Virus record (IMG/VR): IMGVR_UViG_3300032284_000155
Coordinates: 1 to 46,668 of that record
Origin: a virus
Length of the DNA: 46,668 nucleotides
Reading direction: 5' to 3' (one strand)
Shown here: positions 1 through 46,668 of the stretch, piece after piece
How the letters are laid out: every line of letters starts with the position of its first letter
Numbering within the stretch: the first letter of the stretch is position 1
The notes under the pieces: model-generated
What the model was told of the DNA's origin: nothing
Database searches by the model: none
The model's input: only the letters and a program-made list of their open reading frames with translations
Translations under genes and position numbers: made by a program

Positions 1-183
1 AAAACCTATGCCCGCATAGTTTTTATGCAAAGGTCTACCTTCTGGATGCTGACCGCCATGTGTATTGTAAGAAGTCTGAATCCACTCAGATGGGTCACCC
101 CAGTGACCAAGTGCCAATGTTTCTGCATCAATAACAATGACGTTATCGACTACTCCGTTTGTGATGTGTGCAAAATGTGCCAT
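1..183 (-). CDS. Phage virion-associated protein, 3' part outside window
   Basis: The visible 61 codons begin MAHFAHITNGVVDNVIVID and continue to NYAGIGF at the window edge, so the C-terminus is missing. The N-terminal pattern (MAHFA.I..G.V..V.V, followed by S.WI.TSYN and NYAGIG) matches, from memory, a short protein common near the tail and fibre genes of aquatic phages; its role is unknown to me. The start is set by a strong AAGGAG seven bases upstream of the ATG. It is the last visible gene of the minus-strand late operon, 10 bases after the glycine-rich gene. Confidence 0.75.
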   Translation of the reverse strand, partial: MAHFAHITNGVVDNVIVIDAETLALGHWGDPSEWIQTSYNTHGGQHPEGRPLHKNYAGIGF

Positions 184-193
184 TTTTTTCTCC

Positions 194-1075
194 TTAAAAA
201 GTAATAGAACCAGATGAAGTCCAAATGTAAATTTGATACCCATCAGAATAGTTTATCTGAGGGTTTCCTGTTGTGGAAGCAGGTGGACTTTGTGTTGAAG
301 GCCAACGAATAATTACAATACCAGAGCCACCAGCCGCACCAGCACCAGCTCCAGCACTTCCGCCTCCGCCTCCTGAGCCAGTATTTGCAATCGCAAAAGT
401 AGGATAGGGATTATTTACAACGCCCGTGTAGCAACCACCATTGCCACCACCAGCAACGCCTAAACCATACAAAGTGGAATTTACATTTCCAGCACCACCA
501 CCACCACCAGCATAAAAAACTCTTTGTCCCGTAATAGTTGAACAAGTTCCAGTTCCACCATTTCCACCAAACCCAACAGAACTGCTTGAATCAGTCCCAA
601 CAGAACCAGAACCACCACCACCGCCAGCAACATTATATGTACTGAAATTTGCGCCTAATCCACCTGCATAACCTTGACCTGATGTTCCTGCTCCACCTGC
701 ATTAGATGTTCCACCTTGATTTGTGCTACCTCCGCCGCCAGAGCCACCGCTAGTGGCACTTTGACCGCTATCAAATGCACCACCTCCGCCTCCACCAGTT
801 GAGGTAATTGAGGAAAATACGGAATTTGCTCCGCTACCACCTTTAGTTGATCCTGTTCCCGCTGTACCGCCAGCGCCGATTGTTATGGTTAAAGCAGAAC
901 CTGATGCAACAGTAAATCCTGCCGCAGTTAAAAGGCCACCCGCTCCGCCTCCGCCGCCAGCATTTCCTCCACCCCCACCCCCACCAGCAACAACCAAATA
1001 TTCAACAGTCGTAGGTGTACCAGACAATGGGTTGTATGTTGCTGAAAGAATTCCACCTAATAAAGATTGACTCAT
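194..1075 (-). CDS. Glycine-rich adhesin-like tail fibre protein (copy 3)
   Basis: A 293-residue protein with one glycine-rich domain. The N-terminal segment (GGILSATYN...TTVEYLVVAGGGG) is followed by many GGGGGAGG, GGSGGGG and GGGNGG blocks, then SGIVIIRWPS and a C-terminal strand motif GYQIYIWTSSGSITF. Such domains resemble the polyglycine-helix sandwich adhesins of T4-like phages (the Salmonella phage S16 gp38 type), where glycine helices carry variable receptor-binding loops. That role is inferred here. Its ATG overlaps the previous stop (ATGA), so translation is probably coupled. It is one of three adjacent paralogues carrying four domain copies. Confidence 0.8.
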   Translation of the reverse strand: MSQSLLGGILSATYNPLSGTPTTVEYLVVAGGGGGGGNAGGGGGAGGLLTAAGFTVASGSALTITIGAGGTAGTGSTKGGSGANSVFSSITSTGGGGGGAFDSGQSATSGGSGGGGSTNQGGTSNAGGAGTSGQGYAGGLGANFSTYNVAGGGGGSGSVGTDSSSSVGFGGNGGTGTCSTITGQRVFYAGGGGGAGNVNSTLYGLGVAGGGNGGCYTGVVNNPYPTFAIANTGSGGGGGSAGAGAGAAGGSGIVIIRWPSTQSPPASTTGNPQINYSDGYQIYIWTSSGSITF

Positions 1076-2808
1076 ATTGTGATACTTCCACTAGATGTAA
1101 ATGTGTAGATTGTTCTACCACCAGAAGTTGTTACAGTTGGAGAGCCAGTTGTTGATGATGCCGCAGTTGCTAGGCTGACAATTACAATGCCAGAACCTCC
1201 ATCGCCACCCCTAGCATAAACGGCTGATCCGCCATTACCACCTCCGCCGCCTCCTGTATTAACAGTGCCATCACTGTAAGCATAGCCCGTGCAACCACTT
1301 GCACCGCCACCTAAACCTCCAGCGCCTAATGAGGTTCCCGTATATGTACCACCGCCACCGCCACCAGCAAAATATGTAGCTGTTCCAGTAATTGAAGTTG
1401 ATAAACCGTTACCGCCATCACCGCCAGCGGAAGCTGTACCATTTGCACCTGCGACTCCCGCACCGCCACCTCCACCGCCGCCATAAGCGGTTGCGGCATA
1501 AAGACCGCTTCCACCATTATTTCCTTGCCCAGCAGTGCCTGTACCGCCTGCACCATTAACTGGCCCTGTTGTAGAACCACCACCGCCACCAGAGCCGCCG
1601 TTTGCTCCGGGAGTAGTAGCAGAAGTTGGGACGGGTTGAGCGCCGCCATGTCCACCGCCAATAGCAGTTAAAGAACCAAGGACTGAGTTATTTCCATCTG
1701 TGCCATTCCCACCCCCAGTGCCGCTACCACCTGCGCCAATTGTTACGGTATAAGTTCCAGAAGGCTGAATTATTAAACCTGTAAGCAATCCACCAGCACC
1801 GCCACCGCCACCACCTGTTTTTAAAGCCGGGCCGCAATTTCCACCACCAGAACCACCACCAGCAACCACTACATAATAAAGCGTTGGAATGATAGATGGA
1901 GTTGTAGGCGCTAAAGTTCCAGAAGATGTAAATGTGTGAATAACATAGCCATTAGCAATGTTAATAGTTCCACCAGTGTAATATTGCACAGAACCAGCAT
2001 AACGAACTATAACGATGCCTGAACCGCCTGTTGCTCCTGTACCAGACCATCCACCCCCACCTCCTCCTCCTGAGTTAGCAGATCCAGAAGTTCCAGAAGT
2101 ATTTGAAAAACCACTGTTTGAATTTCTACCGCCTGCTCCACCCCCACCTATACCACCAGAACCACCCAAAGGAGGAGTTCCACTAGAATCATAATGCCCA
2201 CCTGCACCACCACCTCCTGCATAAGCGGTAACAGTTCCACTAATAGCAGATGAAATTCCTGCTCCCCCATTACCACCAGTTGCGGAATAAATTCCTATCA
2301 ACCCTGCGGTTCCTGCTCCACCTCCGCCGCCACCAACATAGTTTGGATATGTAAAAGTCCCATTGGAGCCAGCATTACCTTGACCAAATGTTCCTTGACC
2401 ACCTGCGTTATTGCTATAACCACCACCGCCTCCAGAACCACCTGAATAGCCATTTTCAACATCACCATTTGTGGCAGTACCACCACTAGCACCGCCTCCA
2501 TTAGCAATTAAATTACCTGTACTTGCACCTGAAGATGTGGCTATTAAAACAGAATTGGCTCCATTAGTAGGAGTTGACCCAACAGAACCCCCTGCGCCAA
2601 CAGTTACATAATAAGAAGCTCCTTGAGTAATAGGCGTTAATCCTGATATAACTCCACCGCCTCCAGCTCCACCAAATCCAGCTCCTCCTCCGCCAGCAAC
2701 AACTAAATACTCCAGATATTTAGGCGAATTAGATGGACTACTGCCTGACCATGCGCCTTGTATAAGACCAAGAAGTTGGTTTTTGAGAGTGAAGAGTCCT
2801 GATGCCAT
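1072..2808 (-). CDS. Glycine-rich adhesin-like protein, two tandem domains (copy 2)
   Basis: A 578-residue protein made of two full glycine-rich domains. The first runs from about residue 30 (YLEYLVVAGGGG) to about 275 (GSGIVIVRYAG), followed by a link with VIHTFTSSGT. The second runs from about 310 (YYVVVAGGGSGGG) to the C-terminal FTSSGSITI. Each repeats the order YLVVAGGG, YTVTIGAGG, NSVLGSLTAIGGG, GGSGGGG, GTAGQG, AGGGGGG and GGSGIVIV seen in the flanking genes, so an internal duplication is clear. Probable receptor-binding or fibre-tip component, by analogy with polyglycine-sandwich adhesins. The stop overlaps the next start by 4 bases. Confidence 0.8.
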   Translation of the reverse strand: MASGLFTLKNQLLGLIQGAWSGSSPSNSPKYLEYLVVAGGGGAGFGGAGGGGVISGLTPITQGASYYVTVGAGGSVGSTPTNGANSVLIATSSGASTGNLIANGGGASGGTATNGDVENGYSGGSGGGGGYSNNAGGQGTFGQGNAGSNGTFTYPNYVGGGGGGAGTAGLIGIYSATGGNGGAGISSAISGTVTAYAGGGGAGGHYDSSGTPPLGGSGGIGGGGAGGRNSNSGFSNTSGTSGSANSGGGGGGGWSGTGATGGSGIVIVRYAGSVQYYTGGTINIANGYVIHTFTSSGTLAPTTPSIIPTLYYVVVAGGGSGGGNCGPALKTGGGGGGAGGLLTGLIIQPSGTYTVTIGAGGSGTGGGNGTDGNNSVLGSLTAIGGGHGGAQPVPTSATTPGANGGSGGGGGSTTGPVNGAGGTGTAGQGNNGGSGLYAATAYGGGGGGGAGVAGANGTASAGGDGGNGLSTSITGTATYFAGGGGGGTYTGTSLGAGGLGGGASGCTGYAYSDGTVNTGGGGGGNGGSAVYARGGDGGSGIVIVSLATAASSTTGSPTVTTSGGRTIYTFTSSGSITI

Positions 2809-2811
2809 AAT

Positions 2812-3684
2812 TTAAAACGTAATCGTTCCTGATGCGTTGAAGACATAGACGTTATATCCGCCCGCTTGATAATACGTGGGTGAGCCTGTTGTAGATGATG
2901 CTTGTGCTAGATAAGATGGGTATCTGATGACTACGATTCCAGAACCGCCAGCACCCCCTGCTTGAGTAGAAACACTATAATTTCCTAAACCACCACCGCC
3001 TCCGCCTGTATTTGCTATACCGGAATAACCATTTCCATTAGCATTACCATTACCGCCGCCAGCAACACCTAATCCAGCAACACCACCAGCAGTACCATTT
3101 GGATTTACTGTTCCACCTCCACCACCTCCAGCATATTGAATGGGAGAACCTGTAATCGATGAAACTAAACCTGCGCCGCCACCGCCAGAAATATAACCAC
3201 TTCCATTTAATCCTATAGAACCAGCACCGCCGCCCCCTCCAGCTGGATATGGTGAGCTAGTTGTTGAACAATTACCTCCAGAAAATCCTTGCCCAGAAGT
3301 TCCAGAACCACCTGTACTTAATGATCCATCACCAGCACCTCCACCACCAGAACCACCAGATTGACCATTTTTATAAGGCGATCCAGCATCTGTTACTCCT
3401 CCAAAACCACCGCCTATAGCAGTTATAGAACCAAAAACAGAATTACCACCATTTGTTGGGTTCGTGGAATTATTTCCACCTGAACCACCACCTCCAATAG
3501 TTACAGTAATGGATGATCCAAGTGTAACGGAATAACCTGTGGCAGTAAGTAGTCCACCTGCACCACCTCCACCAGATTCAGCACCACCACCTCCAGCAAC
3601 AACAAGATACTCTACCGTTGTTACAGGATAGTTCAGCCCATTGTATTGAGCAGATAGAACACCACCAATATGAGTCAAACTCAT
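2812..3684 (-). CDS. Glycine-rich adhesin-like tail fibre protein (copy 1)
   Basis: A 290-residue paralogue of the two genes that follow. It has the same N-terminal anchor (IGGVLSAQYN...TTVEYLVVAGGGG), the glycine-block core, SGIVVIRYPS, and the C-terminal YYQAGGYNVYVFNASGTITF. The conserved ends with variable glycine loops suggest the ends attach to the virion or trimerise, and the loops bind receptor; this is inference. It follows a 131-residue virion protein by 9 bases. The high glycine content makes long proline-rich antisense frames that are not genes. Confidence 0.8.
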   Translation of the reverse strand: MSLTHIGGVLSAQYNGLNYPVTTVEYLVVAGGGGAESGGGGAGGLLTATGYSVTLGSSITVTIGGGGSGGNNSTNPTNGGNSVFGSITAIGGGFGGVTDAGSPYKNGQSGGSGGGGAGDGSLSTGGSGTSGQGFSGGNCSTTSSPYPAGGGGGAGSIGLNGSGYISGGGGAGLVSSITGSPIQYAGGGGGGTVNPNGTAGGVAGLGVAGGGNGNANGNGYSGIANTGGGGGGLGNYSVSTQAGGAGGSGIVVIRYPSYLAQASSTTGSPTYYQAGGYNVYVFNASGTITF

Positions 3685-3693
3685 GGTCAGTCC

Positions 3694-4089
3694 TTATGAA
3701 ATCAATTCGTAGCTGATCGAATATGTAATTGCTGAACCTGTGCCTGATGTAATGGAAATACAAGTGTTTTCCATCAAATACAAAGCTGATGTTTTATCAA
3801 CAACAACCAATGACGCATTAGGTGGAACAGAAATCTGATAGGCAATTGGATAAGCTGTACCGCCTGATGGAGCAGAGCCTTGAGCTACTGCGCCGTTGGT
3901 GTAAATGCTTACAGTTGCCGTAGCCGCAGAACTTGTGACATTGGCTGCCACGATCTGGTTGACTTTAGCTACAGAGTTACTGGACGCTGCGTTGGTTAGC
4001 AATACAACTGCGGATGTACCGCTTGGTGTGTAGTATGTTGTGTTGCCATAGATGGTAGTGGAACTACCTGCGATATTAGGATTTGACAT
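3694..4089 (-). CDS. Small beta-rich virion protein
   Basis: A 131-residue protein rich in Ser, Thr, Ala and Val (SGTSAVVLLTNAASSN, VSVPPNASLVVVDKTS), with alternating hydrophobic strands and no catalytic motif. Composition and position between a fibre-like protein and the glycine-rich adhesins suggest a structural tail or fibre-associated subunit. I recognise no named family. It begins 9 bases after the preceding gene. Confidence 0.7.
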   Translation of the reverse strand: MSNPNIAGSSTTIYGNTTYYTPSGTSAVVLLTNAASSNSVAKVNQIVAANVTSSAATATVSIYTNGAVAQGSAPSGGTAYPIAYQISVPPNASLVVVDKTSALYLMENTCISITSGTGSAITYSISYELIS

Positions 4090-4098
4090 GTTGTTTCC

Positions 4099-4917
4099 TT
4101 ATAGACCAAAGACGAGGGCCATAGCAACTGCTTGACCACGAGTTGCACCAGAAGAGGCGGGAGCTTGCCATGTAGGGGCTGCCCCAGAATTTGCCGTTAA
4201 AACATACCCAGGCGTACCAGCCGCAGTCGTTGCCAATGCTCCAGTTGTCGAAGCATATGTTACGCCCCATTGTGTAAACGCACTGGTCTGACCTGTACCG
4301 CCGTAGTTATAAGCAATAGGAGATGTGGTCGTAACCGTGGTAAAAGCACCTGTGCTTGGAGTTGTTGCTCCTACTGTACCGTTTAAAGCGCCAGCAAATT
4401 TGGTGGCTGATAGAGATGTGCCATCCCATGTCAAAGCTGAAGAAGCTCCGAATGCGCCAGAGCTATTGAACTGAACCTGAGTGTTAGAGCCAGCGGCTGA
4501 TCCACCGCCTACGTTGACATAATTTGTACCATCCCAAGCCACAATAGCTCTTGTACCTGCTGGGACTGTTACTCCTGTACCTGTCGCCGCTTTAACAATA
4601 ATTGACTGAGTACTTGTGGTATTGTTAATCACCACATAAGTTTTGGATGTTGATGGGACTGTAATTGTCCTAGTGGCTGTACCGCCCGCAGTCCAAAGAA
4701 GAATAGCGTATTGCGAACTGTTGGCTGTTAAACCTGTGCTACTTGCGCTACCTGTGGTCAGGGATAAGGTAATGTCAGCATCCGCAGATATGGTTTGTGT
4801 ACCTGCTACCGCTACGTCAACAATCTGTGAAATAGCATTATTAACCGTATCTCCCCAAGTACCCGAAAGGGTTCCCGTGGTTGGTAAGGTTAAACCTATT
4901 AGCGATGTATTTGCCAT
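4099..4917 (-). CDS. Tail fibre-type structural protein
   Basis: A 272-residue protein opening MANTSLIGLTLPTTGTLSGTWGDTVNNAI, an N-terminal signature of phage fibre or virion-surface proteins that I recall from many aquatic phages. The middle has beta-repeat text (NTQVQFNSSGAFGASSALTWDGTSLSATKF) typical of repetitive phage tail fibres, and GTIGATTPSTGAF-like and NYGGTGQTS motifs follow near residues 180-215. The C-terminus ends RGQAVAMALVFGL. These are trimeric fibre features; receptor specificity cannot be read. The gene is preceded by AGGAGATTTTAA. Confidence 0.75.
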   Translation of the reverse strand: MANTSLIGLTLPTTGTLSGTWGDTVNNAISQIVDVAVAGTQTISADADITLSLTTGSASSTGLTANSSQYAILLWTAGGTATRTITVPSTSKTYVVINNTTSTQSIIVKAATGTGVTVPAGTRAIVAWDGTNYVNVGGGSAAGSNTQVQFNSSGAFGASSALTWDGTSLSATKFAGALNGTVGATTPSTGAFTTVTTTSPIAYNYGGTGQTSAFTQWGVTYASTTGALATTAAGTPGYVLTANSGAAPTWQAPASSGATRGQAVAMALVFGL

Positions 4918-4927
4918 TTAAAATCTC

Positions 4928-5947
4928 CTAAGATGTAGGAATAGTTGTCCAATTTGCGGTTTCTGAATTATCTATCAAAGCCCAGTTTGCTGTCTGTGGG
5001 TTATTGATATTTTGCCATGAAGGAGTCTGATTGTCATCAATTAATTCCCACAAAAATCTACCATTATCTGTTTCCGTTATTGCCATTGTTTCAGTACGTC
5101 TTACTGGATACCGGGTTGCTGGAACCTCAGTTTCTGTGATGGCAACAATTTCATTTACAAAATCTGTGTAATACGTTCCAACCGTTTCAGAATCAGCTAT
5201 CGCCATGCTTTCAATGATCGTCATGATCAATGTAGCAAGCTGGCTATCAGCTATGGCTATGCTCTCAGTAATACTACCTAAGAACGTTGCTACTGCCGAT
5301 TCAACCGATACTATCGGGTTTGTTTCGGTTATAGACGCAACAAACGCAACTTGACCTGATTCTGTTTCTGTTGCCGCTGCTGTTTCTGTAACCGTCTCAT
5401 GATATGCAGTCTGTGCCGATTCCGTTTCTGTTAATGCTACCGTTTCAGTTACCGATCTAGCAAAAGTGGCTGCTACTGTCTCGCTCTCGCTTGCCGCCGC
5501 CGTCTCAGTCCTAGATACCGCAAATGTAGCCGCAACTGCTTCCGTAGAAGTTATTGGGTTTGTCTCGGTAACACTAGCAGCAAACGCCGATGCTGCTGTT
5601 TCCAACTCAGTAATTGCCGAGCTATCACTTACGCTTGCCGTATATCCAGTCTGAGCCGTCTCAGTTTCTGTTAATGCCGCTGTTTCTGTAACCGATCCAC
5701 TAAATGCCGTTATCGCTGATTCAGTATCCGCTATCGCCGCAGTCTCAGTTATTGACGCATTCGCCGTAAACTGAACCACCTGTGTCTCAAACATGGGAAC
5801 CGTACCGCCCCAAGGATCAGCTCCCCAAGCGTCAGCCCCCCAAGCCGTAGCTGGGGTCAAATACTCGGTAACGCTTACATCGTATTGGGTGATTCCACCC
5901 CAACCTAAGTCGCCCCAAGCATTATCGCCCCATGCGGCTCCTGCCAT
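4928..5947 (-). CDS. Repeat-built virion protein with about twelve 20-residue SVTET repeats
   Basis: The 339-residue protein has three parts. Residues 1-50 carry Trp-Gly repeats (AWGDNAWGD, AWGADAWGADPWGG). About residues 58-295 are roughly twelve tandem units of about 20 residues, consensus S(V/I)TETAA(I/L)TETE(S/T)AxxxFxA, rich in Thr, Glu and Ala. The C-terminus has repeats QTPSW, QTANW and ETANW spaced about 13 residues apart. The regularity suggests a beta-solenoid or extended fibre. The WG and NW repeats recall small phage tail-associated proteins of unknown function. No enzyme motif is visible. It follows the 186-residue structural gene by 2 bases. Confidence 0.75.
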   Translation of the reverse strand: MAGAAWGDNAWGDLGWGGITQYDVSVTEYLTPATAWGADAWGADPWGGTVPMFETQVVQFTANASITETAAIADTESAITAFSGSVTETAALTETETAQTGYTASVSDSSAITELETAASAFAASVTETNPITSTEAVAATFAVSRTETAAASESETVAATFARSVTETVALTETESAQTAYHETVTETAAATETESGQVAFVASITETNPIVSVESAVATFLGSITESIAIADSQLATLIMTIIESMAIADSETVGTYYTDFVNEIVAITETEVPATRYPVRRTETMAITETDNGRFLWELIDDNQTPSWQNINNPQTANWALIDNSETANWTTIPTS

Positions 5948-5949
5948 GA

Positions 5950-6510
5950 TTAGGTCAATGTAGCAGTGTAAGTTACAGCAATAGTGTCACCATTCACAAC
6001 TGATTTGGAGCTAGAGAAATCTCCAGCAGAGAACAAAGTTCCAGTTGTGCTGTCTTTTGTTGAACTTCCACCAATGTTAATAAAGCATCCTGCTACAGTT
6101 CCAGTACTTGTAATGGTAAAAGAAACAGCAGATGAAGTTGTCTTTGAACCAGAAGATGCTGCGCTGAATGAAGGTGTAGGACGATTGCCTGAATATGTAG
6201 GAGCATTAGCCAAACCTACTTCCAACCAGCCAGCGTGGGAAGCCTGAGTGTCAGTCACTGCGGCAGTCCCTGTACCTTTTAACCCCATAACTACTGCGCC
6301 TGCGGCAGAGTTTCCAAGGATTGTATCCAAAGTAGCGTTCTTACCAACTGTGGTTACAAGATTCTCAATCTCGTCAGTCCATTTGACAGAACCATCTGCA
6401 CCATAGCAAATGGCTGTGTAATGCCCATCAATAGACAAAGTATCGTTAGGCTGTGTGTTGTAGCTGGTAGCAGCTCCAATCGTTTCTGTTGCGATGATTT
6501 TATCGTTCAT
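5950..6510 (-). CDS. Phage structural protein, conserved, unknown role
   Basis: A 186-residue protein with an N-terminal ATETIGAATSYNTQPNDTLSI, a central ENLVTTVGKNATLDTILG, then MGLKGTG and ASHAGWLEVG, and a C-terminal beta-rich half ending VVNGDTIAVTYTATLT. I recall this pattern (NLVTTVGKN..LD, ASHAGW.E, VV.GDT..VTY) from conserved tail-region proteins of many phages, without an assigned function. Its position between connector-type genes and fibre genes supports a tail or virion location. Confidence 0.75.
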   Translation of the reverse strand: MNDKIIATETIGAATSYNTQPNDTLSIDGHYTAICYGADGSVKWTDEIENLVTTVGKNATLDTILGNSAAGAVVMGLKGTGTAAVTDTQASHAGWLEVGLANAPTYSGNRPTPSFSAASSGSKTTSSAVSFTITSTGTVAGCFINIGGSSTKDSTTGTLFSAGDFSSSKSVVNGDTIAVTYTATLT

Positions 6511-6518
6511 GTTTGCTC

Positions 6519-6935
6519 CTAATTAGAACTGCGGATTAGCGCCGTAGTGTACGTGTTTGACGGCATTGTAATGGTGAAACCTGTTTCTGTTTTATCTGAT
6601 CCAAAATCCAAAACAAAAATAGATTTGTCCCCTTTGGAATGGTTGTAGAACAGTGCGCAACGGGCAGTAAAATTTGAACCTGCCCAAACCACATTATTAA
6701 AATTAACATAGGCCGTATAGCCGTACGTGTTAATTGTTGTTCCAGTTACGATCTGACCACCTGCTGTATAACCAGTACCAGTAATTTCATTAGTAGAGGT
6801 ATATATAGTTGTAGCTGCATTTAGATCGGCAAGCCCTGTATAAAGCGCTACTTTAATTGTGTCGGACAAAAGGTTATGTACCCCTTGATAAAGCTCTGCT
6901 TTAAATGATGTGGTTTGTGTTTGAACAATAGCCAT
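6519..6935 (-). CDS. Conserved tail-region structural protein
   Basis: A 138-residue protein: MAIVQTQTTSFKAELYQGVHNLLSDTIKVALYTG, then NEITGTGYTAGGQ, and YVNFNNVVWAGSNFTARCALFYN. The SDTIKVALYT and ARCALFYN segments are, from memory, hallmarks of a widespread phage virion protein of unknown function. It shares one base with the neighbouring 227-residue gene (stop and start touch at 6935), consistent with tight co-expression. Confidence 0.8.
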   Translation of the reverse strand: MAIVQTQTTSFKAELYQGVHNLLSDTIKVALYTGLADLNAATTIYTSTNEITGTGYTAGGQIVTGTTINTYGYTAYVNFNNVVWAGSNFTARCALFYNHSKGDKSIFVLDFGSDKTETGFTITMPSNTYTTALIRSSN

Positions 6936-7618
6936 CAGGTCACCTTCTGTCTGTATTGACCTGAACGATAAGCATCTTGACGTTCCATACCATCACCCAG
7001 ACGTTTAGCCAATGCAAGTGCTTCATTATATTTTTGCCCATATAAAGTCACCATATCAGCTTCACCTTTCATAAAGGTATAAGCCTCAACCAAAGAGCCA
7101 TAAAGAAGCACGGTATCAAAGTTGTCACCAAGCCAAGAAGTACCAGACGGGTTGTTAGTGGTATCGGAAATTGACACTGGATAATAATAATAGTGCAACT
7201 CAGCGTAATAATTAGCGTCAGGAGTGGGGCCAAGAATGAAAGATAGTTCATTGCTAATCGTACCTCCTGTAACGGACGGCCCGAACAAAGCATAATACTT
7301 TGGCGTTCCATAAGACGTAGGATTAGGATATGCCTCTCGCATATAGTTCACATCTTTGTTTAACAAATAGATGTAATCTCCACCTGCTTGAGGGTATATG
7401 GCTAATGAATATGGAGCAAGGAAATCTGGGGGTGTTGCTAAATATTGGTTCTGATAGCTAACAACACCTGTCATGTTTTTACGCAATGAAGGAAATTGAA
7501 CCGTGTTATATATACGCTGCTCTGCTTGTTCAACAAAAACAGGAATATCTGCTACGAAAGTTGTTTCGTAGTTCTGCGTGTAGTCCTGAATCAGTTGCTT
7601 GAGCTGCGTATAGTTCAT
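6935..7618 (-). CDS. Head-tail adaptor-type protein
   Basis: A 227-residue protein beginning MNYTQLKQLIQDYTQNYETTFVADIPVFVEQAEQRIYNTVQFPSLR. This N-terminal helical pattern (L...I.DY..N.E..F...IP.F+..AE.RI...VQ.P.LR) is what I know from phage adaptor proteins of SU10- and P22-type necks, which sit below the portal. The C-terminal half (GDNFDTVLLYGSLVEAYTFMKGEADMVTLYGQKYNEAL) is the conserved helical end. Assignment is by pattern memory only. The start overlaps the preceding stop as ATGA. Confidence 0.7.
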   Translation of the reverse strand: MNYTQLKQLIQDYTQNYETTFVADIPVFVEQAEQRIYNTVQFPSLRKNMTGVVSYQNQYLATPPDFLAPYSLAIYPQAGGDYIYLLNKDVNYMREAYPNPTSYGTPKYYALFGPSVTGGTISNELSFILGPTPDANYYAELHYYYYPVSISDTTNNPSGTSWLGDNFDTVLLYGSLVEAYTFMKGEADMVTLYGQKYNEALALAKRLGDGMERQDAYRSGQYRQKVT

Positions 7619-7896
7619 GCCATTGGGCCTCTCGCCATCACGCCTTTAGTCGCAGCACCCGTACCACGAATTTTGATACCAGACGTTTTAGGCCCAGCGG
7701 TAATATTACCCAAGCTTACACGACGTGCGGGCATACCACCGGGCGTAGACTCGTTGGCTTTCATGGTATTGGGGTCTGTTGCGTAATGCACAGCTTCTTG
7801 TCCAGAAGTGGATTTGCCTGTCATTGTATGGGGTTCAGCGTAAACAGAAGCACTGCCTACTTCTTTGCCACCTACTTTTTTACTAAATTTAGCCAT
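7615..7896 (-). CDS. Small basic late protein
   Basis: A 93-residue protein, MAKFSKKVGGKEVGSASVYAEPHTMTGK, ending RGTGAATKGVMARGPMA. The start is chosen at the ATG preceded by GAGGTGG; a longer in-frame start 57 bases upstream lacks an SD. Rich in Gly, Lys, Thr and Ala, with no recognised domain. Its stop overlaps the adaptor gene start as ATGA. It belongs to a run of small basic proteins between the virion and connector genes. Confidence 0.65.
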   Translation of the reverse strand: MAKFSKKVGGKEVGSASVYAEPHTMTGKSTSGQEAVHYATDPNTMKANESTPGGMPARRVSLGNITAGPKTSGIKIRGTGAATKGVMARGPMA

Positions 7897-7897
7897 A

Positions 7898-8095
7898 TTA
7901 ACCACCTCTTCCTGTATGGCGTTGATTAGCAACTTTAGCCAAATTACGACCAAGCTGACGCATTTGCATATTGGTTTTGCCGCCTTTAGCCAACTTTAAA
8001 GTTGTGCCTTTACCGCCTTTATGCTCTTGCTTGTCGTGCTGTTTAAAAGCTTTTTTAATAAGAGCTTTGTCTTGTTTGATGTCTTCTTTATCCAT
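7898..8095 (-). CDS. Small basic late protein with AKGGK motif
   Basis: A 65-residue lysine-rich protein, MDKEDIKQDKALIKKAFKQ, then HKGGKGTTLKLAKGGKTNMQMRQLGRNLAKVANQRHTGRGG. The charge pattern suggests binding to nucleic acid or to acidic virion surfaces, but this is inference. LAKGGK recurs in related form (FAKGGK, MSKGG) in other small genes of the same operon. The ATG at 8095 is preferred because sequence further upstream encodes part of the previous gene in another frame. Confidence 0.6.
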   Translation of the reverse strand: MDKEDIKQDKALIKKAFKQHDKQEHKGGKGTTLKLAKGGKTNMQMRQLGRNLAKVANQRHTGRGG

Positions 8096-8097
8096 GA

Positions 8098-8487
8098 TTA
8101 ACTCCCTGTAATTGTGACTGTACCTACACTTGTTGTTGCCACCAAATAATTGGGTGTCAACCCTACGGCATTTGCTGATGCCCCACCAACAGGATTCCAG
8201 CCCCATTGAATATCTCTTGATCCACCAGAAGGAAACCCATTCACATCCAATCCTGAAGCAACATAGCTGGTATCGGGGCGAGGCTCTCGAACCGCTTGTG
8301 GATCAAAAACAGGATACAACCCCAAAGATAATTGAGGTTGGTCAGGTTCCCAACATTCTTGACATACCTTAATACTAACTTGCTTTACCTTAATGGTCAA
8401 CTTGCGAAGTTCTTTAAGCATGTAGCGTTGACCACAACGGTCACATTCCGCTATCGCCCATTTACCCGATGCAAATTTGGTTGCCAT
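8098..8487 (-). CDS. Late protein with N-terminal zinc-ribbon-like cysteines
   Basis: A 129-residue protein starting MATKFASGKWAIAECDRCGQRYML, with CxxC at about residues 15-18 and a second CxxC (VCQECW) about 25 residues later, a plausible zinc ribbon. A Gly/Pro/Thr-rich C-terminal half follows (GWNPVGGASANAVGLTPNYLVATTSVGTVTITGS). The start at 8487 is chosen over 8514, which lacks an SD; neither has a strong one, so coupling to the upstream gene, whose stop lies 1 base away, is likely. The pattern occurs, from memory, near neck genes of other phages; function unknown. Confidence 0.65.
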   Translation of the reverse strand: MATKFASGKWAIAECDRCGQRYMLKELRKLTIKVKQVSIKVCQECWEPDQPQLSLGLYPVFDPQAVREPRPDTSYVASGLDVNGFPSGGSRDIQWGWNPVGGASANAVGLTPNYLVATTSVGTVTITGS

Positions 8488-8488
8488 G

Positions 8489-9211
8489 TTAGTAGTACAG
8501 TACCCTAGGTACAAAACGATTGTTAGCTTTTTCTCTGTCTTCGTCCGCAGCTAGTTGGAACTGCTGGTCATAATCAGCTTTTAAACCAAGAACACGTTGC
8601 ATATCCATGCCGGGAAGTTTAATAGATAAATGATAAGCCAAACCAGCAGCCATGCAAGGCAAAAATCTAAATGGAATATCCTGTGTGTTAACGCCCGTAC
8701 CCGCATCTTGGATACGACGCATACGCCAATACACAAATGTGTAGTAAGGACTGCTTTGGCTACCTTGGTCTGGAGTAGGCCAAATGTTGATTTGAGGCGC
8801 TTTTACGCCTGTGGGATAGGTTGCCCCTGACTGCCTATTAACCCAGACTTGTATAGGCCTTCCTGTGGCATTCTTGTTAGGAATTGCGGCATAGGTAGAC
8901 TCAGAAATTCGATTGATATTGATGTCTGTTTGATTTTGACCCGTACCTGTGCGGGTAACTTGGTCTAGTAAATCAATGGTATCTACGGGTAAATCATAGG
9001 TTATCTGACCCGGATACACGCCAATTGAGCCTTGCTCAATAGTCCAAAGATTAATACCTCTATTTGCCCACTCTATCGTCATTAAATTTAATGATCTACG
9101 AGCAGTGCGGAAATCATATCCTGAACGTAGTTCTTGACCACAACGCTCAAAAGCTTCCTCGATAATGTCATTGACATCAAGGTTAAAGGTTGAGGTTCCA
9201 GAAGTAGTCAT
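8489..9211 (-). CDS. Neck/tail accessory structural protein
   Basis: A 240-residue protein: DVNDIIEEAFERCGQELRSGYDFRTARRSLNLMTIEWANRGINLWTIEQG, a mid region YPGQITYDLPVDTIDLLDQV, and a C-terminal helical part FLPCMAAGLAYHLSIKLPGMDMQRVLGLKADYDQQFQLAADEDRE. The helix-strand-helix organisation and location beside the adaptor suggest a head-completion or tail-tube component comparable to P22 gp4/gp10-level neck proteins. This is inferred from context and fold impression only. The next gene upstream shares one base with it (9211). Confidence 0.65.
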   Translation of the reverse strand: MTTSGTSTFNLDVNDIIEEAFERCGQELRSGYDFRTARRSLNLMTIEWANRGINLWTIEQGSIGVYPGQITYDLPVDTIDLLDQVTRTGTGQNQTDININRISESTYAAIPNKNATGRPIQVWVNRQSGATYPTGVKAPQINIWPTPDQGSQSSPYYTFVYWRMRRIQDAGTGVNTQDIPFRFLPCMAAGLAYHLSIKLPGMDMQRVLGLKADYDQQFQLAADEDREKANNRFVPRVLYY

Positions 9212-9444
9212 TATCTAAATCCTGCTGTTTTCTTTGCGATTGTTTTAGGTTGTGCTACAAACTGTTTTCCTGCCGCTTTTCCCGCACGTTTTGCACGGGT
9301 TGTAGCTGCGTATTCTGCTGGAGATAAAGCTTTGATTGCTGCCTCGGGTAAATACCTCTCGCCTGTTTTACTAGACGGCTTTCCACTCTTGGTACGCCAT
9401 TTCTGGTCGCCCCAGTTTTTGAGGGATTGCTGCGGCGCTTTCAA
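9211..9444 (-). CDS. Small basic protein, QKWRTKSGKPS family (second half of a split protein?)
   Basis: A 77-residue protein: SLKNWGDQKWRTKSGKPSSKTGERYLPEAAIKALSPAEYAATTRAKRAGKAAGKQFVAQPKTIAKKTAGFR. The start is TTG at 9444 (no ATG or GTG is available in frame); GAGG lies nine bases upstream, and TTGA overlaps the stop of the 38-residue gene. From memory this block is the C-terminal part of a family of small basic proteins (DUF5872-like) in large DNA viruses and phages, whose N-terminal part (KWSARKAQL.AK.YK..GGGY) is here in a separate gene, 9550-9825. Function unknown. Confidence 0.65.
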   Translation of the reverse strand: MKAPQQSLKNWGDQKWRTKSGKPSSKTGERYLPEAAIKALSPAEYAATTRAKRAGKAAGKQFVAQPKTIAKKTAGFR

Positions 9445-9557
9445 TCTTTTGCTTCCTCTTTTTCAAGTAATTCGGCATTTATTTGCTCATCTGTCATGGC
9501 ATCGCAAGTACATTCGCCAGCCACATCAATTAAACAATCTTTTACATGTTCAATCAC
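9441..9557 (-). CDS. 38-residue acidic mini-protein, GTG start
   Basis: A small reading frame with GTG start preceded by GGAGG at good spacing: MIEHVKDCLIDVAGECTCDAMT, ending AELLEKEEAKD. It overlaps the end of the 91-residue gene by 8 bases, and its TGA overlaps the TTG start of the next gene, so it fills the gap exactly as a translated gene would. CxC and a third cysteine are present. It is acidic, unlike its basic neighbours. No family recognised. Confidence 0.55.
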   Translation of the reverse strand: MIEHVKDCLIDVAGECTCDAMTDEQINAELLEKEEAKD

Positions 9558-9825
9558 GATAACCTCCACCTGCTGCTTTGTATTTTTTAGCTACCAATTG
9601 AGCTTTACGGGCTGACCATTTTCCTGCGCCTGTACCTTGAGTCGCTGCGGCTTTTACTTGCGCCACAATTCGCTTGCGCAAACTGGGCTTGGTGTAATTG
9701 CCAGCGGCATTTACTTTGCCACCCTTGGCAAATTTTTGGAAGTCCGTATCATCACGACGCTTCTTTGTTTTTGCCTTGGGCATTTTGGATGGGCTAATAT
9801 CGCCCATTCCACGGCTGGAAATCAT
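9550..9825 (-). CDS. Small basic protein, KWSARKAQLVAKKYKAAGGGY family
   Basis: A 91-residue, strongly basic protein: N-terminal MISSRGMGDISPSKMPKAKTKKRRDD, then KFAKGGKVNAAGNYTKPSLRKRIVAQVKA, ending GKWSARKAQLVAKKYKAAGGGYRD. From memory the C-terminal block belongs to a family found in aquatic phages and nucleocytoplasmic large DNA viruses (DUF5872-like), where it is often followed in the same chain by the QKWRTKSGKPS block encoded here two genes on. The start overlaps the previous stop as ATGA. Function unknown; charge suggests nucleic-acid or virion binding. Confidence 0.65.
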   Translation of the reverse strand: MISSRGMGDISPSKMPKAKTKKRRDDTDFQKFAKGGKVNAAGNYTKPSLRKRIVAQVKAAATQGTGAGKWSARKAQLVAKKYKAAGGGYRD

Positions 9826-10283
9826 ACATTCCTACCTTTGGTATGACCACGCTCTGCGCAACCATCTGCTCTTTTGGAGGCAGAACTCCTAGCTACGCCA
9901 CCTTTGGACATAGACTTGCGGTACATAACGGCGGCATCACCACCTGTTTCTGAACCAAAGAAACCACGTTTTTTCCAGTTGGCAGGTTGCTTACGATCTA
10001 AACCTCTTTCTTTATTCAAGAAGTCCCGCAAGCTCAAACCAGATGCTTCTAGTTCTTTTTTGCTTACGATGCGAGCTTTAGGTTTTGAAGGTGCGGATTC
10101 TCCAGAAAGGCTAGGAGTAGAACTACCTGGCTCTGTTTCTTTTGAAAAAGACTCTTCAATTTCTGCGTCGCTTTTTCTAGGCATAGGCATTTTATAAGCA
10201 CCGGGGTTAGCGAGATCGACCCTTTTTTCGGTTACTACCGAACCTTCTACGCCATCATATCTTTTAGCTTTGTGTTTAGCCAT
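9822..10283 (-). CDS. Late protein with C-terminal DGCAERGHTKG motif
   Basis: A 153-residue hydrophilic protein: MAKHKAKRYDGVEGSVVTEKRVDLANPGAYKMPMPR, a Ser/Pro/Lys-rich middle, LEASGLSLRDFLNKERGLDR, then MSKGGVARSSASKRADGCAERGHTKGRNV. The last 15 residues are nearly repeated at the end of the 11626-11913 product (ADGCAVRGLTKGKHV). I recall the SKGG...ADG.A.RG.TKG ending from many aquatic phage proteins without a known function; it may be a virion-attachment tail. Start supported by AAGGAAC upstream. Confidence 0.7.
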   Translation of the reverse strand: MAKHKAKRYDGVEGSVVTEKRVDLANPGAYKMPMPRKSDAEIEESFSKETEPGSSTPSLSGESAPSKPKARIVSKKELEASGLSLRDFLNKERGLDRKQPANWKKRGFFGSETGGDAAVMYRKSMSKGGVARSSASKRADGCAERGHTKGRNV

Positions 10284-10292
10284 GATAGTTCC

Positions 10293-10499
10293 TTATTTAT
10301 AAGCTTTACCGCCACCGCACATATGTGCTACATGCTCATGGTGCATTTTATGACCAGCAGCATGTTCTTTGTAATGGTGATGATGATGTTTATGACCGCC
10401 AGCCTCATGCTGTTTTAAATGCTCGTGATGCATTTTATGGTGATGGGGATGCTCATGTCCGTGTGGATGAACGTGTTTTTCGTGTTCGTGGTGTTTCAT
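10293..10499 (-). CDS. Histidine-rich small protein (27 His in 68 residues)
   Basis: A 68-residue protein in which 27 residues are histidine by my count, mixed with Glu, Lys and Gly (MKHHEHEKHVHPHGHEHPHH, then HKHHHHHYKEH, ending HVAHMCGGGKAYK). Such composition can bind divalent metals (Ni, Zn, Cu), but no metal-protein family is recognised. The start follows AAGGAGTTGAT. The upstream neighbour also has His-rich stretches (AHHMKMAHHHLKMA), so the two may share origin or binding partner. Confidence 0.7.
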   Translation of the reverse strand: MKHHEHEKHVHPHGHEHPHHHKMHHEHLKQHEAGGHKHHHHHYKEHAAGHKMHHEHVAHMCGGGKAYK

Positions 10500-10508
10500 A
10501 TCAACTCC

Positions 10509-10922
10509 TTATTTCTTGTGATGGGCCATGCCACCACGTTTCATACCAGTTGTAGAACCAGCCATTTTTGGCATTCTAGCTTTAGTGTGTCCGTGCTCTT
10601 GCACAGAGTGTTCGCCATGCTTTTTAATACCGCCTTCTTTGAGTTTACCCATTTTGGCAGTAGTCATGCCATGCTTTTCAGCAATGCCTTCTTTACCAAT
10701 AACGTCTCCACCCATCGCCATTTTTAAGTGATGATGAGCCATCTTCATGTGATGTGCTTGTTTACTATGTGCCATATTTCCACCTTGTTTAAATGTGCGG
10801 CCTTTGTCCGCTTTACTGAACTCTTGCCCCACACTTTGCGGGACTCCTACTTTCTTGGCGAACGATGGAGAATGAGCGACCGCCTGCATAAAATTATGCT
10901 GCTTCTTCGATACACTCGGCAT
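10509..10922 (-). CDS. Small basic late protein, MPSVSKKQHNFM family
   Basis: A 137-residue protein beginning MPSVSKKQHNFMQAVAHSPSFAKKVGVPQSVGQEF, then SKADKGRTFKQGG. From memory this N-terminal block is common as a stand-alone short phage protein. The rest is His/Lys/Gly/Met-rich (AHHMKMAHHHLKMAMGG, HGHTKARMPKMAGSTTGMKRGGMAHHKK). Start confirmed by TTAGGAGACGTC before the ATG. The first 29 bases overlap the 3' end of the HNH gene in another frame. Confidence 0.7.
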   Translation of the reverse strand: MPSVSKKQHNFMQAVAHSPSFAKKVGVPQSVGQEFSKADKGRTFKQGGNMAHSKQAHHMKMAHHHLKMAMGGDVIGKEGIAEKHGMTTAKMGKLKEGGIKKHGEHSVQEHGHTKARMPKMAGSTTGMKRGGMAHHKK

Positions 10923-11394
10923 GACGTCTCCTAAGAAATTCTTTGCGCCAATTACAATTTTTGCAGAGTAATTGATAGCGTTGTTTATCTATACCTTTTG
11001 CCCTAAGAATTGAAACAACATTTTTTCTTTTTGCTTCTTTTCTTTCTTTCGCACCATCATTATGTATGTGATCTATGTCCAACACAATAGGATCATTTTC
11101 ACCACAATGATTGCATTCCCCACCTAACTCTTTGATTATTTCAAGCCTTTTTTCTTGCCTCCAATCGTTAGAGTATGCATCAAGTTTTTGTCGATGTTTT
11201 TCATAATACTCTTTTCGATATTTTGCTTTCTCTTCTTTTGTTAACTTTGGTTTATTTGAATAATACTTTTTAATAGCACAAATTCTACAGCGATAGTTCA
11301 AATGTCTTTCACGATTAACTTCATACTTATTAAAAGTTTTTTCCTTTTGACAATCCAAACAATTTACCGTTAAATCTGAACTAGTTGATGGCAT
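10894..11394 (-). CDS. Free-standing HNH endonuclease with zinc ribbon
   Basis: A 166-residue protein with two metal sites. An N-terminal ribbon has C12/C15 and C36/C39; a C-terminal HNH-type fold has CNHC (94-97), DIDHIHND (106-113, catalytic H109) and LLCKNCNWRK (142-151). A basic, Tyr/Lys-rich linker joins them. HNH proteins of this shape cut DNA and often behave as homing endonucleases. It lies among small virion-type genes, overlaps both neighbours (14 bases upstream, 29 downstream) and is visibly more AT-rich than they are, all consistent with later insertion. SD GGAGAG precedes the ATG. Confidence 0.8.
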   Translation of the reverse strand: MPSTSSDLTVNCLDCQKEKTFNKYEVNRERHLNYRCRICAIKKYYSNKPKLTKEEKAKYRKEYYEKHRQKLDAYSNDWRQEKRLEIIKELGGECNHCGENDPIVLDIDHIHNDGAKERKEAKRKNVVSILRAKGIDKQRYQLLCKNCNWRKEFLRRRHAECIEEAA

Positions 11395-11626
11395 GTTGAC
11401 TCTCCATTAACCTATCAATCTTGCTTTCCAATCTGTCCAACCGATCCAGAACTCTGTTTATATCTGCATGGACTTCTGCTTTTGTCACATACTCTTTGGC
11501 CATCTCTTCCCGTGTCCGGTTTAGCAAAATAGTTATGCGTTGCAATTCTGCTGATTTCTCGCGCAATACCCATCCTAAAAGCCCGACAAGAAAGGAGAGA
11601 ATTGCATTCCATACCATTGTTTCCAT
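11381..11626 (-). CDS. Small membrane protein with coiled coil (possible holin)
   Basis: An 81-residue protein: an N-terminal hydrophobic helix (VWNAILSFLVGLLGWVL, residues 5-21), then a charged coiled coil (TREEMAKEYVTKAEVHADINRVLDRLDRLESKIDRLME). Small proteins of this form, from memory, are common in the structural regions of aquatic phages and are sometimes annotated as holins; a single membrane segment with a cytoplasmic coil would also fit a membrane anchor. No endolysin is adjacent, so the lysis role is unproven. Start overlaps the previous stop (TAATG). Confidence 0.65.
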   Translation of the reverse strand: METMVWNAILSFLVGLLGWVLREKSAELQRITILLNRTREEMAKEYVTKAEVHADINRVLDRLDRLESKIDRLMESQHAIN

Positions 11627-11913
11627 TAGACGTGCTTCCCTTTAGTCAAGCCTCTAACGGCACACCCGTCAGCGCACTTCCATACACGCAAACTTTTATT
11701 GATTCTGCTGTTTGGATCGTTTGCTGTCTTTGAAGAAGTTAATTTTTTCTTCATACCTTCCATCCTGGCACAAAAGGACTTTTTCCTTGAGCCGCCCTCG
11801 GGTTGGGGAGCTTTTAAATTCATCCCCTCCTTCTTTGCGGATGCCCGGCCTTTGGCGTTTAGACCACCGTTCGGATTCTTCCCTTCTTTGCGTTGCCATG
11901 CTGGGGTACTCAT
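11626..11913 (-). CDS. Conserved basic protein, AWQRKEGKNPNGGLNAKGR family
   Basis: A 95-residue protein: STPAWQRKEGKNPNGGLNAK, GRASAKKEGMNLKAPQPEGG, SRKKSFCARMEGMKKKLTSS, KTANDPNSRINKSLRVWKCA, DGCAVRGLTKGKHV. The block from AWQRKEGKNP to NKSLRVWKC is, from memory, a conserved domain of unknown function (DUF6321-like) in phages and large eukaryotic DNA viruses. Its tail repeats the ADGCAxRGxTKG motif of the 9822-10283 product. Start at the ATG that overlaps the upstream stop (TAATG); a longer frame exists upstream but would lie inside the structural gene. Confidence 0.75.
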   Translation of the reverse strand: MSTPAWQRKEGKNPNGGLNAKGRASAKKEGMNLKAPQPEGGSRKKSFCARMEGMKKKLTSSKTANDPNSRINKSLRVWKCADGCAVRGLTKGKHV

Positions 11914-12758
11914 TATGTGCTTCCTGCATCTACACTGTTTGCAATCAATACACCGCCAATGTTTATACCTACTGTACAAGCAGTAGTAGCGCTAGGAGCA
12001 ATCTGCCACTGAACATCTGTACCTGCTGGATATGCAAATGGGAAATTACGTTGAATGTTGTACTGCTGAACAAAAGGCGTATTTAAAATAACTCTACGTA
12101 CCAATGTTGCAGAGGTATTTAGTGCTTGGTTGTATTGTGCAACAGCCCTGTATGTACCATAATTTGCAGTATTACCTGTAAATGAACTGTTAGCGGTAAA
12201 CCTTGTTAATTGCAAAGTATTGTTTGCTGGAACTGTATACACCGCCATTTGTGATGTACCAACACTAACCGTACTACCGTTGTATGTAGTTGTGTTAATT
12301 TGAGCATATACAACAGCACCAGATGTTGCCGCTTGATTTTGCAAAGTAACCGTACCTGTTGGCTGAACTGTGGTAGCCAAAGAAACAGAAATATTGTTAA
12401 TTCTCCAATATGTCTTAGCTGTTACTACACCAGTATTTGCTGTTCCACCTAAAGCAAGAGTTTCGGATGTTAACTTGTAGTTTGCATCTAAACCAGTAAT
12501 TTGAATTAAAGCACCAGAATCTCCAGCGCCTACTGTACTCGCAACATACATCTGCTGTGCAGATGCTGGAAATACATAATTTGTAGAAGGAGAATTCTCC
12601 CACATGGTAACAAACAGACCCGCTGTTGTACCAGTTGTGCCATACCCAAAAATACTTAATGGTGTATGGTAAGCAATCTGCCCGCGAGATACCTGCAAAT
12701 CAAAAGGTTCGTATCGCCCCCTTTGACTTACAGATGATGGTGTTCCATTAAGTGCCAT
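11913..12758 (-). CDS. Virion structural protein
   Basis: A 281-residue protein: MALNGTPSSVSQRGRYEPFDLQVSRGQIAYHTPLSIFGYGTTG, then beta-rich Thr/Ala/Gly text, with LVRRVILNTPFVQQYNIQRNFPFAYPAGTDVQWQI near residue 240. I recall this type (RGRYEPFDLQVSRGQI, HRPLSIFGY) as an abundant virion protein gene downstream of the capsid gene in aquatic phages. No enzymatic motif. A UUCG-loop terminator lies just 5' of its start, so its transcription is partly separated from the gene before. Confidence 0.75.
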   Translation of the reverse strand: MALNGTPSSVSQRGRYEPFDLQVSRGQIAYHTPLSIFGYGTTGTTAGLFVTMWENSPSTNYVFPASAQQMYVASTVGAGDSGALIQITGLDANYKLTSETLALGGTANTGVVTAKTYWRINNISVSLATTVQPTGTVTLQNQAATSGAVVYAQINTTTYNGSTVSVGTSQMAVYTVPANNTLQLTRFTANSSFTGNTANYGTYRAVAQYNQALNTSATLVRRVILNTPFVQQYNIQRNFPFAYPAGTDVQWQIAPSATTACTVGINIGGVLIANSVDAGST

Positions 12759-12770
12759 TATCTATTCTCC

Positions 12771-12793
12771 AAAAATAGGGGCCGAAGCCCCTA
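12771..12793 (-). terminator. Rho-independent terminator with UUCG loop
   Basis: On the minus strand the 7-bp stem TAGGGGC/GCCCCTA closes a TTCG tetraloop (stem at 12776-12793) and is followed by TTTTT. It lies 8 bases past the 12801-13301 gene and immediately before the start of the next gene, so it should reduce read-through into the 281-residue protein gene. Confidence 0.75.
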
Positions 12794-12800
12794 GTATTTA

Positions 12801-13301
12801 TTACACAGATGCTGGGTTAGCAGAACCGTCAGAATTGCGTACGATGTATTCAACTGTTACAACAACTGAACCAGCAGTTGCATCAGCTGTAGCTGCCGTA
12901 AACGTACCATAAATGATAGCGTCTGTAGAGCCTACATTGTCAGTCTTAGATGCTTGTGTTGCTGCTGCAATAGTTGCAGGAGAAACTTGTACTGCGCTAG
13001 TGCCAGTATTGACAGAAGTCATGTAATAGTTGGCTGTACCAGAGTTTCCAATGGTTACGCCACAGTTTGTAGCACCAGTCAAAGCGGTAGTGACTTCAAT
13101 ATCAAAACGCAAAATCTTTGCGCCAGCGGGTAACACAAACAATTGCTGTGCTGTGGGGCTAGCCAAAATTGTAGAAGTAGCTGCGGTATAGCTTTGAGCA
13201 ACAATGGTTGCGCCCATATTGCGGATAGTGCCCGCAGTTGTGCCAGTTGTGTTTTTAACAGTGCCCAATAACCAAGGGCCTAGATGCGTTGCGAATCCCA
13301 T
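12801..13301 (-). CDS. Virion structural protein with its own promoter
   Basis: A 166-residue protein: MGFATHLGPWLLGTVKNTTG, TTAGTIRNMGATIVAQ, LFVLPAGAKILRFDIEVTTALTGATNCGVTIG, ending VVVTVEYIVRNSDGSANPASV. Beta-rich; I recall MGFATHLGPWLLGTVKNTTGTT as highly conserved beside the capsid genes of aquatic phages. It is set up for strong, independent expression: a consensus promoter and structured leader upstream, a terminator downstream. It may be an abundant surface or tail subunit (inference). Confidence 0.8.
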   Translation of the reverse strand: MGFATHLGPWLLGTVKNTTGTTAGTIRNMGATIVAQSYTAATSTILASPTAQQLFVLPAGAKILRFDIEVTTALTGATNCGVTIGNSGTANYYMTSVNTGTSAVQVSPATIAAATQASKTDNVGSTDAIIYGTFTAATADATAGSVVVTVEYIVRNSDGSANPASV

Positions 13302-13330
13302 GAGGATGCTCCTTATACATGCGTTATGGC

Positions 13331-13382
13331 GTATCTATCTGCATGAGGTCAGCCGGGGCTGTTAGATACACCGGGTTCCCGG
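13331..13382 (-). promoter_or_regulatory. Structured 5' leader of the 166-residue virion gene
   Basis: Just after the predicted transcription start (about 13386) comes the dyad CCGGGAACCCGG (13371-13382), then the stem GTATCTA/TAGATAC (13331-13337 with 13363-13369) enclosing an inner AGCC..GGCT helix (13351-13360). These hairpins could stabilise the mRNA end or control translation. Confidence 0.5.
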
Positions 13383-13392
13383 AATGATTACC

Positions 13393-13420
13393 AATATACA
13401 CTATTTTTTAATCTTGTCAA
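13393..13420 (-). promoter_or_regulatory. Consensus sigma70-type promoter for 12801-13301
   Basis: Minus strand: TTGACA (13415-13420), 16-bp spacer, TATATT (13393-13398). It begins a few bases after the capsid terminator T-tract, forming a terminator-promoter pair between two virion genes. Confidence 0.8.
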
Positions 13421-13421
13421 C

Positions 13422-13448
13422 AAATAAAAAAAGGGGCCGAAGCCCCCT
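13422..13448 (-). terminator. Rho-independent terminator after the major capsid gene
   Basis: Minus strand: GGGGC-TTCG-GCCCC hairpin (13433-13446) followed by seven T and a further T-rich tail; about 7 bases after the capsid stop codon. It uses the same UUCG-capped core as the terminator at 12776-12793. Confidence 0.9.
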
Positions 13449-13455
13449 TAATTTA

Positions 13456-14367
13456 TCAGGACGCGCCTGGGGAAGCAAACATTCCCAAGGGATCTGACCA
13501 GCCGAAGCTGTAACGCTCACGAGACTTGTAACGTACGTTACCAGTATCGAAGTCACCGTCCATTGAATTCTGGAGAGGTGTGCGCTCGAAGTGCTTCATA
13601 CCGTTAGGTACGTCAGTTGTCAAATACCAACTGTTAGTGTCGGTAATGAAGTGGTTAACTGCGTAGCCTTCAGGAATAGAACCATTGTTCTTCAATGCGT
13701 TGATGTCGTTATCAGTAGTACCGACACGGAGTTCAGTCTCTAACAAACGAGTTGCAACGAACATCAAAGCTGGGGGAACAATAAGTTTCTTGGGCTTTGC
13801 AGCGATCAAGAGACCACGCTCATCCGTCCAAGCAGCAATTTGAATAACGGCGGCTTCCAAAGAAGTCTCGTTCAAATCAGAAGCTGTAGAAGGAGTATTG
13901 CTGTTAGATCCACCACTAATCAATGGGTGAGCAGTGTTGAATAAAGACACGCCATCACCACCAACATAAGCTGAGTTGAAACCGTTATTTAAAACAGCAG
14001 CAGCTTTAACTTGCTTGGTGTAAGCCATAGCACGAGCCAAAGCTTTGGTATAGCGAGCAGACAAAGAGTCATAGAGGTTGTCCTCAATAGCCTCTTCGGT
14101 CAAGCTAAAGCCAAGGGCAATAGTTTCGTGGTTGTAGCGAGCTGTCCATGCTTCTTGAGCATTGTCATAAGCGATGGCTGAACCCTCGTTTTTAACAGGT
14201 GCTGCGGAGAATCCGGACAGTTTTGTTTCCTCTTCGAAAGAACGCTCTGAAGTCTCTGTTTCGTAGACTTCTTTGTGCTCTTCGCCGTAACGTGCATACT
14301 CAAGACCGAACAATGCGTTCAAGCCTGGGAGCAGCTCTTTCAATAGTTGTGCGCGTGAAATAGCCAT
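13456..14367 (-). CDS. Major capsid protein (HK97-fold type)
   Basis: A 303-residue protein without a long N-terminal scaffold region: MAISRAQLLKELLPGLNALFGLEYARYGEEHKEVYETETSERSFEEE. It has LGFSLTEEAIEDNLYDSLSARYTKALARAMAYTKQVKAAAVLNNGF (long-helix region, about 105-150), then LFNTAHPLISGG, KPKKLIVPPALMFVATRLL and SFGWSDPLGMFASPGAS. The F.T.HPL...(G/S), LIVPP.L and R(Y)SFGW.DP motifs match gpT/HK97-like phage capsid proteins I know. The position between a decoration-like gene and a strong terminator, preceded by scaffold and portal, supports the call. Confidence 0.85.
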   Translation of the reverse strand: MAISRAQLLKELLPGLNALFGLEYARYGEEHKEVYETETSERSFEEETKLSGFSAAPVKNEGSAIAYDNAQEAWTARYNHETIALGFSLTEEAIEDNLYDSLSARYTKALARAMAYTKQVKAAAVLNNGFNSAYVGGDGVSLFNTAHPLISGGSNSNTPSTASDLNETSLEAAVIQIAAWTDERGLLIAAKPKKLIVPPALMFVATRLLETELRVGTTDNDINALKNNGSIPEGYAVNHFITDTNSWYLTTDVPNGMKHFERTPLQNSMDGDFDTGNVRYKSRERYSFGWSDPLGMFASPGAS

Positions 14368-14382
14368 TTAGATGCTCCTTAA

Positions 14383-15207
14383 TTATGCTACGTAATAGCG
14401 GTGTGCGCCGAAGTTGAACTTAACCAACACTTCGGGGGTTACGACCAATACAACAGTACCAGCAACTGCGGTTGTGACCGAAGTAATGGTAAGAGTCGTA
14501 TTACCTGTGGTTGATACAGTAGACGCTGAACTCAAGGTAGAACCTGTGAACTGCAACTGACCATTTACCAAGTTGTACACGTCAGTGCCAATTGGTAAGA
14601 AGGTATTTACTGCCAAACCTGAAACCACAACAGAAGTTGCGGAAGCAGCGCCACCAGACACATATGTGCTTGAATAGCTAACTTGTGTATCGGGAACCAA
14701 GTTCAATATACGGAAGCCACCACCAGAAGCGTTAGTAGAAGCACCAACGACTGACATGCTACTGTTTCCAGTAGATGCAGAACCAGTTTGTGTACCGCCA
14801 GCGATGTTTTGGCCTAAGAGAATTGAAGAAGCTGAACCAATTGTTGTACCACCAGCGGTAGTAGTCACAGCGATTTTCATCACTTGGTCAGGATCATCAC
14901 CAATAATTGCAGTAATGTCACCAGCAGTCACGCTACCGGGGTAATACTGTGAGTATTGACGTTGCTTGGTCGTGGGGTTTGTGTAATAGCAACCCAAGAA
15001 AACACCAACAGTAGTGTTGGTAGTGCTAACGGGATAAGTTGCGATTACAACATAACCAGCAGACAAAGTAACCAGATCGCCGTAATAGAGGGCGGTTGAG
15101 TAGTTGTACTGAATTGGCAAATTTCTTGTCGATCCAGCAAATACTTGACCACCGATCAGGTTTACGGGCTTTGCGCCGTAAGGGGCTGAGACAGTTGGAT
15201 AAGCCAT
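14383..15207 (-). CDS. Capsid-associated structural (decoration-like) protein
   Basis: A 274-residue protein: MAYPTVSAPYGAKPVNLIGGQVFAGSTRNLPI, then YGDLVTLSAGYVV and VGVFLGCYYTNPTTKQRQYSQYYPGSV, and a Ser/Thr/Ala-rich C-terminal domain ending VKFNFGAHRYYVA. From memory this type (SAPYGLKPVNLIGGQVFAGSTR, VGVFLGC.Y..) sits immediately upstream of the capsid gene in aquatic podoviruses and siphoviruses as a virion protein. A role in decorating or stabilising the head is inferred from position. Confidence 0.7.
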   Translation of the reverse strand: MAYPTVSAPYGAKPVNLIGGQVFAGSTRNLPIQYNYSTALYYGDLVTLSAGYVVIATYPVSTTNTTVGVFLGCYYTNPTTKQRQYSQYYPGSVTAGDITAIIGDDPDQVMKIAVTTTAGGTTIGSASSILLGQNIAGGTQTGSASTGNSSMSVVGASTNASGGGFRILNLVPDTQVSYSSTYVSGGAASATSVVVSGLAVNTFLPIGTDVYNLVNGQLQFTGSTLSSASTVSTTGNTTLTITSVTTAVAGTVVLVVTPEVLVKFNFGAHRYYVA

Positions 15208-15226
15208 TTAAAACTCCAAAAAAGAT

Positions 15227-15676
15227 TTAGATACCTTTACCAAAGGATGTAGAAGACTTTCTCTCTTTAAAGATAGGCATTCTTGGATCACTTTGGCGCA
15301 TAAGACTATTATCTACAGCCTCTGTTTGAGCTTGTGTTTGTTTAGCAAAATGACTATTTCGCTGTTCAACAAACTCTACAGGAGTCTTGCAAAGTAACAA
15401 TCCACCAACCTCAATGTTGTCTTTATAACGACTATTGGGATCAGCTAACAGTTGAAATTTGGGTTGCTCTTCTAATCGAACTGGCTCCCAACCTTCTCTC
15501 AGTTTTGCTGAAAGATTGCGTGGGTCTGCGTTGTTCAATGTCGAAACGCGAATCCAACGGTATGCATATCCGGCCTGTCTGTCTGGCTCGGGAAGCAATT
15601 CAGGTAACGCCCACTGCTTGGGACGCTCTGATACCGCACGTGTTTCTAACTCTCTTGTAAGTCTATTCTCAGCCAT
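15227..15676 (-). CDS. Conserved head-module protein
   Basis: A 149-residue hydrophilic protein: RPKQWALPELLPEPDRQAGYAYRWIRVSTLNNADPRNLSAKLREGWEPV, then GGLLLCKTPVEFVEQRNSHFAKQTQAQTEAVDNSLMRQSDPRMPIF. I recall YRWIR....G..D..N....LREGWE.V and L.L.K.P.E...QR..+ from small proteins encoded between scaffold and capsid genes of many phages. It could assist head assembly. It overlaps the scaffold gene 3' end by 8 bases. Confidence 0.7.
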   Translation of the reverse strand: MAENRLTRELETRAVSERPKQWALPELLPEPDRQAGYAYRWIRVSTLNNADPRNLSAKLREGWEPVRLEEQPKFQLLADPNSRYKDNIEVGGLLLCKTPVEFVEQRNSHFAKQTQAQTEAVDNSLMRQSDPRMPIFKERKSSTSFGKGI

Positions 15677-16616
15677 TTTGTGCCTCCAATTTTAAAACTT
15701 CCTTAACATACTGCTCGTTAGTCAAACCTAGCTTCTTAGCTATATTGACTTGGCTCATTTTTAGTTTGACTTTGTTTGAAGCCGTACTACGAACTGCCGG
15801 AGCCACTACTGTGCTCGGTCTTGTACGAGCAGGTTCAGGTTTAGTTTCGACCTGTGGAGACCCAAAATTTTCGGGAAACCTTTTTCGGATTGTGTTGTCC
15901 AATGCCGAATAATATTCGTCAGAACCAACTACGACACCATTGCGTTTAAGCTTTTCGTGTAAGCCTAATGCAGCGGCAGTCATTTCCTCATCTTGTCCAA
16001 ACCAAGAATTGCGTTCTTGCCACGCCATTGCTCTTTGGTCGGGTCTGGGAACAGTTGGGACTGGCTGTTGTTGCGTTTGTACAGGAATTTCTTCCTCTTG
16101 TAAAGCAGGTCTGTAGTTTTTTGCCTGCATTATGCGCAAATTAGCCACTTGCATGGCCTGTTGAGCTTCAATAATGGCATCTGTATCACCAGTGTCATAG
16201 GCTTCTTTATAAGCCTTTTTCGCCATTTCCAGCTCCATATTTGCTGCATTTTGCACAGTTGAGACGTATTCTTTCTCTCCTGTGGACAACAAACCTTTGA
16301 TCCGTTTATTCTCATCTAGCAAGCGTTTAGCTAATGTCAAAGCCTCTTGTTGCTCTCGCATCGCTGATTCTTTTTCACGTCGCTCATCGTGCCAGACTTT
16401 GCGCATCTGTTTAAGTTTGATCTTGACATTCTCATCATAAGCGTCAAGCTCATCCTTCTCTAATTCTTCCACTAGTGGGGGAGGCAATGGCGTTTTGCCA
16501 CGGTCTTCCGTTGGAGTATCGTCTTCAATCTCAATCTCAAAGCCAGAATCTTCGGGTTTACCCTTAGCTTCTACTTCGTCAGGAAATTGGAATTTATCGT
16601 TTTCAAATTCAGGCAT
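15669..16616 (-). CDS. Head scaffolding protein
   Basis: A 315-residue, highly charged, largely helical protein. An acidic N-terminus (FEIEIEDDTPTEDRGKTPLPPP) precedes coiled-coil text (KLKQMRKVWHDERREKESAMREQQEALTLAKRLLDENKRIKGLL), helical repeats (MELEMAKKAYKEAYDTGDTDAIIEAQQAMQVANLRI), a Gln/Pro linker, and the C-terminal basic helix-turn-helix NKVKLKMSQVNIAKKLGLTNEQYVKEVLKLEAQNG. A basic C-terminal capsid-binding helix after a coiled coil is typical of phage scaffolds. Location between co-chaperonin/portal and capsid genes agrees. Confidence 0.8.
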   Translation of the reverse strand: MPEFENDKFQFPDEVEAKGKPEDSGFEIEIEDDTPTEDRGKTPLPPPLVEELEKDELDAYDENVKIKLKQMRKVWHDERREKESAMREQQEALTLAKRLLDENKRIKGLLSTGEKEYVSTVQNAANMELEMAKKAYKEAYDTGDTDAIIEAQQAMQVANLRIMQAKNYRPALQEEEIPVQTQQQPVPTVPRPDQRAMAWQERNSWFGQDEEMTAAALGLHEKLKRNGVVVGSDEYYSALDNTIRKRFPENFGSPQVETKPEPARTRPSTVVAPAVRSTASNKVKLKMSQVNIAKKLGLTNEQYVKEVLKLEAQNG

Positions 16617-16627
16617 TTTGTGCTCCT

Positions 16628-17044
16628 TTATTTGCGTCTAATTCCACGGGGGTCATCAACTGTGCCCTCGACAGAATCATCATTAATAATACGAAATTCA
16701 CGACCGTGAATGACTAATCTCGACCCAGCGCTTGGTCTTACCAAAATAAAATCACCCTTCTTGCACCAAGGGCCAGTTGGGAAACGCTTGTCATCTTTAT
16801 AGCAATCAGAGCCGAGTTCTACAACAAACAAAACAGTAGTCAAAACTTCTTCGTTTCTAATTGTTTCGTCAGATTTAACAATCCCACTGTCGTATTCTTT
16901 ATCTACTTCAGGAATAGCACAAAGAATGCGGTAACCAGTAGGTTTGGGTAATAACTTACCTTTCTCGGCTCCTGTCGCCTCGCTGTTGTATATACCGACA
17001 ACTTGCGGGTTATTGGGGTTTGTACCCAATAGAATTTCACTCAT
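16628..17044 (-). CDS. GroES-like co-chaperonin
   Basis: A 138-residue protein with a GroES (Cpn10) pattern: PTGYRILCAIPEVDKEYDSGIVKSDETIRNEEVLTTVLFVVELG (residues 35-78) corresponds to the N-terminal strand, the GroEL-binding mobile loop (SGIV at 53-56, near GroES GGIVL) and the following strand. FPTGPWCKKGDFILVRPSAGSRLVIHGREFRIINDDSVEGTVDDP matches the C-terminal barrel (GD.V....G......G.E....ND..V...V). It would act with host GroEL, as T4 gp31 does, to fold the capsid protein; its place among the head genes fits. The ATG overlaps the previous gene by 8 bases, with GGAGAG upstream. Confidence 0.75.
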   Translation of the reverse strand: MSEILLGTNPNNPQVVGIYNSEATGAEKGKLLPKPTGYRILCAIPEVDKEYDSGIVKSDETIRNEEVLTTVLFVVELGSDCYKDDKRFPTGPWCKKGDFILVRPSAGSRLVIHGREFRIINDDSVEGTVDDPRGIRRK

Positions 17045-17225
17045 CAGAACTCTCCATGTTTTGTTTCAGGTCTAGTGTGTAACCCCTTGCGGTGAGCAGA
17101 CCCCGAATCTCTCCGCAAAGTTTCTTGTATTCCTCAAAGCTTTCGGCCTTTCCTTCTGACAGATAGTCCTTAACTTGAGAAATTTTTTCGTCTATTTCTT
17201 TTGTCAAAACGTCAAATACATCCAT
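17037..17225 (-). CDS. Small helical protein between portal and co-chaperonin
   Basis: A 62-residue protein: MDVFDVLTKEIDEKISQVKDYLSEGKAESFEEYKKLCGEIRGLLTARGYTLDLKQNM. It is predicted helical and charged. From memory similar 60-residue proteins (F..Y..+CGEI+GL..AR..+.DL.+) accompany portal genes of many aquatic phages; function unknown. Its start shares one base with the portal stop. Confidence 0.7.
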   Translation of the reverse strand: MDVFDVLTKEIDEKISQVKDYLSEGKAESFEEYKKLCGEIRGLLTARGYTLDLKQNMESSDE

Positions 17226-19819
17226 TACTCTTCCTTACTTTTTGTTGGTCGTTTATTAAGAGTAGCTTGTAGCCCTTGCGCTAACAAAGTAGCTTCATGC
17301 TTTCCTTGGTCGTGGTTCTGATTAGCGATCTGAGTCTTTCTCTGGTGGTCGTGTTGCGCCATCAAACTCATCTCATGCTTGCCTCTGTCGTGATTCTGGT
17401 CAGCAATCTGCGTATTCTTCTCGTGGTTATGTTGCGACATTGTTTTTAACACGTCCGCTCCCGTATTGACCAACTCCATCTGTTTCTGATTGCGTGACTG
17501 CATCACACTCTTCAACACATCAACCTTCAACTGCTGTGCTTTAAACGCCGCATCAGTCTGGTCTTTCTGCATCTTGCGAGCTTGCTCTTGCGCTTTGATC
17601 TGTAACTCTTGCTGCTGCATCTGAATAAGCGGGTCTTGAGCTTGTTGCTGGGCTTGTTGTTGAGCAGCCTGACCTTGGTGCTGTTGCAGTAACTGTTGTG
17701 CAGCTTGTGCAAGTAGCGGAGCCAGTCTTGCTTCGACCTCGGGATCCATATGAATCTCTTCGCCGCTCTCATCCTGTTGTGGAGGTAGAGACATACCAAG
17801 CTGCTGCTCAATCTGTACCCGATACTCAAACCCTAAGTGCTCACTGATGTGAGCTTGCATAGCGGCTTGTAGCGCCTGTGCGTTGGGGTTGTTCTGCATC
17901 AACTGCATGACTTGTGGGTCTTGCATAGCCGACATATGCACAATAATATGTGACTTGTGGTCTTGATACGCAAACGCTTTGACTGGCTTGCCCTTGAGCA
18001 CATTCTGATTCTCAGACACGGGATCTGTGGGTTTTTGATCCTCATCCATCGGTACTAACTTCTCGGCATTCTTAATGCCAAGCACGTCCAACATCTGACG
18101 ATGTAGGAGTGGTAAGTTGTACAACTGAGGAGACTGTTGCGCCAACTGCAACACCGCTTGGTACTGCACAATCTTCTGCGCCATTGTGGACGCATTTGGG
18201 TCGCTCACAGGTATCACATCCACATTATCATAGTCGCTACGCTTGGCTTTGCGGCTACCCTCGGTAGGCTCGTATGAGTAATCTTCTGGTGTGTAGGCGG
18301 CAATGATGTTCTTTAGGAGACCCAACTCTTGCTTCATCGCATAGTGGATGCGGGCTTGAATTGCACTCATGGTCTTGAGTGTGCGCTCCAAAATAGCCAG
18401 TGTCGTACCGACTGGAGCTTGGCCTGACATATCGCTGATTTGCAAGTCAGCAGTATTAGCAAACCTTCTACCCTCTTCCACAATTGCGTTTAAGAGAGTC
18501 ATCAAAGTCTGGCTTGGCTCCTTGTATGGTAAGGGCAACAAGTTGTCTTTAATAGTGCCACCGGGCACGTCCACATCACGCCATTCTCCGGGTGCTATGG
18601 GTGTATCGTCTCCTTTTACACGCAAGCCTCTTGCTTTAAAGCCACCGGGCAGGTTGCTCAATGTGCCTGCATCTACCAACTGACGGATAAGTGAAGTGCC
18701 AGACTTGGCAAACGCACCGACCAAGTGGATCAATCCAAAGGCATAGAACCCAAAGCCGGGCACGTATGGATAGTGCACGTAGTGGTTACGCTTAGTGAAC
18801 ATCTTGTCGTCTGGTTCCCAGTTGCGACGAATAGCCAAAACTTTTTGGCTTCCTTTCTCTATGGAGATAATATATGGCAACTTAATGCCAGTGGGTTGCC
18901 CATCTTCTCCCTTGTGCTCATAGCCTTCCAAGTCAAGGTCTACGTTCATCTCCAACACTTTAAAGCGGTCATCCGTTGTGGCTCTGAAGCCCATCTTCTC
19001 CGCAATTTTTTTCTCAACCTCGTCCAATATATTATCTGGAGTGCCAAGGTCAATGTCTCTATAGAACCCAGCTACTTGCAATCTGCGTAGCTCGTTCTCG
19101 GTCTTACGCATCACGTGCGTTACCCTCTCAGCAGACTCTAGATTACTGGCTCCATAAGGCACCACAATATCTTCCGCTGGCACAAATATAGACACTTGCC
19201 TATCTAGGTGCGGGTCAAAATACACTTTCTTAAACGCATTGCCCGATAGCCCCAAGCCCCACAACATGCGCTCATGCTCGGTGCGATACTCGGTCATCAC
19301 GTCCGTCAACTGGTAGTTCATGTCATCTTGCACACGAACTGCTGCGGCTTTCTTGGCTGGGGTTTCTTTGCCTATGATCTGGGTCTTTACTGGCCCTGAT
19401 GCAGGAAATGTGCTCATCATGGTTTCTGACTGAAACTTTACAAGCGCCTCGGTTAAGAGTGGATGGAACACACCACAAGCGCCCTCCCAAGGCTCGGCAC
19501 GTTGCTCAATCTTCATCCCTAGAAGCTCTAGACCATCTACATAAGTTTGCATCCAGTCTTTTCTAGAATTTACATCGTCTTCATAATCACTAATCAACTC
19601 ACTTGCCATAGACTGAAGTTCAGCTTCGCTCATATCTTCAGCAAGGTTTTTATTAAACTCGTCCTCGTCCGTACCTTTCTCCATGCTGATGTCCATATCC
19701 CCTGCATGAATATGTACGGCTTCAGGATCTTCAATCTCGATCTCAATCTCGGGATTACCCTGATCTATAAGTTGCTCTAACCCTGCTGGGGCTGCATATA
19801 GTGATTTGTCAATAGTCAT
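17225..19819 (-). CDS. Portal protein, P22-size
   Basis: An 864-residue protein. An acidic N-terminus is followed by conserved portal text: SRKDWMQTYVDGLELLGMK, PWEGACGVFHPLLTEALVKFQSETMMSTFPASGPVKTQIIG, WGLGLSGNAFKKVYFDP, VPAEDIVVPYGASNLESAERVTHVM. Near residues 350-480 come VPGFGFYAFGLIHLVG and a conserved core ending TADLQISDMSGQAPVGTTLAILERTLKTMSAIQARIHYAMKQEL. The C-terminal 200 residues are Gln/Ala/His-rich and helical, like P22-type portal barrels, with two tandem copies of a TQIA(D/N)QNHD(R/Q)GKHE unit (about residues 797-853). The dodecameric portal docks terminase and neck. AGGA precedes the ATG. Confidence 0.85.
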   Translation of the reverse strand: MTIDKSLYAAPAGLEQLIDQGNPEIEIEIEDPEAVHIHAGDMDISMEKGTDEDEFNKNLAEDMSEAELQSMASELISDYEDDVNSRKDWMQTYVDGLELLGMKIEQRAEPWEGACGVFHPLLTEALVKFQSETMMSTFPASGPVKTQIIGKETPAKKAAAVRVQDDMNYQLTDVMTEYRTEHERMLWGLGLSGNAFKKVYFDPHLDRQVSIFVPAEDIVVPYGASNLESAERVTHVMRKTENELRRLQVAGFYRDIDLGTPDNILDEVEKKIAEKMGFRATTDDRFKVLEMNVDLDLEGYEHKGEDGQPTGIKLPYIISIEKGSQKVLAIRRNWEPDDKMFTKRNHYVHYPYVPGFGFYAFGLIHLVGAFAKSGTSLIRQLVDAGTLSNLPGGFKARGLRVKGDDTPIAPGEWRDVDVPGGTIKDNLLPLPYKEPSQTLMTLLNAIVEEGRRFANTADLQISDMSGQAPVGTTLAILERTLKTMSAIQARIHYAMKQELGLLKNIIAAYTPEDYSYEPTEGSRKAKRSDYDNVDVIPVSDPNASTMAQKIVQYQAVLQLAQQSPQLYNLPLLHRQMLDVLGIKNAEKLVPMDEDQKPTDPVSENQNVLKGKPVKAFAYQDHKSHIIVHMSAMQDPQVMQLMQNNPNAQALQAAMQAHISEHLGFEYRVQIEQQLGMSLPPQQDESGEEIHMDPEVEARLAPLLAQAAQQLLQQHQGQAAQQQAQQQAQDPLIQMQQQELQIKAQEQARKMQKDQTDAAFKAQQLKVDVLKSVMQSRNQKQMELVNTGADVLKTMSQHNHEKNTQIADQNHDRGKHEMSLMAQHDHQRKTQIANQNHDQGKHEATLLAQGLQATLNKRPTKSKEE

Positions 19820-19827
19820 ATTTATCC

Positions 19828-21339
19828 TTAATAGTATTCTTTCTTGCGGCGGAAATACTGAATGTCATCTTTCTCGTCCGACTCTAACCGAATAAACCCA
19901 CCCCGTCTATATCTAATAAGAGCTTGTGACATAGAGTCAACCATATCGTCATGCTCTCCAGATGGGAAGGAAGCAACCTCTTCAACCAGTTCTTCAGCCC
20001 AATTTGTATTGGGAACCCACACCATTCCGCTTGCAAACAAATCTGATACTGAATTCAACCTAGCTATCTTATCATTACCTTTGGTTGGAGTGAAATCTTG
20101 CACGGGTATGCCCATCGCACGCAGCTCGAAGATCAGTGGAGACCCTGCTGCCTTTGCTTCAACAATAATAGTATCTGGATCCCACTCTTTGAACTCTTTG
20201 AACGCTCGTTGCTTGAGTTCTGGAAACTCCATACGCTTCTTGAACGCATTTAGCAGAATAATATTGGCCTGATTAATGCCCCTATCGTCCGGCAAATAGA
20301 AAACTCCCCACGTTGTACACGCAGAATAGTCACTTCTTTCCGATTTTAAGAACGCCGTATCCCAAGACTGGATTACAAACTCGCAATATGGGGGGTTTTC
20401 CTCGTCCCAAATCTTCCACCACTCCCTTTTTATGATGGCAGACACGTCTGAAGTGGGCTGTTGCTGGTACTGAGCCATCCATTTTGCGTTTGGAAGCTCG
20501 GTTTTTAGGGCTTCAAGCTCTTTTAATGACCAAAACTGGGGCCAAAGTGGTCTTCCAGTAGGTAAAAGTGCAGGAAATTCGATCACTTTCCACTCTTCTC
20601 CCGACCTTTGGGCCGCCGCTTTGAGTACTTGCCCCGTCAAATCCTTTTTTGACCAGCGTGTCATCACGACCACAATCGCTCCGCCCGGTTGCAGACGCTG
20701 ACGTGGGCCTGACGTATACCACTCATACGTCTTATCATATATCTCAGGGTTTACTTCCGATAAGGCGGCTTCTTGTTCCGAATGCGGGTCATCAATGATG
20801 AGGAGGTCAGCGCCTTTACCCGTAACTGCACCACCCACACCAATCGCAAAATATTCTCCCGCAAAGTTAGTGGCCCACCTGCCAGCAGCTTTAGAGTCAG
20901 CTTGTAGAGCGACTTCCGGAAATATGTCTTTATAGCTGTCAGAATCAACTAAGTTCCTCACTTTCCTACCAAAGCCTACAGCCAACTCAGCCGTGTGGCT
21001 GGTTTGGATAATTTTTTTACCTGGGAATAACCCTAGGAACCAACTTGGCAGTAGATAAGACGCAAACTCAGACTTGGTATGACGGGGTGGCATATTAATA
21101 ATAAGCCGTTTGACTTTCCCTTCAGCCACTTCTTGGAATGCTTTTGCCATCCGCTCGTGGTGTCTACCATGAATAAACCCAGGCCACATGTATTTTACAT
21201 ATGCCATGAAATCTGTTTTAGCTATTTGCTTTGTCTTAGACCGTCTAGCTTCGGCGAGTAGTGCCCCGACCTTCTGTTGTGCAGCAGGTGGCAAATTGGG
21301 TAAAGCTCTTTCAGCTTTCAGCAGGAGGCTCTGATCCAT
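19828..21339 (-). CDS. terL: Terminase large subunit
   Basis: A 503-residue ATPase-nuclease that packages DNA. The ATPase has an atypical Walker A, INMPPRHTKSE (residues 81-91), Walker B LLIIDDPHSEQE (179-190) and a coupling-type VVVMTRWS (223-230). The RNase H-like nuclease has QSWDTAF (D327), IIVEAKAAGSP (E394) and GEHDDMVDSMSQAL (D464/D465). Length is normal. Its ATG, preceded by AGGA, overlaps the 3' end of the small subunit gene by 29 bases. The nuclease and ATPase residues all look intact. Confidence 0.95.
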   Translation of the reverse strand: MDQSLLLKAERALPNLPPAAQQKVGALLAEARRSKTKQIAKTDFMAYVKYMWPGFIHGRHHERMAKAFQEVAEGKVKRLIINMPPRHTKSEFASYLLPSWFLGLFPGKKIIQTSHTAELAVGFGRKVRNLVDSDSYKDIFPEVALQADSKAAGRWATNFAGEYFAIGVGGAVTGKGADLLIIDDPHSEQEAALSEVNPEIYDKTYEWYTSGPRQRLQPGGAIVVVMTRWSKKDLTGQVLKAAAQRSGEEWKVIEFPALLPTGRPLWPQFWSLKELEALKTELPNAKWMAQYQQQPTSDVSAIIKREWWKIWDEENPPYCEFVIQSWDTAFLKSERSDYSACTTWGVFYLPDDRGINQANIILLNAFKKRMEFPELKQRAFKEFKEWDPDTIIVEAKAAGSPLIFELRAMGIPVQDFTPTKGNDKIARLNSVSDLFASGMVWVPNTNWAEELVEEVASFPSGEHDDMVDSMSQALIRYRRGGFIRLESDEKDDIQYFRRKKEYY

Positions 21340-21904
21340 TCACCATTCCTAGTTCTTCATCCAAGTCCATATCCCCAATACTTTTTGGTTTGGGTTTTGC
21401 TTCCACGTCCGTTACACCCCCACCAAATAACTCTAAAGTTTTGCGCAGCTCGGACTCAATGTCCTCGACTGTGCGGTGGGTAACTGTGACATCAATACGC
21501 TCTGAGAACAACCCAACACTTGAGATCTTGCCTAAATTTTCTAGGGCTTTCATGCGTTGACGCGGATCTGGATCTACAGATTCAACTATTAACTTGTTTG
21601 TGATGTAGTTCCTCAAACGTCTAGAAACATCTAATACTTCGTGATCCCACTCACTCAATATTGCTTCTAGGTTAATTATTGTGCCCGGTGTCAGATCTTT
21701 TACTGGTGGCATTTTGCCTTCTGCCATGATCTGATGTGATGCAGCTTTGTCTTGTGGGGTGATGCTTACATCTGCGCCTTGCTTAATTAGCTCTTGCACC
21801 GTTTCAAAATAGGCGTGAGCTTTGACCCGGAAGTCTTCAATTTCTTCCGGTGTCGTGTCGAACGGGAATGGAATCCCAATTTCTGGTGTAGCTAAGATTG
21901 GCAT
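21311..21904 (-). CDS. terS: Terminase small subunit (putative)
   Basis: A 197-residue protein directly before terL. The core ILSEWDHEVLDVSRRLRNYITNKLIVESVDPDPRQRMKALENLGKISSVGLFSERIDVTVTHRTVEDIESELRKTLELFGG resembles small terminase subunits I remember from podoviruses (RLRNYI.NKL..E..D.DP..R++AL..LGKIS.VGLF.ER....V.H++.E+LE). It has an acidic C-terminal tail. The ATG has no clear SD and lies only 22 bases beyond the encoded CCA of the tRNA. Confidence 0.75.
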   Translation of the reverse strand: MPILATPEIGIPFPFDTTPEEIEDFRVKAHAYFETVQELIKQGADVSITPQDKAASHQIMAEGKMPPVKDLTPGTIINLEAILSEWDHEVLDVSRRLRNYITNKLIVESVDPDPRQRMKALENLGKISSVGLFSERIDVTVTHRTVEDIESELRKTLELFGGGVTDVEAKPKPKSIGDMDLDEELGMVNGSEPPAES

Positions 21905-21926
21905 AGAACTTTTTTGTGGGTTCGGT

Positions 21927-22001
21927 TGGTTGCAGAGGCCGGGTTCGCACCGACGATCTTCTGGTTATGAGCCAGACGAGATACTGCTTCTCCACTCTGC
22001 T
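21927..22001 (-). tRNA. tRNA-Met(CAT), initiator-like
   Basis: A 75-nt cloverleaf on the minus strand. Acceptor AGCAGAG/CTCTGCA has six pairs with an A1-A72 mismatch; D stem GAGA/TCTC with a shortened loop AGCAGTA; anticodon stem TCTGG/CCAGA with loop CTCATAA (anticodon CAT); variable AGATC; T stem GTCGG/CCGGC with loop TGCGAAC; discriminator A and encoded CCA. Many positions match E. coli initiator tRNA, including the lack of a 1-72 pair. It differs by losing the GG of the D loop and U55, and one of the three anticodon-stem GC pairs. It lies first in the late operon, just before terS. Confidence 0.75.
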
Positions 22002-22210
22002 GGTTTATTGTACAGTGTTTTTATTTAAAAATATATACCCCCCGGGGGTGTTCGATTTAAATTAGTGACGGGGGGTGTTTGCTATGTAATACTTTAGTTA
22101 TATTAGTTTTTAAAAGTGTGGGATCGGTTGTGCAGATTAGTAAGTATGGGGCATGGTCGGAGTCCCAAAACCAATTTGGGGGGTGGGGGTACGCTGCGCC
22201 CGTCCGAATT

Positions 22211-22228
22211 TATGAACAGCTGTTCATA
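22211..22228. promoter_or_regulatory. Perfect 18-bp palindromic operator
   Basis: TATGAACAGCTGTTCATA, fully self-complementary. It lies where transcription from the predicted minus-strand promoter would begin, and shares AACA-NN-TGTTCATA with the dispersed 20-bp elements of the early arm. Confidence 0.7.
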
Positions 22229-22230
22229 TG

Positions 22231-22260
22231 TTTATAAAAAATACTTGTATAAAAGACCAA
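22231..22260 (-). promoter_or_regulatory. Possible late promoter (minus strand)
   Basis: TTGGTC (22255-22260), 18-bp spacer, TATAAA (22231-22236) on the minus strand. It overlaps the early promoter, so only one might be used at a time. It is the best sigma70-like site upstream of the tRNA-terS operon but is far from consensus. Confidence 0.4.
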
Positions 22261-22273
22261 TATCGGTTATACT
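22245..22273 (+). promoter_or_regulatory. Early promoter
   Basis: TTGTAT (22245-22250), 17-bp spacer, TATACT (22268-22273). It would start transcription near 22280, at the inverted repeat CATTAGA/TCTAATG, and drives the first early gene. Confidence 0.75.
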
Positions 22274-22305
22274 GAAAGCTCATTAGATCTTCTAATGAAA
22301 ACAAC

Positions 22306-22325
22306 TTATTAACAACTGTTCATAA
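22306..22325 (+). repeat. 20-bp dispersed palindromic element, copy 1
   Basis: TTATTAACAACTGTTCATAA in the leader of the first early gene, before its own SD (AAAAGGGAA). Confidence 0.75.
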
Positions 22326-22337
22326 AAGGGAAACATC

Positions 22338-22874
22338 ATGTCTACACAAATTGACACACAAACTGGTTATTCATTGGTAGTTAAATCGGTACAAGACGCT
22401 ATAAAATCGGATGTAACATCCGAACACAAATGGGTATCATGCTCTAAGAATGTCGTTTCATTCTTCGGTACTGAAACCGCATTGGAAGGGGTTAAAGCCC
22501 AATTTATTGCGGACGCTATTTTGCCCGCCATTGATAAGCGCCATGCGCAAGCGCTTGCAAGCGAGTTACCACGCAAGGGTTCAAAAGAGTATAACGAGTT
22601 AACTGACTCTGAAAAGACTTTATGGGAAGATAAAAACCAAGCGAAAAAAGACGCTCGCTCTACTTGCAACACTTACTTCAATCGGGTTTTGTCTTATGCT
22701 TTCCCAAAAGTAAAAGAGGAAAACGCAACAACTGCAACCAATGAAACAAAAGAATTGGAAATGCTTAACGCATTAATCAAGAGACTTGAAAAAGCCGAGT
22801 CTCGCACTTACTCGATCACGGCAGTTATGGCATCATTACTTCAAGCACGAATCGACATGGCAAAACAAGTATAA
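22338..22874 (+). CDS. First early protein, unknown, own transcription unit
   Basis: A 178-residue protein, not recognised. It appears alpha-helical, with a basic middle (SELPRKGSKEYNELTDSEKTLWEDKNQAKKDARSTCNTYFNRVLSYAFPKVKEE) and a C-terminal coiled coil (ELEMLNALIKRLEKAESRTYSITAVMASLLQARIDMAK). It has its own promoter, a palindromic element in the leader and a strong terminator 18 bases after the stop. That arrangement suits an abundant immediate-early product, perhaps a host-takeover or regulatory factor; no DNA-binding motif is obvious. Confidence 0.8.
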   Translation: MSTQIDTQTGYSLVVKSVQDAIKSDVTSEHKWVSCSKNVVSFFGTETALEGVKAQFIADAILPAIDKRHAQALASELPRKGSKEYNELTDSEKTLWEDKNQAKKDARSTCNTYFNRVLSYAFPKVKEENATTATNETKELEMLNALIKRLEKAESRTYSITAVMASLLQARIDMAKQV

Positions 22875-22891
22875 ACGAAACTGCTCAAACT

Positions 22892-22915
22892 AAGCCCACT
22901 TCGGTGGGCTTTTTC
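22892..22915 (+). terminator. Rho-independent terminator of the first early gene
   Basis: AGCCCAC-TTCG-GTGGGCT hairpin (22893-22910) followed by TTTTC, 18 bases after the stop. Confidence 0.9.
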
Positions 22916-22982
22916 TTCGTCTTAAATTTTGTGTCTCAATCATTTCGTGATAGTTACGCATAGTTGATGATGATGCACAAAC

Positions 22983-23002
22983 TTATTAACAGGTGTTAAT
23001 AA
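22983..23002 (+). repeat. 20-bp dispersed palindromic element, copy 2 (perfect)
   Basis: TTATTAACAGGTGTTAATAA, perfect apart from the central two bases, at the left edge of the GTTCC repeat cluster. An ATG follows directly but opens only 17 codons. Confidence 0.75.
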
Positions 23003-23302
23003 ATGTTCCGCTTGTTCCGCAATGTTCCAGTTGACTGGAACACGGCAAGTCATTGATTTTAAAGGAGAAATTGACCTTTTTTTATAAATGTTCCAATGTT
23101 CCATATATATATATATCTTACCTGAGTCTGTAACTACTTTACAAAGTTAAGTGGTGGAGATTCTCAGATCTCAAGTGGCTTTGGTAAGGTTGTTATATCA
23201 CTGGAACATTGGAACAGGGCGACATTGAAGCGTGTAACATTATGATTTCAAATGACTTTTTGCCATTTTGCGCACTTAGAACATTGGAACAAATCTTGGA
23301 AC
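22983..23302. other. Repeat-rich stretch, candidate replication origin
   Basis: Between 22875 and 23337 I see no supported gene. Ten GTTCC/GGAAC pentamers occur at 23005, 23014, 23024, 23037, 23090, 23098, 23203, 23211, 23286 and 23298. They include the 18-bp dyad GTTCCAGT-TG-ACTGGAAC (23024-23041), a 15-bp inverted pair TGTTCCAATGTTCCA (23089-23103) and TGGAACATTGGAACA (23202-23216), and a third GAACATTGGAACA (23279-23291). An alternating TATATA tract (23103-23116) sits between. Iterons plus an AT tract recall replication origins; a protein operator array is the alternative. Confidence 0.45.
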
Positions 23303-23337
23303 ACGAATCACTTAACAAAGTAAAAAGGAGAGTAATC

Positions 23338-23544
23338 ATGTCAAAAGCATTTTGTAGGTGTTGTGGCGACGACATTGCCCAAAAGCGTTGGGCACTTGGA
23401 TTCAAGTTCTGTATGCCATGCGGTGAGGAGTTAGCCAAAAAGCGTAAGCACACCATCGTGCCTATGCACAAGTCGAATTACATAGTTGTAACCGATCTCA
23501 ATTTATTAACAGGTGTTAACACAAAAGGAGGGTTAGTCAAATGA
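23338..23544 (+). CDS. Zinc-ribbon mini-protein
   Basis: A 68-residue protein: MSKAFCRCCGDDIAQKRWALGFKFCMPCGEELAKKRKH. Two CxxC pairs (about residues 6-9 and 25-28) form a probable zinc ribbon. The start is chosen at the ATG preceded by AAAGGAGAG; the frame is open further upstream but lies in the repeat region. Near its end the dispersed palindrome (23503-23522) is read as LLTGVN. It overlaps the next gene as ATGA. Function unknown. Confidence 0.75.
   Translation: MSKAFCRCCGDDIAQKRWALGFKFCMPCGEELAKKRKHTIVPMHKSNYIVVTDLNLLTGVNTKGGLVK
23503..23522 (+). repeat. 20-bp dispersed palindromic element, copy 3
   Basis: TTATTAACAGGTGTTAACAC, inside the zinc-ribbon gene, in frame as Leu-Leu-Thr-Gly-Val-Asn. 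A half copy (TATTAACAGGTG) occurs about 70 bases further on, inside the next gene, near 23572-23583. Confidence 0.65.
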
Positions 23545-23741
23545 ATAAACTTCAACTGGTTATATTAACAGGTGCTTGTTGCATCCTAGCTTACATGGGC
23601 TTGCATGGCGACGGATACATTCACAAAGCCATGTGCTTTGCGTGTGGGCTTATTTGGTCTTTCATCTTGCATGAGCTGGTGGATGAATTCAACACACTAA
23701 AAGAAGTTACAGAGAGTAAAGATTCAATCAACATAATTTAA
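23541..23741 (+). CDS. Small two-helix membrane protein
   Basis: A 66-residue protein with two hydrophobic segments (LQLVILTGACCILAYMGL, residues 4-21; AMCFACGLIWSFILHELV, 30-47) separated by HGDGYIHK, and a polar C-terminus. It probably lies in the host inner membrane. The start overlaps the previous stop and follows AAAGGAGGG. No family recognised. Confidence 0.7.
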   Translation: MNKLQLVILTGACCILAYMGLHGDGYIHKAMCFACGLIWSFILHELVDEFNTLKEVTESKDSINII

Positions 23742-23750
23742 GGGTAAACC

Positions 23751-23843
23751 ATGAAAACACAACACATTGATGCATCTTTGGTGCTAGTGGCTCAGATAGT
23801 ATTTGTTATGGTCATATCAGTACTGATGGTACTTGTATGGTGA
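23751..23843 (+). CDS. 30-residue membrane mini-protein
   Basis: MKTQHIDASLVLVAQIVFVM, then VISVLMVLVW: a short polar N-terminus and one long hydrophobic helix. AAGGGTAAACC precedes the ATG, and the TGA overlaps the start of the next gene, as in neighbouring coupled genes. Very short, so the call depends on this context. Confidence 0.5.
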   Translation: MKTQHIDASLVLVAQIVFVMVISVLMVLVW

Positions 23844-24037
23844 TTGACCGCAAAACTGGTAAGCCAGTTGAGTTAGGAGATACCTTAATCCGTCGGGACT
23901 ATAAAGGCTTCAAGCATCGTTATGAAATACTTGACTTTATACCTAGAGGGGTTTGGGTGCGTAAGTTAGAGCGAGACAGGTATGTGTACCTGAGTATGTC
24001 GCTTTCCAGTTTGCAACTGGATGAAGTTATGGTATAG
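23837..24037 (+). CDS. Unknown small early protein
   Basis: A 66-residue protein: MVIDRKTGKPVELGDTLIRRDYKGFKHRYEILDFIPRGVWVRKLERDRYVYLSM. The G..+..GD.+ and Y.+++ pattern suggests a small beta-barrel (SH3-like) fold; this is an impression only. There is no clear SD, so it is probably coupled to the overlapping membrane mini-gene. GTG at 23840 is an alternative start. Confidence 0.6.
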   Translation: MVIDRKTGKPVELGDTLIRRDYKGFKHRYEILDFIPRGVWVRKLERDRYVYLSMSLSSLQLDEVMV

Positions 24038-24041
24038 CAAC

Positions 24042-24061
24042 TTATTAACAGGAGTTCATAA
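24042..24061 (+). repeat. 20-bp dispersed palindromic element, copy 4 (contains SD)
   Basis: TTATTAACAGGAGTTCATAA. Its central AGGAG is the ribosome binding site of the gene starting at 24063; as RNA the arms pair 7 of 8, leaving AGGA in the loop. Confidence 0.75.
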
Positions 24062-24062
24062 A

Positions 24063-24311
24063 ATGGAGATTAAAAAAGTATCAACGGAAAGCGTACGAAG
24101 AATGCCCGATTGGATAGAAGTTCAAGTGCCAGTAACTAAAGCAGAAACCTTATCGGTTGTTGGTAACCCATGCAAAACTTACGATGAAGGATGCTATGTT
24201 TGCGATGCTTGGAAATCTTACAACGACCACGGTTTTATTATGGTTCTATTGGATCGTGCAGAAGTAATTAAAAAAGAAGGTGAACCCGTAATATTTGAGG
24301 AGTATGAATAA
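24063..24311 (+). CDS. Unknown early protein
   Basis: An 82-residue protein: MEIKKVSTESVRRMPDWIEVQVPVTKAETLSVVGNPCKTYDEGCYVCDAWKSYNDHGFIMVLLDRAEVIKKEG. Beta-rich, with three cysteines (C-x6-C-x2-C). Start fixed by the palindrome-embedded AGGAG; the frame extends upstream but without an SD. Overlaps the next gene by one base. No family recognised. Confidence 0.7.
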   Translation: MEIKKVSTESVRRMPDWIEVQVPVTKAETLSVVGNPCKTYDEGCYVCDAWKSYNDHGFIMVLLDRAEVIKKEGEPVIFEEYE

Positions 24312-24547
24312 TGAATTGGAATCACAGAATTGTAGATATGAGCCACGAAAATGCGGGCGACCCTTGGTTTGAGATCAGGGAGGTTGTTTACGAAGACGAT
24401 GGAGAAATCTCAGGGCATACGCACATATGCACAGGAGACGAGACTGTCGAGGGACTTATCTTTTGTCTTGAGCGTATGCTAGCAGATGTTAAGGGTAAGC
24501 GAGTCATCAACGGCGTAACACTAGAGGAGATTACAAATGGAAAATGA
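24311..24547 (+). CDS. Unknown early protein
   Basis: A 78-residue acidic protein: NHRIVDMSHENAGDPWFEIREVVYEDDGEISGHTHICTGDETVEGLIFCLERMLADVKGKRVI. WF.IREV.Y...G...G......G.ET.E.L...L..M..D resembles a small phage family I have seen without a function. The start overlaps the previous stop (TAATG) and its end overlaps the next gene by 11 bases. Confidence 0.7.
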   Translation: MNWNHRIVDMSHENAGDPWFEIREVVYEDDGEISGHTHICTGDETVEGLIFCLERMLADVKGKRVINGVTLEEITNGK

Positions 24548-24752
24548 AATCGAAACAGAATTAGACAGTTTAATTGATAAGCTAGGCGACTTACTCGACA
24601 ACAAGAGTATGTATGCGGCACACATTGCCGTAGCTAAATTCTTTGTGCAAATATCCTACGAGTCAGGCAATGGCAAGGACACATTCTTATCATTGTGCTC
24701 TGACTTATGGGATTCTATGGAGAAGTCATACCAAGCGGAGGTAACACACTAA
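24537..24752 (+). CDS. Unknown small helical early protein
   Basis: A 71-residue acidic helical protein: MENEIETELDSLIDKLGDLLDNKSMYAAHIAVAKFFVQISYESGNGKDTFLSLCSDLWDSMEKSYQAEVTH. GAGGAG lies 7-12 bases upstream. Stop and next start overlap (TAATG). No family recognised. Confidence 0.7.
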   Translation: MENEIETELDSLIDKLGDLLDNKSMYAAHIAVAKFFVQISYESGNGKDTFLSLCSDLWDSMEKSYQAEVTH

Positions 24753-24937
24753 TGGAGATTCAGTTCACAATGACACAACAGGAGATCGACGCATTGAATG
24801 ATGTGGTTGATTATGTTTTGCTTGATGCAAGGGACAATCAGTTTTATCATGCACAGGCGAGAATACTACACAAATGGATAATGAAAGGAGGGATTCAGAA
24901 TGATACCGAGCGAACAACTGAGCGAGAGAGATCTTAA
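24752..24937 (+). CDS. Unknown small early protein
   Basis: A 61-residue protein: MEIQFTMTQQEIDALNDVVDYVLLDARDNQFYHAQARILHKWIMKGGIQND, ending in a charged tail. The start is the ATG overlapping the previous stop (GGAGG 10 bases upstream). The helical Q.EI.AL.DVV.Y.L.DA....+..A..IL.K+ pattern is typical of short phage proteins with no known role. Confidence 0.65.
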   Translation: MEIQFTMTQQEIDALNDVVDYVLLDARDNQFYHAQARILHKWIMKGGIQNDTERTTERERS

Positions 24938-25013
24938 AGACATTCGCAACAAACTAATCGTAACCATCGTACTGATGGTTTTTTGCTATTTATTAACAGG
25001 AGTTCATAAATGA
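24900..25013 (+). CDS. 37-residue membrane mini-protein with strong SD
   Basis: MIPSEQLSERDLKDIRNKLI, then VTIVLMVFCYLLTGVHK: a charged N-terminal helix and a hydrophobic C-terminal segment. AAAGGAGGG six bases before the ATG is one of the best ribosome sites in the early arm, which argues for real expression. It overlaps the previous gene in another frame. Its last codons are the dispersed palindrome (LLTGVHK), and its stop overlaps the next ATG. Confidence 0.65.
   Translation: MIPSEQLSERDLKDIRNKLIVTIVLMVFCYLLTGVHK
24990..25009 (+). repeat. 20-bp dispersed palindromic element, copy 5 (contains SD)
   Basis: TTATTAACAGGAGTTCATAA, identical to copy 4. It forms the C-terminal codons of the 37-residue gene and the AGGAG of the gene at 25010. 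Confidence 0.8.
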
Positions 25014-25918
25014 TATACAAGGGAAACATACCAACAAGCTATGCATACTACAAGGAGTTGTACGAAAGCATCAAGCCCATACGAGGACGCCCTGATTGTA
25101 GACCAGTCAATAATCGCAGAGAGACATGGAAAACTATCATAGAGAAAGATCTTGGCAATGGCAAGAAATCGTATGCCATGAAATTCCATAACACCGAGTG
25201 CGTTGAGTATTTCGCCAATGGCGATATTACTTTGCGTGTTGGCAGTTGGGAGACACCACTAACCGCTGAGTTCATTCATATGCATAGTCCGTTTCGTTGT
25301 TGGAAACAGTACAACAAAGTTTGGGTTAAGTTTGTGGATAGCTCGGAGAATCACAAATATGGTGTTTCATACCCCATCCATCGTGAGTTGAAACTAACAT
25401 ATGAAGGCGAGTGGCAAGTCGGTGCATCAAGCGGACATATGTTCAAACCCGTAGGTAATGTACCTATCATAAAACGAATTGTAGATCGTGCGAAGGCAAA
25501 AGCAGCACGAGAGCCTGTAAAACCATTTTTAGAATTTGCTAAATCTTTTCTCACCATGTCGGATGGTTGGTTGATGCATGAAACTAAAAAGCAAGTGATC
25601 GGGTTCAATGAAGAAAATGGGTTCGATTGGGTGCGTCTAAGCGACATGGAGAAATACGAAATGATGAAGGGTGATCCAGAAGGGTATTTAAAGCTAATGA
25701 TAAACATGTTGCGGAATGAAACACCATCAAGGCGATATATTGCTGAGACTAAAAAAGTTAAGCATGGGTCATTTGAGTATGACGAACATTACTACGATGA
25801 GCAACATTCGTACAAAAGGCTTCATGCACTTGCCTACAGAGCGGTGGAGAGTTCGGTGGATATTTATACTGTAAAGGAGGTGGCACTAAATAGCAAAGCA
25901 ATGACAAATATCGTTTAA
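25010..25918 (+). CDS. Unknown early protein, 302 residues
   Basis: Not recognised by motif. It starts MIYKGNIPTSYAYYKELYESIKPIRGRPDCRPVNNRR, with KKSYAMKFHNTECVEYFANGDITLRVGSWETPLTAEFIHMHSP (residues 53-95), a beta-rich part that could bind or mark a short peptide or nucleic acid. A helical middle (IKRIVDRAKAKAAREPVKPFLEFAKSFLTM) follows, and a C-terminal half with many Tyr, Glu and Lys. From memory, proteins with Y.MKFH.T.V......G.I.L...GW.T..T occur in other aquatic phages. It precedes the AAA/VWA cassette but is separated from it by a promoter. Confidence 0.7.
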   Translation: MIYKGNIPTSYAYYKELYESIKPIRGRPDCRPVNNRRETWKTIIEKDLGNGKKSYAMKFHNTECVEYFANGDITLRVGSWETPLTAEFIHMHSPFRCWKQYNKVWVKFVDSSENHKYGVSYPIHRELKLTYEGEWQVGASSGHMFKPVGNVPIIKRIVDRAKAKAAREPVKPFLEFAKSFLTMSDGWLMHETKKQVIGFNEENGFDWVRLSDMEKYEMMKGDPEGYLKLMINMLRNETPSRRYIAETKKVKHGSFEYDEHYYDEQHSYKRLHALAYRAVESSVDIYTVKEVALNSKAMTNIV

Positions 25919-25950
25919 GTGTGAGTGCGAAAAAATCAAGTTCAAAAAGC

Positions 25951-25979
25951 TTGACAAGGGTCTACAGTTCTGTTATAAT
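25951..25979 (+). promoter_or_regulatory. Perfect consensus sigma70 promoter for the AAA/VWA cassette
   Basis: TTGACA (25951-25956), 17-bp spacer, TATAAT (25974-25979). TATAACAGTTGTAGA (25983-25997) at the predicted start resembles the palindromic elements in reverse, suggesting an operator over +1. Confidence 0.9.
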
Positions 25980-26016
25980 ATGTATAACAGTTGTAGAAAA
26001 AGTTAGTTTTGTGTAA

Positions 26017-26036
26017 GTATTAACAACTGTTCATAA
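26017..26036 (+). repeat. 20-bp dispersed palindromic element, copy 6
   Basis: GTATTAACAACTGTTCATAA (first base differs from consensus) in the leader between the consensus promoter and the AAA ATPase gene, before its own SD AAAAGGAAAA. Confidence 0.7.
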
Positions 26037-26049
26037 AAAGGAAAATGAA

Positions 26050-27138
26050 ATGAGTGCAATTAATTTTGGTAGTTCAGTATCGTTGAAAGAGTTCGCTCTT
26101 GGTATCGGTACAGTCGGTGAGAATGTAACTGTTATCGGACAGGGTGAACCTGGAATTGGTAAGAGTGCCATGCTGAAAGTTCTTTCTAAGCAATATCCCA
26201 ATTACGAGATAGCGTACATTGACTGTACCTTACTTGATCTTGGTGACTTTGCTTTGCCCTACACCGAGATGAATAATGACATGAAGGTAACTAAGTTTGC
26301 CCCCAATGCTAGGTTCAAGATGCACACAGGCAAACCAGTTATTGTTATGCTTGACGAGATTGGCAAGGCAATGAAGGCAGTTAAGAATGTGCTATTGACT
26401 CTCATGCTAGAGCATAGGATTGGTGATGACTATTTACCAGTTGGTAAGAATGGTGAGAAATCAATTGTGTTTGGTACAACTAATCAATTGACAGATGGGG
26501 TAGGCGATATGCTCGAAGCCCATGCGAGAAATCGTGTGTGCTTTGTGACTGTGCGTAAGCCTGATGCAGACGAGTGGATTGAGTGGGCAATTGCGAACGA
26601 CATTGCGCCCGAAGTTATTGCGTGGGTGAAGCAGTTCCCTCATGCCTTGGCTAGTTATATGGATGCAAGTCAGCGTGATAACCCCTATATCTTTAATCCA
26701 CAGCGTGCTGGTATGGGTGCGGTGGTTACACCAAGAAGTTTAGAGAAGGCTAGTTACATTGCGAAGCGAAGGGAAGCGTTGGGTGATGCGCTTACTATTA
26801 GTATGCTAACAGGTACTATCGGTGAGAGTGCATCAAGAGATATGCAAGCGTTCTTTACTGTGGTGGACAAGTTGCCAACATGGGATGCGATCATGGCTAA
26901 TCCGTTGAGTGCGAAGATGCCAACCGATGCAGTCGCTAAATGCATCTTGGTGTTTAGTGCAATCACTAGGGTTGAGAAGGAGACACTAGGTAAGTGGATG
27001 GCATATGTCCAACGCATGGACAAAGAATGGCAAGCGTTGTTTGCTACGAGTGTGATGAAGTCACCAGTTAAACAAGCCTTTTGTGTAATGCACAAAGACT
27101 TCAAAGATTGGGCATTGGCTAATCAATGGTTGTTTTAA
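26050..27138 (+). CDS. MoxR/CobS-type AAA+ ATPase
   Basis: A 362-residue AAA+ protein: Walker A GEPGIGKS (residues 32-39), Walker B VIVMLDEIGK (97-106), sensor 1 FGTTNQ (141-146) and an arginine-finger-like region EAHARNRV (156-163). PRSLEKASYIAKRR around residue 230 would supply sensor 2. The order matches MoxR-family ATPases, which usually work with a VWA protein to remodel or load partner complexes; the next gene is a VWA protein. Its own consensus promoter and operator-like element indicate controlled, strong early expression. Confidence 0.85.
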   Translation: MSAINFGSSVSLKEFALGIGTVGENVTVIGQGEPGIGKSAMLKVLSKQYPNYEIAYIDCTLLDLGDFALPYTEMNNDMKVTKFAPNARFKMHTGKPVIVMLDEIGKAMKAVKNVLLTLMLEHRIGDDYLPVGKNGEKSIVFGTTNQLTDGVGDMLEAHARNRVCFVTVRKPDADEWIEWAIANDIAPEVIAWVKQFPHALASYMDASQRDNPYIFNPQRAGMGAVVTPRSLEKASYIAKRREALGDALTISMLTGTIGESASRDMQAFFTVVDKLPTWDAIMANPLSAKMPTDAVAKCILVFSAITRVEKETLGKWMAYVQRMDKEWQALFATSVMKSPVKQAFCVMHKDFKDWALANQWLF

Positions 27139-27139
27139 T

Positions 27140-27159
27140 TTATTAACAGGAGTTCATAA
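27140..27159 (+). repeat. 20-bp dispersed palindromic element, copy 7 (contains SD)
   Basis: TTATTAACAGGAGTTCATAA exactly between the AAA stop and the VWA start; AGGAG is the VWA ribosome site. Confidence 0.8.
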
Positions 27160-27160
27160 A

Positions 27161-28366
27161 ATGAGTAATTTAACTGCGGAACAGAGAATACAAAAGGCAC
27201 ATGTTGCCTTGATGAAAGACCCTAAGTATTGCTTGTACTCAGGTATCTTTATGGTCGGTAAGACTGAGGTCGATGAGAAGATGCCGACTGCGGGTACGGA
27301 TGGTCGCAACACATACTATGGTCGTGCGTTCGTGGACAAGATAGACGACAGACAACTGAGAGCGGTTATCTTGCATGAGAATCTACATAAGGCTTTCAGA
27401 CATATAACCACATGGAAACATCTTTATGATGAGCATCACCAGTTGGCGAACATGGCTTGTGACTTTGTGATTAACTTGATGATACATGACTCAGATCCTA
27501 GCGGTACATTCGTGAAGTTACCCGATAGTGCGTTGCTTGATGAGAAGTATCGTGGATGGGACTCAGGTTCAGTATTCAAAGACTTGATGCAACAAGCACA
27601 AGGTGGGTCGGTTCATGTAAAGAGTGTAGGTAATCCACAAGGCAGAGACATACCAGTAAGAGAAGGGTCGGACTTTGGAGGGTTCGATGAGCATGACTGG
27701 GAAGGTGGTCAGGAGATGGGTAACGAGGAGAAGGAACAACTTGCAAGAGACATTGACCAAGCATTGAGACAGGGTGCGATACTTGCGGGCAAGATGAAAG
27801 GCAATGTACCAAGAGAGGTAACCGATGCGCTTGAAGCGAAGATTGATTGGAAAGAAGCTATGCGTGAGTTCTTTACATCGTTCTGTATGGACAAGGACGA
27901 GAGTACATGGCGCAAACCTAATCGTAGGTGGATAGATCAAGATGTGTATATGCCATCCTTGATCGGTGAATCAGTCGGTCGCATTGTGGTGGGTATTGAT
28001 ATGTCGGGTTCGATTGGTACTGAGGAGGTCGGGCAGTTCTTAGGTGAGGTGCGTAAGATCTGCGAGACAGTTAAGCCCGAAGGTATTGATGTTCTCTACT
28101 GGGATACTGAGGTATGTTCGCATGAGAAGTACGAGCAAGATCAATTGGATAACTTGTTGTCCAGTACTAAGCCCAAGGGTGGGGGCGGTACAGATGTTGT
28201 ATGTGTGCCTGAGTACATGAGAGATCATAAGATCAAGGCAGAGTGTGCAGTCATCTTAACCGATGGCTATTTAGGTGGAGACTGGGGTAAGTGGGATTGT
28301 CCAACATTGTGGGGTATCACTAGTGATATTACTTCACCAATTGGCAAGACTGTTCGCATCCAGTAA
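27161..28366 (+). CDS. VWA-domain protein with N-terminal metallopeptidase-like domain
   Basis: A 401-residue protein with two regions. The N-terminal part carries HENLHKAFRH (residues 72-81), an HExxH zinc motif with a third histidine, and ACDFVINLMI further on, as in the putative metallopeptidase domain fused to VWA (DUF2201-like). The C-terminal VWA domain has an intact MIDAS: DMSGS (280-284), GGGGTD (340-345) and ILTDG (365-369). Partnered with the preceding MoxR ATPase, it recalls CbbQ/CbbO, RavA/ViaA and CobS/CobT pairs, where the VWA protein links the ATPase to its target. The phage target is unknown. Confidence 0.85.
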   Translation: MSNLTAEQRIQKAHVALMKDPKYCLYSGIFMVGKTEVDEKMPTAGTDGRNTYYGRAFVDKIDDRQLRAVILHENLHKAFRHITTWKHLYDEHHQLANMACDFVINLMIHDSDPSGTFVKLPDSALLDEKYRGWDSGSVFKDLMQQAQGGSVHVKSVGNPQGRDIPVREGSDFGGFDEHDWEGGQEMGNEEKEQLARDIDQALRQGAILAGKMKGNVPREVTDALEAKIDWKEAMREFFTSFCMDKDESTWRKPNRRWIDQDVYMPSLIGESVGRIVVGIDMSGSIGTEEVGQFLGEVRKICETVKPEGIDVLYWDTEVCSHEKYEQDQLDNLLSSTKPKGGGGTDVVCVPEYMRDHKIKAECAVILTDGYLGGDWGKWDCPTLWGITSDITSPIGKTVRIQ

Positions 28367-28367
28367 T

Positions 28368-28387
28368 TTATTAACAGGTGTTCATAA
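28368..28387 (+). repeat. 20-bp dispersed palindromic element, copy 8
   Basis: TTATTAACAGGTGTTCATAA, starting 1 base after the VWA stop codon; a separate SD (AAAAAGGAGAG) follows for the next gene. Confidence 0.8.
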
Positions 28388-28401
28388 AAAGGAGAGTGCA
28401 T

Positions 28402-29235
28402 ATGATTCAGAACAGTGCAATGTTAGTTGACCTCAACATCAGCGTGTGGACAGGTCGCAAGATGGATAAGAAAGTATCCGAAGAGATTGATGCGAGCAAG
28501 GGTACGAAGTCGAGAGCTGGAAACTATCATAAAAAGTTATTGGCAGGTACTGATCGACTCGATGATTTGCAAAAGCTTGTTACCAAAATTCGGATTTGGC
28601 ATTACGAGCAGACCTTGCCTTGGTCGGATGGTGGGTCTCGCTTGTTACCAATGAAAAACTTCTTTGACTATAAAGCTACGCTAGGTGATTACGAGCGCCA
28701 GTTGAACAATGAGGTACAGATGTTTCTACAAGAGTACGACACGCTAGTAACCGCCGCAGCCTTTCAGTTGGGTGATTTGTTTGATGCAGATGAATATCCT
28801 ACTGCGGAGAGCTTGCAGGGTAAGTTTAAGTTTAAGTATGTATTCTTACCAGTACCCGATGTAGGTGACTTTAGGATTGAGGTCAATGAAGTACACAAGC
28901 AAGAGCTACAAGCACAGTACGAAGAGTTCTTCAATAAGAAGTTATCGGATGCTATGCAAGATGCATGGGACAGACTGCATGATTGTCTCAAGCGTATGAG
29001 CGAGAAACTTGCGGGCGAAGATAAGCAGATCTTCAGAGACTCATTGGTCAACAATGCATCAGACTTATGCGAGTTGTTAACTAAGCTGAATGTAACAGGC
29101 GACGCTAAGTTGGAAGTTGCTAGAAAGAAGTTGGAGAGTGCGCTTGTAGGTGTGACGGCTAACGAGCTACGCAAAGACGACGATCTTAGACTGGATGTGA
29201 AAGCGAAGGTCGATGAGATTCTAGGGATGTTTTGA
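28402..29235 (+). CDS. Coiled-coil partner of the AAA/VWA pair (DUF3150-like)
   Basis: A 277-residue helical protein: MIQNSAMLVDLNISVWTGRKMDKKVSEEIDASKGTKSRAGNYHKKLLAG, then WSDGGSRLLPMKNFFDYKATLGDYERQLNNEVQMFLQEYDTLV, FKYVFLPVPD, and helical repeats to the end. The LV.L.IS.W.GRK.DK.V..E opening, a WSD.G.RLLP segment and linkage to MoxR and VWA genes match what I remember of DUF3150 proteins in phages and integrative elements. Start at the ATG after AAAAAGGAGAGTGCAT; a longer frame has no SD. Its TGA overlaps the next ATG. Confidence 0.7.
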   Translation: MIQNSAMLVDLNISVWTGRKMDKKVSEEIDASKGTKSRAGNYHKKLLAGTDRLDDLQKLVTKIRIWHYEQTLPWSDGGSRLLPMKNFFDYKATLGDYERQLNNEVQMFLQEYDTLVTAAAFQLGDLFDADEYPTAESLQGKFKFKYVFLPVPDVGDFRIEVNEVHKQELQAQYEEFFNKKLSDAMQDAWDRLHDCLKRMSEKLAGEDKQIFRDSLVNNASDLCELLTKLNVTGDAKLEVARKKLESALVGVTANELRKDDDLRLDVKAKVDEILGMF

Positions 29236-29504
29236 TGAGTGACATCAAACAAGGCGACTGGGTAATTACAAAAGGTAAGCGAATTGCTTATGTAGCATTT
29301 GAAGATCCTTATGGGTTCGAAAAAAACAATCCTCATGTGTATTTGTATTTTTGGGGTGATGAGTTTCATTGCCGTAGTTACAAAACCAGTTCGTTAACCA
29401 AGGTAGACCCATCAGTTGCCAAAATATTAACAGATGTTCATAAAGAGCGAATTAAAGCTCGCACTTCTTCATTTTTAAAAACAGGGAGATATTTAGATGA
29501 TTAA
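29235..29504 (+). CDS. Unknown small early protein
   Basis: An 89-residue protein: MSDIKQGDWVITKGKRIAYVAFEDPYGFEKNNPHVYLYFWGDEFHCRSYKTSSLTKVDP. The start QGDWVI..GKR.AYV is typical of small SH3-like barrels, but no family is named. The last third contains the palindromic element read in frame (ILTDVHKERIK). Start overlaps the previous stop; the end overlaps the next gene by 8 bases. Confidence 0.65.
   Translation: MSDIKQGDWVITKGKRIAYVAFEDPYGFEKNNPHVYLYFWGDEFHCRSYKTSSLTKVDPSVAKILTDVHKERIKARTSSFLKTGRYLDD
29424..29443 (+). repeat. 20-bp dispersed palindromic element, copy 9
   Basis: AATATTAACAGATGTTCATA-A type copy (consensus differs at the first base and the centre), inside a coding region in the same frame as the other coding copies. 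Confidence 0.6.
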
Positions 29505-36631: not shown

Positions 36632-36648
36632 TTCGAGATGCATAAAAT
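36621..36648 (+). promoter_or_regulatory. Sigma70-type promoter for the helicase gene
   Basis: TTGACA (36621-36626), 16-bp spacer, TAAAAT (36643-36648). Transcription would start near 36655, leaving a leader of about 200 nt. Confidence 0.75.
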
Positions 36649-36654
36649 GAAATC

Positions 36655-36853
36655 GTAATCTCTCTAAAAGCCCGTGTGTAAGGTGTGGGTGATGCGGGCG
36701 GGTTTTGGGTTATCCTAATTAACTACACCAGTTGACGCATCTCTTTTTCGTTCCTTTTGGGGGGTGTGAGTTAGCCGATTAACTACCGTTAGTAGTTTCA
36801 TTCGACCGATTGTGGACAGACCACTTTCGGTCTATTAGTCATTTGGAGATAGA
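36655..36853 (+). promoter_or_regulatory. Structured 200-nt leader upstream of the helicase gene
   Basis: No gene is seen. Three hairpins: GCCCG/CGGGC (36670-36699, 20-nt loop), AACTAC-CGTTA-GTAGTT (36781-36797), and a nested stem GACCGA-TT-GTGG-ACAGA-CCAC-TT-TCGGTC (36804-36832) with a symmetric U-U internal loop. ATTAACTAC occurs twice (36718, 36779). It could be a small RNA or a translational control element. Confidence 0.5.
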
Positions 36854-38401
36854 GTGCAAATAATAGACAACAAAGCGTTACTGATAAAAGTACGTGAGCC
36901 AAATCGCATAACTGCGGTCATACCTAAATCAAAAATGGTAGGGCAGAATGAGGTGCTTGTTAAGTGGGGGCTAGAAGAAGCGCAAGTTTTAAAGAACATG
37001 CGTATTAAAAATGTGCCGTCCCCAATCGAGATGGACTATGAATGGACAGGCCTCTACAAACCATTCGACCATCAGAAGACAACAGCGTCGTTCCTCACGT
37101 TGCATCGTCGTGCATTTTGTTTTAACGAGCAAGGCACAGGCAAAACTTCATCAGTCATTTGGGCAGTTGACTACTTGATGAACAAGGGCATCATCAAACG
37201 AGTCTTAGTTCTTTGCCCACTTTCAATCATGCAATCCGCATGGGAGGCTGATCTATTCAAGTTTGCTATGCATCGCACATGCGCCATAGCTCATAGCTAC
37301 TCAAAAGAAAAACGCATTGAGGCAGTTCGTAGTGATGCAGATTTTGTTATCTGCAATTACGATGGTTTGGAAATAATCAAAGACGAAATACAAAATCAAC
37401 AGTTTGACATGATTGTTATTGACGAAGCCAACGCATATAAGAACGTAGCTACAAGAAGATGGAAGACACTCAACTCAATCATCAAGCCCGACATGTGGGT
37501 GTGGATGCTGACAGGAACTCCTGCATCTCAGTCGCCTACTGATGCGTATGGATTAGCAAAAATAATTAACCCATCTGGAGTACCTAAATTCTTTGGTGCG
37601 TTTCGTGACATGGTGATGCAAAAAATCACTACATTCAAATGGATTCCAAAACATACATCCGAAAAAACTTTGCACGACGTGTTGCAACCAGCGATACGGT
37701 TCACGAAAGAAGAATGTCTTGACTTGCCTGACATGACCTACGTGACTAGGAATGTGCCTTTAACTAGCCAACAATTCAAGTATTACGAAGCCATACGTAA
37801 ACATATGACGGCAGTTGCTGCGGGAGAAGAAATAACAACTGTTAATGCGGCAGCAAACTTAAATAAGTTATTGCAACTATCATGCGGGGCAGTCTATAGC
37901 GATAGCGGTGAAGTCATTGCGTTTGACGCAAAAAATCGCATGAGTGCGCTTGTCGAAGTTATTGAAGAAGCAAGCCACAAAGTAATTGTGTTTGCGCCAT
38001 TCAGACATGCCATTGAAATTATTTCCGAGGAGTTAACCAAACTCCAAATCAACAACGAGAAAATACATGGAGGTATATCAGCAACTAAACGAACAGAAAT
38101 ATTTGCCAAATTTCAAACTGAAAAAAATCCACAGGTACTTGTGATACAACCACAAGCCGCCGCTCATGGAGTCACACTACATGCCGCCAACGTAGTTGTA
38201 TGGTGGGGGCCAATCACATCAATAGAGACTTACCTACAAGCTAATGCACGTGTGCATAGGGCGGGTCAACGTAACCCATGTACTGTCGTTCACCTAGAGG
38301 GAAGTCCCGTTGAGAAGAAAGTCTACAAAATGTTATCAGAAAAAGTAGATATTCATACTAGGCTTATAGATTTATATAAAAATATTTTGGTAGACACTTG
38401 A
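36854..38401 (+). CDS. SNF2-type superfamily 2 helicase
   Basis: A 515-residue helicase/translocase. Start is GTG with TTTGGAG upstream. Motif I NEQGTGKTSS (91-100), Ia VLVLCPLSIMQSAW, motif II VIDEANAYK (188-196; DEAN instead of DEAH), motif III MLTGTPASQSPTDAYGL, and C-terminal motifs VIVFAPFRHAIEII, VLVIQPQAAAHGVTLHAANVVVWWGP and the arginine-bearing QANARVHRAGQRNPC. Such phage helicases may aid replication or recombination. The nearby SSB-like and primase genes fit. Confidence 0.9.
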   Translation: MQIIDNKALLIKVREPNRITAVIPKSKMVGQNEVLVKWGLEEAQVLKNMRIKNVPSPIEMDYEWTGLYKPFDHQKTTASFLTLHRRAFCFNEQGTGKTSSVIWAVDYLMNKGIIKRVLVLCPLSIMQSAWEADLFKFAMHRTCAIAHSYSKEKRIEAVRSDADFVICNYDGLEIIKDEIQNQQFDMIVIDEANAYKNVATRRWKTLNSIIKPDMWVWMLTGTPASQSPTDAYGLAKIINPSGVPKFFGAFRDMVMQKITTFKWIPKHTSEKTLHDVLQPAIRFTKEECLDLPDMTYVTRNVPLTSQQFKYYEAIRKHMTAVAAGEEITTVNAAANLNKLLQLSCGAVYSDSGEVIAFDAKNRMSALVEVIEEASHKVIVFAPFRHAIEIISEELTKLQINNEKIHGGISATKRTEIFAKFQTEKNPQVLVIQPQAAAHGVTLHAANVVVWWGPITSIETYLQANARVHRAGQRNPCTVVHLEGSPVEKKVYKMLSEKVDIHTRLIDLYKNILVDT

Positions 38402-38426
38402 CAAAGTAAAGTAACGCCTATATATT
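38398..38426 (+). promoter_or_regulatory. Sigma70-type promoter for the SSB-like operon
   Basis: TTGACA (38398-38403, overlapping the helicase stop), 17-bp spacer, TATATT (38421-38426), with AAAAAGGAGAG before the next gene. Confidence 0.85.
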
Positions 38427-38453
38427 TGAGAGACAAACAAAAAGGAGAGTGCA

Positions 38454-38846
38454 ATGAGTGAAGTAGCAGAAGAAGCCACAGTAGAGAGGCTAGCAAAAAT
38501 CTACACCAAGATCAGAGACAAACGCAAGGAACTTGAAAAAGAAGTTGCCGAGCTTAAAGAGAAACAAGACGTCATAGCCAAAGAACTTCTTGAGCTATGC
38601 AAAGAGCAAGGCGTAACCACCATGCGCACTGCTTACGGCACAGTTTCTAAAAGAGTAACCAAGAACTATTGGACGAGTGATTGGGAATCTTTTTTCAAAT
38701 TCATAAAGGAGAACGATGCCTTTTCGTTGATGCAACAACGTATCAATAACACGAACATGGCACAATTTCTTTCTGAAAACCCCGATGTTTTTCCGCCGGG
38801 TCTAAATGCGGATACAAACCAAACCATCGTAATTGTCAAACGCTAG
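38454..38846 (+). CDS. Coiled-coil early protein (Gam/Gp157-like impression)
   Basis: A 130-residue protein: an N-terminal coiled coil (VERLAKIYTKIRDKRKELEKEVAELKEKQDVIAKELLELCKEQG) and a C-terminal domain (TTMRTAYGTVSKRVTKNYWTSDWESFFKFIKENDAFSLMQQRINNTNMAQFLSENPDVFPPGLNADTNQTIVIVKR). The layout recalls phage proteins beside SSB genes, some of which inhibit host nucleases, but no specific family can be named. First gene of the unit with the SSB-like protein. Confidence 0.7.
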   Translation: MSEVAEEATVERLAKIYTKIRDKRKELEKEVAELKEKQDVIAKELLELCKEQGVTTMRTAYGTVSKRVTKNYWTSDWESFFKFIKENDAFSLMQQRINNTNMAQFLSENPDVFPPGLNADTNQTIVIVKR

Positions 38847-38855
38847 GAGTTAAAA

Positions 38856-39752
38856 ATGAGTAACGACGTAATGTTAGATTTGGGTCTACCAAACTATTTA
38901 AAAGAGATCGAGTTAGACGAAACCACCAAAGCCCTTATGGGCGGTGCAACAGGCATGGGCATGAAGCGCATCTCCATTAAAGGAGGTGTGTGGAGGTTGA
39001 TGGCTAACGGCAAAGAAATTTCCAAGAACGAAGACCGTGCAATGAATGTCGTCATCGTAGCCGCCGCACCTAAAGTATCAAGAACTTTTTATCTAAAGAC
39101 TTATTCAGAAGGTAGCGAGCCTACTGCACCTGATTGTTGGTCTGCCGATGGAGAAGTGCCTGATGCTAAGTCTGCTATACCACAAGCCAAGCGTTGCCTT
39201 GACTGCGAGCAGAACGTGAAGGGTTCGGGACAAGGCGATAGCCGTGCCTGTAAATTTAACCAGCGTATTGCCGTCGTGTTAGCCAACGACCTTAAAGGTG
39301 ATGTGTTGCAACTTACATTACCATCTAAATCTATATTCGGTGCGGGAGAGCCTGGGAAGTGGCCTCTGCAAACATATGCAAAGATGTTGGGAAGTAAAGG
39401 TATACCAGTCACGGCCGTAACTACTGAGATGCGTTTTGATACAAATAGTGCAACTCCTGTAATTACATTCAAACCAGTTCGTGTATTGGAAACAAGCGAG
39501 CATCAGATTGCAATTCTTCAAGGCAAGTCACAAGATGCCAAGAACGCAATTACAATGACTGTTGCAGAGGCTGATGGAGTTAAGATTCCAAAGTTAGACG
39601 CACCCAAGTCAGAGCCTAAAGTCGAACCCAAGGTAGAAGTAAAAGCTGAAACCAAAGTTGAAGACGTAGAGCCTACTAAACGTGTTAAGAAGGAAGAAGA
39701 AGCCGCTCCTAAGAAAGACTTATCTAAGATTCTTGAAGAGTGGGATGATTAA
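38856..39752 (+). CDS. Probable single-stranded DNA-binding protein
   Basis: A 298-residue protein. The N-terminal half is beta-rich (GMKRISIKGGVWRLMANGKEI, AMNVVIVAAAPKVSRTFYLKTY) with a Cys cluster (CLDCEQNVKGSGQGDSRACKFNQRIAVVL; four Cys including C97-type DCWSADG) that may bind zinc. A Lys/Glu/Val-rich linker (KSEPKVEPKVEVKAETKVEDVEPTK) ends in an acidic tail LSKILEEWDD. An OB-like core plus flexible acidic C-terminus is the organisation of phage SSBs (T7 gp2.5 type). Position between helicase and primase agrees. Preceded by TAGGAGTTAAAA. Confidence 0.65.
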   Translation: MSNDVMLDLGLPNYLKEIELDETTKALMGGATGMGMKRISIKGGVWRLMANGKEISKNEDRAMNVVIVAAAPKVSRTFYLKTYSEGSEPTAPDCWSADGEVPDAKSAIPQAKRCLDCEQNVKGSGQGDSRACKFNQRIAVVLANDLKGDVLQLTLPSKSIFGAGEPGKWPLQTYAKMLGSKGIPVTAVTTEMRFDTNSATPVITFKPVRVLETSEHQIAILQGKSQDAKNAITMTVAEADGVKIPKLDAPKSEPKVEPKVEVKAETKVEDVEPTKRVKKEEEAAPKKDLSKILEEWDD

Positions 39753-39754
39753 TC

Positions 39755-39988
39755 ATGCCCAACGGTTATTCATTACTTACCGTACAAGAAGTTAGAGAAG
39801 CCAACCAATCTTTATTGGGTGTACAACTAGGCAAGATTTGTATAGAACGGAACATTCCAGTTACAGATGTTGCTGATTTTTTCAAGGTAAGCCGTGTGAC
39901 TGTCTACTCTTGGTTTAGAGGCAAAACAGTCGTATCGGGTAAACACTCTGAAAAAATGCAAAAGCTAATAGCAAAATTATTAGCTTGA
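39755..39988 (+). CDS. Cro-like helix-turn-helix protein
   Basis: A 77-residue protein: LGVQLGKICIERNIPVTDVADFFKVSRVTVYSWFRGKTVVSGKHSEKMQKLIAKLLA. VTDVADFFKVSRVTVYSWFRG is a good HTH_XRE motif with recognition helix SRVTVYSWF. It is a candidate repressor for one of the palindromic sites in this genome. The 3' end forms a 9-bp inverted repeat (39962-39986). Confidence 0.8.
   Translation: MPNGYSLLTVQEVREANQSLLGVQLGKICIERNIPVTDVADFFKVSRVTVYSWFRGKTVVSGKHSEKMQKLIAKLLA
39962..39986. repeat. 9-bp inverted repeat at the end of the HTH gene
   Basis: AAGCTAATA-(7 nt)-TATTAGCTT, spanning the last codons of the HTH gene. No T-tract follows, so an operator or mRNA hairpin is as likely as a weak terminator. 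A second stem GGATG/CATCC (40022-40039) lies in the 88-nt gap before the primase gene. Confidence 0.5.
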
Positions 39989-40076
39989 ACGGTTAGAGGG
40001 GGCTAGGCTAGCTACCGAAAAGGATGCTCCGTCTCATCCCTGCCCAACTCTTTTAAATGACGTAACAAGGACGGAT

Positions 40077-42923
40077 ATGATTTCGAGAAACGAGTTTCTC
40101 AAGCTTGTGCTCCCCCCATTGCAAGCTGATGAGTATTACTGCGCTTTCGGCATAACAACAATAAATGAAAAAGATGTAGTTGAACAAAGATTTGTAAGCA
40201 ATATTTTAGAACTAGAGTATAAGGCAAACTATTTTGTTGAGCATAGCTACAATGCTTTCTTTGCACTTGCTAAATTTGGTGACCCAAAGAACGGGCGCAC
40301 CACAAGCAATGCAATATCTCTAAAGTCGTTTTTCATTGATCTTGATTGTGGGCCTGGAAAGCCTTATGTAGATTTGAGTTCGGGGCTTGTTGCTCTGAAA
40401 GACTTCTGCAAGAAAACTAAACTGCCTCGCCCGACTATCGTGAAGTCAGGGTTAGGTGCGCATATCTATTGGGTGCTTGATGAAGCAATGCCAAGAAAAG
40501 AATGGAAGCTACACGCCGAGCGGTTAAAAGAGCTTTGCGTAGAACATAAGTTTGACGTAGACCCCGCAGTAACTGGAGAAGCGGCACGTGTGCTTAGAGT
40601 TCCTGAGACTTTCCATTTGAAAGACCCAAAGAATCCAATACTGGTTGAGGTACTGCACGTTGCGCCAACCATAAGCAACATCAAAGATTTGCTACCGCCA
40701 TCAGAAGATGCGTTGGCTATGTTGGAGAAGGCTGAGTTCAAACGCCCAATGGATGCAGTTACCCTTGCGTTGATGGGCGCTAGTCAGTCTAGATTTAAAA
40801 CCATCTTGGTCAAGTCTGTAGAAGGCACAGGTTGCAAACAGATTGCCCATATCTACGACAATCAGCATGATATTGACGAGCCGTTGTGGAGAGCGGGGTT
40901 AAGTATTGCGCATCAATGTATAGATAGAGACAAAGCTATCCATGTGATTTCCCGCAAGCATCCTGATTACTCACCAACAACTACTGACAAGAAAGCCAAC
41001 GAGACCAAAGGCCCCTACACGTGTGAGACGTTTAAGAAACTAAACCCCCAAGGTTGTGATGGTTGCACGCTCAGTATTACTTCTCCCATACAAATTGGCA
41101 AGGAGATTATTGAGGCAACGGAAGAAGACAATAAAGTCATGGACTTAGAGCCTGAGACTAAAGAATTAAAACAGTTTGTCATACCCAAGTTTCCATATCC
41201 ATTCTTTAGAGGTAAGACAGGCGGTATATATCAAAAGGTTAAGAACGCAGACGGAGAAGAGACTGACGACATTGTTTATCCTTACGACTTCTATGTGGTC
41301 AAGCGTATGCAAGATCCTGAGTTGGGTGAAACATTACTCTTACGTTTGCACTTACCAAGAGATGGTGTGCGTGAATTCATTATGACGTTGGCTAGTGTGC
41401 TATCAAAAGAAAAGTTTATCAGCACAGTTGCTTCGTTTGGAATAACTGCATTAGGAAAGAAACAGGATGCACTTATGTACTATGTGACTAAATGGGTTGA
41501 GGAATTACAAATGAACGCACAGGCAGAGAAAGCCCATAAACAGTTTGGCTGGATTGAGGACGAGTCAGGCATCATCATTGGAGACAGAGAAATCCGTGCT
41601 ACAGAAATAGCATATAGCCCGCCATCGTCACCAACGCTACCGCACGTACCATTCTTCCAACCTAAAGGCGACTTCCATGTATGGAAAGATACGGTAAATA
41701 TCTATGGCAAAGAAGGTATGGAGGACAGAGCCTTTGCGTTCTTCATGGGATTTGGCACAATGCTAATGAAATTCACGATACTTGATGGATTCTTATTGAA
41801 CTTGTTTAGCCGTGAATCAGGATCAGGCAAGACCACTATTCTGCAAGCTATCAACAGTATCTACGGCAGACCAAAAGAACTTCTGCTATCCCCAAAGGAT
41901 ACATACAACTCACGTATGGGTAGACTTGGAGTCATGCAAAGCTTGGCAGTTACGATGGACGAGATTACCAATATGCCCCCCGACCAAATGTCGCAACAGG
42001 TATACGACGTAACATCAGGCAGAGGTAAGAACCGCTACAAACAGCACGAAAATGCAGAGCGAGTAAATAACACCAAGTGGCAGACTGGCTTGATTACTTC
42101 GTCTAACAGATCTGTAACCGATGCGCTATTGTCTATTAAGGGTTTTCCCGATGGTGAATTAAAGCGTGTGCTTGAGATAAATATTAAACCCGATCCGTTT
42201 GACGACGCTACTTGGGCACGGCAACACTTTGGTCGGCTGATGAATAATTACGGTCATGCAATAGAACCGTTCGCCCAAGCTTTAGTTGCCCAACTTCCAA
42301 TGGTCAAGGCACAAATGGCGGAAGTTCAGTTGCGTATTGAAAAAGCTGCCACTATTAAAAACTCGGAGCGGTATTGGGCATTGATGGCATCCCTAAGTAT
42401 TAGCGGTGGGGCAATTGCCAAAACCCTTGGTTTGCATGACATTCCAATCAAACCAGTATTCAACTACGCCGTAGGCCTAATTAATGATACACGGAACAGA
42501 ACACGTGAATATATGTTTGACGGTGATGACTTCTTAGGTGGGTTCCTGCAACGTCATTTCTCTGAGATTTTGGTCATTAACGGCAACAAGGACAACCGCA
42601 CAGGGCTGGAACATGGGCCGATCAAGGAGCCAAGGGGTGCTTTGACTGCACGATACGAGCCTGATACTAAGAATCTTTACATTGTTAACCGCACATATAG
42701 GGAAGATTGTTCAAAGAACTTCATCAATTACGAAGAATCTTTAGCTCCCTACCGCAAGTCTAAGGCTTTGCTTGGGCTGAAAAAGAAACGCATGACTGCT
42801 GGAACTGCGGCGAATACGCAAGCACCAGTAAATGCTTTGTGCTTTGACTCCACCAAACTGGACTTCTTCAACGAGACGGTATTGTTAAATGCTAACGATT
42901 CTGAATCTACCAATACTGATTGA
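40077..42923 (+). CDS. Primase-helicase (AEP-like primase with SF3-type helicase)
   Basis: A 948-residue replication protein. N-terminal archaeo-eukaryotic-primase-like motifs: SFFIDLDCGPG (DxD, D88/D90), VKSGLGAHIYWVLDEAM (122-138) and FDVDPAVTGEAARVLRVPETFHLKDP (159-184). A cysteine cluster (TCETFKKLNPQGCDGC, 315-330) may bind zinc. The C-terminal NTPase has Walker A SRESGSGKTT (578-587), Walker B LAVTMDEITN (623-632) and a following TSSNRSV. It would prime and unwind the replication fork. AAGGA precedes the ATG. Confidence 0.85.
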   Translation: MISRNEFLKLVLPPLQADEYYCAFGITTINEKDVVEQRFVSNILELEYKANYFVEHSYNAFFALAKFGDPKNGRTTSNAISLKSFFIDLDCGPGKPYVDLSSGLVALKDFCKKTKLPRPTIVKSGLGAHIYWVLDEAMPRKEWKLHAERLKELCVEHKFDVDPAVTGEAARVLRVPETFHLKDPKNPILVEVLHVAPTISNIKDLLPPSEDALAMLEKAEFKRPMDAVTLALMGASQSRFKTILVKSVEGTGCKQIAHIYDNQHDIDEPLWRAGLSIAHQCIDRDKAIHVISRKHPDYSPTTTDKKANETKGPYTCETFKKLNPQGCDGCTLSITSPIQIGKEIIEATEEDNKVMDLEPETKELKQFVIPKFPYPFFRGKTGGIYQKVKNADGEETDDIVYPYDFYVVKRMQDPELGETLLLRLHLPRDGVREFIMTLASVLSKEKFISTVASFGITALGKKQDALMYYVTKWVEELQMNAQAEKAHKQFGWIEDESGIIIGDREIRATEIAYSPPSSPTLPHVPFFQPKGDFHVWKDTVNIYGKEGMEDRAFAFFMGFGTMLMKFTILDGFLLNLFSRESGSGKTTILQAINSIYGRPKELLLSPKDTYNSRMGRLGVMQSLAVTMDEITNMPPDQMSQQVYDVTSGRGKNRYKQHENAERVNNTKWQTGLITSSNRSVTDALLSIKGFPDGELKRVLEINIKPDPFDDATWARQHFGRLMNNYGHAIEPFAQALVAQLPMVKAQMAEVQLRIEKAATIKNSERYWALMASLSISGGAIAKTLGLHDIPIKPVFNYAVGLINDTRNRTREYMFDGDDFLGGFLQRHFSEILVINGNKDNRTGLEHGPIKEPRGALTARYEPDTKNLYIVNRTYREDCSKNFINYEESLAPYRKSKALLGLKKKRMTAGTAANTQAPVNALCFDSTKLDFFNETVLLNANDSESTNTD

Positions 42924-43128
42924 ATGGGACAAATTTAAAGAAGGTACATCTTTCTTTATACCGTGCTTAGAACGCAGAGCAGTTCAAAAGTACGTACAAG
43001 GCGAAGCCCGGCGGCACAGGCTACATGTGATCTGTAAACAAGTTATAGAGAATAATATCTATGGTTTGCGGGTTTGGAGGGATGCGGATATAATCCAACC
43101 GCACTCTACTTCTCCTAGAAGTATTTAA
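42889..43128 (+). CDS. Small conserved protein at the end of the early operon
   Basis: A 79-residue basic protein: PILIEWDKFKEGTSFFIPCLERRAVQKYVQGEARRHRLHVICKQVIENNIYGLRVWRDAD. From memory this pattern (W..F..G.SFF.P........+..E..R......+.+++....G+RVWR) is a common short phage protein, function unknown. It overlaps the primase 3' end by 35 bases and lies directly before the terminator. Confidence 0.75.
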   Translation: MLTILNLPILIEWDKFKEGTSFFIPCLERRAVQKYVQGEARRHRLHVICKQVIENNIYGLRVWRDADIIQPHSTSPRSI

Positions 43129-43153
43129 CCCCCGCTGGTCGGGGGTTCTTTTT
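43127..43153 (+). terminator. Rho-independent terminator of the early arm
   Basis: AACCCCCG-CTGGT-CGGGGGTT stem-loop (43127-43147) then CTTTTTC. It lies between the converging arms and functions for the plus strand; the minus strand has no T-tract. Confidence 0.9.
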
Positions 43154-46100
43154 CAATCCTCCGCAGAGAACTTCTCTCTGATCTCAGGCAACAGTTTCTT
43201 GTTGTACTTGATTCCATCAATCATGTTTCTTTCGTTGGCTTTGCGGGCTGCCTGAGATTTTTGCAAAGTTTCTGACGTAATGCGAATGCCAGGGTGTTTC
43301 TCATTGAACCCTGTAATATCTTCCATTGTGTCACTCATAAGCTCCGTATCGCCAGATGTTCTAGCCATATCATACTTATTGAGCAATTTAGTCTTGCGAG
43401 CTAATACTTCTTTTTGGAATTGAGTACGTGCGCTAGACATCTCGTACATGGTGGACAAATCAGCAGGAGCAAAACCTGCCATCTGCATCAAACCATTGTA
43501 AGTACTTATATCTGTGTCAATAGGATCGCCTTTAAGAGTCAATGCGCCATCGGTCATATATCTAAAACCTTTTGCAGCGTTACGCAAAAAGCTAGGGGAT
43601 AGCGCTTCAAGTGCCCGCTCGGTATGACCTTCTGACATCATCTTGGCAGCATTATTAGCATTAACTGCATACGATGCGGCTGGGCCTAACGCTTGTTGAA
43701 TTACAGTCAAAGCAAGTCCGTGATCGGCTATGCTACGTGGATCATCACGATACAACAAATCTGTTGCAAGTCCTACACGGTTAGAGATTTCTAAATTGGT
43801 CACGTAGTTGACTGCACCCTTATATGCAAACTCACCAAACAAATCTCGCATCTCTTCATTAAAGTCAAATGGCTCGTCATCGTCACCAAATAATGTGTTA
43901 ATCATGTTTGCTAACATGGATGCGCCGCCGTAGAAAGGTAATCCTTTAACCCCAGCAAAAGCCATAGCCATACCGTATGTACCAACTAGTTGGCGCATGG
44001 CTGCCATACGAACTTCTTTGGTTTCACCTTTAACGGCTTGATGGAAAGCACGTGCGATAGTAAATGCACTATTCCAAGCAAAATTTTTAAATGTAAACGC
44101 TACTCTTCCTAATGGGTGTTGCATCCATTTGGGGGCTGTGGCGGACATACCTGATGTATGAGCATCTTTAACTGTGTCAATTGCTTCACGTATTGCTTCT
44201 GCGTCGCTTTTACCTTTTTGCTTCGCCAAATCATAGGCAGCTATGGCGGTCACGGCTCGATTGTATTTTTCACTAGCAGTAAATGCTATACCTACTGTGT
44301 CTTCTAATTTTGCTTTAAGACCAGTAAATTCATGCGTACTTTGTCTACGACCCTCTAATACTTCACGAGCTATAGTATGTTCAAGTTGACCATGCTCCAT
44401 TAAAGCATCGTACAATTTTTTATAGCGAGCATTGTTTTGCATTCCATTGATTGCAATTTTGCTTGCACCCATCATGGCATTTGTAGCGCCCGTAAACCCA
44501 TACTTACCACTCAATATAGGCCATACCATTAAAGGTAATGATGTTACGTTAACCAATGCAGACGAGACGTTACCAGCAATATATTCAAAATAACTTAATG
44601 TTGTTGCACCATTTACTAACCCGCTGTATGTTGGGTTGTGCATAAACCCACGTTGATCGTAAATATTTTGCGCAGCAGCATATGTGTCGGGCTTGTTGGC
44701 GTTGCTAGCCTCCGCACCAATAGCATCAATTGCTTTATCAATTTGTGGTGAGTATTCAGAATCAGCAAGTTTTCTTGCCCATTTAATCATTACATCACCG
44801 TACCCACGCACAATGTCTCGCTCCATACCACGCACGTTTTCAGACTTCATAAATTGCTTTACCAAAGACTGTGCAGGGAACAAAGATAGATACGATTGGT
44901 AGATGTTATTCAGTTGCTCTTGACTTGCCCCACTCTTTTGCAAGTCCGCCATGATGCTACCCAAGAATGAAGTGGGCGGCACAGAGCCTTGCTGGAATGA
45001 AGCATTCTGAATATTTTGATACGACTTGTGTTGCGCACCTTTGAGTACATCCTTGATGAACTTGTCACGCTCACGTATAGACTCAAATGCTGAAGCAGCA
45101 CGGTCGCCAGTTGTAGGATCTGCATACTCTACCCAAAAGTCACCACGGCGCAGGAACGGAATGTATCCGGGCACACGACGTTTAGCTTGGAACTCAGCTT
45201 TAATTCTTGCGGCAAGAGAAGGAGTTGCATTGGCTAATAATATTTTTTCATACTCGTTGATTGAATCTTCGTATGACTTGCGTATAGTCTTATATACGTC
45301 TTGAACTTCTTTAGGCAGTGCATTGTAGATACTGCGTAGTTTTGCAAATTCTGAAGCATTTTGTGGGTTAGTTTTAAAGTTAGGATTTAGTACATCGACT
45401 TCAGCTAGACGAGCATCATATGCCATGTCGTTCATACGTTCCATAGCTTGCTTATGTCTAGCAAACACATCCATGAAGTGTTTGTAATTGTCATTAATTT
45501 TTTTAATACGCATGTCTTGCGTACCATTACGCTTCTCAAGTGCGTCTAATAGTTTTTGAATTGAAGGAAGTTCTTTGCCATACAGTTTGTTAAGATGGTC
45601 AGGGCGCAACAAACCAAATGCTAACTTAGTTGTAGATGGCCCTGCATACATAGGGCTATTCTTATTGGCAATGTTTGAGAAGGTATTTCTGGCTTTCTCC
45701 GCATATTCACCCGCAAGGCTCGGCATGTCTTTGCCAATTTTACCCACGGCATTAAATGCGTTATTAACCGATGCCCCCATACCCATAAACATCTTTTCGG
45801 CAGGGGTTGCTTCTACATCGCGTGAAACATCTATAGCGTCATGTATAAACTTTAATCCAGCTTCATAGGCAGATTGACCTTTGCGAAATCCTAAGAACTC
45901 AGCAATAGACTGTATGATTCTCTCAAACAAGTTACCGCTCTTAGGAGCTTTGATTGTTTTAAGAACTGCTTGAAAGTTGGGATTACCTGTTAACTCAGAA
46001 GCAAACTCTTGTAAGTCCTGTGCACCATAGGCAGCGCCAAGTTGATTTTGTATTTGGTCAAAGAACTTTAAGAATTCTTTGGTCAATGGGTGGTTGCGGT

Positions 46101-46668
46101 TATTGAGCACGTGCGATATTGCAGCGTGTGTAATTTCATGGATTACAGTGTGCTCATTTAAACCATATTCGGGATCAAGCGTGATCGTGTTGGTAGTAGG
46201 GTCATAAGAACCAGCTTTACCTTGATACAGTTTTGGGGTTTGAATATTTCCAAGAGTATTTAAGCGCAACTTTTCAGGAGAAAAATCGTTAACAATTTGT
46301 TGCCCATCAACCTTATAGGTTAAAGTTATATATCGTTTTGCGCCGGGGGTATCAGATGAAACTTCTCGCCCATATTGATCCATGTAAACAGATCCACCAA
46401 CAACAGCATCTACTTCATAGCCACCGGGAACATGTGGAAGATTAAATCGAATTACATCCCCCTGCTTAGGTTCTGGTCGGGTGCGAGTTAATTCAAATAT
46501 TTTTTCTCTATCTGTTGCGGGAAGCGCCATCGGCCCTTCTGGGTTTCCAATTACAATTTTTGGATTTAACCCAAGTGCTTTGAATCTACGCAGTACTTGC
46601 TTAATTTCTTTATTGTCAATAGTCTTAATTAAATGGTCAAGAATATTGTTAATCTTGCCTTCTTTAAT
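43153..46668 (-). CDS. Very large polyvalent-type protein with zincin motif, N-terminus outside window
   Basis: The frame is open through the right edge (46 codons before the first in-window ATG at 46530: IKEGKINNILDHLIKTIDNK and on), so the gene is 5'-incomplete; over 1,170 residues are visible. Near 46110-46140 is HEITHAAISHVL, a zinc metallopeptidase HExxH motif with a third His, after LNEHTVI. The middle is helical. The C-terminal half has amphipathic or membrane-like text (LPLMVWPILSGKYGF, LGRVAFTFKNFAWNSAFTIARAFHQAV, YGMAMAFAGVKGLPFYGGASML), resembling the LPD38-type ends of large polyvalent proteins that I know from phages. Such proteins are thought to enter the host with the DNA. Confidence 0.7.
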   Translation of the reverse strand: MKEGKINNILDHLIKTIDNKEIKQVLRRFKALGLNPKIVIGNPEGPMALPATDREKIFELTRTRPEPKQGDVIRFNLPHVPGGYEVDAVVGGSVYMDQYGREVSSDTPGAKRYITLTYKVDGQQIVNDFSPEKLRLNTLGNIQTPKLYQGKAGSYDPTTNTITLDPEYGLNEHTVIHEITHAAISHVLNNRNHPLTKEFLKFFDQIQNQLGAAYGAQDLQEFASELTGNPNFQAVLKTIKAPKSGNLFERIIQSIAEFLGFRKGQSAYEAGLKFIHDAIDVSRDVEATPAEKMFMGMGASVNNAFNAVGKIGKDMPSLAGEYAEKARNTFSNIANKNSPMYAGPSTTKLAFGLLRPDHLNKLYGKELPSIQKLLDALEKRNGTQDMRIKKINDNYKHFMDVFARHKQAMERMNDMAYDARLAEVDVLNPNFKTNPQNASEFAKLRSIYNALPKEVQDVYKTIRKSYEDSINEYEKILLANATPSLAARIKAEFQAKRRVPGYIPFLRRGDFWVEYADPTTGDRAASAFESIRERDKFIKDVLKGAQHKSYQNIQNASFQQGSVPPTSFLGSIMADLQKSGASQEQLNNIYQSYLSLFPAQSLVKQFMKSENVRGMERDIVRGYGDVMIKWARKLADSEYSPQIDKAIDAIGAEASNANKPDTYAAAQNIYDQRGFMHNPTYSGLVNGATTLSYFEYIAGNVSSALVNVTSLPLMVWPILSGKYGFTGATNAMMGASKIAINGMQNNARYKKLYDALMEHGQLEHTIAREVLEGRRQSTHEFTGLKAKLEDTVGIAFTASEKYNRAVTAIAAYDLAKQKGKSDAEAIREAIDTVKDAHTSGMSATAPKWMQHPLGRVAFTFKNFAWNSAFTIARAFHQAVKGETKEVRMAAMRQLVGTYGMAMAFAGVKGLPFYGGASMLANMINTLFGDDDEPFDFNEEMRDLFGEFAYKGAVNYVTNLEISNRVGLATDLLYRDDPRSIADHGLALTVIQQALGPAASYAVNANNAAKMMSEGHTERALEALSPSFLRNAAKGFRYMTDGALTLKGDPIDTDISTYNGLMQMAGFAPADLSTMYEMSSARTQFQKEVLARKTKLLNKYDMARTSGDTELMSDTMEDITGFNEKHPGIRITSETLQKSQAARKANERNMIDGIKYNKKLLPEIREKFSAED

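Follow-up and report, generated by a model that had tools for sequence, protein, structure and literature searches.

Lineage-specific arrays of palindromic operator-like sites in the early arm of an uncultured phage group, and a first early gene that varies with them

Which regulator, acting at which sites, governs the region between two divergent gene arms in an uncultured virus of bacteria? The window, by which we mean the whole 46,668-base virus record analyzed here, encodes a terminase large subunit closest to those of phages 023Pt_psg01, DSL-LC04, HTVC027P, and HTVC023P (51–57% identity); around TerS, the named phages DSL-LC04 and 023Pt_psg01 are arranged differently from the window. Late genes run leftward from 21904 and early genes rightward from 22338, where "early" and "late" are labels taken from gene content, not from transcripts. 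A minus-strand tRNA-Met gene (anticodon CAT, 21927–22001) separates the early control region from the first late gene, and the gene at 21311–21904, which precedes the terminase large subunit, is presumed to be TerS by position only. A preliminary description of this control region reported overlapping promoters on opposite strands, accompanied by palindromic operators, and proposed that one regulator selects between the arms as in lambda-type switches. The elements it named are all present: a perfect 18-bp palindrome (TATGAACAGCTGTTCATA, 22211–22228) that contains the expected start of the minus-strand promoter, a plus-strand promoter-like pair (TTGTAT-17-TATACT, 22245–22273), a minus-strand pair (TTGGTC-18-TATAAA, 22260–22231), an inverted repeat (CATTAGA/TCTAATG, 22281–22287/22291–22297), and a downstream operator-like copy (TTATTAACAACTGTTCATAA, 22306–22325). 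The palindromes are real and exceed chance, but they form part of an array of 11 copies, of which that description saw too few, rather than of a two-promoter switch. Likewise, the action of one regulator through these palindromes is strongly suggested by the array and by lineage-specific site sequences that track a phage gene, whereas a lambda-type choice between early and late arms is unsupported.

Searching the window with TGAACANNTGTTCA at up to two mismatches gives 15 matches against 3.55 expected, and the 20-bp consensus TTATTAACARNTGTTMATAA, also at up to two mismatches, gives 11 against 0 in 100 shuffles. All 11 copies lie within the early arm (22210–31225) and 0 in the late arm, and 7/11 are located at the ribosome-binding site of an early gene. 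The palindromic operator O1 (TTATGAACAGCTGTTCATAT, 22210–22229) stands upstream of the early −35 box, and many window-type relatives, though not all, have an O1-like copy similarly placed. Three copies include an AGGAG Shine-Dalgarno sequence and end 0–1 nt ahead of the ATG: copy 5 (24042–24061, serving ORF 24063–24311), copy 6 (24990–25009, ORF 25010–25918), and copy 8 (27140–27159, the DUF2201 or VWA-like gene at 27161–28366). Four others occupy leader positions directly 5′ of the Shine-Dalgarno sequence. These are copy 2, or O2, in the leader of gene 1 (22306–22325); copy 4 (23503–23522), in the leader of ORF 23541–23741 and also within the 3′ end of the overlapping ORF 23209–23544; copy 7 (26017–26036), in the leader of an AAA ATPase gene, here called MoxR-like (26050–27138); and copy 9 (28368–28387), in the leader of ORF 28402–29235. 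Copy 3 (22983–23002) is intergenic and adjoins a cluster of TGTTCC repeats, copy 10 (29424–29443) lies within ORF 29232–29504, and copy 11 (31206–31225) is coding (LLTGVNK) near the start of ORF 31182–31484, with a site at the same place in L018.

Relatives carry comparable arrays with different sequences. Loci were gathered by a gene 1 search (12) and by a search with the TerS-position protein (76), and a de novo search for repeated 18-mers was run on 25 early arms, 3 of which were too short, leaving 22 scored. Among these 22, the array is of the window type (W, core TTAACANNTGTTAA) in 13, of type A (CTAAAYCGTTTAG) in two, and of types B (TTTAACAGTGTTAAA), C (TAAAAACGTTTTTA), and E (ATTAAACNNGTTTAAT) in one each, while no clear array was found by this search in L075, L082, L086, and L074. 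The 18 de novo arrays have 4–13 copies, compared with 2–4 reached by shuffled controls (two each); the weakest, in the 2.8-kb arm of L067, has 4 copies vs 3 in its control, and the others have 6–13. In whole records, the core TTAACANNTGTTAA at up to one mismatch has 7–14 matches each in 10/12, and 0 in G007 and G008. The sites are two-fold symmetric palindromes in all five lineage types, and the five operator types have 0 occurrences in the late-arm sequence covered at 18/18 loci. A separate operator type D, derived from O1 of L086 for L086 and L082, was dropped because its loose pattern also matched late arms. In some relatives an extra operator lies inside the ATPase gene, with contigs oriented for a rightward early arm, at L024 9621, L041 8120, L045 5594, L046 14451, L048 13165, and L051 6665, where it is apparently accommodated in the reading frame.

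Placement at gene starts is frequent among window-type sites. Among 172 window-type sites from 18 contigs including the window, a set in which near relatives are present and which are thus not independent, 110 have a Shine-Dalgarno sequence and a start codon with an ORF in the next 40 nt, compared with 537 of 3,440 random positions, and 49 finish 0–1 nt before a start codon. High information is confined to the palindrome and the start-side bases that come after it. We found no conserved −35/−10 element beside the 172 sites, which suggests that the sites are not in general parts of promoters.

An indication of what reads the array comes from contigs L080, L081, and L083, all fragments, which share 85–98% identity over the late arm and mostly 91–98% over their common early genes. 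Despite this similarity, neither the first early gene nor the prevailing operator type is the same in the three. L080 and L081 are 97.8% identical over L080 1–5106, and the match stops two bases short of O1 (5108). Past O1 gene 1 is different, followed by six later segments at 94–97% identity, three of which start at a site or immediately beyond one (7021, 7535, and 10225). The late arms of L083 and L080 match at 85%, most of their early segments at about 94–97%, and one early segment at 77%, and the early segments of L083 match those of L081 at 91–98%. The site preceding the orthologous ATPase gene is of type A in L080 and L085, type B in L081, and type C in L083, and the first codons of that gene are nearly the same in all four contigs. 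At the protein level, L080 and L081 have identical TerS-position proteins (100%) and gene 1 proteins with 25% identity; for L081 and L087, both with B sites (a single site in the 1.4-kb arm of L087), the corresponding values are 69% and 66%. Other small ORFs besides gene 1 also differ among L080, L081, and L083.

Across loci, the commonest operator type matches the gene 1 group in 15/15 assigned cases (W 8, A 3, B 2, C 1, and E 1), with groups that were defined after the data were seen and with single C and E loci that cannot disagree; the count covers 15 of 18 loci, leaving out L082 and L086 (gene 1 ungrouped, one A-type site each) and L075 (no array). Gene 1 identity itself overlaps between types A and W, since the A-type member L142 is 38% identical to the W-type window and 40–41% to other A members. 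Exchange also appears to be partial. L080 is a mosaic with seven type A sites and four type B matches, of which two are clear start-associated sites (7227 and 9275) and one is a coding stretch common to L081 and L083; L083 carries a seemingly damaged A-type site, and no O1 is visible in the control region of L081. Sites of the odd type may be traces of incomplete conversion or imported cassettes. Scans for new backbones returned only L083's own contig for C-type gene 1, and only L081's own contig and the already known L087 for B-type gene 1. Because near-identical relatives appear to swap gene 1 and most sites together, we suggest that gene 1 encodes the regulator that reads the array. A host-encoded regulator was judged unlikely, as contigs with the same backbone differ in site type.

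Gene 1 (E1, plus strand, 22338–22874) encodes 178 aa and is the first sizeable early gene among the relatives examined. Its alignment has 37 members, and by profile gene 1 of L078 and of L081 seem to be members of this family (E = 4.9e-13 and 2.1e-8 in a four-sequence database, and 3.4e-5 for L081 vs all ORFs), unlike that of L083 or L075. Structure prediction gives an all-helical protein (mean pLDDT 87, pTM 0.63). No Pfam or PHROG family was accepted for gene 1: three Pfam families each match 1 of the 37 members weakly (best E = 0.0014), and PHROG matches such as phrog_1448, whose function is unknown, were obtained for the L075 protein, which is not a member of the gene 1 family. Foldseek found no structure in PDB or BFVD that matched the model at E ≤ 0.001, VIA-align gave Z of at most 6.1 over 47 residues, which has little meaning for helical proteins, and a PDB sequence search gave one match at E = 0.59. 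By tblastn there is no match in named phages, and two short peptide patterns revealed no gene 1 relative in genome_contigs (84,980 species). Since neither a family nor a fold match is available, the putative DNA-binding role of gene 1 is drawn from the comparison of relatives.

Ahead of gene 1, the plus-strand promoter at 22245–22273 gains credibility from where it lies. Both window promoters agree with the consensus at fewer than 9 of 12 positions. The early one, with a promoter score of 8.9, is the top plus-strand match in the region, and the best matches in 200 shuffles have a median of 7.6 and a 90% level of 9.9, so that the score alone is within chance. Its position is kept in L014, L015, and L016, and in 32/40 contigs, a set that counts the window, includes near relatives, and is thus not independent, the −35 box of the best plus-strand match falls between −136 and −60 from gene 1, and is part of O1 in some; in the other 8/40 the best match is elsewhere. 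In L080, L082, L085, L086, and L078 the early promoter scores 12.6–13.2 (99% of shuffles are below 12.3). Conserved position thus supports a predicted early promoter here. At the start of the early transcript, the inverted repeat would form a 5′ hairpin (plus strand, 22280–22298). A hairpin of altered sequence is predicted there in L015 and L016 too, and several relatives have other stem-loops; folding at z < −1 is seen in 14/35 leaders only.

We consider it probable that gene 1 encodes a Cro-like early repressor that controls its own synthesis and acts on DNA, both at O1 and O2 and at stoperator-like sites farther downstream, a proposal built from sequence comparison. The locus would then be the control region of the early operon, with the early genes forming one operator regulon. 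Gene 1 would be transcribed first, from the host-type promoter at 22245–22273, and its product, a small helical DNA-binding protein and probably a dimer, would recognize the two-fold symmetric TTATTAACANNTGTTAATAA; it is the symmetry of the sites that suggests a dimer. Bound at O1 beside the promoter and at O2 in its own leader, the protein would damp its own synthesis, since two sites flanking the first gene suggest autoregulation. Binding at the nine further sites, at the starts of later early genes or inside them, may block passage of RNA polymerase or access to start regions; by analogy with stoperators, their location away from promoters suggests that elongation would be blocked or the start region occluded. 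As the protein accumulates, the early arm would be shut down, in the manner of Cro combined with stoperators, and lineages would alter specificity by replacing gene 1 along with most sites. The findings favor a role in controlling the early arm, perhaps in early shut-off or in immunity. More tentatively, these phages, which have no recognized integrase, might possess superinfection immunity, with a fast-changing new family of DNA-binding proteins, made from the first early gene, silencing the early arm of relatives with matching sites, and near-identical phages escaping by swapping the regulator and most sites; we regard this extension as somewhat doubtful.

Two HTH proteins from other parts of the window, of 77 aa (39755–39988) and 70 aa (30973–31185), are the main rivals of gene 1 as reader of the sites; both have weak matches to HTH families. 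Their distribution is suggestive: the 77-aa protein occurs in 10/12 records and the 70-aa protein in 11/12. G007, the source of locus L075, lacks both and is the record in which no early-arm array was found; G011, whose record has 21.6 kb, lacks the 77-aa protein. However, window-type phages (SRVTVYSWFRG in the window) and G008 (SRMSVYAWFRG) have almost identical recognition-helix regions in the 77-aa protein despite the different operator of G008, which speaks against this protein, and neither HTH gene adjoins the swapped segment. We consider it unlikely that either protein reads the array in place of gene 1. A reading in which the sites work in mRNA, where a protein or hairpin would control translation at the Shine-Dalgarno sequence in RegA-like or SAS-like fashion, draws on the many sites on or beside Shine-Dalgarno sequences, including those that abut the start codon. 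Recognition of DNA rather than RNA is nevertheless favored because O1 precedes the early promoter, some copies fall in coding sequence within genes, three of the window's start-site copies fold no better than shuffles (z = 0.36, −0.89, and 0.48), and type C palindromes leave no natural loop, and we hold translational control to be quite improbable.

Two further readings were considered. The sites could activate: at a weak early promoter, the gene 1 protein bound at O1 would recruit RNA polymerase, and the remaining copies would mark middle promoters. O1 is suitably placed in the window, upstream of the −35 box with its centre at about −60 from the predicted start, but the lack of any conserved promoter element beside the 172 sites, the many downstream sites at ribosome-binding sites, and early promoters already near consensus in the L080 group make activation very unlikely. 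In the lambda-type bidirectional switch, one regulator would decide between the early promoter and the overlapping late promoter. The palindrome does span the expected start of the minus-strand promoter, and L041, L040, and L067 have TTGAC(A/G)-16/17-TATTAA with the −10 box inside O1 (scores 9.5, 7.3, and 7.8). The minus-strand promoter of the window, however, scores 4.9, whereas the best matches in shuffles have a median of 7.6. It is outside the two best minus-strand matches in the window, as also in the closest relatives (L014–L016), and this weakness and lack of conservation leave the switch unsupported. Moreover, 10/11 sites are away from any late-arm start, and on the minus side, unlike in the lambda switch, there is no recognized repressor gene but the tRNA-Met (21927–22001) and then the gene (21311–21904) before that for the terminase large subunit. 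Such a switch is accordingly among the most improbable of the explanations considered.

The repressor proposed for gene 1 has partial counterparts in well-studied phages. Lambda Cro, a repressor of early promoters, is encoded by the first early gene, as proposed here, and the C1 repressor of phage P1, a phage without chromosomal integration, uses dispersed operators, although the P1 sites are asymmetric and those described here are palindromic. Closer in layout are the stoperators of cluster A mycobacteriophages (L5, Bxb1, and TipsytheTRex), which, in the portions of PMC9283540 and PMC6550527 consulted, are described as many repressor sites spread over the genome, most of them outside promoters, with a site consensus that varies between lineages along with the repressor; these phages are temperate and have 20–30 sites of 13 bp, asymmetric and bound by an HTH monomer. 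The window resembles them in its 11 predicted sites, nine of them beyond O1 and O2, as do the 172 sites in having no conserved promoter. Unlike stoperators, the sites are palindromic rather than 13-bp and asymmetric, are restricted to the early arm, and number 11 in the window and about 6–13 in relatives with an early arm of at least 5 kb. Also unlike in cluster A, no integrase was found in 12 records (PF00589 in 0/12, the window among them, any of which may be a fragment), as the preliminary description had noted for the window itself, and gene 1 contains no recognized HTH. The cluster A repressor has an N-terminal HTH and a stoperator domain; gene 1 gave no sequence or fold match by which such domains might be recognized.

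Repeats at translation starts are known from cluster K phages, whose SAS/ESAS elements contain AGGAG and include inverted repeats with a consensus that varies by subcluster, for which the authors favor DNA-binding proteins (PMC3203893, in the sections consulted); start-associated repeats are also treated in part of PMC12699233. The cluster K 13-bp SAS GGGATAGGAGCCC has 0 matches in the window at up to two mismatches. The sites described here differ from SAS/ESAS in sequence, in that the palindrome itself can span the Shine-Dalgarno sequence, and in that a candidate regulator is indicated by its exchange with the sites. In the T1-like lytic phages T1, TLS, and Stevie, intergenic repeats oriented with transcription have been likened to stoperators, with an unknown role in lytic phages; those of Stevie have an asymmetric 22-bp consensus, and the excerpts of PMC11447400 and PMC4319613 name no regulator for T1-like repeats. 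Repeats of other phages are likened to stoperators and left unexplained in the relevant part of PMC4916379. In the portions seen of the open-license literature on the motif, the mechanism, and the phage group, nothing was recognized as the present array, and the text of PMC9599517 mentions no operator or promoter in the part consulted. Symmetry, placement at Shine-Dalgarno sequences, restriction to the early arm, and a candidate regulator exchanged with the sites set this array apart from the stoperator and SAS families. By analogy, it may be a variant of stoperator/ESAS-like systems that acts as they do.

If the repressor proposal for gene 1 is right, an uncultured phage group governs its early genes by dispersed palindromic operators, through a family of readers without a recognized DNA-binding fold, and regulator and operators have been exchanged naturally between phages whose late arms are as much as 98% identical. 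The role of stoperator-like and start-associated repeats in phages without recognized lysogeny genes would then become directly testable, with a few small proteins and 20-bp sites.

Three other elements of the region deserve description. The hexamer TGTTCC or its complement, GGAACA, occurs ten times in about 300 bp of the window (23004–23303), round an AT-rich stretch; 8/10 relatives examined have 8–12 copies in one 400-bp stretch, and L080 and L083 have two. The cluster may consist of replication-origin iterons or of sites for a second regulator. Upstream of O1, the non-coding stretch at 22130–22189 has the form GTGCAGATTA...GGAGTCCCAAA...TTTGGGGGGTGGGGG; a strict pattern for it matches only the window and L018 among 13 contigs, similar stretches occur in the control regions of many relatives, and it is possibly a packaging or replication signal. 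Finally, on the minus strand at 22037–22049, a ACCCCCGGGGGGT hairpin ahead of a run of T residues resembles a terminator, and similar sequences are present in a number of relatives.

Follow-up and report, generated by a model that had tools for sequence, protein, structure and literature searches.

Introduction

An AAA+ ring with a VWA/MIDAS partner is known from CbbQ-CbbO, RavA-ViaA and Midasin. These three systems differ from the locus described here in acting on different targets (membership was compared by Pfam), and we know of no DUF3150 partner for any of them. The CobS-CobT-CobN cobaltochelatase follows a similar AAA+ plus VWA logic. Its third subunit, however, is CobN, and the VWA protein studied here lacks the CobT signature. 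The available text of one paper proposes that viral CobST hijacks CobN (PMC8651126).

The nearest phage relatives are gp24 and gp25 of N4, an ATPase beside a DUF2201 VWA protein (profile E values 1.3e-44 and 1.3e-57). In the portions of the N4 literature available, they are core genes of N4-like phages and belong to the middle genes. Gene 24 is entered there as "Unknown" and gene 25 as "vWFA domain", in agreement with the sequence-only reading of our locus, which had called the function of phage versions not known. In contrast to our locus, N4 has no DUF3150 by profile in the 40 kb searched, and its next gene is annotated as dCTP deaminase. A MoxR/metallopeptidase-vWA pair of jumbo phages, composed of an AAA+ ATPase and a vWA protein with an N-terminal metallopeptidase domain, was proposed to act in virion assembly, and a tail system of an archaeal virus was cited; unlike our locus, the pair is described in the text available without a third protein (PMC7824862). 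The ATPase–VWA pair without DUF3150 is already known from N4-like and jumbo phages.

On the plasmid pCAR1, genes for an AAA ATPase, a DUF3150 protein and a VWA protein stand in a row as in our locus, the middle one presumably being ORF102, whereas the VWA protein is CobT/NorD-like and longer (604 aa). The ORF101-103 block was reported in 2009 to be conserved on R478, Rts1, SXT and R391, and the description of the block draws no phage link (PMC2642839). In the open-access literature searched, neither a trio common to phages and plasmids nor the name "DUF3150" was found.

Results

The locus occupies positions 25951–29235 of a 46,668-nt stretch from an uncultured phage (IMGVR_UViG_3300032284_000155); the whole stretch is called the window. 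It encodes an ATPase, a DUF2201 VWA protein and a DUF3150-like protein, with the following features.

25951–25979, + strand: sigma-70-type promoter TTGACA-17-TATAAT, 12/12 consensus, TG before the -10 element (from sequence and comparison with relatives)
25970–25990, no strand assigned: 8-base inverted repeat across the -10 element; beyond the window it is strong in the nearest relatives only
26020–26036, + strand: dispersed palindrome before the ATPase gene
26050–27138, + strand: AAA_5-type ATPase, 362 aa, phrog_1297 (from Pfam and motifs)
26143–26166, + strand: Walker A GEPGIGKS, residues 32–39
26341–26358, + strand: Walker B IVMLDE, residues 98–103
27143–27159, + strand: dispersed palindrome before the VWA gene; the AGGAG adjoining the ATG is part of it
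27161–28366, + strand: DUF2201 protein, 401 aa, putative metallopeptidase and VWA domains, phrog_1314
27374–27403, + strand: HExxHxxxxH as HENLHKAFRH, residues 72–81
27449–27463, + strand: conserved NxxxD as NMACD, residues 97–101
27998–28012, + strand: MIDAS DMSGS, residues 280–284
28178–28192, + strand: MIDAS GGGGT, residues 340–344
28259–28267, + strand: MIDAS TDG, residues 367–369
28368–28387, + strand: dispersed palindrome before the DUF3150-like gene
28402–29235, + strand: diverged DUF3150 protein, 277 aa from the ATG at 28402, mostly helical

The trio is found among replication genes on the + strand of the window, and the structural genes are located elsewhere on the - strand. Its phage neighbourhood comprises polA, a nuclease, a helicase and a primase. 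A replication machine had been named earlier as a possible target, and this part of the suggestion matches the gene neighbourhood in the window phage and in many plasmids.

The AAA ATPase with intact Walker motifs was confirmed, with GEPGIGKS and MLDE both present and the Walker residues invariant or nearly so among relatives. The protein scored 27.9 bits with Pfam AAA_5 (cut-off 22), which places it in the AAA_5 group, and 26.1 bits with Pfam AAA (cut-off 21.2). Its score with the narrow MoxR model AAA_3 was 14.1 bits, below the cut-off of 27, and the bpMoxR domain reached 14.9 of 27 bits. The earlier label "MoxR" is therefore loose, and too narrow for this ATPase of the wider AAA_5 (MoxR/CobS/CbbQ/Midasin) type. 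A sequence search of solved structures with the ATPase profile (17 sequences) retrieved ClpB/ClpC-type chains only. The ATPase was matched in 412 phage records and the VWA protein in 754 of 50,697.

The VWA protein matched DUF2201_N (PF13203) at an E value of 1.5e-26 (94.0 bits, cut-off 23.2) and the DUF2201 VWA domain (PF09967) at 3.9e-16 (59.7 bits, cut-off 26.4). A partner with both HExxHxxxxH and an intact VWA MIDAS had been claimed, and HENLHKAFRH, DMSGS, GGGGT and TDG are all there. Comparative evidence also upheld the AAA+/VWA pairing, a neighbouring VWA gene with a complete MIDAS standing beside the ATPase gene. The catalytic residues of the ATPase, the MIDAS and HExxH are nearly invariant among relatives; the HE of HExxH is absent in the VWA protein of one Variovorax plasmid, and HExxH was not found in the VWA-like ORF of another locus (L138). 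In the predicted structure, HExxH is on helix 63–78 and D101 on helix 86–111, and NMACD may contribute a further metal ligand. The fold matches cover residues 236–401 only. No CobT domain (PF06213 or PF11775) and, by sequence, no solved relative was matched at E values up to 1, and the NCBIfam models gave no match for the ATPase or the VWA protein. Alignment of the N-domain of DUF2201 with that of CobT by hhalign gave a probability of 18% and an E value of 0.0013 over 57 columns around HExxH, which is suggestive of a common origin that we do not claim.

The third protein scored 18.9 bits with Pfam DUF3150 (PF11348) at an E value of 0.001, below the curated cut-off of 24.9. On the other hand, it matched a protein of cyanophage MinM2 annotated as DUF3150 at 3e-28, and a third-protein profile built without MinM2 matched the Manganitrophus DUF3150 at 8.5e-39. 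From these sequence comparisons it is best described as a diverged DUF3150 protein, homologous to the wider family while missing the curated Pfam cut-off. In its AlphaFold2 model (mean pLDDT 76.5, pTM only 0.51) helices predominate and three strands are present. The length of 277 residues and the helical character given to it earlier were thus borne out by the model, and the coiled coil was not. A Foldseek search of BFVD gave eight matches with E ≤ 0.001 and TM up to 0.45. Among them was a viral model carrying the name DUF3150, with an E value of 5.4e-14 but a TM score of only 0.45. Against the PDB, Foldseek returned 0 matches at E ≤ 0.001. VIA-align returned helical bundles only, for residues 170–277 (top Z 9.3, with an rmsd of 3.3 across 91 residues), with scores in the range about which the tool cautions for helical proteins. 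The sequence search of solved structures gave one uninformative match (E 0.3), and no VMAP or beta-propeller domain, the third component of vWA-MoxR ternary conflict systems, was among the general Pfam matches. With NCBIfam the only match was trigger factor, at 12.7 of 180 bits.

The single perfect consensus promoter of the sequence-only reading was verified at 25951–25979 and is conserved before the ATPase gene in relatives. Of 49 loci, 33 have a best site of 12/12 there and 41 have one of 11/12 or better; the 49 are those of the best 80 of 135 viral loci with the ATPase start and 250 upstream bases (L009 was left out of this and of the motif-residue comparison). Promoters of at least 11/12 were found before the VWA gene in 0 of 61 relatives, before DUF3150 in 0 of 78 and before polA in 0 of 52. 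Two perfect sites were observed in the whole window (25951 and 30332) against a mean of 0.04 expected from 300 Markov-1 simulations of the window, in which the largest count was 1. An operator over the -10 element was rejected because of the narrow distribution of the inverted repeat. The palindrome TTAACANNNGTTCATAA gave 16 matches in the window with at most two mismatches (0.66 expected), which merge into 11 sites, all inside 22.2–31.2 kb. Sites were found before every cassette gene as claimed, starting 30, 18 and 34 bases 5' of the ATPase, VWA and DUF3150-like ATGs; the seven gene starts in the tally of palindrome distances were chosen for a nearby palindrome and do not represent genes at large.

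The three-gene unit was upheld across phages. Among the best 80 of 135 viral loci, which form the viral comparison set, the trio is complete and in the order ATPase–VWA–DUF3150 in all 45 with at least 4 kb upstream. In the 21 loci of this set where all five genes are of nearly full length, distances inside the trio correlate at 0.87–0.92, and those with the flanking nuclease and polA at 0.45–0.80. The gap between the VWA and DUF3150 genes ranges from 22 to 1180 bases (median 214). The order is ATPase, DUF3150, VWA with intervening genes in MinM2, and DUF3150–ATPase–VWA in two MAG contigs. Besides N4, phage G (13 kb searched) and PhAER-3 (12.8 kb) have the pair and no DUF3150 by profile, so DUF3150 is not always needed.

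Relatives of the trio are also present on plasmids, conjugative ones included, where the order is ATPase–DUF3150–VWA. Trios with DUF2201-type partners occur on Burkholderiales plasmids, and on pCAR1 and IncC plasmids DUF3150 is accompanied by CobS/CobT-like proteins. All three genes were detected by profile in 9/9 plasmid and genome stretches of the window type. Both CobS/CobT-like partners are beside DUF3150 in 9/11 loci, including an IncC plasmid (BLAST with IncC proteins). No ATPase was detected at L136 and no VWA gene at L145; L095 has a different ATPase and no DUF2201 match. On the IncC plasmid the trio lies among ssb, bet and exo. Genes for ssb, bet, exo or a toprim primase were near 12/21 plasmid and genome loci versus 0/20 control regions, which had been picked arbitrarily from six genomes, mostly from chromosomes, and not from other mobile-element regions. 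The test is partly circular because its queries came mainly from L133, L143, L145 and L146; the count without these four is 8/17 (L142, with a match below the cut-off, was left out). Only three of nine loci of the window's own subtype (L094, L140 and L141) score in this way, and three others adjoin PRTRC genes, two of them T4SS genes as well. In the SXT element, deletions of five genes (bet, exo, s067, s068 and s070) lowered transfer by no more than 10-fold.

In genomes, the trio genes are distributed sporadically, like mobile genes. The IncC-type gene was found in 91/5426 E. coli genomes, and 90/91 places are plasmids. The window-type profile was matched in 3/399 genomes of one order. In one phylum, PF11348 was above its cut-off in 8/398 genomes and at E ≤ 0.001 in 10/398 (controls 0/14), and the VWA profile was matched in 12/398.

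Discussion

In our preferred, still tentative reading, the trio is an AAA+/VWA remodelling factor, produced early, whose substrates are nucleoprotein complexes in the DNA metabolism of mobile elements. Host RNA polymerase would transcribe it early in infection, and the three genes would form one machine; that they stay together despite shifts of order between lineages is counted in favour of this. The preserved promoter, the nearly invariant catalytic residues and the neighbouring genes of DNA metabolism speak for the reading as well. The loci lacking a member, the partly circular neighbourhood test, the at most 10-fold effect of the SXT deletions and the low pTM of the DUF3150 model speak against it. 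The AAA_5 protein would form a ring, and the VWA protein may dock on it and grip an acidic residue of the target through its MIDAS, a grip known from CbbQ-CbbO and Midasin. DUF3150 could be a dedicated third subunit bringing the target or DNA. Through ATP hydrolysis the machine would remodel a protein complex on the element's DNA. This complex could consist of proteins for annealing, recombination or replication, or it could be a roadblock of host origin; the zincin-like domain might cleave it. Cdc48/p97 is paired with SPRTN/Wss1, and by this analogy the trio might be a bacterial and viral counterpart that removes proteins from mobile DNA. The ring would pull proteins stuck on replicating or recombining element DNA, the HExxH domain would cut them and DUF3150 would serve as adaptor to the DNA or target. 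We regard this specific form as a long shot.

If phages and conjugative plasmids share the motor plus DUF3150, its task has to be useful to either kind of element. Virion assembly and B12 synthesis would then be improbable for this version, and DNA metabolism or counter-defence would be indicated. A chaperone with a peptidase that processes structural proteins, as published for the jumbo-phage pair in the text available (PMC7824862), is quite improbable here. The trio of the window lies with the replication genes, apart from the structural genes, and gp24/gp25 of N4 are classed as middle genes in the accessible literature. The published viral CobST proposal (PMC8651126, text available) offers a precedent for a pair that adds cobalt with host CobN. 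It is very improbable for the window, whose VWA protein has no CobT match. None of the four largest window ORFs is CobN, since all four belong to other families, and DUF3150 is the steady third partner. To our knowledge, plasmids form no virion and E. coli, in which related trios reside on IncC plasmids, has no de novo corrin pathway; both points argue against the two ideas for this version. A role in support of mobile DNA is more probable for the trio than one in the construction of virus particles.

Counter-defence, also raised by the sequence-only reading, or host takeover would have the early machine cleave or take apart a complex of host defence or regulation, on behalf of plasmids as well as phages. 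This would agree with the early, host-type promoter, the protease-like domain and carriers (phages and conjugative plasmids) that meet defences. We consider it unlikely. Counter-defence genes often diverge fast, whereas here conservation is high both in the residues and in the set of genes, and the IncC trio is among ssb, bet and exo. PADLOC, which models defence and not counter-defence, gave one unconvincing match for five proteins (E 0.034). It is also quite improbable that the motor is the ATPase–VWA pair alone, with DUF3150 as regulator, inhibitor or passenger. The pair in N4, phage G and PhAER-3 and the variable VWA–DUF3150 gap speak for it, but DUF3150 stays with the pair when the gene order differs and whichever of the two VWA types is the partner, and its distances follow those of the pair.

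In many phages, related motors about which little is understood go by the labels "CobS/CobT", "MoxR-VWA" and "HNH endonuclease". Sharing between phages and plasmids would make the question testable, as N4 has the pair and pCAR1, in Pseudomonas putida KT2440, has the trio. The kinship of the third protein with DUF3150 and the occurrence of the trio on plasmids are two points that the sequence-only reading had missed.

Organisation of the trio

The window is the entire virus record of 46,668 bases. Isolated phages are not close to it: positions 22000–40000 gave no megablast match among 50,697 phage records, and the best relative of its polA from an isolated phage shares 36.6% identity. The promoter and the three genes of the trio sit early in the + strand half.

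Main features of the window
First 22 kb, − strand: terminase, portal and head genes
After the first 22 kb, + strand: polA, nuclease, helicase and primase genes
Beginning at 25951, + strand: promoter matching all 12 consensus bases
26050–27138, + strand: ATPase ORF
27161–28366, + strand: VWA protein ORF
Likely start at the ATG at 28402, + strand: third protein, 277 residues

A PLxRFG/DarB-like protein of 1125 residues is encoded at the end of the record (43153–46530, − strand).

The first protein was above the Pfam cut-offs for AAA_5 and AAA and was assigned to phrog_1297 ('ATPase') in PHROGs. The sequence-only reading had called it a MoxR ATPase; the broader assignment holds, but the narrow MoxR model, AAA_3, was not passed. 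The second protein belongs to DUF2201, and its putative metallopeptidase domain and VWA domain are both above cut-off; that reading had noted HExxHxxxxH and an intact VWA MIDAS in it. In its AlphaFold2 model, HExxH (residues 72–76) is on the helix 63–78 and D101 on the helix 86–111, with block-mean pLDDT of 75–96 over residues 1–160. Residues 270–401 resemble VWA/I-domains in structure comparison (Z of about 12, rmsd of about 2.5 over about 130 residues). The DUF2201/VWA family (phrog_1314) is named 'HNH endonuclease' in PHROGs and in several phage records; gp25 of phage N4 (L098, 11164–12306) carries this label despite its HExxH and VWA motifs. The third protein matched the DUF3150 model weakly, under the cut-off (E 0.001). 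It is tied to the family by a protein of the cyanophage MinM2 (E 3e-28) and by the Manganitrophus DUF3150, which was matched with an E value of 8.5e-39 using a profile built without the Manganitrophus sequence. The link by fold match was weaker than these sequence ties.

Conservation among related viruses

IMG/VR was scanned with the third protein, and the best 80 of 135 relatives were kept. The ATPase, VWA and DUF3150 genes were complete and in that order in all 45 of these loci with at least 4 kb upstream of the DUF3150 gene, which bears out the proposed three-gene unit. At least one partner gene was present in 77 of the 80, and in the remaining three the DUF3150 gene is within 330 bases of the sequence start. 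The median gaps between the genes are 34 bases (13–696) and 214 bases (22–1180), ranges which indicate that other genes can lie between trio members.

In alignments of 53, 63 and 80 sequences, including the window and excluding one compared locus (L009), the lysine and acidic residues of the Walker motifs, both histidines and the glutamate of HExxH, and the MIDAS residues were conserved in at least 97%, and H81, a fourth histidine-like position, in at least 80%. Judged from the sequences, HExxH in the phage versions is under strong constraint. Distance correlations were 0.87 to 0.92 within the trio versus 0.45 to 0.80 between the trio and the downstream nuclease and polA, calculated over those 21 of the 80 loci in which all five genes are close to full length.

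Relatives on plasmids and in genomes

The window-type third protein had 44 matches among 72,556 plasmid records, mainly Burkholderiales, and three among 50,697 phage records. The order ATPase, DUF3150, VWA was found in six of the eight plasmid stretches examined for these matches (Simplicispira, Variovorax, B. vietnamiensis, Rhodovastum, B. ambifaria and Cupriavidus); in the Simplicispira plasmid, 3.6 kb separates the ATPase and DUF3150 genes. Two MAG contigs have the order DUF3150, ATPase, VWA. The Manganitrophus stretch, another of the eight, has a different ATPase, and DUF2201 was not matched there. A profile search of 21 loci found all three members in each of the nine window-type loci. 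The DUF2201 protein of one Variovorax plasmid (L094, 8938–10224) has lost the HE of HExxH with its MIDAS intact, so cutting may not be required everywhere. In the remaining stretch of the eight, from a Paraburkholderia acidisoli plasmid (L168, 6604–7850), the trio ATPase is unannotated and split over two overlapping frames. In three Burkholderiales plasmids (L167, L168 and L169), PRTRC-system genes are found no more than about 10 kb from the trio, and type IV secretion genes follow in L167 and L168.

Canonical DUF3150 proteins are partnered by AAA_5/CbbQ_C ATPases and CobT-like VWA proteins. BLAST with the IncC proteins found both partners in 9 of 11 canonical loci; L136 lacked the ATPase, and L145, which ends at the record end, lacked the VWA protein. 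HExxH is kept in all five aligned CobT-like VWA proteins and in the IncC VWA protein, and is absent from the VWA-like ORF of L138. In a Comamonas plasmid, a short VWA gene adjoins an IS3 transposase. The DUF3150 protein of L133, a region reached via PF11348 matches in genomes and similar in gene content to SXT/R391 elements, matched 1168 plasmid records, 978 of them typed conjugative. Of 5426 E. coli genomes, 91 carry the E. coli IncC gene, which is on a plasmid in 90 of its 91 occurrences. The gene order is AAA, unknown, ssb, bet, exo, DUF3150, VWA on the IncC plasmid and AAA, DUF3150, VWA on pCAR1. A 2009 paper reported that the pCAR1 block with the trio is conserved on R478, Rts1, SXT and R391 (PMC2642839).

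Possible function

The trio is real and well conserved, and it is already known in part: the ATPase-VWA pair in phages, and the block on plasmids. In the open-access literature searched, we found neither the link between the phage pair and the plasmid block through DUF3150 nor the conserved early promoter. The proposed mechanism, in which a ring-shaped motor works with an adaptor that carries a MIDAS, is modelled on CbbQ-CbbO, RavA-ViaA and Midasin; by this analogy, the ATPase would be the motor and the VWA protein the adaptor. Gene neighbourhoods, and what phages and plasmids share, suggest that the target may be a nucleoprotein complex. Homologues of ssb, bet, exonuclease or toprim-primase were found within the sequence stretch examined for 12 of 21 DUF3150 plasmid and genome loci and in none of 20 control regions, mostly chromosomal, from six genomes; the queries came mainly from four test loci, without which the count is 8 of 17, and among the nine loci that share the window's subtype only three have such a homologue. 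In an SXT study, deletion of bet, exo, s067, s068 or s070, which may include trio members, lowered transfer at most 10-fold (PMC2791158).

Two other roles have been proposed: virion assembly for the ATPase-VWA pair of jumbo phages (PMC7824862) and use of host CobN by a viral CobST (PMC8651126). Both fit the DUF3150 version poorly, because the plasmids that carry it form no virion and E. coli is not known to make the corrin ring.

Promoter and palindromes

The perfect promoter noticed ahead of the cassette recurs in the relatives. Among the 49 of 80 with a readable ATPase start and 250 bases upstream, the best site matched 12/12 in 33, at least 11/12 in 41 and fewer in eight, and it is conserved while the surrounding bases vary. 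No site of at least 11/12 was found before the VWA (61 loci), DUF3150 (78) or polA (52) genes. A second 12/12 promoter, at 30332–30360, overlaps the mechanical start of the ORF 30340–30648, so this gene probably begins further downstream.

The window has 11 sites with the palindrome TTAACANNNGTT[C/A]ATAA or near forms of it, none outside 22.2–31.2 kb (22210–31225), and the exact form is present in 41 of the 80 related loci. Another palindrome, TACTGTC-NN-ACAGTA, occurs 118 times in 19 related loci (within L053–L084) and precedes the same three genes in L058, where its context was read. The two palindromes point to a putative DNA-binding regulator with a changed site, or to start-associated elements; they resemble stoperators, or sequences associated with gene starts, whose specificity has been switched. 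An HTH_23 helix-turn-helix protein of 70 residues, encoded in the early region (30973–31185), is a possible candidate for the regulator.
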